Shown here: one piece after another, positions 1-64,000 of the stretch
Position numbering within the stretch: the first letter of the stretch is position 1
Layout of the letters: each line of letters begins with the position of its first letter
Origin: Cyanoderma ruficeps
Lineage: Eukaryota > Chordata > Aves > Passeriformes > Timaliidae
Reading direction: 5' to 3'
Length of the DNA stretch: 64,000 nt
Assembly (NCBI GenBank): GCA_008694505.1
Contig: VZDJ01000056.1
Span: 8,352,786 to 8,416,785, forward strand
Made by a program: the position numbers and the translations under genes
The notes under the pieces: model-generated
Told to the model about the DNA's origin: nothing
The model's database searches: none
The model's input: only the letters and a program-made list of their open reading frames with translations

Positions 1-5398
<5,398 letters not shown>

Positions 5399-8300
5399 CA
5401 TCTGTTGGCACACCTTTCATAAACTGCTTTGGTTCTTGATCAGTAGATGAAATAATTTACCTTTTGTAGAAATTTTTTTTGATTTTTTTTTTCCTCCCCC
5501 CCCCTCCCCCTTGTGCTTCATCAGTGTGTGTGCGTGTGTGTATATATTATATATATAGGATTTTTTTTAGAATTTTTGTGAAGAAACTTGTATATTCTAT
5601 TTTAAAACTACCAATGCCTCCAAAATATTGTACAGCATATGTACAGGATCTGTGAACTGGATTCGCCAAGAACTTTGAACTGGTCAAATCTACTCAAAGC
5701 AATAGAATTACAGATGAAGAGTCTGTTTCTACTGGGGAGGGAGGGGGCAATTATAGGATTGTAAATGCAACCTATTTACTTGGAAACAAAATGTAAAGTT
5801 TAAGAATGTAAAGAAACAACAACAACAATGAAAAAGTCCAATTTGTAATTGTATTAATTGAATAGTGCTGCCTTAAAGATACAGTGTCCCTCAAATGTTG
5901 GTCTTACATGACAAGTGTTTAGGGAAAATACCCACCTGACTTCACTCAGAAAACAAACTAAACCCAAGTGTTAAGACCTCCTGATTGTGTTGATTGTGAT
6001 ATAAAATGCTGTTGCTGAAACTGCAGGGAGATGTGAGTGTCTCAGAGTGTTGTTTAATTTTCCTCTGAGCTGATTTGGGTTTTCCTTTTGATCATGGTTC
6101 AAGTTTTTCCTCTTAAATTTTTATTTTGTTATGTGACACACATGGATGGCTTTGCCAATGGCAAACCAAGTAGGAGCACTGTAAGTTGGGATACACTCTT
6201 TGGACAAAAAAAAAAAAGCATATTATCAGCTGGGCACATTATGTTGTACATATCTAATTGGCTTCATTTTTTTTTTTAATTGCATTGTACAGTTTCCTTT
6301 GATTTGCATGGATTCCTTAGTTATCCTCAAATTTTTGTTTTAAATTTATTTGTATTTCATTTGTAAGATTTTTTGCCTCTTAATATTGCAGCGATTTTTT
6401 GACATTTTTAAAACTCATTGGAAGTTTTCTGCGTTCTTTGTAAACACTTGAAAGGAAGCTTTTATGCAGGGTTCTGTGTTTTAAGAGAGATTTTGAGAAT
6501 ATTTTGTATATTACAGTCTCACTTTGAAAATGTTTTTAAACACATTTAAGGTAGAGTAAAAATTTAGATTAGGTAATAAAACAACTCTGTAGAGAAACTG
6601 AACTTATATATTTATTTTTAGTGATACAGAAAAAAAAGTAGTAATATGCTTGGAAACATAACTATGTAGTTAATATACCCGTTAGAGCAATTCGTGTTCT
6701 ATTTCAGCACTGGGGCTGACATAAGAGATAAAAAAAAAAACTACAAAAAAAAAGAGTAAATTACTGTATCTGCAAATAACTGTTACTTGATAACAATGTT
6801 ATTAATTTTTAACATGCAACCATGTTGTAAAAGTAGTTCGGTGCATTATCTACTCAAGTGTAGTCCTATGCAATAACGGTAGTTTTCCTTGTATTATATC
6901 CAGCCTAGGTGTTTTCCACGGAGGTGACAGGTGGTGTTCCGAGCTAGGACGGAGGGAATGGAATTCTCCACGGCAGCCTACAGCTGACTGGCAGGCGTAG
7001 CTCGTTCAGAATGAAGTGCCTTAAACTCTAGTTGTAGTCTTCCTGGACTAGCACTGACTGAAGTGTGGCGTAGACAGAGCTTTAGGGTGGTGGCGTGTAG
7101 GGCGTTGAGGTGTAGCATGGTGCCTACGGATAGAAAACCAGAGCTTCCCTTTCTCCTTTGTGCTACACTGGAAATTACGTGGGATGAGTGCAACGGTGAG
7201 TAACTTGAGTGCCGGTTTGGCCAGCTTTCCGAGGAAACCTTGGGCTCAGCAGGTAGTGTTCAGAAACCAAATGTGAACTGGGTAGGACGGGGTGGCCGGG
7301 GATGGTGATGGGAGTTCCCATGGCTGAGCCCTCTCCCAGACATTTCCCCAGGGGAGGGCTCCTGGTGTGCCCTGCCTGGCACCACTGCTGTGCCATGGGG
7401 GACAAGGGCTCCTGGTGTCCCCTGCCTGGGCACCTGAGCTGCCAGCACAGGGAGCTCAGGCTTGGCAGGGCTGTGGAACTCGGGGTCTGTGTTCCTGTCA
7501 CTCTTCCCATGGCTGTGTCCAGCCCTCCCAGAGATGTGTTAGCATTGATGCAGCCAAGGGGTTGTGGCTTTTTTTTTTCCCTTTCTTTTATAGCTTTTGA
7601 AGGAGGAGCTGGAGTTGGGTTGTAATGATGCCTCTCACCCCAGACAGCTTTTGGGAATGTCTTTCCTAGAGTAGAGAAGCTCTGGCCCAGGCAGGATCCA
7701 GGAGGCTGCAGGATGTGCTGTGGTCACCGTGGTCTTGGGGCAGGAAATGCCCCCAGTCCCTGCGAGGCAGCTGTGCCATAGCTCCTAGTCAGGTATGGGG
7801 GTACAGGCTTCTGGTGCTGCTGTTTGGCTGGGGTGACAGGTAGGAAAATCAGGGCTGTAGAAAATGCTTGTAGCTGTAACACAGGGCTGTGTTGCCCTTC
7901 CCCAGAAAATGGGGCAGCTCTGCAGCATTGGTACAACAAATCAGGGTGTGCATGCTGGAGTGTAGTAACTGAGAACCACTGAATGTATTGAGTGAGGCTT
8001 TTGGTTTGGTGCCTGCCCTGGGCATTCAGAAATTCAAGTCTAGACTGTGGTATATGAATATTTTTCAAGCTTATGTGAAACCACTGGTACTCGCTGGCAG
8101 CCATGACTTCTGATTTTTGGCTGCATGCTGTGTGGAGGTGAGTTAGGATTCAAGGCCAACCATTCCATCGAGAGCTGGATTCCTTGGCAGAAGCCTCTGT
8201 GGCCACTGTGTTGTGTGCTCCTACACTTTGTGTTTTCTGGGGTAACACATAACTTGGCCATGCCCTGCTGGCTCTTCCCCCTCGTGTTTCCTTAGGTTAC

Positions 8301-9050
8301 AGCCCTCCTCTGGGCCTGCTCACCCTTGGACTGGTGACACTGCAGTGGGGACACCTCTACCAGACACAGACCCCCAGCGGGTGCTAATGGGAGGTGCCTT
8401 TGCCCAACTGAGCATGGTGGAGGGTGTGGCTGTGACATTTTGCAGGGGTTGGTGGCAGAGGACAGAGGCAGCAGTCACAGGCAGGGTTTGGCATGGACTA
8501 AGGTGGAGTGAGATGGACAGAAGTCGTTGCCTGCTCTGGTGACAGTGACAAGTGTGACGCTGGGCAGCGGTGGCTTCCCTGAGCAGGTGGATGGGGAACC
8601 GACCAATTCTCACTTTGCCAAAGCCATGCGACAGGCGGGGATGTGCAGAGTACCATGAAGTTCTTCCTTACTGCTTTTGGCCTGTAAAGCAATATTTAAC
8701 TCTTACAACCTGTAAAAGCAAAAAGAAGGTACAATAAGGAAAGCACAAAGCACAAAATAATGCACTTACATTTATGTTGTTTGACATAAAATGCACTGGG
8801 GGGGAAGCTGATGTTGATAATAGTATAAATACCTATATTTCTTGAAAAAGTGACATTAATTACTGCCTCTTGCTATGATGCTTGGTACTGTAATGTTGAT
8901 ATTCATCTGCTGTTGACTGCAGCAATAATTTGTGTATGGTCCATAGCACTGTAAATTATGGATCAATATTAATGTATCCAATGAAATAATTTGAACTGTT
9001 GTTCTTGATAGATGGATTAAAGCATTTGGTTTTTCACATACATCTGTGTA
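5399..9050 (+). other. MITF: MITF 3' UTR (3' limit uncertain)
   Basis: Sequence after the stop is AT-rich, with a (TG)n/(TA)n tract near 5524-5558, and stays non-coding. A possible early polyadenylation signal AATAAA lies at 6575-6580, and an ATTAAA lies at 9016-9021. Known vertebrate MITF UTRs are a few kilobases long, so the longer form is an inference. AGCAATA seed matches for miR-137, an established MITF regulator in mammals, occur at 5698-5704 and 8688-8694. TGCACTG, a miR-148/152 seed match, occurs at 8792-8798. The block 6900-8650 is more GC-rich and could instead be flank. Confidence 0.55.
7356..7433. repeat. short GC-rich direct repeat
   Basis: A segment beginning GGGCTCCTGGTGT and ending CCTGCCTGG occurs at 7356-7382 and again at 7406-7433, 50 bp apart. 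It is a local duplication with no known role. Confidence 0.6.
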
Positions 9051-11705
9051 AGTCACTCGTTTTCCATGTGAGTGAATCTTGTTCTCCTGTGCATTTGAAG
9101 TCCCTGCAGTACATCTGTGTCTGTGGCTTGGCCATAGATGTGTCCATGTCCTTGACCTGGTGTTGGTTGGCATCCTTGGTTCCACCAGAGCTGTCCAGTT
9201 GTGTTTGTGTGGCAGTCACACAGGGGAGTGAAACTGCACACCAGACCCCACGTGGGCTTGGCAAATACATGCCGAAGTGGAAAGACCCAGAGCTTACGGT
9301 CTAGAGTGAGGAATAAAACAGGTGGATGTGGAAAAATGTCATTGCCTTTCTCCCCTCCCACGGGCTCTTGTCATTTCCCTCCCTCCCTCCCTGCCCCTTG
9401 CAGCTCACCAGGTGCCCTGTGAGGTCATGGGCTCTGTGAGGCCTTGGGGTACCTGCCCCCCTTTGCCCTGCTGTCACTCCTGCAAGGTCACCTGTCCCCA
9501 GCAGTTCTACACAGGAGCACCTCACTCCCTTCTCCAGCTGACCTGTGCATGGTAGGATCCCCATCCCCTCTCTGCTCACTCCTCCCTAACTTCTGTCAGC
9601 CAATGTGCAAACAGCTGCTCCTGGCTTCTGCTGGTGAGGAACCAGCTGTGGTCGTCTTGTGTCCTCCCATCTGCATTATTTCTCCCTGTCTCTGTTGCTC
9701 TCATCCCTTCTGGTCTTTTTCTTCAACTTCATTGAGTTTCTGCTCTCTGTAGACCTTGCTGCAGCAGCACTGGAGGTTACTGAGGGTTGTCTCAGGGGGC
9801 TTGAGCCCTGAATATAAACAGGAGTACTGAATTTGACCAGTGTCTTGAAAGTCTGATACCTATTAGAGTAGAAAATACCTAATTCAGTTGGATTAAAAAC
9901 TAGCTTAATTTTAAAACCAACCCAACAAAAAATGCCTGACTCTACTAGGACTGCAGCTGAACAGCCCCGTTCCCTCTTTGTAGAAGATACTTGAGTAAAA
10001 GCTCGTGAGTGTTTCCAGCAGGTTTTGTAATGTAATTTCTTTAGAAATTAAGCATAGTATTAGAACGTAGGAGTAGTGCATTGGGAAATCTATTTATTAG
10101 CAGCCTAAGATATAGTTGCTATTTTAAATTGGAGTTCTTAGATGTATTTTGACTTTGCTTTTGGTGGTCTGTTTTTTTTGTGGTCAGCTTGGAGTGAATT
10201 TCTTGCTGTGGGTGGCAGCACCTCAAGGTTTTGGCTGGGTTGGAGAACTCGAGAGGAGCAGGAAGAACACCCATCACAGGGATATTGGCTGTAGGCTGTA
10301 GCTCTGTGTCAATAAAGACTTGGTGGCAGCTCTGCTTAAGAAGCCTTTTCAGTTGTGTTGGACAAGCCTGAAAAATTCAGTGCAGGGTAAAAAAGTGGAT
10401 TTTAAAAGTAACTCCAGATGCGCCTGGTGTGGTCTGTTCCGCTGGGAATCCCCGTGGCCGGGCTGGAGGATGGTGCAGGGCTGGGCTGGGCAGGACACTG
10501 CCACCGTGTCACCTGGTTGTGCTTTCCTTCCCAGGAGAGCCGGGAGCCCAGCAGCTCCCGAGGCCAGGAGGGAAGTGCTGATGGCTCTGCCTCGGTGGGT
10601 TCAGCTGTGCTGCTTCTTTGGCTCTCACGTCTGGGGGTGCTCCCAGCACTGAAGGTTGTCCTACACTGTTGCTCCAGCTCCTTCGAAATACATTTGTTTA
10701 AAATTGCAGGGGAATGTCTTGGGAAAGTGTTCCTGAATTCTTAAAATCAATGAGGCTTGATGGGATGCTGGCTCACAAGTCAAATGTACGTGCCCTGAGC
10801 AGCACCCATGTCTTTGCCTGTGACCTGAGGTTCACCCTCCCTTGAAACTGCTCTTTTTCCAGCTCAGTTTTTTGGGAGGGATTCTCTTAACAGGAGTTTT
10901 GCTCTGGCATCATAGAGGGAAGTGATGGTTCCTGTGACAGACCCCTTTGTGTTAGGGCTGTCCAAGAGCTGTGCAGGGAAAGGAGAAGGCTGCTATGGTC
11001 AGCAGGAAGGAGGCAGGGCATAAAAACATTTTTATGCAATAGTTATGCGCAAAGAATGTAAATATCGATTGTTCCTTTATATATATAGGTAAATGTCACC
11101 ATGGGGTTGATGTACATATTGAGGATGCTGCCTCAAAGCAGGGTTTGGTGGATGGGACACACGGCTCTGGGGGCTCTGGTCCTGCTCAGAAGCTTTGCCT
11201 GCTCTCTTGCTGTTCCAGCAGCGTCTCTCCAGCGCTCCCTGCTCCCTCAGGCTTTCCTCCTGTGGCAGCAGCAGGAGCTGGCTTTGAATTCAAAGAGTGG
11301 GGAACAGCACACTCTTGTGGGGCTGTGTCCTTCCCGGCACAGACCCACCGCGCTCGGATTCCTGCCCTCCATCCCTGCCCGGCAAACCCACCGCGCTCCG
11401 AGGCGAGCTGTGCTTTACTGATGTCATTTGCAGGTTGTTTTCTCTGATCGCAGCGTGTGATTCACGCCGGGGGTATCGGCTCCGGGCGGGCAGGCACGGA
11501 CGGGGGAGCAGGTGCCGTGTTGTACAAGGAACGGGGCATTGCTCTTGTGTTCAGCAGTTTCTTCAGACACTTCAAGCACATTTAGTCGAAATCTTTTAAT
11601 GTCTTCAAGACCTTTGGTCGGATTCTCATTTTACACTGAGTACACAGAATGCTGCTGCTGACTGGGCACGAGTGATTGCAGCTCAGATCCTCCTTTATGC
11701 ATTCC

Positions 11706-11752
11706 AGAACCACAGAATCACAGAATGCTTTGGGTTGGGACTTTATAAATAT
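11706..11752 (-). mobile_element. CR1 LINE 3' tip fragment
   Basis: The stretch contains CACAGAATCACAGAATG followed by TTTGGGTTGGGAC, the reverse complement of the CR1 3' terminal octamer repeats and adjacent 3' UTR. Confidence 0.55.
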
Positions 11753-12964
11753 TTCCCCTCTTTTTTCTCTGCTGAAAAGGAGTTTATAGAGCAGGTTGTT
11801 GCAAAAAAAAAAAAAAAAAAAGAATTACTTCAGCAATTGTAAATAATCAAATAATTCCTTATTCTCTGACCACTAAAGTAATTTTGTTCAAACAAATCCA
11901 TGAAGAACTTGCACTGCAAGGACCCAGCTGGGACTTTCTGCTTTTCTCTTTGGAGTAATGCATCATAAGAGAATAAGCAAAGATCTTGGGTCTCATATAA
12001 TAGTTCTGTTTGAAAAAGCACGTACTAAATCAAAGCTGAATAAAGAGAAAAGAATTAAATTAATGCTAGACATTAAAAAAATGCACCTCAATACAATAGG
12101 GGTATTTTAAAAAGTCACTGTTTTATTAATAATACTTTCCACCCCTTTCCCTTGATCTTTTGATGACAAGCCTGGCAGAGGCACTTTTTATCAGACACTG
12201 AAGCAATTTTGCTGCTGTCATGTGCCTTTCTTGATACACACATATTAGTCACGCAGCCGTTTTATGTTCTTTAGCATATTTTAATATATAATTAAAAATG
12301 TGCCTGTCTGCTACCAAGCAACCAAGCACGTCAGGGGCTGATTGTGTTCTGTCACCCACAGCAGAAGGGAGGGTAAAAAAATAATAATAATCATGTGTTC
12401 ACTTTTCAGTCCTAATTGTGCTTCAGCTCCTTGGATATATTGTCACAGACACAACCACTGGCTTCTGAAGGCAGAGGCAAAGCCAACACGGGGGAATGAC
12501 TGGCCGGTGACCCACAGCCAGGTCACTGTCACCAATAACACGTCAGTCTGGGATGCTGGGCTTTTAATGTGCATTTTAATGTGTGTTTTTGTCACTCTTT
12601 AGTTCAGTTCACTTCGACCCCTGCACCTTGGCTTTCCCTGGAAATGGAATGCCAAATGTGTTTGGGCTCCTGAGAGCCTCTCCCTGGACATTTAAAATGA
12701 GCAACTCAAGTTGGTGTTTGTATTGTACCTCCTCCACAGAGGTAGATGGGAGTAGGACACTGCTGCAGGACTTGATAATCCTGTGCTTCGTTCATTTCTA
12801 GGTTGTCTGGTGTTTAAAATGGCCCACACAGCTGCTGGAGAGGAGAAGGACCATTTGTGAGTGTGCCCAGGTGATCACTGTAAGCACAATATTAAATGGC
12901 TCTCAGCACCTTTGCCCCTCAGACTGTTGTCCCTGGGGCTCTCTCATGCTCCCAAAAAGCTGGG

Positions 12965-13320
12965 GTCATGGGATGTTTCAGGTTGGGAGAGACCACAGTG
13001 GGTCATCTGGTCCAACCTCCCTGCTTGATCGGGGTCATCCCAGCGCACAGGATTGTGTCCAGCCAGTTCTGGAATATCCCCAGTGAGGAAGACTCCACAC
13101 CCTCTTTGGGCAGGTTATTCCAGTCACTGCACAACAAAGAAATTCTTCCTCAGGTTCAGGTGGAACTTTCTGTGCATCAGTTTCTGCCTGTGTCCTCTTG
13201 TCCTGTTGCTGGACACCACTGAGCAGAGCCTGGTCCATCCTCTGACTGCTCCCTTCAGACACCCCTGGGCCCTCACCTGCTTCCTGCTGCACTGTCCCTG
13301 TCTGTTCCAGCAAAGCTGGT
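12965..13320 (-). mobile_element. CR1 LINE 3' UTR fragment, antisense
   Basis: The stretch reads CAGGTTGGGAGAGACC, TCATCTGGTCCAACCTCC, AGTTCTGGAATATCCCC and CTTCCTCAGGTTCAGGTGGA in order, the reverse complement of the familiar CR1 3' UTR. It extends into the end of the element where CCTGTGTCCTCTTGTCC occurs. Divergence suggests a moderately old insertion. Confidence 0.75.
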
Positions 13321-14948
13321 GGTGCTGGTGGATTCCTCAGAGAAGCAGTGATACTCTCCCCACACAGTGTCTGCTGTCAGAAACCCTCTGAATGAGCCTG
13401 TGTTTGATGGTCTGGAAAAAGGAGACAAGTTCACTGATATCCTCAGCCCTGGGCTTCTTTAACTCTGGGAATTATGGGTTTATTTCTAAAAAGTTGTGGC
13501 TCTGAGGATGTGCTCTAAAGCTCCTTGAGAAGATGATACCATCTGTGAAACCCTGTCCTGAAACAGGAGAGATGCACTGCTCTGGAGAAGGCTGAGCAGG
13601 GCTTTCTGTGGAGTTTTAAGCACCTCTTCTCCAGGCTCAAGAGGAAAAGGGATTTATTATGTCAGCTCTACGCCACACTTCTCCAGTCTCTGTCTCTCAA
13701 GCACATGCAAATACACTCAGGCACACACTGTGGGCAGCAATGCAACTATTAGTTCAAAAGTTTTTCAATTTCAGTAGCTTTTATTACTTCAGCAAAATAG
13801 AAGGCTGCTCATCAGCACAAACTGGTGTGGGGAGAAAACCGCCAGGGGAAAAAACAAATAATGTTGTAAATAATTCAAAGGCTGTTTGTTGATTGCAATT
13901 CCTTTGATTGGACCTCCAGGGAGAAGGATGGCATTACTTTTACATTTTTCACCATCAACATCCATTATATAATCTGCTCTGAGACGTGACACTGCTTGAA
14001 AATGATGAACTTTGCTTGGAGTCCTCTAATTTCTCTTGGTTTTCCCCAGGTGTCCTTATCTAAGCAGAAAAGGCTGAGATGGGAAAGGAGCCAGGGTCTG
14101 ACAGGTACGAGGAGCCCTGTGGCAGGTGTGGGGACACCCGGGGGTTCTGCAATATTGCCAGGAGCCCAACTCTGCTCTTAGGCAGCGGTGCTGCAAATTG
14201 TGTCCTGTTTGTCACTCCGGTGGCTGGCAGGGGTTACAAAGTGAAACCACTACATCCATTTGGGCAGCAAGAGGAGACTTTGCCAGCATGTCCTCAGTAT
14301 CTGAGAGTCCCAAGACAAAGGGCTGCCATGCTGCCAAGAGACAGCCCCCATGTGCTTCACAGCAGCGATATTTACAGATCTCTGACTTGTGATGGTGCCT
14401 CTAATCAGAGTGTGTCATTCCCTCACACTGGGTGCAAAGGCTGGCAGATGAGCTTCTTCTTTGTTTTGCTCTTTTGAATGAGAGAAAACAAGAAGATCAC
14501 CAAGAAGAAAAGAACGACCAGTGAAGGCGAAAACCTACTTGAAATATTTTATATAGCACAGAAATTTTGCATGGTGCCTATGAGTCAGCTGCCCCTGCTC
14601 GTGTCAGGGGTCCAAGCACAAGCAATGGTGGGATACCAGTGGCAAGGGCCATGGCAATTACCAGCTTGGATTAACTAAATAACTGAATAATCCTGCTCAA
14701 TTTTCTCTGAAAGAAGACCATTTGCTGTGAACTACACTGCAGGCACTCGGCGGTTTCGCTTGTGAGCAATCACTTCTTCAGCAATAACAGATTCCCTTTC
14801 AAACAAAGCAATTGAAAAAGATAAATTGTGTCAGATGCCAATATTCTGCTTGTTCCACGCAGCTCTGGGATGAGTGCAATTTCACAGGTGCTTCTGGGTT
14901 TATCTTGTCTGATTCAGTTCTGCCCACTACCTTACAGTGGCAAACAGC

Positions 14949-15046
14949 TCAGGCCTGGGGCAGGACCTTCACCTTGGGCTTGCAGTCCTTGACCCACAGC
15001 TCGTATGCTCTTTCCAGGGTCTCTTCACTGGTATCATTGAATATGT
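14949..15046 (-). CDS. EEVS: EEVS terminal coding exon 5
   Basis: After acceptor TTTTCCAG, the two bases AC complete a GAC codon with the G left by exon 4. The exon then reads IFNDTSEETLERAYELW and ends in TGA at 14949-14951. The phase match and the FNDTSEE motif typical of EEVS C-termini identify this short exon. Confidence 0.88.
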
Positions 15047-18000
15047 CTGGAAAATAAGAGTTGTAGTTAAAAGGACATCCAGAGGAACTTTTCCTGCCTG
15101 CACATGCTGACTGACTGTGGCAGAGTCACTCCAGTTTGTGAGAACCTTTTGTCTTGTGTGTAGACACTGGGCTTTGCAGAAATGGTGTGAAAAGGAAGGA
15201 GAGGCCAGAGATCACCACCTGGACCCATGCATTGCTTCTGTGTTCTGGGTTGGTTGGCTTTTATTTTTAAATCTTATGAGTATTTCATCCCTGATAGTGA
15301 ACACATATTATTTAGTTTACAAGTATTAGTTCAAGGCACAGTAAAAAATTAAATTCCTTTTGCTAAGGGCTATTTAACAAATCTTTTCAAGTATAGCATA
15401 GGAGTTGTTTTTTCTCTTCTCCCCTTGCTGGTTTGTCTGCCAGAGCACTGCACTTCCCTTTGCAAGGTGAATTGGCTAATCATAACGCAATTAATTAGAC
15501 CTCAGTCCTTAATGGAGTTCTGGGGCTTGTACACAGGAGGGATCCTCTCTCTGCATGGGTTTACCAAGATGTGAAAAAGAGCACAAGAAACTGTGTTGGA
15601 ACCCTGGCCACTGAGAATTTTAGACTTTCTGTGCTGACAGGCACTGACCCCCAAGAAAACACTGCATTAGACATGAGGCCATGGAGAAGGCTCCAAAAAA
15701 TGAGTTATAGGACTGGGACTATGGGTATGGAGTTTGAATAGAAGTGTGTAATATCACAGGGTGGAAAACTTAGAGTTTAAGATTTTAGTATATAGTAATA
15801 TAGATAAAGCAAGATGGAAGCTTTAGGGCATAGGCTTAGTCCTTCTTTTTCACCCTCTTATTCATGGATTTGGGTGTTGTAATTGGATAAAAAAGTCTGC
15901 ATTGAGGGCCATGGGTGGTTGGTTATTGGGTGAAAAGTAAAAATAATTTAGGTGTCATTTCTTGATTGGACAGCTTATCCTTAAAAGGCCTTGTAGAGAG
16001 GGAGATAGGGCTCCATTTTTAGTTTGTTAGCTACAAGTACTGCAGAACTCACGGCTTATGAGTCTGTAATATAGATAAAAATTAATAAACATCTGAGTCC
16101 GAACTAGAAACATGGTCTTGCATATTCAATCCTGATGCAGGAAAAGGGAAGATAACATGGAACACAACTGCAAACCACAGAGCACATTTCCCAGGATGTC
16201 ACTGCCCAGAAATGCCCCCTCAGGTCGGGGGGTCCCCGGGGTCCCCCCAGGCAGTACCTGCCACGCCGAGACCGGTGGGCAGCGGCATCCTGGTCTGTCC
16301 CCCGCCGTGCTTGAGGCGCTCCCGCAGGGCTCTCTGGATGAGGGCCCAGCTGCAGCCGCTGTGCCAGACTGGCAGCTCCAGGCCCTGCATGCACTGCAGG
16401 ATCTGCTCCTTCTCCCCAGAGCCCAGGAGCCCGCGGGCGTGGGCCACGTACGTCATGAAGGCCATGTCCACGTTCACGGCCTCGCCGTGCATCAGCGACG
16501 GCAGCACCCTCTGCAGAACAGCAGCGGTGGCAGGAAAGGTTTGGGGTGGCAAATAGAAAACAGAGAGGAAACAAATCAGAAATAAATAGGAAACAAATAG
16601 GAAAGAAATAGAACCCTCTGCAGCACTGCAAAGGTGGGTGGCAGGAAAGGTTTGGGGTGACAAATGGGAAACAAATGGGAAACAAATAAGAAACAAATAG
16701 AACCCTCTGCAGCACAGCAAAGGTGAGTGGCAGGAAAGGTTTGGGGTGGCAAATAGAAAACAGAGAGGAAACAAATAGGAAATAAATAGGAAACAAATAG
16801 GAAAGAAATAGAACCCTCTGCAGCACAGCAAAGGTGGGTGTCAGGAAAGGTTTGGGATGGCAAATGGGAAACAGATAGAACCCTCTGTAGCACAACAGAG
16901 GTGGGTGGCAGGAGAGGTTTGGGGTGGCAAATAGGAAACAAATAGAACCCTCTGTGGCACAGCAAAAGTGGGTGGCAGGAGAGGTTTGGCGTGGCAGATG
17001 GGAAACAAGTGGGGTTTATGTCTAAAAGTGTCCCTGGAAGTCGACATTTAACTCACTGCAGTTGCTGGATGTTGGTGTCTTGTGATTTATGGGTTGCTAG
17101 GATGATCTGTTTTACAGATGATTAATCACAGCTAAAATCTCCCATAGGGATCTAGGACCTAATTCTCCTCTCATCTAAATCATGGATAAAGCACCGTGAG
17201 ATGGAGGGATGAGCTCTGAATACTGGATAAGGTGCAGGTGTCCCCCTTCATTCCTCAATGGCAATTTCTCCCCAGCAATATGGGCTGTGGCCTCCATGCC
17301 TTTGTGCTGTTACAGCTCATGGTGGTGGTTTCTAGCGGCTTTGCTGGAATCTGGTTTTCTTTGAGCTTCATTAAGTGCCCAGGAAGAAGCCACCCACCAC
17401 TGGAGTGAGGTCTGAATTGGAAATGGGTGGGGGTGTGGGGGAAATGGGGCAGGAGAAGGAGTCCCTTTGACACCAGGCCGGTGTGTTGGGTGACCTGGTG
17501 TAGCATGTGCAGTTCTGGAGTTTATCTCAACTCCTTTTCACAAGGTTTTCATGCAGCCTATTGATTTTTTTAAAGTGGATACTGCAGTATCCACTTCATA
17601 TGAAGTCTGTCACTCACCATTTCCAGCTCTGGGCTAATAAGGTGGCCAAAATCAACCAGTCTGTCCAGGTCATCCTCCCAGAGGTTGGGAGCCAGCTCTT
17701 CCAGCATGGTTTCAATGGCAATCCTGGTAGTCTGCAGAGCAGCATCCCCATGGTGAGCAAAGCCATTGCAGGACTGGAACTTGGTGTCCAGCAGGTATTT
17801 TCCATGGTTCTTGAGCAGGTCAAACAGCCCTTTGTGTTTCATGAGGGCCATCTGGGGCAAGGAATAGGAGAGATATAAGGATAATTGCCTGATCCTTGTA
17901 TGTGCTGTTGGAAACTTGAGTGTTTCAGTAGACTGGATTGCAATAACATGTTATACACTAGCAAAGAAACACCTGCACATGTGGTACAGGGACAATCGTA

Positions 18001-21000
18001 TCTCTGTAACCTATAAAAGGTTTCTGTAGATACAGTTCCTGGTTAGCAAAAATATATTTGGGACGTGTCCAGCAGGTCTCTAGGGTATGTGACCCAGCAG
18101 TGTCACTCATTGTCAGCTGTGCTGAGTGAAGGTGTGTGCAAAAGGCAGCGTGGAAATGCCCAGTGGGACTCTGTAAAATGGCAGACATGATGGGAGTCCT
18201 GGTGTTCCCAGTGTTCAGGGAAGTTCCCCTGCTGCTGGGCAGCTCTGCCCATGCTGGGGGTTTGCTTTGTGCTCCCATAGCCCAGCAGGTGGTTTGTAAT
18301 GAGCTTTGGTTATTTTTGTGTGCCTGGAGGGAAACTTGGGACTGGATGGTGGCCGTCCCCAGGACAGGGACTGGGTGGTGGCCAGTCCCAGGACAACTCT
18401 CATCTAATCCTTGGGTTTCCTCTTTGGCAATGGAAGGAGGGAAAACACTACAGTATAGAGAATATGAGGGTGTAGAAGTCATGTCCTTGTTAGAAGTACA
18501 TATTTTTTCCTTCCCTGACTCAGACATTAGCCCCCCTGCAGTGGGGAATGGTGACCTGAGGGTTTCACAGTGCCTGCCAGAAACCTCCAGATATCCTGGG
18601 GATTTCTCACTTGCAAGCACTGAAAATTGCTGTTGATGAACTCATCTCTAATATACTTTAATAGCTTGAACTCTGCTTTATCAAAAGTTTCCAAAGCTCT
18701 CCAGACATAAAGCCATTTACTGTGCACTTTCCAGGTAATTTTAGAAGTAGAATTTGCCTCTCAGGAGATTGATTGACCACACTCAACATACCCACTGAGG
18801 TAGGTACAAATGATCTTGCAGATTATTAATCCCCATCATAATGAGCCTCAGATTCCCTGCCAGGAGTTCATTACAGAGTGCTATGGATCAGCCTCAATGG
18901 AAAGATGAGGCTTTTCTTCCCTGATTTTGCTGTGTCTGGCTGTGAGTTTTGGAGTTTCCTCTGCAGGGTTAACCCTGGATATTGAGTGTAAGGGATGTTC
19001 TAACAAACTTAGCAGCTGTAAAAATATATATATATAGACTCAATGAGAGTTAAAAGTCCCCATGCACCCTTGATGGCCCACCTTGATTTCTGTAAGTTGT
19101 TTTTACAATGTCATGGATGCTGCTGGGCATTCTACTTTTCAATACTTTTAAAAGGACAAGAAATATTAGGACACACTTTTTAGTAGAGGCTGTTGTGATA
19201 GAACAAGGAGTAGTGGTTTAAACTGAAAGAAGATAGATTCAGGCTAGTTGTGAGGAAGAAATTTGGAAAAAAACCCTGAAACGAGTTTTCCAGAGGACTG
19301 GTAGATGCCTAGTTCCTGGAAATACTCAAGAACATGTTGGATGGGGCTTTCAGCAACTTGACCTAGTCAAAAAGGTATCCCTGCTCATCAAAGGGGGATG
19401 GATTTGGTGACCTCCAAAGGCCCCTTCCAACCCAAACCATCGTATGACTTCAGCTTTGAAAACTGCAGTTGGGAAAGTTCCTACCTTTAAAATTTCCCCA
19501 AGCCCGTTGGAGATGTGCCGCCGGGGGATGCTCTGGATGAAGGACCTGTCCAGGAAACTCGCCACGGGCGGGGTGTAACCCCCGAGCTTGTTCTTACACT
19601 GCAGAAAGTTCACCCCATTCTTGGCCCCCACGCTGGCATCCACGTAGGAGAGGAGGGTGGTGGGGACACGGATGTAGGGCGTGCGTCTGCGGTAGAGCGA
19701 GGCGGCGAGGCCGGCGATGTCCAGGCACACGCCCCCGCCGATGGCAATGATGGGCTCCGTCCGCCGGTCCAGGCTGAAGCTCTGCACCTCCTGCAGGATG
19801 TTCAGCACCAAGTCCATGGATTTGGTCTCTTCGGTGGTCGGCAGGGAGAGGATTTTGTGCTGGACGTTGTTCTCTCGGAAGTACGCTCTGACTTTGGAGC
19901 CGTAAAGTTTGTCGACGACCTCGTCTATGACGATGAAGCGCCGCAGTTTCCTCTTGCTGGCCAGCTCTATCTGCTGGGGGTCAGTGATGTGACCCCAGAG
20001 CAGAGTGGTGTTAGAGGGGTCCAGAATGTTGTAGGTTTCTACCACTTTGTAGCAAAAATAGATGGGAGCTTCAATTATCCAGGAAATCCCACCTTCGGAG
20101 ATGCGCTCACCTCTGGCAAGGATTGGAAAACATGGTTCAAAATCACTTTATTCCTAGTTTGACCTTTGCTTGTCTGAACTGGTTTAAGGATGTAGCTGGG
20201 AGGTGAAGAATGTGGAGTCTCCTGCCCATAAACTGCAGAAACTTGGGGCTGTGAGAGTGAAACACCCCTCTGAGTTTCAGGGCTCAGAAATTTTATTCAT
20301 GGAGAAGCTCTCTGAGATATTAGTGAAGAGTTAAATGTCTGAATTCCTACACAGCATTAAAAAGATACAGTCCAGAAGGGCTGGGACATGTTTTTCACGC
20401 TAGAAGTTGAAAACCCATAAAGAATGAGCCAGCCCAATCATTTCAGCTTCCAAAAAAGGGAGTGGGGAGAGAAGAGTTTGCTAAAATTTTCCATATTTAT
20501 GGAGGAAGCATCCTGTGATGGTGTATCTGGGTGATAGGAGTTAATTTATACCTGTCTGTGTATAAACAGCCACACATCTCCTTTCAGACCAGTGTTTCTA
20601 CAATGCTTTAGTTGAACTAGCAGATCTCAAACTGGAAATAGACGTGATAGAAATAGCAAGTACTCCTGGAAAGGGAAAGAAAATGATTTGGGGGTTGGGA
20701 AACATTTCCATACTGGAGTTTTCAAGGGTAAATAAACCCCAAAATTAGTTATCTACCTAAACCAGTGAAAAGCACAATCCTACAGCCCCTTCCTTCTGTG
20801 GACGGGCAAACCAGGGAAAAAGTTGGGAACCAAAAAAGAAGGAAAAAGCCAATCAAAAATGAGGCAGAAGGAATTAGCAAAATGTATTTTATATAAGACT
20901 CTTTCTTGAGCTGCATTTCATTAAAAAATGAGTTTCTGTGATATTCATTGGATAATCAGATTTCCTTACACACCCAATTTCTTTTCACATGCCTGAACAT

Positions 21001-22481
21001 TCACTTAGAGGTCGAAACAGATGCTTCTCTGCTTTCTTTACCAAATTGTCTCTAAGTCTTAAACCCTTAAAGTCTCTAAGCCCTTAAACTCCATAGCTGT
21101 TAAAGAAAACCAGTGAGGATTTAACATTTCCCAGAATTTTTTTTCTGGACTTTTCAAAAGCATTTTTGTGCACATTTTAATGCCCCATCTTACAGCTGTA
21201 TTTAACTCCATGTGCATTCATCTTTGGTGTGTGACCCTTCTAAGACACAGAATCCTTTGGAATATTATTTGGTGGAATCAGCTTTGGGTGCTGGATGGTA
21301 CAACCAGTACCCATTGCAACCTCTCTGCTGCATGAAAATCAGGGTGAATTTGGGGCTGAACATGGCCTTGTGGGTGCATATGTCAGCTGAGGGTTTTTCT
21401 GGGTGTTCTTGGGCCCTAGGTTCATCCTTCTATTGACTGAGGTCCAGCTGGTTTTTTGGGTCTGTCAAAGTCCTGCCCTACTGGCTGCAGCTCTGCCCCG
21501 GTGATGCTCGTGCACGGTCACTGCCAGAGCTGGTGAAGGTCCCTCTGACCTGGCTGAGAAAAGGGTTAGACTTGTGCCATTAAAATCTGAGTATGACAAA
21601 GACTGGAAAACTTCTGACATGAAAAAGAGATCTGTATTATGAATGGGGCTCCGTGTGCTCGTGAAAAGGAGTATCCTGTAATTAAAAGATAATTAACTGG
21701 AGAGATGTACTATCAGCAAAGAGCTGTATGTATCCCTGGGGGAAATTTTTGTCTCTGCTCAGCCTGAAGCAGCATTAGGTGACTTCTGCAGTTTGAGAGA
21801 TGTGACAGTTTATTTTTCCCACCTACCCATTTCATTTGTCTGCGACCACCTCTATAAACCCATCTGTCTCCCATGCCTCGGCGTGAGATTTTGCACACAC
21901 AGATTGCAGTTTCACAGGAGTGGAGAAAAAGAGCCCAAGCGAAGCCCACAGATGTCCCTGTGTAAGCTTTTCAGAAGTTTAAAGAGAATTCCTGTCTACA
22001 GAAATGGAGGCTGTTGATGAAATTCCCTCTGTAGCTCAGACCTGTGTCAAGGACCACTGCAACCGCCTGTGCTGCCATACTGAACGTGTTCCCAAGGACA
22101 TGTGAACAGGTTTATACATGTAGATCAGGTTGGATGGGGCTTGGAGCACCCTGCTCTAGTGGAAGGGGTCCCTGCCTATTGCAGGGGTTTGGATTAGATG
22201 ACCTTCAAAGGTTCCTTCCAGCCTGAACTATTCTGTAACTCTGTAATTCCGTCATTGCGGGTTGAAGCCACGGCGCCCAAGATGGTTTTTCCATCCCACC
22301 GAGAAGACTGCCCAGTTTGGCCGGCCAGAGCCACACAGGCTCCTTCCTATACTCACATTTTTGCCTCAGAGAGAGTGATCTCATCCTCGTCTTTGAAAAG
22401 GGCTTCTCCTTTCTTGACGCGGCACCACGTGCTCTTGACTCTCACCAGCTGGAAATCCGTCTGCCGCGGCTCCTGGGGCAT
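14949..22481 (-). CDS. EEVS: EEVS, 2-epi-5-epi-valiolone synthase (5 coding exons)
   Basis: Sugar-phosphate cyclase of the dehydroquinate synthase superfamily. It converts sedoheptulose 7-phosphate to 2-epi-5-epi-valiolone, the first gadusol step, using NAD and a divalent metal. Exons on the - strand are 22357-22481, 19485-20112, 17618-17851, 16258-16510 and 14949-15046, and all phases fit. They give 445 residues from the ATG at 22481, close to family length. Seen: the NAD loop GGGVCLDIAGLAAS (about 167-180), VPTTLLSYVDASVGAK, and metal ligands Glu in NGLGEILK (248), His in VDFGHLIS (321) and His in LMHGEAV (337). The C-terminus reads MPLPTGLGVADIFNDTSEET and ends PQA. Oddities: KNGVN replaces the usual KTGVN, a duplicated start region allows longer in-frame N-termini (ATG at 22613 or 22703), and a minisatellite abuts exon 4. 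Orientation is tail-to-tail with MITF and head-to-head with MT-Ox. Confidence 0.92.
15047..16257 (-). other. EEVS: EEVS intron 4
   Basis: GT-AG intron between exons 4 and 5. About half of it is an LTR inserted antisense to the gene. Confidence 0.85.
15594..16139 (+). mobile_element. solo LTR of an endogenous retrovirus
   Basis: The block begins TGTTGGAACCCTGG, contains AATTTAGGTGTCATTT, and has a polyadenylation signal AATAAA at 16084-16089 followed by CATCTGAGTCC. A diverged copy in the same orientation lies at 58049-58598, so this is a repeat family. No internal viral genes adjoin it, so it is a solo LTR. The 3' boundary is approximate. Family name not assigned. Confidence 0.75.
16258..16510 (-). 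CDS. EEVS: EEVS coding exon 4
   Basis: The exon begins RVLPSLMHGEAVNVDMAFM after acceptor CTGCAG (16511-16516) and ends PLPTGLGVA plus one base before donor GTACTG. It carries the third metal ligand, His in MHGEAV. The acceptor is the proximal unit of a tandem array that repeats acceptor-like sequence. Confidence 0.9.
16508..17000. repeat. minisatellite in EEVS intron 3, built from acceptor-like units
   Basis: Units on the + strand share CCCTCTG(C/T)(A/G)G, then AGGTGGGTGGCAGGAAAGG and TTTGGGGTGGCAAAT, joined by variable AAACAAATAGG runs. CCCTCTG occurs at 16508, 16614, 16703, 16814, 16881 and 16948, giving spacings of 106, 89, 111, 67 and 67 bp. The first occurrence is the real exon 4 acceptor. 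On the gene strand each unit therefore resembles the end of intron 3 plus the first bases of exon 4. Confidence 0.88.
16511..17617 (-). other. EEVS: EEVS intron 3
   Basis: GT-AG intron from exon 3 to exon 4. Its 3' half is the minisatellite; the rest (17001-17617) shows nothing recognised. Confidence 0.85.
17618..17851 (-). CDS. EEVS: EEVS coding exon 3
   Basis: Acceptor CCCCAG and donor GTGAGT frame 234 nt, exactly 78 codons in phase 0. It starts MALMKHKGLFDLLKNHGKYL and ends DFGHLISPELEM, including the second metal-ligand histidine. Confidence 0.93.
17852..19484 (-). other. EEVS: EEVS intron 2
   Basis: GT-AG intron. It contains a CR1 fragment close to its 5' end and a short (TA)n run near 19024-19035. 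Confidence 0.85.
19150..19450 (+). mobile_element. CR1 LINE 3' UTR fragment, sense on +
   Basis: Successive CR1 landmarks are GTGGTTTAAACTGAAAGA, GTGAGGAAGAAATTTGG, TGGATGGGGCTTTCAGCAAC and CCCCTTCCAACCCAAACCAT. It ends about 35 bp from the donor of EEVS exon 2, antisense to that gene. Confidence 0.75.
19485..20112 (-). CDS. EEVS: EEVS coding exon 2, NAD-binding core
   Basis: Acceptor CCAG precedes 20112 and donor GTAGGA follows 19485. The exon holds about 210 codons, opening GERISEGGISWIIEAPIYF and closing RRHISNGLGEILK. It carries the nucleotide-binding loop, the PTTLL motif and the first metal ligand (Glu). The exon is distinctly GC-rich and CpG-rich compared with its introns. Confidence 0.93.
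20113..22356 (-). other. EEVS: EEVS intron 1
   Basis: GT-AG intron. It contains a CR1 tail near 22118-22252 and is otherwise unremarkable. Confidence 0.8.
22118..22252 (+). mobile_element. CR1 LINE 3' tail, sense on +
   Basis: Contains CAGGTTGGATGGGGCTTGGA, TAGATGACCTTCAAAGG and the terminal TTCTGTAACTCTGTAATTC octamer-like repeats of a CR1 3' end. Confidence 0.75.
22357..22481 (-). CDS. EEVS: EEVS coding exon 1 (preferred start)
   Basis: The ATG at 22479-22481 sits in an ideal Kozak context (GCCACCATGC). The exon encodes MPQEPRQTDFQLVRVKSTWC, then RVKKGEALFKDEDEITL, and ends in phase 2 before donor GTGAGT (22351-22356). VKSTWC is typical of vertebrate EEVS N-termini. The frame is open further upstream to an ATG at 22703 through the duplicated leader, so an N-terminal extension of up to 74 residues is possible. 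Confidence 0.75.
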
Positions 22482-22732
22482 GGTGGCTCCTGGGACTGCT
22501 GGAGCACACGCTTCTTCTGTCACCAGCATGCTTGCAGAAGGTGAGATCTCCCTTTCCAGAGACCTCCCATCGCTGGGTGCCTTCGAGGTGCTTTTTAAAG
22601 GCTCCTGGGGCATGGTGGCTCCTGGGACTGCTGCAGCACACGCCTCTTCTGTCACCAGCGTGCTTGCAGAAGGTGAGATCTCCCTTTCCAGAGACCTCCC
22701 CATCACTGGGTTCCTTTGAGGTGCTTTTTAAA
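22468..22732 (-). repeat. EEVS: 132-bp tandem duplication covering the EEVS start region
   Basis: Copy A at 22468-22599 (132 bp) and copy B at 22600-22732 (133 bp) are nearly identical. A partial third start (GGCTCCAG) begins at 22733. Copy A equals 44 codons, so the EEVS frame stays open through it and the Kozak-ATG is duplicated in frame at 22613. Copy B carries one extra C (CCTCCCCATC against CCTCCCATC), which shifts the frame beyond an ATG at 22703. Confidence 0.92.
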
Positions 22733-25700
22733 GGCTCCAGGGTCACCCGGCATTGGGAGGGGAGGTCTGGTCTCCATGTGAGAGACTAATTACAAAATTG
22801 AGATTACCTAATCTGGGATGCACCTGAGGGGTGGCAGGAACGTTGGAAGACACGTGCCACTACCAGGATGGGGTTGTGTAATCAGCTGGTTTTATAAGGC
22901 TTAAGATGTACAATAGGAGGGCATACATTTACTTCCAACATGATGCCCTACAGCAAATTTAAAGTTATGAAAGGCAGTTTGTGTGATTCTTCGTATCATT
23001 CAGGAACCTCCTTTGCTGAGCAGAGCCTCTGATCTGGTTGCAGCTCTAAGCTGCTCTTATGGGGTGAGACAGGAGCAGAAGCATGGGGGATCAATATCAG
23101 CTGGTTAAACCTCTTTTGAGCTCACATTCCTGGGAGTCTCCTGAATTGAGGAACAAAAACTACATATATATTATATATTTCAGCTTTTATGATGGGTTTA
23201 AAAAAATTATCAGAGAGGATTTATCTCCTGAAGGGCTGTTTGGGGCATGAGCTGGGTTTTGATCCCCATATGACTGGGGATGCACTCTTCCATGGGATCT
23301 TCCAGCTGGGGCTTTTAGAGGGCCCCAGGCTCAGGTTGCCACATGAAGTATTCCCTTGGCATACAGCTCTGAGTGCTGAGCACAGGGAGACCTTCCTTTG
23401 ATTTCACCAGCAGTGCCTGAAGGCACAAACCTGTCTTTGCCACCTTCTCAGCCGTGTTTCTGAAAGCTGTCCTTGTTCAGAAACAAAGATCAATAAAACC
23501 AAAATCAGAGGTAAGAGCAGAGGCAGGAAAAAAATTGGTCTTAAAGAACCCCCTGGACAAACTGTGTCATTGCTTTGAAGGCTTAATTACAGCCAAACTC
23601 ACTTTGAAACCTTCATCTATCCCAAAATTAATATTGAGAACGAGTTGCAAGAAAAATCTCCAAAGCCATGTTGCCCTGCTCCAAGAAGCGCCTAACTCCT
23701 GACTCCAGTCCTCACTGCTGGCTTCATCTCCAGATGGCAAAGTGCTTTTTAATGATGACAGGCTGTTAACTCCATTTTGTAGAAGAAAATAGAGTCCCAG
23801 AAGTGAAACAACTGCCCAAAGTCACCTTAAAGCTAGTGTGTGTGGATCAGATGGCACACTAGAGCTTGTAGCTTGTTTACCAAATACTCACCCGAAATTT
23901 TAACTCCCAATCTAAATACAATTTTTATTGCTTTCTGCAGGAACTGCAATTCTATTGCAGCTTGTTGTTTACTAAATCATAAAATGGAATAATCTTAGGT
24001 ATACCAGGACGTCTGTTTTTTTCATCTTGTTTATTTGTTCTAATTAATAACAATACAGTCAGAACTGAGACTTCTTTTATTTGCTTTTCTTTTACTCTAT
24101 CATCGTGTGTGTTTACTGATTTTCTATTTATGCTTCTCTGTTCTATTCTAGGGACACTGAAGTATCTTCTACTACATTTGAGAAGCTGACAAATTAACTT
24201 TCCACAGTCCAGCTGCTTGCCAGCACCAATGACTTCCATGTCTCTGTACCTTCCATCCTGCAGAGGGGCTGCCAAGAGCCCTGTGTGAGCTCCCCCAGCC
24301 TGTGCACCTCCCCTGCCCAGCCCTGGGCTCTCTCTGCACACTTTGCAGGTACATTGAGTCAGTCCTGGAGTGAAAGAGCCCAGGGTGATACATCCCAGAG
24401 GTGACAGATGCTGTTCTGGTTATGGGGGAGTCCATATTTCCTCATTACCTTCAGTTTGTGTTTGATCTGAATGAAAAGGAGATGGCCAGCCCACCTTGGT
24501 TCCATCTCATCATGCTCTTTAAGGACTTTGCTTTAATTCCTCACCAGCCCTTTCTGCCCAATCCTGCTGCAGGCCACTTCAGGCTTTGGGATACTTTGGA
24601 TGTTCCCACTGCTAGCTCCTGATGCCTCCCTCAGCCAGTCCATTCCCGGGACCCTTTCCTGGGGCTCAGATCCACTGGTACCCCAGTGACACAACCTGCC
24701 CCAGCCTGTGCAGAGACCTGGTCCCCAGAGCAGGGGTCACTGCAATGTTTGGCTGAACGGGGCAGTGGTGACCTTGTGGCTGAGGACCACTTGTAGATAA
24801 TCTGGGCTTCAGAGTCCTGGGACGTTTCTGGCCCCATAGCTGGTGGTTCAGCTGGGGCATGTCTGTGATATGTAACTAGAAGGTTATGAAACTGCCAATC
24901 ACTTCCTTCAGAGCCAGCAGCTTCCCAAGGTCAGGATGTGAACTTACTCTTATGTAAAGCAAAGGCAAAGTCGGCTCTTTTGTTGTGCCTTTTTCATGTC
25001 AGATGCTGTTGGATCTCACCTGCTGCCTGTGCTCTGGGTGGGACAGGTGGGTGCAGCCCCAGCCCGGGGCCATCCTCCCCACACAGCCTCTCCCTGCTGA
25101 TTTTGGGAGGAGACTTTGTCCCCTCACCGGTCACCCAAGCACCGACCTCCTGCTCTGCAGAGGCAGCAAACCCACCACAGCATCCTCTGAGGCCAGGGAA
25201 TGAGAAGGAACATGCACAACCCTTCAGGTAAACTCCCTGTGTGGGGTGGGGAGCTCCAGGAGAGTGGTGTGACAGGCGGGGACACACAGTGTGATGTCCT
25301 AGTCCTGGGTGCCCACCTCCCCCATGGAGGCTCTGTGGCTTTGCAGCAAGGAGAAGAGGGTGGGGAGTGAGAGGAGAGAGGCTGAGCACAGGAGATGGAT
25401 TTGCAGGAATCTGGAGTGGAGGGAGTGGGACAATCCCAGGAGAAAGGAATGGTGGGGTGGCGGACTCCGGCAATGTCAAGAGAGCTTTGGCTGTGACTAA
25501 TTTCTGATGGATTGTGATGTTTGTTTTATAAATAATTTCTCTCCCTAATGGAGCACTGTGGACATTCAGCTTTTCAAGCAGTAGAACCTGTAGAAAATGC
25601 ATCAGCTAGTGTATATTTTCCTTGCTTTTCCCTGAAGTTCAGTCAGAGTTTAGATCCCCCAGAGTTTAGGTTCCTGCCATGAGCAGCAGTGTCCTCTCTC

Positions 25701-28700
25701 TGGCTGCTTCCTCCCGCTCCTTCTCCTCATGCTTGCACTTCACCCCTAAGCTGTCTCCTGTCCCCTGGCCAGCACTGCTGGCTTTTCTGGCACTGTGGAT
25801 GCTGAGGCTAAGGCTGAGCAGGCTGAGCTCTGCTCAGGACCCTCTGCAGTATTTGATGGGCACACACTCGTGTTTTGGCCACAATATCTGCTCACCCCTG
25901 TCCCCACACGGTCTGTGACATGCCCAGTGCCAGGACATGGATTTACAGACCAAGGCAAAGAGGTGAGGGCTGGGATAAGCTGTTGTCAATGCCTCAGGTG
26001 CCTTGGTGAATACGATGGCTGGAAGTGTTTGGGATGATTTTAGCAGGCTGGATTTCCAAGTGCTTAGCACCGAGCAGCTCCTGCCAAAGTGCTTGGCACA
26101 GGAGCACCAAACAGTCTGGCAGCAGAGTGTTCAGGTGGATCAGGCTCTGTGCTCTGCCCTGGCTAGGAAGGGGGGCTTTTTGGAAGGCATTGTCGGGGAT
26201 TCAAAACAGATCTAGAGCCTGGAAGGTGAAATGAGGATAGCCCTAAAATAAGAACCATAGATTTGGTCTTTTTGGTCTCACGTCTTTGCTTTGTTTTTGT
26301 CAAATCCTGGCTGTCTTCTTGTCTCTGTGCCTCTTTCAGGGTGGTCCCCTGCACACAGTAAAGTGCCCTCCTCTTTTCCCTACCTAAAAAGTGCCATCTG
26401 AGCACCAGCTGCAGAGTTTAATTGTGATTCTGGAGCAGCAGGTCCCTCCGTGGCACTGCCTTTCTGCTCAGGGAACACTGATGTCCCACATGTGCAACCT
26501 TGCAATCCTGACTCCTGACTTTGGTGTGAATCAAAAGTTCCTGATTTCAGATAGAGTAGAAGCTGCAGTTTATTATTCAGCTTACTTGTGTAACAGGGTG
26601 GCTATGCTCTCAGCACCTGCCCAGGAATACGCTGGGAACCGTTCTGCTGGCAGGAATGGTCCATTTTAGGAATTGTCACCTTATCTTTCTTTCTGGAGCT
26701 GCTGGAGACTTGAAGCAGCCCTTTCCTACTCTTTCATGGCTGGGTTATTTTCAGCATTTTCTTCCTCTGAGCGAGCTGATTCTTTTCCCCCGTTGATGAT
26801 AATGCACAACTTCCTAGGTAGGAAATGGAGAGAGATGTCTGTGCATGCACAGAGCCATAGGGACACAATCAGGAAATCTAATTTAGTGCTTAATATAGTC
26901 CAGCAGTTTTTCTGGGGTTGTGTAGAACTATGCTCCGAAATGAAGCACTTTTTTTTGCCTGTAATAACCTTAAAAAAAGTAGTTACATAAAGTTTAGCTC
27001 ACTTTAGGGCTCAGAGCCTTGGGCCGGGAAGCCAGCCCTGAGCTCTGCTCTGACTTGTCTGGTGCTTGCAATGAAGGCAATTCTGACCTCTGCTGTTGGC
27101 CCAAAGCATCACCAGGCTGCAAAAAATGCAGCACTCCCTGCGAAGGTTGTGTAATCTCGGATGGAGGGTTGCTCCTGGCATGCCCTGCCTGCACCCTCTC
27201 CCTGCAGCACCTCTTGGCTCTCACGTTTGCTGTTATAACACAGGTTACAAAACAGCTGCAGTTCAGTCTTGTTTCCTCCCCTTCGTGTGGCAGGCAATCC
27301 CCGTCTGTTGCTTATCCAGAAGCATAACATGATGATTTCTAAAAGCTCACGTGGATTATAAAAATGTTTTTACCCCTAAATTAGCAGAAAAGCCTCAGAG
27401 TGCCTGGCAGGGAGGATGAGCAGATCCCAACCTTCAGCGCTCTCCAGCTGTGCAGTGGAAACTCCGGGATGCTCCCTCATGTGGTGGTGAAAATGCTGCA
27501 AGAAGAGTGTGTCCCCTCTTCGCTCCAAGTGTAACTGGGCTGAGGTCAGCAAACCAGCATGGTCTGGGAAAGGAATGGTTATTCCTGCAACTGAAATTAT
27601 TTGTAAAACTGCTGCAAGAGATAAGAGCTGCCCCCGATGGCTTGAGATTGGGATGAGATGTAAATCATAGAAACAAATCACAGAATCACTGAATGGGTTT
27701 TATTGACAAGATCTTGAAGCCCATCTCATTCCATCCCCCTGCCATGGGCAGGGCACCTTCCACTATCCCAGGGTGCTCCAAACCCCAAACAACCCTTGGA
27801 CATTTCCAGGGATGGGGCAGCCACAGCTTCTCTGGGCACTCTGTGCCGGGGCCTCACCACCTTCACAGGGTAGAATTTCTTCCTAATAGCTGATCTAAAC
27901 CTACCCTCTTTCTGTCTGTAGCCATTCCCCCTTGTCCTGTCACTACATGTTTTGTAAATGGTCTCTCTTCATCCTTCCTGTAGGCTCCCTTCAGGCACTG
28001 GAAAGCCACAGAAGTAGAGGAGATGTCCTTTTTCACTCACTCCACGCAGCTCTCCGCAGCCTTTCTATCACAGGCAATAAAACCCAGCCAGGGGCACACT
28101 GCTCCACCCCAGTTACACTCACAGCCTCTCAGCCTGTGTCTCATGGGTGCTTTCATAACCCAGCACGTGCTCTGACACTTGAGGAGTGGGGCAGTTACTC
28201 TGAACTCACCCTCTGGGGTTCCATGCTGTGTTCCATGGTGGATTGCTGCCATAAGGATTTTCTGGCATCTCAGGGCAGTACCATGGGCACCATTTCTTTG
28301 GCCCCTCAGAGCAAGGTGATCTGGATCTTGGAGGTGTTTCCAGAGCCTCTGAGCCACTGTCACGTTGTGTGTGCACAGCAGCCTCCCTGGCACAGACACA
28401 GCCTGGGGACACTTGTGCATCCCACTGACACACAGATCCTCCTTTTTTCACAAAACTTCTGTAAAAGTGCACCCAAAGATGCACTGTCTGCATCTCCCTG
28501 CCTGGTTTGGCAAGAGCAGTTTTGGAAGCATTCTGTTTCCTCCAAGGAAAATCATACCTGGAGGAGTGGGGGTTGTGTGCAGTTGTTTGGTGTTCGATGT
28601 TTGTCCTGGAGCTTTAAAAGCATGTGTTTAAAGCATTCTTATGCTTGATCAGCTCTGAGGGGAAAAAAGGAGAATGCATGCAGCAAAAATCTATTAGAAA

Positions 28701-28869
28701 TATAATATTTCAGTTTGAAAAGGTTTTCATGATTGTTTACATAGCCCTTCAAAACCCTGTATTTTTTATAAAATAAAAGAAGCACACCTGTGCTTATGTA
28801 CTTTAAATTCCACTTTCACTGATTCAGCAGTTACAAAATCATTATTCTTCCTTTTAATTCCCATTTCAG
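22704..28869. other. head-to-head EEVS / MT-Ox spacer, presumed promoters and 5' exons
   Basis: EEVS leaves leftward and MT-Ox rightward, so both promoters and the missing MT-Ox first coding exon should lie here. I could not identify the exon, which is expected to encode only about ten residues ending in phase 1. CACGTG E-boxes occur at 22851-22856 and 28164-28169. A long antisense CR1 piece lies near 27668-28015. No CpG island or clear TATA element is evident. Confidence 0.6.
27668..28015 (-). mobile_element. CR1 LINE 3' UTR fragment, antisense
   Basis: Landmarks in order are CACAGAATCACTGAATGGG, CCTGCCATGGGCAGGGCACC, CCACAGCTTCTCTGGGCA, TCACCACCTTCACAGGGTA and CCCCCTTGTCCTGTCACTAC. Together they form a nearly complete reverse-complement CR1 3' UTR. 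Confidence 0.82.
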
Positions 28870-29029
28870 AAACTCTGGCTGGGGACATTGCCGAGAACCT
28901 TCTCAAAGCCAAAGAAATAGCCCTCAATGACTCTCGTGTACCTGAACAGCTCAGGAATTACTTACAAAAAGCTCTTGATGTTGCCCTTGGACTAGACCCT
29001 TACCTGGATGCAATGGCAACTTCCAAGAG
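28870..29029 (+). CDS. MT-Ox: MT-Ox exon, N-terminal helices of methyltransferase half
   Basis: Acceptor TTTCAG and donor GTACAG frame [20 protein letters not shown] and then [18 protein letters not shown]. It aligns to the fish MT-Ox segment LLKAKEIA...LQKALDIASGLDEYL. It begins with two bases of a split codon, so a short coding exon must precede it, and it ends in phase 2. Confidence 0.85.
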
Positions 29030-32000
29030 GTACAGATTCTCCTTTGTAAACTCGTGCTTTTGTCTGTGATTGGATGAATATGTTGTTAGATTTTCTGTCC
29101 AGAACATGCCAGAAACAGGGGGGACGGCAGCAGGAAGTGGAATGAGGCTTAAGTGCACCCAAATATTTAGGAAAGTGAGAATGGATGTGTGTGTGAGCCT
29201 ACAGCCCGGAGGAAAGGAGGTGAGGACAAAAAGCTTTAAATTTTTTGAAGATATTCTCCAAACTGATTGTTGGCTGTGGCAGTGTCTGAGCTGGAGCATA
29301 TCCTGGGGAACACCAACCTCCACACAGTCCTTGCTGGAAGGCTCGAAGAGTGAGCCCCTGGATCCAGCTGGTGCTGGGATAAATAAAAAGTGAGGGAAAC
29401 CCGCACCTCTGGATCCACCCTCTAATAACAGCCTTTATATGTGGCTTTTATCACCAACCACTCAACAAACATTAATTAATCTGCTAACTAAATTACTCTG
29501 GTAACTAAACTAATTAATTAAACTAATTTAAGGTATCATTAATTCAGAAGTCCAACTGATACCGTCATTATTCTTTTTTGAGCTGCACTGTATTACCCAG
29601 CCATGTGGGGTCTGCTAAACAATTCCTGTTTATCAATGCACATTCTGATATGTGGAAAAAGCCAGCACTGTCTAAAATTGACAATGTGTAAACTGTTCCA
29701 GGCTGTGGATTATGGGAACACTGAGCGTTCACTCTGTTGCTGAAATAATAGCTGATAGTTGTTTGACTTACACTTACTGTAGGATAATAGCTATACATTA
29801 TCTTATTAAAGTTGTTAAAGCATTTGTGAGGGGCAGAAAAGAGGTTATATGAAATGTTCTACTCTTTAAGTCTTGGATTATCTGACTGTGGCTGACACGG
29901 GTTATGAATTCTTTCTCATTTTACTGAGGAGTGGAGGGGGGGAGCTGGAGGAGAAAAACCCACTGAAATGGCTCTGAATTCTGGCCTGAAGAATGATCAC
30001 CATCCATTTCTGGTGGTTACTTTCTTCAGATAGGGTAATCTAACCTGTCTGGAGGCTATGGACTTCTTCCAGTCCTCTATTGCCTTCCCTGTGTAATAGG
30101 CAACATCTCCCTTCATCCAGAGACATTGTCACGGGCCTGACTTCTGTGAAATAGCATCTGGAGGCACCCTGCTTTTCTGAGCACTTTGTGGGGAAAAACA
30201 TTTTTTTTTCCTGTCTTGTAAAAAAAAAAATCTAGATTTTATATCTTTTCCCCTATTCTGCAAAGAAATCTCATTTTTGGCTGGAATGAGAATAATAATT
30301 GTAGAACTGAACAAAACCCGGCCAGGGTAACTGGAGTAATTAACTCCAAACCAGCAGACAGATAAACACCTGTCTGGGACCAGCTGAAAATGGGAAAGGT
30401 TTGGGGTTGAACAGTGGGGAATTCTTCCTTTTAGTCCCATGACCCCTTCTTCCCAAGTCCCTACGGCTGGGGTGGCTGCCAGCACTGAGATGTGCTTATT
30501 GCCAAACTAGGTTCTCTTAGGACTGGAATTTAGGATACTTGTGGTGCTTCTGGGCTAATTTTTCATTGTCATCCACAGATGGAGCTTTTCCAGGAGTTCC
30601 CTCTTGGTTGCTGCTTTTTGTGCTGGATGCTCAGATCTTGGTTGGATTCATAATATGGAAGTATCTTTTTTTTTTTTCCAGAAAAACATCACCTGAACAT
30701 ATCCCAGGAGATGCTGAAGGAGTTGACAGCAGAATCAGGCTGCAGGAAACATGTGCCCCTGGCTCTTTGAATGGCAAGTTGTCTAGCCAAGAGGGTAAAA
30801 TTGCACCAGTCTGGTGTAAAGGTTGTCGCTGAGGTTGAAGCTATCATCCTCTACTGTGTCTTGAGTAAGGGGAGCAATAGAAATGCTCAGAAAATGTGGG
30901 AAATTACTTATAAAGAAAGATATGAGCTTCCTGCGGGCTTTGATCTTCCTCTGGGACGAGTTTTCCTGTACCCTGCCTCCTGTGTCCTTGTATTCCCTCA
31001 CGTGCCCACACTCAAGTGCTTTAATCCACAGTGCCAGCCCCATCCCTCAGTGGACAGCAAAGAGGTCATCACCATTCCCGGAAGGAAAAGGGATGGAAAA
31101 ATGCTTCAGGTTTGGGTTTGGGATGTCTGATAGGGGTTTATGTGCTTTTTGTGGTGTAGGTGGCCAAGCACTGTACCTTTACAAGTAGCAATACCCAGGC
31201 TTGTATCCTCTTAGAAAGCCTATTACACCAAATCTATTCCCAGATTCATTCTTCCCAGATGTTCTCATCTTTGGAGCAATATATCATCCCAGCGAAGTAC
31301 TCTTATAATCTATTACACTAATACATTGTTCGAAGGACACCACTGATGATAAATTTCTTAAATGATGGTGCTGTCTGGGGATAATGACTCTAAGAGCAAA
31401 TGCAAGGTAATGTAGTGATTTTTTTTTTTTTTTTTTAATGCTGGATTCCAGAAAGAATATGGAGCCATCTCAAAGCCATTTTCATATGGGGGGAATGTTA
31501 AAATATGCAATATTTCAAGCACTATTTAACAAGCACTTGAACAATAGCAGCATTGATGATAAAGGTTCTACATTTAAAATCAGTCCTTTTATTCTGTTGT
31601 CTTTTAGCTGCATTTTAGATGAAATTTTGTCAGATTCTGTTGTTAAACCCTTATTTGAGAGTGTTTTAAGATTAGGGGTTTTTTAATGATCACTTAAAAG
31701 GCACATCTAATTTTCATCGTGAACAAAGCATAGTCTTTCTCATGGCTTTATTTTCAAGTTTTCGTTCTTGTCTTTCCACAGGCCAAATTTTTCGGATGTT
31801 TGTCCATATGATCAGAGCCAGGAAGATTTTATTTATTGGCAAGCTTAAAGGTTACAGTGTCCTTGCTGTTGCAGAGGCATTGCCAGAGGATGGCAAAATC
31901 TTTGCCTGTGCAGAAGCGTCATATCTCGGAGCAAACAGCCAGGAAAAATGGGATGATTCCTCAGATGGCAAAAAAATAAGCATGCGAGTGGGACCAGTGG

Positions 32001-35000
32001 CAGACACCTTGGAGGTAAAGTCAGCTGGAAGGAGAGTTTGGGAGTTCCTGTAAAGAGCACGTGGAAGAATCTCAGGCAGGTCCTATTTGCTGCCCACATG
32101 ATGCTGGATGGTGGCTCTGGTTTGCTTGCAAACGTGTGAACACACTCCTGCACCGAGGCTATTTCTTATTTCCAATGTATGGTGGGGCAGCTCTGTCACA
32201 TGAGACAGTTTTCCTCTCTTTTAACTAAAATCCTGCAGCTTTTTGATCAGAGGAATCACAGGCTCTCAGTGTAAGTCTGTAGGCTTCAATGGCAGTTTAA
32301 CTCAACATGGGTTGGCTTTGTTTTGGAGCCCTAATTCCAAATATAACAAACAGGAAGAGTGTATGTGTGTCCTGCTGAGCCAGTTTTGAGAAGGACAGCT
32401 TGCTTCCAGTGTTCAGAAGGGTTGAGAAACTCCTGGAGAAGTTTGTAATTCTGCCAAAACCTCTCACTGTTTTTCCCCACAGCAAACTCTCAGATGAATT
32501 AGACCCCACTTTCTCACTTTCAGAGATAAGCCTCAGACAAATAATGCCTTAGATGTACTTTTTTTCATTCTGACTGGTGACTTTGTCCCAAGAAAGAGAA
32601 ATCTTATGATTGCTGCAGCTCACATTTAATTCCAGTTTATGGATCTCCAGGACATTGCTGCGGTCCAGGATGAGACAGGTGGTGCCCATGCCAGGTTCAT
32701 GAAAAGGCCTTTCTATTATTAACACAAATAAATTTGATCTGATTTCATTTTCAATCAGGATGTGTCAGTGTGAGCTTGATTGTAACTTTATTTGCATTAG
32801 CAGGTACCATATTTATTTCTAAAATGAAATGGCCAGGAGCTTTCTGACCTCTGGTTTTCATGACCTGCGAGTTTGATAAGAAAGAAACAAAGAGCTTTGC
32901 TAGCATACGAAAAAACGAAATGTTACAGATCACCTGCAATGTGCAGCATTTAAAATCCCAGCTCCCCGCAGTGAGTGTGAAATTAATTGAATTGCTGTTG
33001 CTCTCTAGTGCCCATTCTGTGCAACTGACTTACTGTGACTGAATTAAAATATCTAGAGGCAGGCAGAGTACATGCTGTGTAGAGATTAAAGAAGGGAGCA
33101 AAGACATGAAAATTAAATCCTTAAAACAGAATGTTGCAATTGATTTTATATCCTCCCATTGCAACATAAAGGCACATCGTGACCCCAGTTCTGCAGGTGC
33201 TCAGAACTTCAAATACTTCTTAGAGGTGTTGGGAACAGAGATGCTCGTGTTTGGCAGGAGAGATCCCAGCATGGGGACACCTTTCTGTGCAGGATTTCTG
33301 CACTGGGCTCTGAACTTTTGCTATTCAGTGTGGCAGGCATTTTGTCCTCAGTATCAGGACAATCAGGATTGTCTTAGAGGTTTGTGATCCACAACACCTG
33401 TAAATGCTGAAGCAATGAATTTGGGGGCCTCTCTGGTGCGTTTGCATTTTGGGCTTCTTGAGGTTTGCCCAGGTGGAGTGTGGCAGCTGCATGGGATGCC
33501 TGGGGTGTGGAGGATGCTCAGCCCGTGGACAGCGTGCTGCCTTTTCCCTCCCAGATGAGCAGTGTAGGTTGGAGGCTGAGCAGGTTCCTTTGCTGCCTCG
33601 TGGGCAGCGGAAAGGCAGGAGAATGAGGCAGTCACAGGCAGGAGAGGGGTGAGGGATGGCACAGCAGGGCTCTCACAGCTCAGCTTCACAGAGGAAGTGG
33701 AGAACATTTCTGTCCCTCGTTGTCTAGAGCAGAGCTGGCTAACATTTGCTGAAGAGCACAGTGAGGTTTAGAAGAGCTGGAAAAAGCTCTGGTAAGGATT
33801 GTCCTGGTTGCCTACAGAGTCTGTAGCCCTAGGTGTGATTCTTGTCCCTTTGTAGAAATAAGGGGCAGAGATGGTCACTCACCAATTGCTCTTTGGAGCT
33901 GTCTGATGCAGCTTTGTTGCTTGGTGCTGGTGGCTGAATCTCACTTCTGAGTCCAGCAGGGCAATATTTCTGCTTATCTGCTGCTCCTCAAATTTTTGCA
34001 GTAATACAACTCCTGCAAGCAGGATTTGCCTCACTGCCCCAGCCCTGTCAAAGTGAGAAAATGTCATATGATCTATAGATTACCTACCTGTCAGGGAATT
34101 CCTTCTCTGCTGCATGAAGCTATGATTCAGCATGTCCAAACTGTCAGAAGAAGTATGATTTCTCCTTTCTGGTGTAAAACTAGTCCACCCAGGAGTTACA
34201 TCCCAGCCTCAGGTATCATCCAGGTGCTGCAGGATGTGTCCAGTGCTGCTTCTGCCCTTTACAAGGAAGCTGCCAGAGTTTGCAGCAGGAGACATAAGGA
34301 TGCAATACGTTTGTGCCAACGCACCTTGGACAGTGTGGCCATTGTGTCACCCCTGTGGCTTTGGCTCTTTCACCTAAATCCATGGCTCATCAGGGCTAGG
34401 AGTGAGCAGAGAGCAGTGCAAAGGCAGCACACCAGGCCATGGCAGCATCCTGATCAGGCTCTCTGCAGCATCTTGATTCTCCCTTGTGTTATCACACAGC
34501 ACTGGTGGGGTTGGCCTCTTTCCCTCCCTCCTGTCCCAGATCACAGCCAGCACAAAACATTCAGGATTTTTACCTGTCAAGGGATGCTAAGTATCAGAGA
34601 GGAGTCAGAGAGCTCAAATACATGGTAGGGTTCACTTGATACCTGAGGGTACAATGATAAAATTCCACCTTCCCCATGCATGAGGGACAGGCACTGCCAA
34701 GCTGAGTGAGGTCCCCACCAGGGCACAGAGCTCACACGGACCACAACACAACCCTCTGTGCCCAAGGGCCTCAGGAATTTCACTTAGTATTTTGAAATGT
34801 GGACTGAAGGGAAGACTTTCTTCAGGTTCAGTCTCAGGTACAGGTGTCTTCAGTGGGAATTAGCCACCCATTCTATGTGTCCTGAGTCAGTGTTTAAAAA
34901 CATTTCCCAACAAATCTTCCCTTAAGTCTGAGCTCTGTTGAGCCAGGCCTGGGTAATGCGCCTTGCCATGCATCTGCTGGCAGCAAGAGCCTGATCCTGC

Positions 35001-38000
35001 ACAAAGAGCTTCCTTCAATTCCCAGTGGACTTTTGATGAACAATGGATGCAGGATTGAGTCTGGAGGGAATGCAAACTATCAGGAAATTATTCCCATCCA
35101 TTATTTTGATCCTTCCATTTTAAAATTGAAAATGCAACACAAAAATAACACGGTGTTTGCAGCCGATTCTACTGATTGCAGGGCATTGTTGGAGGCATGT
35201 CAGGGTTTGCTTTCTTCTTTTTTTACTCCTGTTAGCAGACAGAATAGGTGAAGAGGTTGAGCTGCAGATCTCATTTCTCCTGTTTTGCTGCTTGTGAAGT
35301 CTGCCAACAGAATCCACCTTGACAAAGTCAAGGACTCTGCGTTTAATGTTGAACTGAGTGAATAAATTATGCATGAAATTGTGTCGGAGTCTCTAGTGTG
35401 CTCTAGAATTGCTCCTTTTGATATGAAAGGTTAATTCAGAAAGGAGTCCAAAATAGCTGGAAATTGTGGGGATAAGTGGATAGTATTCACTGTTGTGAGC
35501 TGTTATTACTAGAAATTGCATTCCCTCTCTGGCTTCCCTAGAGATTTCTCTTTGCCGGTGAATATAAACTGTACTCAATAGAATAGCGTTTAGGAGTAAC
35601 AAGAGTGTATGTCCACACACAGTAAAATATTCTAATGGTGTTTTAAAAGGAAACTGTACTTTTTCATGTATTCCGTGCACCCCAAGGATGGATTGCTATT
35701 ACATTTAGGTCAAGAACAAGGCACAGGAAAGGTAATAAGTTTTGAGTACATCTTTATTACAAATATGCTGACTGTATGATCCATATCAAAGGAACTGGGC
35801 AGTCATTTCTTTTTCTGATTGAGTTTGTATGTGCCTTATGAGAGTGTTGTCTCTGATCAGGGCTCCAATCAGGTTTTCTCTGAGCTTTGGCAGAAGATTC
35901 ATTCATGTTTTTATTTGGGACGTCCTCTCCCTGATTTTTTGCTGTATCCATCAGCAGTGCTGCTGTGCCCTTTCTCATGGTCACTTTTGGTGCTTCTCCT
36001 CAATGGAATGCAGTGTTACGCCTTTTTTTCTTTTTTTTAAATCCAAGAGGAAGTTAATGACTCACTGTAAGCAAAAGCATTAATTTTAGCCAAGTTGCTC
36101 TGAATTAAAACTCTTATTGCCATCTGTTACCACCGATGATGACTCTGTAGCAAGGAGCAGGGATTGCACTGTAAACACTCAGGAAATTAGTTTCAGCAGG
36201 ATATTTTGCAGGCAGATTATTTCCTTCTGGATCTCAGCTTTCCTCACAGTTGGAGGCATTTAGGCTCTGCTTCTCCAAGCAAAGGACGATGACATCTTCA
36301 GAGTGCTGTGAGATCCCAGGCAGGGCCTCACCCAGTCTCTGCTGGGAGGGTCAGGCTGGTCATACCCTCATTTTAAACCCTCTCATCCATACTGGGCAGC
36401 ATGGAGTTATCCTCTCCATCACTGTGCCCATCTTTCCTGTGCTTGGCTCTGCAGTTAGAGCAGATTTTTTTTCTTTCTGGCCATTTTTGTTCAGCAGTGG
36501 ATGCTGGCAGTGAGGAAATCCTCTCCAGTGTGGTGCCCTGGCCATGGTGACCACCTTCCTGGGTGACCCATGTTTTGATAGCCAAGGGACTCCAAGGAAC
36601 AGGGCACTTTCCTCTCCCTGTGGCTGTCACCCTGCTGTATAGAGGCTGCTCTAAAGGTAAGGCTGGTTCAAGGAATTTTGTGGATTCCTCTTACAGCCCT
36701 GGGGTTGTCTCTAGCTAAATACGGGAAACCCAGCAGCAATTATGAAGCTGTGGGAACAAGGAGCTCAAATGATGGCAGGTCCCAGGACAAACTCAGGCTA
36801 TTCTTTCCATGTGTCAGGCACTGGGTATCTGGATGCCCAGGTGACTTTTCTGGTTGGCCATTCAGGGCTCAGGGAAGTGGCAGAAGAGAAATGCCTTAGG
36901 AACCATGGCCTGGCACACCCAGGCAGTGCAAGGACAAGCCAGGTGTGCACTGGTTATACATCCAACCCAGGCACCCTCCTGGGATGGATGCTGTGGTGTT
37001 AAAAGGCGATTTATCTGTATCAGAAGACAGATAAGAAAGAGATAAGCTGTCAGCAGGTAGGCAGTACAGAAGGAGGGCTGAAATGAGAAGTCCAGCTAAT
37101 ATCCAGAGAGCTGCACAACTCCATATGGACCTAATGAAGTCAATGCATGAAAGTGAGATTCTTTTTCATTAGGGAGCCATCCCACCGAGCAGGAGTAACA
37201 TATGTTCAGCCACGGCCACATCTGTTTCTGAATGTCTGCCCCCCACCTCCTCCACCCAGGAAGGTTACAAGTCAGAAAGTAGTGATAAGTCATGATAATT
37301 ACTTGAATTGGCTTTGGCTCTTCTCCCTGAGGAATGAGACCTCTAATCTCCCTTTGTGATGGGCTCCTCTGCCCAGCTTTCATCTTCTGACCCTTCCTGA
37401 AGTATCTGCATTGGACAGACTGACTGAGGTGCAACCTGACATAAGATACTCTTCCACAGGAGCAAAAATGTTCCTGCTGCTCTTTACCAATGTGGCTCAA
37501 GAGGGAACCAGGGCAAGATTTTCTTGCTGGTCATGAAATGAAAAGATGAATCTCAGGAGTCCAGATGTTGCAGTTTCTGTCACATTTATAATAAACCAGA
37601 ATATATTTGGCCTTAAGGTCTTCTTTCGTTATGTATAATGTGTCCTAAATGTGGACTCGTGAATGCTTTCGGCAGAGTTTCTGCGTTATCAAGCATCCAA
37701 GGTTAAATGTGACTATCCAAGCTTAATTCCCTCACCCCTAACAAGCCCACAATGACCCCAGTTCACACAGCAGAGGAGTTCAGAGCTTCAGTGATCTGCT
37801 TGCCTCTATTTCCTTGTCTGATCCACACACACTCTGCCTCAGAAAGGCTCCTGAAGTCTCTCTTTGGGAGCCATTAACCTTACTCCCAAAACCAAACCAG
37901 TTTTTCACGTTCTGTTGCCATTGTTGATCCTTTTGTTGGTCTATCCCAAGGGGCGGCTCATCGCTCGTTGTGCACAATGTCTCTAAACACAAAAGGGAAA

Positions 38001-41000
38001 TCTGGACACAAGAAGTACCATTAAAAGTCGTGGTAGAGACAGTGAGTTCTGGAAAACAGAACTGTTTCCCTTTTCCCTTTAAATGCAAAGACTTGAAAGC
38101 ATTTCTGCTCGCCCAGATAGGTGGATGAGCTGTTGTTTCATTGCGACACACACAGATGCAGTTAAATAGTCCCAGATGGAATCTGAAATATTCCATAGCA
38201 GCCTCTTGGGCAGTGAGTGCATTAACTGCCACAGGAGAAGGCTCTAAAGGCTCCCATCTGGACATCCATCAACAATTTTATACATTATCATCAGCAGAGC
38301 CTGCTTGGAGGGAAGGTGTGCCACATTTCTGAAAATCCAATTAGATGATAGCAGCCAGTTCTCTTTTATCCTCTCTGTTGCTGAGCCATCCAAAGCATTT
38401 TTTTAGATTAAAGAAACATCATTTTCCTTCACAGGGGCTGCGCTGCTTTATCTCTATCATGACCTGTTCTTTCATGTGCTTTATAATTCTATTATTAATT
38501 GGGATTTCAACCCTTTTCCTGCTACTGAAGTGGGACACACTAGTCTGCAATTCCCAGATCTGCCTTATGCCTCCTTTTTATCCCCAGACTGATATAATTG
38601 CCACTCTTCAATTTGTTGATAGTTGGTCTTTTGAGAAGAGAGAACTTATTGCAGCACCTCGGTGGCAGGGTTTGATGCCAGCCTTACCCTGATGGACCAA
38701 TTTACTCCGACTCAAGGTGTGCAGGTGTTTCTGCTGTGACTCTCAATGCCATAAGCTGGGATGAGCCATCCTCCTTTATATCCTGATTTTCCTTGAGAAG
38801 TACAGAGTTCCATTGCTGAAGAATTGTTCGCAAAGCATGGAAAACTCCCAAGATCTCCAGAAGCAGTTAGAGCAGTGTTACCTTAAAAAAACCAAGTTTC
38901 TGTCTGGTTTGGAGTTTATATGAAGGACAAATTAATGGCAACATGTGAAACTTTCAGGTAAATAATTAGTGCTTTCTCCAATATATATTTTTTTTTTCCC
39001 AGGCATTACATGCTGAGGACGAGCACTTTGATATAGTCTTTATTGATGCTGATCAAAGGAATGCTGTTCAGTACTACAGCTTTGTCATGGATAACCACCT
39101 GCTGGGCATGGACGCAGTGATCTGTGTAGAGAATACACTCATGAAAGGACAAGTCTACCTGGAGAATGTATCAGATGAAAATGTACTAGCTGTCAGAAAA
39201 TTAAATTCGGTGATTAATTCAGATCCTCGTGTTGAGGAGGTTAGTGCAATGCCATTGGTTAAGGTGCCCGCAGTGCTGTATCTATGGATTTTGCAAAGTA
39301 CTCTTTAAAATGTTTCTTTTGTTGGTGCCATTATCCAAAGGACCTAAAATGAACTCAGATTTTATTATAATTCACCTCACTTGAGCTCTAGGTATGAGTT
39401 TCTATGTTCAGGAGTGGTCCCTACTCTGTCTACATCTTAGAGAGTGTTAAAGGCAAGATAAAAGGAGAGCTCTTAAGAGTGAATAATCAGCTCTACAGCA
39501 CAACTAAAGAATCACCACTCTGCTTTAAAGGCTCTGGGGGCTGTAGGGCATCACCAGCACAACAGGAGTCAGCAAAGAGAATAAAAAGAAGAAGTAACAG
39601 GGTGCACAAACAACCTGTTGTGATTTAAGAAACTGGAGAGACAAGGTTGCATTTTTTTCCCTGGCATTTGTGTAAGCAATGAGTTTGGAAGAGGAACGTG
39701 AGGAAATACAAATGGGTGGTATGTTTGTGTTGGAGGGAGCTTCAGCAAAAGAACAGAAATAGGGGAAAAACTGCAGTGGCCTGAGGATTATCCTTCATAT
39801 CAGTGGAACTTGGGTGAAGAAGGCCAGGTACAAAGCAGATGAGAACTGTGTTATATTTGCAGGTGATTTTGCCTGTGCAGAGTGGACTGAGCCTCATTCG
39901 AAGGAGTCCTGCGCCCCCAGATCCAGTGATTGAATCCAAGGTGGGTATTTCCTCTCTGTGAGCATTTCTGGGAAAATTTTGGCTCTGCAAAAGACAAGGA
40001 CAAAATAATTTTCAGGGGTTTGGTGGCAGGAACCCAAACATGTGGTACTGTGATCACGGATTTAGCGGCTTAGAGCTTGGCACCTTTTATCCTCAGTAGT
40101 CCAGGGTTGCACTAAAGCTGATTAATGCTGATTCCTTGCAAAGTCTTTCAGATCAGCTGGTCCTGTGATGAATCTCTGGAGTGACGGGTGTACTGTTCAC
40201 CAGGTGTCAGTGCCTGGTGCTTTCTCATACTTCCCATGTGGGAAGATGGAGCTGAGGACCAACTGTAATAAACCAATACAGCATTTCTGAAACAGTTCAT
40301 TTTTTTGCTCAGAAGCAGCACAGGATGCCTTCCTGTGCTCTCTGAGCTGGCTATTTTCCTGGCCTTACATTTTGCTTGTGCTAAGGAAAAAAACAATGTT
40401 TTTATCTTTCTGTTTTATGTAGTGGGCATCATCCAGCTGTAATGAAATTCCCATCTGGAATCATAATGGCCTACCTCAGTCAACCAGGACCCAAACATCC
40501 TGGTTGTTTTGCAGTTTCTGAGCACTCCCAAAGCTACGCCCACTGGTAATTCCTGGCATTTCAAACTCAATATTTTAAACATCTTGTATTTTGCATTTTG
40601 GTTCCAGCCAGGGGGAAATGATGTATGGCAGCTGATCAGACGACAGCTTGGTTTAAGTTATTGGCTGATATCTTTATTTGCGCACCAGCCTCGTGAAGAT
40701 ATTTTGATTGCACTCTACTTGACCCAAATCCTGCCTTTGGAACCTTGCTCTTAGCCTCTTAGCCGAGCCTGAGGGCAAGATTGGGCCCTGAGGATGAAAT
40801 AACTGGAAGACTTAATCAGTCAACTTCTAAGACTTCGTACCCAAGCCAGGCTAGGAAATGCCATACCCTACTCTCCTGAAAGTGGAATGGATTGTATTAT
40901 CTCCCTAAAGCACAGCCCATCTTCTCCATTGTCTGGCACCTTAGTGCCCTGTTTGAGATTAATGTCTGTATGGATAAAGGGGCTTTTTGGCTTGAATTAG

Positions 41001-44000
41001 TGATGTTTTTTGTATTAATTAATGGCCTAAGAAGACATGGATCCCTGCTCATGCTCCCACCTCGTTCTCACCAGCAGAGTGAATGCCGGTGAGAATGAGG
41101 TGGGAGCTGGACACCAGCTGTCCTTCCCAGCTGTCAGTGAGCTCTGCCCCTTGCTGAGCAATGCGTTTGTGTTCTTGTTTCAGGCAGAAGTGGTGAAGGA
41201 TGATGTTTTCTGGGGCTGCAGCCACCGCCGCATCCTGGAGCGGCTGCGTCTGGATGGCAGGGTGGCCTATGTCACAGGAGGGGGACAGGGAATTGGCAGG
41301 GCCTTTGCCCATGCCCTGGGGGAAGCTGGGGCTAAAGTGGCTGTGGTGGATCTGGTCCTTGCCAAGGCAGAAGCAGTGGCATGTGAACTCAGCCTCAAAG
41401 GTAAGCACTGAGCACGATGGGCACTGTAAGGGTGGCTTGCCTTCTCCAAACCTGGCACTACTCTGTAGTGCAATCCCCTCCCATCCAGCCCTGGTGGGGA
41501 ATTGGTTGGAGGAGAGGATTTTCATGCCATGGGCACAAAGCTTCTCCTGCCTTGTCAGTGTTGTCCCAGCAGTCAATGATACCACACCACCTGTGAGAGT
41601 TATTTATCAATACAAACTCTACTAGAGAAGCAAAGAGATCCAAACAAATCCCTCGCTGAAAATGTCCAAAGTGGTGAGCCATGGCTGGCAGGAACAGAGA
41701 AGGGTCACCTCACACAAGTGAGATCTATATAACCAGCACTTATATCCAGAGATGGTGCTGCTCAAAGTTTATCATGCAGCACCTCAGGCTTCACTATGGG
41801 TGAACAAAGATACAGCCTACAAAGTCACCTATCCCCTCTTCCAGACCTTTTGTCTGTGCCATGAGCCAAAACAACTAAACAGGGTAGTTGTATTGTCAGT
41901 CTGAATCTCTTGTTGTGCCCTAAAAGTTGAAGAGAAGTCATTTTTCAAGCCCTCTTTCAAACATGCATGCAAGGTCAGATATGGGAACCAAATACTAATA
42001 GACATAATAAGTAAAATCCCAAATAAGAGGTAAAATCCTCTACAAGCCACTTCTGTTTTAGCAGTAAAAACAGAAAATGTAACATAAAACTGAATTTCCC
42101 CCTAGAGCAGTACTAAACTGCAATTGTAAAGGGGAAAAAGAAAACTGGAAATATAATTTTAATGATAAAAGAAAGGAAGTATTACTCGTTTTATAATTCC
42201 TTCTGTGAGATTGCACCTGAGCTGTCTTCAAAGTTCAGTTCTTCGTTGTCTCAAAAGATGGACATTTAAGCAGGAAATTTTCACATTCCCATGTGAATAA
42301 AGTCACCAGTATTTATTTCCACTCTGACTTCTGCAAGGGATTGGCCATTAGAAATCATATTCTCCAGCAAAACCAGCCCCTGCAGATGTATTTATATCAC
42401 CAAGTCTCAAGAAGAGACAAGGAGAGATGTCATTCTGGTTTGGATACTCTCCTGAGGCTCCCCAGAGAACATTTAAAACAAAACATCCCTGTCTGCACAA
42501 TCCCAGCTCTGCTGTGCAGGAGACACTTCACACGGAGTGTCAGTGCAATGGTTAAAGCTCTGATCCCAAATAACGACCTGGAAGAAAAGTGGCCAGCCCC
42601 TATTACAAATTCTTGAGTCATCCAGTCCCTCCTCCCCTGAAGCTTTTCACTCTCTTATGCATCAGTGCCATATGGTTTTGGCACAAAGTAGCCGTGCCCT
42701 ACCCCTTAACTCTCCTTTCGGACATTTTTTCCCTGTGAGATCCTGCATATCAAGCAGAGCTATTCAGACAGAAATGGGCTACTTGATAGAGCCACGGGAC
42801 TTTGGATGCCAACAGCCCATTGGAAAATGAACTTAACTCATCTCCAGGGCATTTTCAGGAGGAGTTTGATCATCTACCCTTCAATGGCTGCCCTACATCT
42901 CTGCTCCTTCAGCAGTGGGCTGCCAGCCTGGAGGAGGTGGGGGGTTGTTCCAAAATGCAGTCGGAGAGGTCATGAGGCACAGCAAATATTATTGCAGTCT
43001 AAAGCAAAGAAAATCTCACTTCTCACTCTTTACACATCTTTATCCTTTGAGGTCAAATATTATCTATCAATTTGACCAGTGCAGCTGGTCAGGGCACATC
43101 TCTTCCATCTCATGATGGGTTTTGAGGTCTCGAATTTATTGTCGGTCTCTGTTGGAACAACCCCCAAACTTTGTAAAGCTTTTGTGAAAGGGAATTATAT
43201 CCAAATGCCCGTTTTTGGAAAGGATCTGAAAAGGTCAGGTTTTCAATCTTTTTCTCTCCAGAGGTAACTAGAGATTCTAGCCTGGACCTCAGAAGCTTTC
43301 CCTTGAAAACTTTTTTGTTGAAATCAATGTTTCCATGAAACATTTTGGCTTCAAAGAAGTATCATGCTCTGTTGGAAATAAATTTTGACAAAAAGGTTCA
43401 GCCAGCTTTACTCTCAAAATATTCACACGAGTAAATTGAAGCAATCATAACATTAATACGTATTTTTCCTGCTGTAATAAGGACAAAGGGTCTGTGATTT
43501 TTTTTCTCCTCTATGGCTGTAGATCTCTAACTCAAAGTTGGAGGCTCAGTGCCCCAAGTCGTTCCCATACTGATACTTATTCAAAACATTTTGCTTAGCT
43601 TGCTTAGAGCTGCTCTGCTTCTTGTATCAAGGAGCCCTTTCCTGCCTTTTGGGATGGTGCCATCATTTCATGATGAGTTTTAAACATCAGAACGCCTGTG
43701 ATCTCAGTTTTAGCTTTGTTAGACAGCTCGGGTGTATGTCCCTTGGCTGCAGGGCTCTTTGTTTTTAGATCCTGTGTGAATACCTTTTTCAACAGTTACT
43801 AATGGATCCTGACAGAAGAACCAAAAATGATGAAACATAACCAAAAAATCCTAAGGGTTACCTTCCACTACACACACCTCTGTCTTCAGGGGGAATCACT
43901 GCCTGTACCCTAAGGGAAGAATTCGTCTGATGGGATTTTTAAAATGTGCATTTTCACTGTAAACTATGCAAATGCCTCGTGCAATGTCACTCCTGATCTT

Positions 44001-47000
44001 CTTGTCTATATGCAACATGTTACTTCCATTTATACCGAGAGACCAGAGATGAAGCCTGTGGCAGGGGGACGTGTGCCTGTCCCTGCAGAAGGACACCTCA
44101 GGCATATCCAGCACAGTGATTGTCTCCAGCACAGAGCCCCTGGGCTCCTCTCCTGCCCCTCTCATCCCAAGCCGGCCTCCACCAGCCCCAGAAAACTGAG
44201 CTGAGGTCTGTGGAGATGCACTGGCCCCACCACGGACCCAACAGCACCATCCTGTGCTGGGTGTCTTGCCTCTGCTTGTGTCTTTAGATTTGAAGCTGTT
44301 TTTCCATAGTTTGTTTTATTAATTTTTTTTAACAGGTGGTTTAGGGGGGCAAACAGAGTGGGGAGACATACAGTGGTTTCCTCCCCTGTCTCAGAGTGCA
44401 GGGATATCGGCTGACTTGATTAAGGGCCAGTGTGGGACTCTGGTTTGAAGTGAGCGTGGCTTCGCTGCTTCTTCACTAGACACTCACACGTGGCACCTTT
44501 TGTCTCATTTTTATAAACTGACCTATAAGATGAAGCTCTAAATGGGGTGAGAGTTGGAGGGCAGGTGAAGAGTCTTTCTGTTACCATTAGTAACACGCTT
44601 GCACCCATTTTGTCTGTAAATTGAAAGATTGCAGTAACTCCCTGCGTGCTACATGTCTTGATAACAATTAGGAGGAGCAACAGGGGCCGTCTGGCTGTTC
44701 TTATTCTTTCAGCATATTTAGCATAAAACCTGTGATAAGATAAGAGGTCTTGTTTTGTGGCAGAGCATGCAATTTTTCAGTTGTCTGTATGTTTCCTCTG
44801 CCATGGAAATCATGGTGTCATCACCGAAGGGGACAGGAGCTCCCCCACCCCAGCACTCCAAAGCAGCATCACCTCGGGCTGTGCACTCTGAACGGTTCCT
44901 GAAGGCACTGGAGATGAAGAGTTTTTCCACGCAAAAGCCTCTTTCCTGCCATTTTCTTCACGTGCACCACTGGGCAATTCCTGCTTTGCCTTGCTTTCCT
45001 GGGAGCCTCCGTCTCAGCTTCATTTTGGAAGAGTCTCCTCCTGCATTAGGCTTATCCCTTCTTTTCAATGTTTCATCAGAATGATCAAAAAGAGGGACCA
45101 ATGTGGAACAAATCTGTCATTTATATAGAAGAAAAATACCTTGCTTTAATAGGTGCAACTTCCTACCCAGACTGCTGATCATGGTCCAACCCCAGTAGCT
45201 GCCTCCCTCCTTCCTTAATTAAGACCCATTTCACCACAGCCCTTACTGGTGTAGCCTTGTTTGGCTTTGAGGATGGGTATAATCCCACTGGCATCAGGTG
45301 CCTCAGCAGGCTTCTCATGTTGTTTAAAAATAAGGGTATTTAAAACTGATTTTTATAATAAATCAAATGAAGTTGTTTAGAGATCAGCGCTGGTGCAAAA
45401 GTCAACAGCTGGATTATTTTAGGAGAAAAAGTGAAACTGCTACAGGTTTCAAATTTGGTAAATCTCTTCACTTCCAAATGTTTGCATTCTGGCAGGGTGA
45501 TTTTCAGTAAATAAGGCACTATGACTGCCATACCTGTGCTCCTGCAGGTATTCATTCCCACTTGATTCCACCTAAAACTCGTTTGGTTTCGTCTGAGGCT
45601 CCCAGCACTCTGGATGCTTTAGTTCATCTGGGGAGCAGCTCGGGACAATTTAGTTCGATTTCTGTAGCACCTTAGGCGGGGGACCTGGCACAGGAAAATG
45701 ATCCGTGGAGCTGCCGGGAGCCGGGGAAGCTGCAGTTGAGGGTTTGGACAGAAGATGGTGCAGTGTTCCAAGCTTCGTCCTGCCCGAGCCGCAGCCTCGG
45801 CTCCCGCACCTGGGCTCCAGGTCGGCCTCCAGCAAGCAAACCTGGCACCGGTCAGCAACTTTATAATGGTATTGCAGTAACAAACACGCGTTTTGCTACT
45901 ATTTGTGGAGCAATGAATTAAAGTGGAAAAAAATAATATATATATATATATGTATAAAATACAGCCATATATAAAATCTCTATATATATGAATTAATATA
46001 TATATATATATAGTTTTTTTTCCCCTGTGAATTCCTGTGCTGACTCCATCATTTTCATTTCAATGCAGGCATTAAAAGCCTTGCTCTGGCAGCAGATGTA
46101 AGCAAGCCTGAGGATGTGCAAGGGATGGTGGATGCAATTGTGGCTCGCTGGGGCACAGTCCACATCGCATGCAACAATGCAGGAATCAATCTGAACTCTG
46201 CGAGTGAAGAGACTTCCCTGGAGGAATGGGACAAAACTTTTGATGTTAATTTGCGAGGACTATTTTTGTGCTGCCAAGTAAGTGTGAAATACTGCACTGG
46301 CTAGTTTTGCAAATGGGTATTAATGTTTTTAAATGTTTGCTTTATTTCAAGATACAATAACATTTTCTTTATAATTATCACAATAATATTGGTCCTAGTT
46401 TTGGTGGAGTTTAGGAGACATTCGCTTTATATCAATTACAGATTTTGGTCAATACAAAGCAGCTGGTACTTGTTGGCTACCCAAGCCCAGGCATTAAAGA
46501 ATGGCCAAAATTTTTTTGAAGGGTGGTTATTTGAAAACCAGAAGGTTTGGAGGGGAGAATTCCCAACATTAGTGATATTCTTGAAAAAATACTGCCAACA
46601 GTGGAGAGGTGTGAAATGGCAATGGGATTTTTTTCCTGCATCAGCCATTTTTATACCAAGTTTTTATATCAGGTGCTTAAAAAAAATGTGTTAGCACATC
46701 AACTCTTCTGAAAAGACTAATTTATTATCATGTCATTATTAGCACAATCACAGAAAGGGTCACTGGTCTTTCCTTTAATTTCTGTCACAGGCTGCAGGCC
46801 GCATTATGCTGAATCAAGGATATGGGAAGATAATTAACACAGCATCTATGGCAAGTTTAATAGGTGAGCGATGAGAGCTAACAGTTGTGCTTCAGAATCC
46901 ATATTTTAATTACTACCGATGCTATTTGAATCAATTAAACCTGTATTGGGAAGGAGTAAATCACTGACATTTCATATTAGAGGAAATGTACTACAAAATT

Positions 47001-50000
47001 TTTATTGATATCATTTTTCAACATTTATCTGTCCTCAATGTTTTAGAGCACTTATCACTTTTTATAGAAAAGGCGGAGTCATTTTCTCTGACTCTGGAGC
47101 ACGGATACCACAGCAGAGGAGCTGCTCCCTCTCTGCTGCTCCAGGCAAACTCCTTGGCAGGTGGGAAGCTGAACCCACAAGATGCTTACAAGCCACCCCA
47201 AAGGATTTTGTGCCAATATTTGCCCTGGTACCCCTGGGTTTTATAACATTCTCATTGCCAACAGGTGCCTGCACCAACGCTGCTGAATCAGCAGTGTCAT
47301 CAAAAGCACCAATAAACCATCGTAACATATGGAATGAAATCCCTACTGCTGAGCTAATCTGGAAGGCTGCTGAGCTGAAGCCCATGTAACAAAAATTGAT
47401 CAATTACACAAATTAAGCATAGCCCTTTAGGAATTTATTTTATTGGTCTGGACATCTGTTGCAGTATTGTCCAAATCCAAAAATCAAATGGTGCCTTGGG
47501 TTGCCAAGTTAGACAAGAAAATCTAGTAGCTATAAAAGTACAACTGAAAACCTCTGTATTAATATGACGTCCATCTGCTGAATGTTACATAAATATGCAG
47601 TCTTTTTATTTTCCTTCGGAATAACGTTTATTTTTACTGTGCCCAGTTTGACATTCTATGTCATTCTACTCAGTTTATTGCACAGTAACTTTAAATGGTT
47701 CTTCAAAAATCCATTTATAATGTTTTTGTTAATGTTTTTGCGAGTGTTTTTACCAGCTGTTTTACTTGTGCTTGAACACAGGTACCATCCCTCTACCCCA
47801 GCTTTGTAAAGTTACAAAAACTCCCCAAGAAAAGCAGTTCTGAAATGATTGCGAGGTTTTAAATTTCAAATACTTCAGGCTTTCCTGCTCTGCTCTGAGC
47901 AGTCAGGCTCTGGTCTGTGCTTGGGCTGTCACCATCCACATCATTGCCACAAAGCAAAATTTCCTGGGACGTGGTCCATCCTGGAGAAAGTTAGGCAGCC
48001 CTGGGAATTGGCACAAACTGGGGATCTGCTGGTTTGGCACACAGCTCCCAGCCTTGCTGCAGCCCGGCAGTGGTCTGCTCTGCTCAAGGAGAGGCCTTTT
48101 CCAACTTTTCCATCGGGGCTTGGCACGGCTCTGCTGAGCTGGGTGGTGGTGCCATTCCAGCACAGCATCCATCCCAGCCCCAGCACCTCCTTGGCTGGTG
48201 AGCCAGGTCCAGAGCTCCACCTTGGATCACATCTGAGGGCAGTGCCTCTCCTGGAACAGGAAGGGACGTTGGAAAGCAGCCCTGGGAGCAGCCTGGAAGG
48301 GTCATCCCAAGACGCATTTAAATGTCAGTGAAAGTTAATGCACACTAGGCCAGAAGTTAAGAGATGGAGAGATGTGTTTACCTTCTGAACCTGTTTGAAT
48401 CTTGGCATTGAAAAAATCTAGTAGTTATGAAACTACGACTGAAAACCACGATGTTCATATCATGTCCATCTGCTGAATGTTAAATAAATATGTTGGTTGG
48501 TTGGTTATTTAAGTACGTTGGCCAACTGGCATAGTATGAAATGTTTCTAGAAATAGTTAGGGGATATTTTTTTTTGTTGTTGTTGTAGGTTGAGTCCTTC
48601 CTCAGAGATACAGGAAAATGAGGAGACACTTAGCAGGATAGGGAGGTTTTTGTTTGTGATTTTTCCAGATACACTGCTCAGAATCAGCTTTAATTAATCG
48701 AAGATAGGCTGCATACATTTTGCATATGTGCATTTTGATTCTGGTGTTCCAATGGAATTATTCCAGGCGTATGCTCCGGCAGCGGCGGCTCGGCAGTTCA
48801 CACAGGGGTAACTCAGAGCTGGAATTTTTACAGTGAATTACTTCAGTGGGAAGTGCTCTGCTCTGCTCTGCTCTGCTCTGCTCTGCTCTGCTCTGTCTGG
48901 GTGCACCTCTCGTTAACATTGTGTGGCTGCTTCAAGGTGGGGCTGGGAGCCTGATGCCCCAAACCAGGGTGCAACAGCAGAGCAGTGTCAGGTTGTTGTG
49001 GTACAACCCAGCAGCAGCAAACACCCCCACAGCCCTTCCCTCCCTCCCCCCCATAAGGATGGGGGAGAGGATCTAGGAAAAAAGGTAAAACTTGGGGGTT
49101 GAGATAATGACAGTTTATTAGGAGAGAAAAGGAGAGGCACATAATAATAAGGAAAAAAAGAGCACGAGAAAAAAGTGGTGCACAGTGCAGTTTCTCACCA
49201 CCCATTGACCAATGCCCAGTCAGTGTACCCAACCAACTCACCTCAGTTTTGTTTTTCAGCACGATGCCGTGTGATTTGAAATATCCTTCTGGCCAGTTAG
49301 AGTCAGCTGTTCTGGCTGTGTCCTCTCCCAGGTTCTTTTGCCTCCAGCTGCCTCACTAGCAGGAGAGCACGAGGCCCTGAAAAATCCTTGATTTAGAGTA
49401 AGATCCACTCAGCAACAACTAAACCATCAGTGTGTTAACGTTAATCCTGTCCTAAATCCAAAACACAGAACTATAGCAGTTACTGGGGAAATAAAAAAAC
49501 CATCTATGCCAGCCAAAGTCAGAACAAAGGTGTTTAAAACATAATGCAGCTAATGCTGGCAGAATTTTTATCTGCCTTCCCCTATCATCTGTCTAGGAGT
49601 GAGTGTCCTCACTTCCCAGAAGCCTCAGCAATGCAGATTTTTTGGTGACACTGCTGGAGGTATAGCTTTATTCAGAAACCCCATTTTGTATGAGTTTGGA
49701 GGGTTACAGATTTGCTCTTCTCTCCATAAAAGACCACCTGAGGTAAGGGAAGAGGAGGTGGCATGGGGTGCTTAGCTGCAGAAATCCCATCCAGAGCCAG
49801 AAATTCACAGCACCTGTTGGCTTCTCCTCGAGTTCTTCCAGTTGAGAGGGGCTGAGTGTCTCAGCAGGGGAAAATTTCATGGTCCTGATTAGCTTCCTTA
49901 GATATTCTTATAAAGAAAAAAGTCCATGGAAGGACTTTTGGTAACTGTGTCTCATCACCCACCCCAAGTCAGGAGCTGATTCTCGTGGCTTGCAGCAACT

Positions 50001-53000
50001 TGTTCTCACCCACAGGCACTGTAGGTGCAGAGCCAGTGCCAGAACTCCTCTCCTCTTAGCAAGTGAGCACCAAAATGATTTATCACAGACAGACATGTTT
50101 GGAAAGTTTAGCAAAGAACTGCTTTTGGGAGGTTACAAGGTTAACTACCGAAGTTGTGTGTAACTTGGAGCTGATGCGTGGCAATTAATCAAGAAATTGC
50201 GTTCTGCATCTTTCCCAGAGCCCCCACGGTGCGCTGCGTCAGGGGGCAACAGGCACTCACTGAGGGCAAAGCACTTCTTCTGCTGGTCAAAATGCAGATT
50301 GCTACATATTGAACAAAAAAGAACACGGAATAAATGCTGGCAGAGGAGAGCCACGGTGTGAAATGCTCTTTTCAGCAAGGAAAAGGCCTCTGAATTCTGA
50401 GCAAACCTGCAGTATATGCAGAAAAAAACCCCCTCTAATTGTTGCTCCCATCATATGTGTGCTTTAAATCTATTCACAAACATCTCTGTTCAAGGCAAAG
50501 GTCCTTGTTCACATGCTCACTAATTTGCAGCAGGGCTTTTTGGCTGAGTTTGGGTAACTCAGTTATCACCTTCTTTCCACCCTTTACATTGACATATTCA
50601 AACCCATGAGTTTAAGTCAATAAAATCAGTAGTGGGTGTGTTGGGATGCCATGGGTGGGAGTGATATGGAACTGATGCATCAGCCTAATTTATTGAGACC
50701 AGTTTAATGCCAGCTACCAGTGCTGCTTATGTGCTTTTATTAAAAATGCTGGGAGTTGGGGTTTGGCTGCTGAACCTTGCACAAACCCAGTGATTCCCTT
50801 TCTTCCAGGGTCCAGCATTATCAGCCCCACAGACTGGAATTGCCTGTCTTTGTGACTACTGATATTTGCCCTGATTTTCCCCTCTCTCCCTCCATCAGAG
50901 TCAGCAGCTCGGCGAAGCTCTGTGCTGATACAGAGCTAATTATGGAGGGATGTTTTGCACGGGATTTGTTTAATGAAGTCCTAATGGCAGCCAGAAAAGT
51001 CCAAGGAGAGATATTTTGTGGGTGTAAATCCCAACACCTGGACTGACTTGGATGGGCTCCCGAGGGTTTAAAGCACTTTACACCCTCTGGGGATTTGTCC
51101 TTAAGTAGCTTTCACTGAGCTGGAGAGGGGCAGAGCCACCCGAGCACACGGCACTAACATGCTTGAACATTGTAATTAGCAAGCTGATCATTTTCTGTCT
51201 CTGACTGACATGTGACATCTCTGAAACGTTTTCAAAAGCTTCAGATTTTGAAAGTGGTGGGTGTTCTGAATTTTTGGGATGCACCTGTGTTCACATCCAC
51301 AAAAACATTCGTTAGATAATAAGATGTGTTTGCCTCAGACTATGGATAATTTAAAAATTAGAGAGAATAATTTGTTCCAAGAAGCTATATATAATATGTT
51401 ATATAAAATCTGCTATGCACTTATATCATATTCTATCATATAATGTCATATCAAACAATTTACTGTTACATTCAGCTATCACATCATATATTATCTACCA
51501 CATACAATATTATAAATAGTATTCATATATTACATAACATAAAATACATAATATATTAGGCATTGTATTATTAATTATATAATATTTTATAATTATATGA
51601 GAATAGATTTTATTTGTATTGCAGTGTACAAGTATATAAACATACATGTTAGTATATATGAATGTGCACTTGTGCATGTGATTAGTTATCTTTCTTCAGA
51701 GCAGGCAAGTATCACATATATGTCTAATACATTGGTTTTGTCTTTGCCCAAATATGGGATCTTTTAAATGTCTTTATTTTTATTTTCACCATTGTTTTCC
51801 AGTAGCCCATCTGCTGAGACAAAATTGTTGGATGGCAAAATACATATTTAGGGGTTTGTGCTGTAGAGGCTGAATCCTTGCTGCTCCCTGCCTGGTACCT
51901 GGGAAAAGGGCAAATAGCTCATCTCAATGCAGGGAGTTGTCTGTGTAGTGCCTGAGCTGTTTTAATTTGGGAAGAATAAATAATTTTCTCCTTCTGAATC
52001 CCTTGCAGTCCCTCACCCACAGAAGCAGTTGGCGTACAACGCCTCCAAAGCCGGGGTCGTAAAATTAACACAGACATTGGGAACCGAGTGGATTGACAGA
52101 GGAGTAAAAGTCAACTGCATTTCCCCGTAAGTAAAATGTAGTCTCATTTTGAAACTACAAAGGGAATGAAATGTTCCACAAAGCTCAAATGAACACTATC
52201 TCAGCAAATAAAGTTTCTAATTAGCAGGTGGATTGCATCCCTTTTTATGTTGTCTTTTCCTTAACAAAGGTTTAAATACTTAGAACCAAGCCTGCTCTGT
52301 TGCTGTGTATACTCAGGGATTTAAGGAGAGGTTTTAGCATTTGATAATAGGTTTTCCAATAATGTGAAGGGTAGTTTTTAGCATTTCCCTTCCAGATGAA
52401 ATATTTCCTTAGTCTGTCCAAGCCTTCTGTGGTTAAAGAAAGGGGTTTTTGACACTTAACAGACAATACTTCTTTTCCCTTTTTACCTGAGACAAATATA
52501 TAGGCACTTTAAAAGCTACATTTTATTGCTGTTATTGAGCTACTGTTCAGCTCCGACAGTCACAGGAGGCCAGGTGTAGTTTCGTGAATATATATAGATA
52601 TATCTTTATTACAAATTACATTTTCCTTTTTTTTTTTGGAGACCCCAAGCTCTATGTTTCAGGGTATTTATTCATATAGAAAAGTTTTCCTACCAGATCC
52701 ACTTTGTCTCTCCTTGTTTCCCCCACACACGCCCAACCAGTCATTTTATTAAACAATTAGCAGTGCATGATAGTGCTGAGCACAAACCCAAGTGGATAGC
52801 ATTAATTGGAAGCGGTCAAATTCTGTAGACCATTGAAGTCAATCAGAGTAACTAAGAAGGGCAGGATTTTAACCCAGGAGTTAAATTGTAATAATGAAGA
52901 TAATAATGCAGATCAAATTAGGGAAAACAAATTACATATTTTAATCCACGAAGTGGAGGGGGGGAAAAAAAAATCACAGAGCTTAATGGCAAGTGCCTCT

Positions 53001-56000
53001 GTTTTTACTGCTCTCCCCTTGCTTGTGCTAGCTGCCTTCCTTATGATTATTTATTACTAATTATACCAGTGACTCCAGCCGTCTCTCTATGTGATCCACA
53101 GATTCTTTCAACAGCATCTTACTTCCTAATGGGATTTTCCCCATGCCCATGCTAGCAGCACTGTAATGGTGTTCCCACAACTAGGGCTAGTGAATTTACG
53201 CTGGCTTTCGGGAGCTGGGGAGATGAAGGGAATTAGGGAAGCTCAGCAGGACCTGGCAGGAATTGTGTCTGCAAATATATGGGTAATCTGCACCGACAGA
53301 GGTGGGATAGTTGTGCCACATTCGCAGCAATTACGGATGAGAAGGCTCTTACAGGAAGAATTACCCTTTCCTTAGGGGCTTACACAAATTTAAAAAGTAG
53401 GCGCCAAATGATCAAAACTCATCGTTCTGTACAACTTGGAAGCAAGCACTCACTTCTAGGGAAGTTATGTTTCTGGAGACTGTTGCCAGAGCATGGGGAA
53501 AAAAATAGACAACTTCTCTTTCTACCTTTCAAGGAAACACAGGGTTGCATTTTGATAATCTCTACCTGTCTTAAATGCTAGCTCTGAGCTCAAAATCCTA
53601 CAGCAGGAAGGGGTGATGTGTTGCCTTTTCAGAGGAATAGCCAGGAAGGATGCAGGGAGAACAAATATTCTGCTGTCCTTGAGGTCCTCTGTTGTGGACA
53701 GAGCAGTTTTCCCTAATGCAGGTGGGAACCTGGACTGAGCTGCTTTGGAGACCAGCAGAACTTCCCTCACAGAGACTCCAGGCTCTGGCTGACCCCTCAT
53801 GATGGCATTGCCCAGGGACCTCTGGGCAGGAGGAAGGAGCCTGCAGCTCCCTCGTCAGCTCACTCATCAGATCCCTCATCACACGAGCAAAAGCCACACC
53901 TGCTTTTGAGTGAATAACTGTTCACCTTTATATTTCTGTCTGTGTGAGACGTGAGCCTGCATTTCAGTGCACGTTTGGACCCATCCCCAGAACTGTGGAC
54001 CCCACTAGTGTCACTGACTCTTGATGTGACTCTCCAAGGACCAGGGACACCTTCAACCCACTTGATCTGATTACCCAGCACCAGCAGGAGCCTCAGTGTC
54101 ATCTTATAACAGGATGAGATTTTAAGGATTTTAAGACACAGGGCATGACGGTACCCAAGATCAGCTCTGGATGAGTAAAATATCTGTGTCCTTAAGTACT
54201 TTGCCCCTCCCAGTCATGGTTGCATTAAAGCTTTGAGGCACTCTCAGTGTGCCTCTGTCTGAAGCTCCAAATGCTCCAGTCTGGCCTTAAACATTATTTC
54301 ACCACGCAAACCTTTTGGCCTTTCCCCCCTCTTCTTATCTGGTCACTTTTTATCAACTTAATTTCTTAATGAGTGCATAAAACTTATGCAGAGCAATGCA
54401 TAAAAGTTAGCAATGCATAAAATGTTATGACAGAGTCCTTAGGATGATTTATTGCATTTATAAAATTGAACATGCAGGCTTCTCTTGCTGGCCAGGCAAA
54501 CCTGATGCCCAGGGAGAGAAGGTGAATGAGATTCCCTGGATGCTTTGGCTGACTTGTGCTCTTGCTGTCGTGGAACCTGTGCTCAGTCCTTGAGCCACCC
54601 TCCGGTGCCATCCCCCTCATAGCCTGCTGCACAGCTGATGCCAAAAAAATGCAGAAGGTCCTGGAGCCTTCCTGAAACGGATGTGGGGGTTGAACTGCAG
54701 AGAGCACCTGGGTGAAAACAGGGACCTTTACAGAGCACTGTCTGGTGGCTGATGCCCGGCTGCCCACCAGGTTAATCTGTTTCTTGGTCCCAGGACATGG
54801 AAGTGTGTTGGGTGTGATGGAAGAGGGAATTCTGGAAGGTGTCTGGTTTTTGGCGTGTGCAGGATTAGAGCATGTCATTTTTGCAGCCATCACACTGAAT
54901 CAATGTCCACTTCTTTGGCTAATTACTGCCTTCTTCTTGATTAGCAAGACATAAAACACCATTATGTGATGACCTTTGGGATGGGCAGCTGGAAGTTGAT
55001 GTCAAGGCCAACTTGCAGCCAGGCCAGCAGCCCTGGGGGATGAGCCATGTTCCCCACTGATGGGCTGCAGGGATTTTGGGTTTGGGCTGATGGGCAGAGC
55101 CTTTGTGTGCCCTGCATCCTGCCCTGCTCCTCTGAAGGCAGGCACAGAGTGCTGCACCAGGCTTGTAGCCCCAGAAAGCAGGCAGGGCAGGACCACTGCA
55201 GGTTTGGGGAACACCCCATGAGGGGGAAGGAGAGGCAGAGCTGGCAGGAGAAGGAGCACCCCAGCATCACCTGAAGGCATCCCAATTATGCAGCATTACT
55301 ATCCCCATTAAGCAGCAGTCGTTGCTGGTAAGTATCTTTGGACTTAAATCTTAATTCCTTGGGAGATGTCCCAATTAAGTGGATCTTGTGATTAAACACT
55401 TCCTGATTAAGTGGAGTGTACTTAACTCATTCAAATTAATAACTCATCTGAAAGAAATCAAGTTACACACAGATGGAATCTTTTTTTGCTCTCATTTGGG
55501 GATTGAGTGCACGTAACAGTTCCAGTTAAGTATCTGGTAAGTGATATTTTTCCTAATGTGTCTCTCGAAGTGGAAATGTTTTAGGCAATTGTTTTTTTTT
55601 CTCTCTTTTCTTTTTGGTGGTCTTTTTTTTTTTTTTTNNCCCCTTCATGTCTCAAATTGTCCTGTGTATCAATAATGAAATATTGATGCTCATATCTATC
55701 ATTAAGGAACCAGCAGTTTGATATTACACTGACATGCAACAGAAAGTACTGATAGGCTCAGCACTGCATACGAGATGAGGTAGGGAATTAATGCATTGGC
55801 AGTTGTCTTTGCTGGAACTGGTTAGGAGCCAACTAAAATCTGCCTAAAAGGGTTCGACAACGTTAAATTGCCCAACTTGGCACCAAAGCTTTCCCAGAAG
55901 ATGTGTAGTATCAATGACATGCCTAATATTTATAGTGCCATCAGTATGTGTGTTTGCAACTTTTAAGTTTTGCGCTATATTTTTTTCTCATTTCTATAAC

Positions 56001-58935
56001 AAAAATTTGTAGGGAAGTTTGGTTGCACATCTAAATTTTTGCTACGTGGAGTGAAGCTGAAGAAAGGTCCAGCAAGAGGCACAGTGCAGTGATTCACAGA
56101 CTGCCGTGATCAGACCAAAGATCATTTTTCTGAACAGATTGAAAAACGTCCTCTTTTTAGCAAAATCTGTTGTGCTGGAGGACTGTGTGTTTTATTCCCT
56201 AATCTGCATTCCCTTGGGGTTAAAATATATCTGTAAATGAAAAAAATAAGAAAATCATATGGATCTTATTCTGGTCTCTGGTAGTGTAAAGCCAGAATGA
56301 TGATGATGATGGTGATGGTTTTGTAAGCACAGCGAGAGGCACGTAAGGGAAACGAGTTCAATATATCTCATGTCTGCTGCTCAAAGCACATTTCTCTCTG
56401 AAGAAAACCAGTTCTTGAGGAGTTTGGGAAAGCAAGGAGGGAGACCAGAGGGCTGTGCTTGAAGGAAATAAGTAAACCATTTGCAGTCGTATACTGGAAT
56501 GTGCTTGATTTTGTTACGTTGCCAGAACTTAAGTGAGCTGCATCGCTCAGAGTTTCTGAACTGCTCCGCTCTTTATTGACAATTACAATAAAATATAAAG
56601 CTCATATTTAAATCCTGCCTGATTAGTGCAAACAGAAATGTTTGGGGGAAAATCTGAATTAGTTCCACTTCATAACAGAGTAAATAGTGGATTTTGGCCT
56701 TCATTTAAAACAAAAGGTAAATCTCATACCCAGAATCCAGTCTGTCTCAAAAAATTATTTCCTTGGAAGTCTAAATTGGGATGCCGATGAAGTTTCAGAA
56801 CAAAACGGGTATTTTTATACTTTGTTCATTTCATATTTATCACTAGCTTGTTTGCTAATTTTCATTTGCAAGAGGCAATTCTTCCAGCTAACTGGCTGCC
56901 TCAATGGGCCACTGATTTCTTTGAAGTGACAGTCTGTAAATATGCATAAAAAAGAGATGCAATTAGCGTGTGTGTGGTTCAGTGCAGCCTGATTTCATTG
57001 GCAAGTTTACCCACAGTGTTGATAAGCTACATTATCTAGAAAATTGGCTGCTGAAAAACAGCACCTCTGATTGCCAGCAAAGGTTCCAGATAACAGGGTG
57101 CTGAAGAGAAATATAATTGAGGTTGAATATGTTAACCAAGGTGTCACATGCTCCTTAGAAGCGCTAATTTATCAGCATGTTGGAATTTTTATTAACATTT
57201 GGAATGCATTTCTACCACACTAATGAAGTGGAATTGGCAGTTCAGGTTTTAGTTATTGTCATTTCTGAGAAGTTAAATGTAATTTCTCGTTAGACACAGT
57301 TATGTAAATATATTTGTTCAGGGGCTGAAAAAATTATACATTTCACAAAATACAAATATGTTGTTAAGGAGGAGTATGACAAATCAGTTGCAGTTAAAGT
57401 CATAAAAGCCAGCCAAATCTTTGCCCTGCATTGTGCTTCCTGCAGCATCATTTTTAGGGCACCTGGAAAAAAAACAAACTTAGCAGAGTTTGAGTGAATA
57501 ATAGAGTCAGTCATTAATGTAAAAGCAGCAAGACAGTAAATCAGTGTGATTTGTTGGGTGTTGGTTTAAGGGGGATCACACTGCATGTGTTGTGCTTATC
57601 TCTGCCTCTCCTTTTTTTTGTGTGGAAAGGGTCTGGTGCCCAGAAGGGTGCTGGCTTTTGTTCCCCTTGTTTTTTGACATATGGGAGTTGGTCTGTTTTC
57701 AGTTTCTGGGCTGTACACAAGCACGCTGTGTGACATTAGTTGCAGAATGATGAGAAATCAGTGGAAGGACAACAGTTCCCACGGGCCGCCACAGACTCAA
57801 TTGAAGGAACTTTCACTTCCAATGCTGTGCTTATTGTCTAGAAAAAAAAATTAAACTGGTGATTATGGCTAACTTGAATGTAAGGGAGTTGTGCTGTTAG
57901 CTAAAAAGATTGTGTGAGTGTATGTGTACTTGAAAGGAAACCTCTGAGCTGCCCATCAGCAGCGAAAGGTGATGATAGGAAAGGAGCCTGTGGAAGTTTA
58001 CACCGTGACTTTCAGTAAGACCAGAGCAGGCTGGATGTGCTCATCTTCTGTTGGAACCCTGGAGGCTGAAAATTTCAGGCTTTCCATGCTGAGGGGCATT
58101 GACCCTCAAGCAGGCACTACATTTGACTTGAGGCCATGGAACAGGCTTCCAAAGTTGAGTGATAGCACTGGGGCTGTGGGTGTGTAGTTTGAATAGTATT
58201 GTGTGATCTCATATGGTGAAAAACTTGAATTTGGGATTGTAGTATATAGTAATACATGGAGGAAGATGGAGGATTTAAGGCATTGTCTAAGTCCTTCCTC
58301 TTCTTCTTCTTCCCTCTTCTTCATGGGATCGTGTGGTTTTCTGTAATTGACTGATAGAGTCCGCATTGTGGACTTCAAGTAGTTAGTTTTTGGGTTTAAA
58401 GTAAAAATAATTTAGGTGGCATTTCATAATCGGACGGATTGTCCTTGAAAAGACTTTGTAGAGATAGAGAGGTACTCCATTTTACCTCATTTCTCTAACT
58501 TGCTAGTTAGAGCTCACCTGAGTCTGTAAACAGATGAGAAATAATAAACACCCAAGTCTCACACACGAACTGCAACTCCTCTGTATCAATCCCGACCTTG
58601 GTGGAGAAAAAGAAGCCAGAACCATCACAATCTCCTTTGCACTATTACACTGCTTCTCTTGTGAACTAACCTCTCAAACACTTCTAGACGCTGCCTTTTT
58701 TTTTTGTTACTAAACCCTTGGTCCGTGTGCTCGTTGCAGGGGCATCGTGGACACGCCGCTGATCCGCTCGCGGGAGCTGCAGCCGCTGGTGCGGCACTGG
58801 CTGGCCAACATTCCCGCCGGGAGGCTGGCCCAGCCCACGGACCTGCAGGCTGCCGTGGTCTACCTGGCCTCTGAAGCCTCGGACTATATGACAGGCCATA
58901 ACCTGGTCATCGAGGGTGGACAGAGCCTGTGGTGA
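28870..58935 (+). CDS. MT-Ox: MT-Ox, methyltransferase-oxidoreductase fusion of gadusol synthesis (9 exons seen; two missing)
   Basis: In vertebrates this two-domain enzyme turns 2-epi-5-epi-valiolone into gadusol, with an N-terminal class I SAM O-methyltransferase and a C-terminal short-chain dehydrogenase/reductase. Exons seen: 28870-29029, 31782-32014, 39003-39239, 39863-39940, 41184-41400, 46069-46277, 46791-46863, 52009-52126 and 58740-58935. The SDR half keeps [12 protein letters not shown], the catalytic Ser in TASMAS, YNASK and PGIVDTPL, ending GGQSLW. The methyltransferase half keeps its length but has LFIG for LEIG, ACAEAS for ACELEP and DADQRN for DADKxN. The exon expected between 29029 and 31782 was not found, and direct splicing of these two would shift the frame. 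The first short coding exon is also unidentified. Either the methyltransferase is decaying or an exon escaped detection. Confidence 0.85.
29030..31781 (+). other. MT-Ox: MT-Ox intron region expected to hold a missing exon
   Basis: By alignment to fish MT-Ox, an exon of about 128 nt (3n+2) with a segment like HDW...ITGQVEG should lie here. I see no convincing match in any + frame. A poly-T tract and AG lie near 30665-30680, and a T run lies near 31420-31436. Confidence 0.6.
31782..32014 (+). CDS. MT-Ox: MT-Ox exon, SAM-binding core (degenerate motifs)
   Basis: The exon lies between TTCCACAG and GTAAAG. It encodes [20 protein letters not shown], then [16 protein letters not shown], and ends DTLE in phase 0. 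Length matches the fish protein with no indel. The motif I acidic residue (LEIG) is Phe (31832-31834), and the ribose-binding acidic residue is Ala (31910-31912). An in-frame ATG at 31742 lies just upstream in the intron. Confidence 0.88.
32015..39002 (+). other. MT-Ox: MT-Ox intron, about 7.0 kb
   Basis: Longest intron of the gene. It contains an old CR1 coding fragment near 38430-38720. No other exon or gene is recognised. Confidence 0.8.
38430..38720 (-). mobile_element. old CR1-like LINE coding fragment, antisense
   Basis: The reverse complement resembles the CR1 reverse transcriptase segment around the 'DPGNYRPVSLTS' block. ATCTGGGAATTGCAGACTAG and GTGTGTCCCACTTCAGTAG are visible. It is heavily mutated with stops. 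Confidence 0.5.
39003..39239 (+). CDS. MT-Ox: MT-Ox exon, metal/catalytic region of methyltransferase half
   Basis: Seventy-nine codons in phase 0 between CCCAG and GTTAGT, with [35 protein letters not shown] and SDPRVEE. The metal-binding Asp and the EN pair remain. The lysine of the family DADK motif is Gln (39054-39056). Confidence 0.92.
39863..39940 (+). CDS. MT-Ox: MT-Ox exon, end of methyltransferase fold and start of linker
   Basis: Twenty-six codons, [16 protein letters not shown] followed by [10 protein letters not shown], between TTGCAG and GTGGGT in phase 0. It matches the terminal strand and GLTIIRR motif of the fish enzyme. Confidence 0.9.
41053..41107. other. inverted repeat with 20-bp arms
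   Basis: The left arm at 41053-41072 and right arm at 41088-41107 are reverse complements with one mismatch around a 15-nt loop. The structure ends 76 nt before the acceptor of the SDR-opening exon at 41184. Confidence 0.8.
41184..41400 (+). CDS. MT-Ox: MT-Ox exon, linker and SDR nucleotide-binding motif
   Basis: Between TTTCAG and GTAAGC. It encodes the linker ending [20 protein letters not shown], then [20 protein letters not shown], the Rossmann TGxxxGIG motif. Ends in phase 1. Strongly conserved. Confidence 0.95.
41401..46068 (+). other. MT-Ox: MT-Ox intron, about 4.7 kb
   Basis: No extra exon recognised. A CpG-rich patch lies at about 45600-45860, and a (TA)n-rich stretch at 45934-46012 ends about 55 bp before the next exon. 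Confidence 0.8.
45934..46012. repeat. (TA)n simple repeats
   Basis: Two runs of alternating TA (ATATATATATATATG and ATATATATATATAG) surround a short AT-rich interval. Confidence 0.9.
46069..46277 (+). CDS. MT-Ox: MT-Ox exon, SDR NNAG region
   Basis: Between ATGCAG and GTAAGT. It encodes [28 protein letters not shown] and [18 protein letters not shown], ending CCQ in phase 0. It follows a (TA)n-rich stretch by about 50 bp. Confidence 0.95.
46791..46863 (+). CDS. MT-Ox: MT-Ox exon, SDR catalytic serine
   Basis: Between GTCACAG and GTGAGC. It encodes [20 protein letters not shown] followed by ASLI, with the catalytic serine in the strand after INTA. Ends in phase 1. Confidence 0.94.
47519..48494. 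repeat. dispersed direct repeat, two ~75-bp copies
   Basis: 47519-47598 and 48414-48494 share AATCTAGTAG(C/T)TAT, ACTGAAAACC and GTCCATCTGCTGAATGTTA plus AATAAATATG-type ends, in the same order and orientation, about 895 bp apart. Confidence 0.75.
48853..48895. repeat. (CTCTG)n pentanucleotide microsatellite
   Basis: About eight consecutive perfect CTCTG units. Confidence 0.95.
48940..49526 (-). mobile_element. endogenous retrovirus LTR, antisense
   Basis: Read on the - strand, it starts TGTTCTGACTTTGGCTGGCA and contains CAGAACAGCTGACTCTAACT and GGTGAGAAACTGCACTGTG. These match an abundant avian LTR type beginning TGTCCTGGTTTCGGCTGGGA. The 3' end is approximate. No viral genes accompany it. 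Confidence 0.7.
51380..51650. repeat. AT-rich low-complexity stretch
   Basis: Irregular repetition of CATAT, ATATAAT and TATCATAT words, about 360 bp before the YNASK exon. Confidence 0.8.
52009..52126 (+). CDS. MT-Ox: MT-Ox exon, SDR YxxxK catalytic motif
   Basis: Between TTGCAG and GTAAGT. It encodes [20 protein letters not shown] and then [18 protein letters not shown]. The Tyr-x-x-x-Lys pair is intact. Confidence 0.95.
55638..55639. other. two ambiguous bases (N)
   Basis: NN follows a T homopolymer and precedes a C run, so this is probably a base-calling or assembly uncertainty. Confidence 0.95.
58049..58598 (+). mobile_element. solo LTR of an endogenous retrovirus, same family as 15594-16139
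   Basis: Begins TGTTGGAACCCTGG, shares GTAAAAATAATTTAGGTG and AGTATATAGTAATA with the first copy, and has AATAAA at 58543-58548 followed by CACCCAAGTC. It is in the transcriptional sense of MT-Ox, about 140 bp before its last exon. The 3' limit is approximate. Confidence 0.75.
58740..58935 (+). CDS. MT-Ox: MT-Ox terminal exon
   Basis: After TTGCAG it completes a proline codon and encodes [37 protein letters not shown] and [17 protein letters not shown], stopping at TGA 58933-58935. GC-rich and highly conserved. AATAAA motifs at 59359-59364 and 59781-59786 are candidate polyadenylation signals. Confidence 0.96.
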
Positions 58936-61429
58936 GAGGTGCACTGCAGTCTCCCCTCTCACGGGGTTCGGGAAGTGCATATTAGCGTTCAGCTTAGTCC
59001 CAGTTTTGGCTTGCGTGGCTACGTGGCTAGCTAATATGAAATTATTGTTTTCTTCTTTCGGGTGTTAATTTGGAGGCTTGTATAATGCACAGGGAAAAAA
59101 GAGGGCAATCTTTCAGTTTTCCACCATTTTCGTGTTTTTTGCAGTCGCATTTCTGTTAAATTAGCGTTTAATGATATAAAAGTACATTTACTGCAGTGAG
59201 ATTTGGCTATTATTTAAGTTTAACAGGGGGCATTTTTAAAGCAATCAGTATTAGCTGGTCTGTGTAGTTTATTGTTCTTAGGCAATTTTTTTTTGTATTC
59301 AAGTTGTTCCAGTGACATCTGTGAGTGGTGAAAAACAGTTGGATGTAGTGTTAAAAAAAATAAATTAGTTCATTACATTTGAACCTGAACGTTGCCATTT
59401 TATATTTACTGGTGTTCTTTAGTTTTTGACAGTGTTTTTATACAAACACCCACATAAATGCCCCTGAAAGAACAGTGCTGCACTTAATAGAGATTCATGG
59501 TTGGTAATTATAATGGCTCTAATCCAAACCCATTGAGGTAAGTAGGGACTGCTCATACACTTTAAGTTAAATGTGTGTTTAAGTGTTGCTACAACTGGGT
59601 CTTTGTTTTCCATGACAGACAGAAGTAAGCAAAGGTCATCGTCCAAATAATTTTTTTTCCTCTTGTAAAATTCTGGACAGCTCTTGGGTGTAAACCAAGG
59701 CCAGCTCAAGTGATATTGATACAGTTCTGTTGGCTGAAGAGCTCGTTTTGGTGATAGCATTGGGTTCATTGCTTATAGGCAATAAAACGTGGCACAATAA
59801 CCCCACGCTTCTGATATCGCCCTGGATAAAGACAGACTTCCATCCTGAGGGCCCTTAAACATAACCCCAAGGAGAATTTACGGGAAGAAATTCACTTGCA
59901 AATCCTCATGTCATTTGTTTTGCATTTGGCAGCTCTTTGTTACCATAACATAAATAATTGTGGATGGATGTCATTACTTTGATTAAGTGCTACAAGCCCA
60001 TGCATTGGCTGGCCATTATTGTGGGGAATTGCTGTAATGGCTTCAGACTTGACATTCTCTGCTACGTTGTAAGGTATGCGCCTCGCTGACGTACTATCAT
60101 CGTTATCGTGGATAAAGTGCAAGAAGATACTTGTCTTCATTAAATTTTCTATTAGACCATTGATAATTAATACATATCTCATGTTTCATCTTGAGTCGTT
60201 TTTCTGGGGAGTGTTGCTGTTAAGCGACTCAGGGTTGGAGCTTTTTGGCTTGAAATCCTTGCCTTGTGTGCATGATCTAATTTATTGACAATGCTCTGCA
60301 AACTCACAGGCTTAAGCAGAGCCTGATTTTGGATAAATCTTCAAGAAAAACAATTAAGGATTTAAACGTTTTATTATTTTTCTGGGCGCACAAAACCTTT
60401 TCTCTCCTGGCTCCCACACTTGCATCATTCTGTGTCATGCTCTGGAGGGCTCGGCAGAGTTCTCACATCCCTCTGGCTGGCTTTTCACCCAGAGGTTAAT
60501 GTGCAAACATTGGTGAACTCATCAGGAGCTCTTCCAAGGGATCCTAGAGGGGCTTGTATACTATTGCTTGGACTGCTGGTGAACAGTTTGTTGCAGCTTC
60601 TACCTAAAGTGTACAATAATGAACTTCAGTTAATTTGAAACATGAACTGCTGTTGGCAGTGGAACTATGAGCAATGCTTTCACTTTCTCAGCAGAAAGAC
60701 AGAAGACTGAATGGACTGCTGAGGCTGAACTCCCATTTCTTGCCTGGAGGTGGTTGCAGTTCAGCACCTAAAGGCACTGGCAGGGCACTGCAGGAAGCTG
60801 AACTCCACTGCCCTGGTGCTGGCTGGTTTTGGGAAGACTTTCAGCCAGCAAAGGTCATGCTGTGATTTTCACAAGATTCAAGTCAAAAACAAAACCCAGA
60901 CATAAAAAACCCTCACCTAGACTTAAAAAAAAAATCAAAATGATATTTTAACTAAGCAGCCTCCAGTGTTTGGACTAGAGTTTGTCTCGCCTGCTCTATT
61001 TGCCTCCAGGCTCTGCCTTTGAAGGGCTGAGTGGGCAAAGCAGAGGAATGAGCTTACCTGCACAGGCTGATGTGGGGCTTGGCTCCTGTTTGGGGACATT
61101 TCTATGTGCCCACGTGGGCCCTGGCCCTGCCCCATGTTGGCCCAGAGAGGCTGGTGGAAGGGGCTGTCTCTCACTCCATGACATAGGAGGGGCTCAGAAG
61201 TAAGCAGCCCAAGAGAGCACAGCACCTAGTGCCAAATCCCCAAGCTAATTGGCAGATACTCTCACAGAACTTTTGTTTTTCATGGCATCCTCACTTTGGC
61301 CAAAGAAACATTCCTGGAGGAGATTATGTGTCAGAAGGGAAGTCTCTTTCTCCCTGTACGTATGAGCTGGCCTGTCTCTTCCTAAGGAAACACTTTCATC
61401 TCTCTCCTCCACGGGCCTGTTGAGTCATC

Positions 61430-61545
61430 AAAGGTTGGAAGGGACCTTAAAGATCTTCTAGTTCCAACCACCCTGCCATGGACAAGGGACAGCTTGCCCT
61501 AGACCAGGTTGCTCAAAACCCCATCCAACCTGGCCTCAAACCCAG
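61430..61545 (-). mobile_element. CR1 LINE 3' fragment, antisense
   Basis: AAAGGTTGGAAGGGACCTTA, GATCTTCTAGTTCCAACC, GACCAGGTTGCTCAAAACCC and CATCCAACCTGGCCT occur in the reverse-complement order of a CR1 3' UTR. Confidence 0.85.
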
Positions 61546-61904
61546 GGCTTCATCCATCTGGGAGTTCTGGCAATGGCACTGTGGCTCCTCACCCTCTCCC
61601 TCAGAATTTCCTGAGGGAAATATCTGATTTCCACTCAAAGGCCATGTGACTATGCACTGTGACCATGCAGTGCTGCTTCTGCCTGGTAGCACCAAACCTG
61701 GCATTTGGGTTGGGAGCTGTGGGGTGGCTGGTCTTTGGGCATGGGGCTCCCCACACTCTGCCTCGTGCTGTAGGGGAGGCTCATTGCTGCAGCCATGGAG
61801 GCTCTTCTGGAGACGCAGCCCTAAAGCCAAGTGGACGCACCGTTTTCCACTTTAGAGGGAAAAAAAAAAGTTCAAGACATTTATATCAAGGTCTAGAAAT
61901 ATCC

Positions 61905-62205
61905 AAAAGGAAGATGTTGAGAGGATGGTGATGATGCCAAGTCAAAAGACAAGAGGTCATGGGCATAAAATGATTCTTGGGAAGTTCCACCTGAACACGA
62001 GGAAGAACTTTCCTGTGCAGTGACGGACCATGGGAACAGATTGCCCAGAGAGGATGTGGAGTCTCCCTCATTGGGGATATTCCAGAACTGACTGCAATGC
62101 CCTGTTATGTATTCTTGGATAACCCTGCCTGAGCACGGCGGTGGAACCCGGAGACACACTTTAATTCCTTCCAGCCAGAACCATTCTGTGACTGTGTGAA
62201 GAATG
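61905..62205 (+). mobile_element. CR1 LINE 3' fragment, sense
   Basis: Contains GACAAGAGGTCATGGGC, AAGTTCCACCTGAACACGAG, GAAGAACTTTCCTGTGCAG, ATTCCAGAACTGACTGCAA and the terminal CCATTCTGTGACTGTGTG. It lies in opposite orientation to the neighbouring CR1 piece. Confidence 0.82.
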
Positions 62206-64000
62206 CGAGAAAAGCCTTTCCCCCTCCTAGCAGGGGAAAACCTGCGGTGCAGGGGGTGCGGTGTGGGGCGTGCAGAGCAGGGGGAAGCGGTTCGGGGCTG
62301 TGGTGCCGGGGGGATGCGGTGCGGGGGATGCGATGCTGTGCAGGCGGAGGCGCCGTTCCCGGCGGTACCTCTAGGAGGAAACCTCAACCTGTGTTGTGTC
62401 TGCGGGAGCCGGGCTTCCCGGCTCCGCTATTCAACTTTTATATCGCAGCTAAGTTAGTACTTTTGATATTTCTAAGTTTTTTTTTTTTTTAAACATTTAT
62501 GTAGAACACCACATAATTGCAGAAAAGATAATAGTCACATACCCTAGGGCTTGGTGTACACTTATGTTAAAAGTACAGCTTTTATTGGCAACTAAAGTAA
62601 TAACCTTTCCATGTCAAATTGCTTTAAATTAAACTTAAAAAAAAATGCTGGCTGATACCCACACTTAGTAATTGTCAAACATTAGCATAATGTGGAATAC
62701 TAAAGCTGCTTAAATCTTGGGTTTAAAAATAATTATTTACTTAGGTAAATTCTCTATTCAAAAGCATAATATTAGATTTTTTTTTTATTTTTTTTACACA
62801 GTCTCCTCAATGTATATGTTAAAATGCAGACCTGAGCTTGACGTGGAAGTGGGGCCAAATGTTACCGTGGTCTCTGAGAAAAAGAGGGATTTTATACCTT
62901 TAGCTCATCTGTCCATCATTGCTCACCTGGAAAGAAATGTTTTAAGGTTGTACCTCTGAAGGCAGAGGTGCTGTGGGTGACATCTGGTGACCCAAGGAGA
63001 GTGACCTGCTGTACTTGCTGATCGTACCCCCTGCTGCAGCCCTGGAGTGCAACATAATGTTCCTGGTGCTGGATGACATCTGGGAGAGGGAAGCCTCAAG
63101 GATGTGGGTGTGGAAAGCCAAGGTCAGCAGGTCGGTAAAGTGTTTCATCCAGGTGCATTTCAGATTTCTGCTCCAGCAGAAGCTGGATGCACACGTGGTG
63201 GGAACCATTCAAATTCCCGGTGTGAAGCAGGAGAGGAGACATCGCACTGTGAGATGTGGCTCTCGGGACTCGCTGCTGTGTGTGAAGGAGACTGGACCTA
63301 CCAGGTGCTGTGAGGGCACAAACTCTCACGGTTTGCTGCTTTTGGGAGGCTCAGGCTCTGGCATGCCCACCTTGTGGGGTCCATCCCATTGCCAGCACTT
63401 CCCTGTGAAGTCCACCACAGCACTGTGAGTCTCAGAAACACGTCAGTGTTTTACTGGAAGTTCAGCAAAATCTATTTTGGAATATTTTCTTAAAGGAATC
63501 ATCAGTGCCCTTATTAGGGCAGAGGGTTTTTTTGGCAAATTCCCACACCTTTGACTAGCAAGTTAGAAAGGGATTGCCTTTCCCACAGCTTTAGGGAGCA
63601 GGAAGCTCTGGGAGGCTCTTGCTGCCTTTCCAGCAACTTTTCAGAGGGACAAGATGGAGCAGTACTACTCAGTTACAAGAAAGTTACGAACTTGAAGGGA
63701 GTTAAACAGTTGTTGGGAGGGGAAACACAAGGAGCTGAGGACTGAAAATTAGATAACTTTCCCAGCCTTGCCTAATATCATAAGTGTTTAACACTGTAAT
63801 TATAAATCTGATTATATACTAATTTCCACACTGTTTCAATTGTTTAAAGCAGAGAAGGAAAGTGCACGCTCTTCCTTGGAGAACCTTAATGCAGTCCTAC
63901 AGCGTGTGCCTTCTCACCACAATAGATTGGAATTCTTCAACATCTCTGAATAACAGTGAGTGTTTGCTGCTAGATTCTCACCTGCCTGATGTCTTTTCTC

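Follow-up and report, generated by a model that had tools for sequence, protein, structure and literature searches.

The window, a stretch of 64,000 nucleotides of the Cyanoderma ruficeps genome (assembly GCA_008694505.1, contig VZDJ01000056.1), contains an MT-Ox gene encoding a protein of 549 residues, distributed over 11 exons. All 10 introns are bounded by GT-AG, the single stop codon is the terminal one, and the spliced ORF is free of frameshifts and of damaged splice sites. The exons are listed below, in window coordinates.

25212..25227, + strand: MT-Ox exon 1, MHNPS, with start codon and GT donor; matches the N-termini MHNPSE/MHNPAE of P0008 and P0006
28870..29029, + strand: MT-Ox exon 2, N-terminal helices (tblastn of bird MT-Ox, GT-AG)
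30682..30794, + strand: MT-Ox exon 3, variable linker ahead of the MT domain (tblastn, GT-AG)
31782..32014, + strand: MT-Ox exon 4, motif I and ribose-acid site ACAEAS (spliced ORF)
39003..39239, + strand: MT-Ox exon 5, FIDADQRN and VICVENTL motifs (spliced ORF)
39863..39940, + strand: MT-Ox exon 6, end of the MT domain and linker (spliced ORF)
41184..41400, + strand: MT-Ox exon 7, SDR start with TGGGQGIG (spliced ORF)
46069..46277, + strand: MT-Ox exon 8, SDR NNAG and catalytic Asn, here DVNLRG (spliced ORF)
46791..46863, + strand: MT-Ox exon 9, SDR catalytic Ser, TASMAS (spliced ORF)
52009..52126, + strand: MT-Ox exon 10, SDR YNASK (spliced ORF)
58740..58935, + strand: MT-Ox exon 11, SDR C-terminus and stop, the end lying 1 base beyond the stop codon (spliced ORF)

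The N-terminus of MT-Ox varies among birds, and the alternative found in P0001 matches positions 27180-27257. A pseudogene or a frame error in this bird is ruled out by the intact 11-exon ORF. An N-terminal Methyltransf_3 domain and a C-terminal SDR domain are joined in one chain in P0006, P0001, P0315 and P0119, where PF01596 and PF13561/PF00106 score above cut-off; the window protein, as judged by tblastn and by the spliced ORF, is a chain of the same kind.

The MT-Ox gene is adjoined by an EEVS gene (14952-22529, - strand), in which every coding block was recovered by tblastn of the bird EEVS P0121. Limits of the blocks below are tblastn bounds, taken without a splice-site check.

22356..22529, - strand: EEVS first coding block (tblastn of P0121, 90% identity)
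19482..20111, - strand: EEVS large block, with GGGVCLD, KNKLG and GLGEILK (tblastn, 96% identity)
17618..17854, - strand: EEVS block with PNLWE and DFGH (tblastn, 96% identity)
16259..16510, - strand: EEVS block with MHGEAVNVD (tblastn, 93% identity)
14952..15047, - strand: EEVS last block, DIFNDTSEETLERAYELW (tblastn, 100% identity)

Bird EEVS could be aligned to ValA (4P53) at 6e-95, and eight hand-picked EEVS positions did not vary, apart from gaps, among the 76 fish, 21 frog, 6 lizard, 2 turtle and 15 bird proteins compared. Elsewhere in the window, the ORF at 4973-5398 matches PF11851 (147 bits), which we take to be the C-terminus of MITF/TFE, and the ORF at 2633-2926 matches HLH at 19 bits, slightly below the cut-off. 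MT-Ox is thus linked to EEVS, according to the tblastn blocks, and lies near MITF, according to the PF11851 and sub-cut-off HLH matches.

Within the methyltransferase (MT) half, the following residues are replaced, as placed by the spliced ORF and by alignment.

31832..31834, + strand: Phe114 (TTT), replacing COMT Glu64 / zebrafish Glu117
31910..31912, + strand: Ala140 (GCA), replacing COMT Glu90 / zebrafish Glu143
39054..39056, + strand: Gln192 (CAA), replacing COMT Lys144 / zebrafish Lys195
39129..39131, + strand: Glu217 (GAG), replacing the metal ligand COMT Asp169 / zebrafish Asp220

The Phe, the Ala and the Gln had been pointed out, at these same positions, in an earlier note on this DNA, and the spliced gene places all three; the fourth change, from Asp169 to Glu217, was absent from that note. 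Asp189 (COMT Asp141, 39045-39047) and Asn218 (COMT Asn170, 39132-39134) are kept. COMT columns were set by comparing the zebrafish MT half with the PDB by using phmmer, which placed residues 95-227 on residues 42-176 of COMT (1h1d). By this offset, with a 2-residue gap before Asp141, COMT Glu64, Glu90, Asp141, Lys144, Asp169 and Asn170 correspond to zebrafish Glu117, Glu143, Asp192, Lys195, Asp220 and Asn221. Identical columns were recovered when a bird MT half was aligned directly to solved O-methyltransferases, and the equivalence to COMT Glu64, Glu90 and Lys144 proposed in the earlier note is upheld. Misalignment as a cause is ruled out, since independent phmmer alignments to solved structures agree on the columns. 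The alignment to fish is, as had been claimed, free of indels: 173 of 173 zebrafish positions (98-270) pair with the window protein, ungapped on both sides. Among the matches listed, acids at both SAM sites, DADK and DN are kept in 7 of 7 distinct solved family members. In the other half of the protein the SDR cofactor and catalytic residues are present, including all the motifs, the Ser and the YNASK previously described, so that the picture of an MT half deprived of SAM-binding and catalytic residues, beside an intact SDR half, is supported by the residue comparison.

The same columns were surveyed in 223 aligned proteins from ray-finned fish, birds, turtles, lizards and frogs, counted as proteins and not as species (some species occur twice). 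Group labels were assigned from organism names, and unnamed entries were taken as fish, with the exception of P0317, which was placed with the frogs for its sequence similarity to Rhinoderma. All four residues are kept in 111/111 ray-finned fish and in 0/105 tetrapods with data; 103 of these 105 birds, turtles, lizards and frogs keep none, and the other 2 keep one. By site, the original residue is found in 111/111 fish and 0/107 tetrapods (Glu64), 111/111 and 0/111 (Glu90), 111/111 and 1/110 (Lys144), and 112/112 and 1/109 (Asp169). The exceptions are the frog P0284 (Rhinophrynus), with Lys in the Lys144 column, and the bird P0075 (Phaetusa), with Asp at Asp169. The metal triad Asp-Asp-Asn is broken in tetrapods, where Asp141 (108/110) and Asn170 (109/109) are kept, but Asp169 is replaced in 108/109. 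P0091, which resembles a mis-spliced model, accounts for the aberrant bird residues in the Asp141 and Lys144 columns.

Because these columns are altered throughout the tetrapod sample and preserved throughout the fish sample, the replacements are not due to chance; because the four-site change is shared by birds, turtles, lizards and frogs, it is old. A bird-specific loss is ruled out by the other tetrapods with the same columns replaced, and a sauropsid-only loss was ruled out once frog sequences were included. The trait is spread over the tetrapods examined and is not a peculiarity of one bird: compared with other birds, the window bird differs at the four sites only by one Leu to Phe step, at a position already non-acidic, Phe at the Glu64 site being private to the window sequence among 81 bird proteins with data (Leu in the other 80). 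Frog and amniote replacements differ.

Around these sites, Glu is found one residue past the Glu90 site in 85/85 bird proteins, and the second Glu of the fish ELEP is retained in 9/10 turtles. Bird MT halves retain the motif I Gly, Asp141, Asn170 and, mostly, the Tyr, and a pocket of sorts may for this reason remain in them, which, like the acids near the Glu90 site and the exceptions P0284 and P0075, counts against a dead MT half. Motif I is mostly gone in frogs, and its Tyr is gone in lizards. The SDR Asn, Ser, Tyr and Lys are uniform in every fish, frog, turtle and lizard entry, and a few bird entries deviate.

The Pfam Methyltransf_3 score (cut-off 22) is 185.8 bits for zebrafish, 120.8 and 127.8 for two birds, and 67.9 for Xenopus. 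An alternating alpha/beta domain was predicted by AlphaFold for the MT half of both a bird and Xenopus, with a pLDDT of at least 70 in 14 and 13, respectively, of 17 ten-residue blocks, in models which are modest (mean pLDDT 64 and 66, poor SDR halves) and were built from 61 and 49 chosen sequences. The bird model matches the O-methyltransferase 3r3h (Foldseek TMt 0.72, rmsd 3.7) and the SAM-bound SafC 5log. According to these predictions, the class I Rossmann fold is kept in the tetrapod MT half.

Evolutionary rates of the two halves were compared as protein rate ratios on 73 of the 223 sequences (198 were well covered, and were then thinned), namely 24 fish, 30 bird, 8 turtle, 5 lizard and 6 frog. 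A second run omitted the birds P0048, P0063, P0067 and P0073, which had the longest SDR end branches and are suspected to be bad gene models. In this run the MT/SDR branch-length ratio was 7.32 on the branch to tetrapods, which may include some fish history since tetrapods attach beside sturgeon in the tree, versus 1.62 within fish. For birds the ratio was 1.37 by branch length and 1.71 by p-distance without the four suspect sequences, and 0.84 and 1.31 when they were included. Frog MT halves are highly divergent; decay of the MT half continued in frogs and lizards, while the bird ratio is back at fish level. This fish-like rate is not predicted by a plain dead domain, so that an added role is needed. 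Unlinking the branch lengths of the two halves gained 166.6 log-likelihood units for 134 parameters; in this whole-tree test of separate rate patterns the result is mixed, AIC favouring unlinked branch lengths by 65 and BIC linked ones by 478.

Passages of PMC4426668 state that zebrafish MT-Ox, with EEV, SAM and NAD+, yields gadusol, methylation being proposed to follow oxidation, and attribute the pathway to amphibians, reptiles and birds from gene presence; the gene claim is restated for birds and reptiles in a passage of PMC8222398. The residue comparison suggests, with good likelihood, that tetrapod MT-Ox, where kept, combines an oxidoreductase and a dead methyltransferase in one chain, with an unmethylated enediol as predicted product. 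EEVS would still supply 2-epi-5-epi-valiolone (EEV), the SDR half would oxidise it by using NAD+, and the product would leave without the C-2 O-methyl, as an enediol (C7H10O6, m/z 189.04), a reductone like ascorbate. Since the MT half has lost needed residues while the oxidising half stays, the sampled birds, turtles, lizards and frogs probably make a compound other than the sunscreen gadusol credited to them. Oxidation without methylation, as suggested in the earlier note, is still the best functional inference; its restriction to a single bird does not stand, given the 103 of 105 tetrapods devoid of all four residues. A single loss of the residues on the tetrapod stem is favoured over independent losses in frogs and in amniotes. 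The MT domain may have been kept because the SDR half or the oligomer needs it, or for a new binding role in birds. The best reading would be an ancient pseudo-methyltransferase domain that persists, still folded, within an oxidoreductase that works.

A dead methylating site in tetrapods would conflict with the published gadusol pathway of amphibians, reptiles and birds: if the site is long dead in gene-keeping tetrapods, that attribution fails for them. If this is true, a novel metabolite has been retained by birds, reptiles and frogs, and MT-Ox is a clear case of a fused enzyme in which one half died and the other was kept very long. More tentatively, living egg-laying tetrapods could lack gadusol altogether, with EEVS/MT-Ox providing a self-made, ascorbate-like antioxidant, an unmethylated cyclohexenone enediol, and the bird MT domain co-opted as a conserved non-catalytic module.

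The main rival is methylation in trans by COMT, where the enediol made by tetrapod MT-Ox would be methylated by COMT or a COMTD1-like enzyme, and gadusol would still be produced. The same bird genome contains a COMT-like exon (C124), whose best PDB matches are COMT chains, and a COMTD1-like gene (C85), both with acidic residues kept in the exons seen; ascorbate, another enediol reductone, is stated in a passage of PMC11322087 to be O-methylated by COMT. COMT is, however, not known to accept the EEV-derived enediol, and no report of measured gadusol from a tetrapod was found among the titles, abstract beginnings and passages listed. This holds also for birds, whose proven gadusol would have counted against the earlier note: the replaced residues are present in other birds, but a measured gadusol was not found among those titles and abstract beginnings. 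Trans methylation is on the whole considered unlikely. Decidedly less probable is an MT half still methylating, through migrated or substitute residues in an altered pocket. Such activity would fit the residues kept in birds (motif I Gly and mostly Tyr, Asp141, Asn170), the Glu directly after the Glu90 site in all 85 bird proteins and the fish-like MT/SDR ratio; against it, four functional positions are altered together, the general base included, which are kept in the 7 solved family members among the matches listed, and motif I is largely missing in frogs and without its Tyr in lizards.

Slow pseudogenisation, leaving a decaying, non-functional gene pair in tetrapods, appears very improbable: the genes are reported absent from mammals, puffers and coelacanth in passages of PMC4426668, and frog MT halves are strongly divergent, but SDR and EEVS residues are intact across frogs, lizards, turtles and birds, and the window gene is free of internal stops and frameshifts, with its splice sites in order. 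Hardly any weight is given to the idea that gadusol is made by an additional MT-Ox or MT gene of the fish type, located elsewhere in tetrapod genomes. None was found in this one bird genome by PF01596 and window MT half searches: PF01596 gave at least 7 exon matches, those listed falling in three places (MT-Ox, COMTD1-like, COMT-like), and the window MT half as query recovered its own two exons only.

The preferred reading, an oxidoreductase carrying a dead methyltransferase domain, may be compared with known systems. Tetrapod MT-Ox has in common with zebrafish MT-Ox (zgc:113054; Osborn et al. 2015, passages of PMC4426668) the domain order, the EEVS/MITF linkage, the SDR catalytic residues and the MT family match, whereas its MT half is without equivalents of Glu117, Glu143, Lys195 and Asp220. 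With class I metal-dependent O-methyltransferases (COMT, CCoAOMT, SafC), bird and frog proteins share an above-cut-off Methyltransf_3 score and the predicted fold; unlike in those enzymes, the SAM acids, the catalytic Lys and one metal Asp are replaced. Among the marks of a pseudoenzyme, the family fold (in models) and a lost catalytic motif were seen, and the bird MT/SDR ratio, from protein rates only, is fish-like. A motif-less family fold tied to an active enzyme is shared with the pseudoenzymes and dead partners described in the review PMC10211241 and, for the trypanosome AdoMetDC prozyme, in PMC6221367; in contrast to these, the putative dead domain of tetrapod MT-Ox would share one chain with an active enzyme from a different family, within a secondary-metabolite pathway of vertebrates.

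The MT-Ox gene of the window was reconstructed by tblastn of bird MT-Ox proteins and inspection of splice sites. It consists of 11 exons on the + strand (25212-58935), with GT-AG borders in 10 of 10 introns, a single terminal stop and 549 encoded residues, just five of them from exon 1; the start of the songbird model P0001 differs from this exon. Among the matches listed in a protein search, songbird proteins score highest, with 91% identity. EEVS lies on the - strand, where five tblastn blocks, with splice sites checked for part of them, jointly span residues 1-463 of songbird EEVS. The window also contains 3' exons of a MITF-like gene:

2633-2926, + strand: MITF-like exon, HLH match below threshold
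4973-5398, + strand: MITF-like exon, PF11851 match of 147 bits

Their position next to EEVS and MT-Ox matches the published fish gene order. A tandem array with overlapping periods of 67, 89, 111 and 200 bases and an 11-base subunit occupies 16506-17008, within an EEVS intron. In the last intron of MT-Ox, a poly-T run ends in two N bases (55638-55639).

An earlier note had described, in the methyltransferase (MT) half of this protein, the replacement of three residues equivalent to Glu64, Glu90 and Lys144 of COMT. The observation is correct: the spliced gene encodes Phe114 at 31832-31834, Ala140 at 31910-31912 and Gln192 at 39054-39056. A fourth change had been overlooked, as the site of COMT Asp169 is Glu at 39129-39131. 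In COMT, such residues provide SAM contacts, the base and metal ligands. The equivalence of the sites is borne out by alignments to solved structures: zebrafish residues 95-227 align to COMT 42-176 (1h1d), an offset by which COMT E64, E90, D141, K144, D169 and N170 correspond to zebrafish E117, E143, D192, K195, D220 and N221, and the same columns are obtained when a bird MT half is aligned directly to solved O-methyltransferases. As also claimed, indels are absent, window and zebrafish proteins being gap-free on both sides over positions 98-270.

The restriction of the change to a single bird proved far too narrow. Two MT-Ox protein searches, each reporting the best 120 of thousands of matches, gave 222 proteins, which were aligned with the window protein (112 labelled as fish, 85 bird including the window, 10 turtle, 10 lizard and 6 frog, frogs being the only amphibians). 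Among proteins with data at all four sites, all four residues are present in 111 of 111 fish, whereas 103 of 105 tetrapods keep none and two keep one. The Glu64 column has Glu in 111/111 fish and 0/107 tetrapods, with Leu in 80 birds and Phe in one, Leu or Phe in turtles, Ala, Ile or Val in lizards, and Gln, Ser, Tyr or His in frogs. Glu90 is found in 111/111 fish and 0/111 tetrapods (mainly Ala). Lys144 is found in 111/111 fish and 1/110 tetrapods, the frog Rhinophrynus dorsalis (P0284), and Asp169 in 112/112 fish and 1/109 tetrapods, the tern Phaetusa simplex (P0075); both proteins have lost the other sites. Tetrapods retain Asp141 (108/110) and Asn170 (109/109). Two features count against a clean loss: a Glu one residue past the Glu90 site in 85/85 birds, and the second Glu of the fish ELEP motif in 9/10 turtles. 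Most of motif I is gone in frogs, and its Tyr is also lost in lizards, with Pro in 9 of 10 proteins. Two Anolis proteins (P0099 and P0110) carry Arg at the Asp169 metal-ligand position. Judged from sequence, both lizard changes are signs that the MT half decayed further.

No crocodilian, snake, tuatara, salamander, caecilian, lungfish or shark was named among the MT-Ox matches listed, but these are the best 120 per search, with few names shown per cluster and none for some entries, so that this is not evidence of absence. Crocodilians were not named among the best 120 matches for either MT-Ox or EEVS, yet turtles, though less closely related to birds, were present; crocodilians may have lost both genes, or these may be poorly annotated or hidden within clusters.

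All listed fish, frogs, turtles and lizards share the SDR glycines, Asn, Ser, Tyr and Lys, as do nearly all bird entries (Tyr in 79 and Lys in 78 of 82 with data); the few deviating birds look like errors in the gene models. Alignment of bird EEVS to ValA (4P53) gives 6e-95, and eight active-site positions, picked by us, show no variation other than gaps across all 120 EEVS proteins listed. Animal EEVS are stated to agree with ValA at 14 fingerprint sites (Osborn et al., PMC4426668).

AlphaFold models of bird P0006 and Xenopus P0315, of modest overall confidence (mean pLDDT 64 and 66) and biased toward the fish fold by fish rows in the input alignments, give the MT half the form of an alternating alpha/beta domain, where 14/17 and 13/17 ten-residue blocks, respectively, reach pLDDT 70. 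Foldseek ranked SDR structures at the top for the bird model, with O-methyltransferase 3r3h at rank 11 (TMt 0.72, rmsd 3.7 A) and SAM-bound SafC (5log) at rank 49. Pfam Methyltransf_3 scores are 185.8 for zebrafish, 120.8 and 127.8 for two birds and 67.9 for Xenopus.

Zebrafish MT-Ox converts EEV, with SAM and NAD+, to gadusol (m/z 203), by a proposed route of C-2 or C-3 oxidation, enolisation and C-2 methylation (PMC4426668). Without the methylation step, tetrapod MT-Ox would yield C7H10O6, an enediol reductone chemically like ascorbate. Oxidation without methylation, as suggested in the earlier note for this bird, is a plausible function. Methylation in trans by COMT is a real rival, because ascorbate is stated to be an O-methylation substrate of COMT (PMC11322087). 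As a control, this bird's genome (1.03 Gb, 481 contigs) was searched. The MT half matched its own two exons alone, and PF01596 gave at least seven exon matches in three places, namely MT-Ox and:

contig C85 of assembly G000, 9143378-9147042 (matched loci L003, L006, L007, L009): COMTD1-like gene, motifs intact (VIEVG, VFTGYNALSM, ACDIND, DADKEN, AIDNV)
contig C124: COMT-like exon (ALELGTYCGYS, TVEFNP)

COMT chains are the best PDB matches of the C124 exon, and 2avd, which we take to be human COMTD1, of the C85 exon. The acids lost from MT-Ox are present in both; the COMT exon with the Lys site was not among the matched exons. No second fish-type MT-Ox was found with PF01596 in this genome, these counts being lower bounds. 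In the open-access literature, as partially listed, we found neither a description of the MT-site loss nor a report of gadusol or its unmethylated form measured in a tetrapod. Osborn et al. (PMC4426668) credit amphibians, reptiles and birds with the gadusol pathway from the presence of its genes. For birds and reptiles, a 2021 review restates that they have these genes (PMC8222398), and an owl genome paper includes MT-Ox among the UV-protection genes sought (PMC5629816).

Rates of change were compared on a fixed tree, with separate branch lengths for the MT (zebrafish 98-270) and SDR (299-551) halves. The MT/SDR ratio is 1.62 in fish and 7.32 on the branch to tetrapods, which may include some fish history, since tetrapods join beside sturgeon. 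It is 7.38 on the frog stem and 8.28 in frogs, 9.39 and 2.97 for lizards, 0.58 and 2.26 for turtles, and 4.44 and 1.37 for birds, the last value excluding four birds with suspect gene models (0.84 with them). Mean pairwise differences gave ratios of 1.86 (1.37-2.83) in fish, 1.71 (1.16-2.72) in birds, 6.77 (5.01-10.18) in frogs, 3.14 (2.24-4.73) in lizards and 2.79 (1.79-4.17) in turtles. These values indicate that the MT half accelerated around the loss, that decay continued in frogs and lizards, and that in birds it is constrained, relative to the SDR half, about as tightly as in fish. A whole-tree test for separate MT and SDR patterns was mixed, favoured by AIC and opposed by BIC. In birds, block 216-270 is the least variable (0.073 vs 0.132 for 98-160), the reverse of fish (0.219 vs 0.146). 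Within the 25 residues encoded at 39126-39200, one residue reaches at least 95% at 21 positions in birds vs 13 in fish, a gap partly due to age, as birds are the younger group. This segment is a candidate for the place where the bird MT domain serves a new function.
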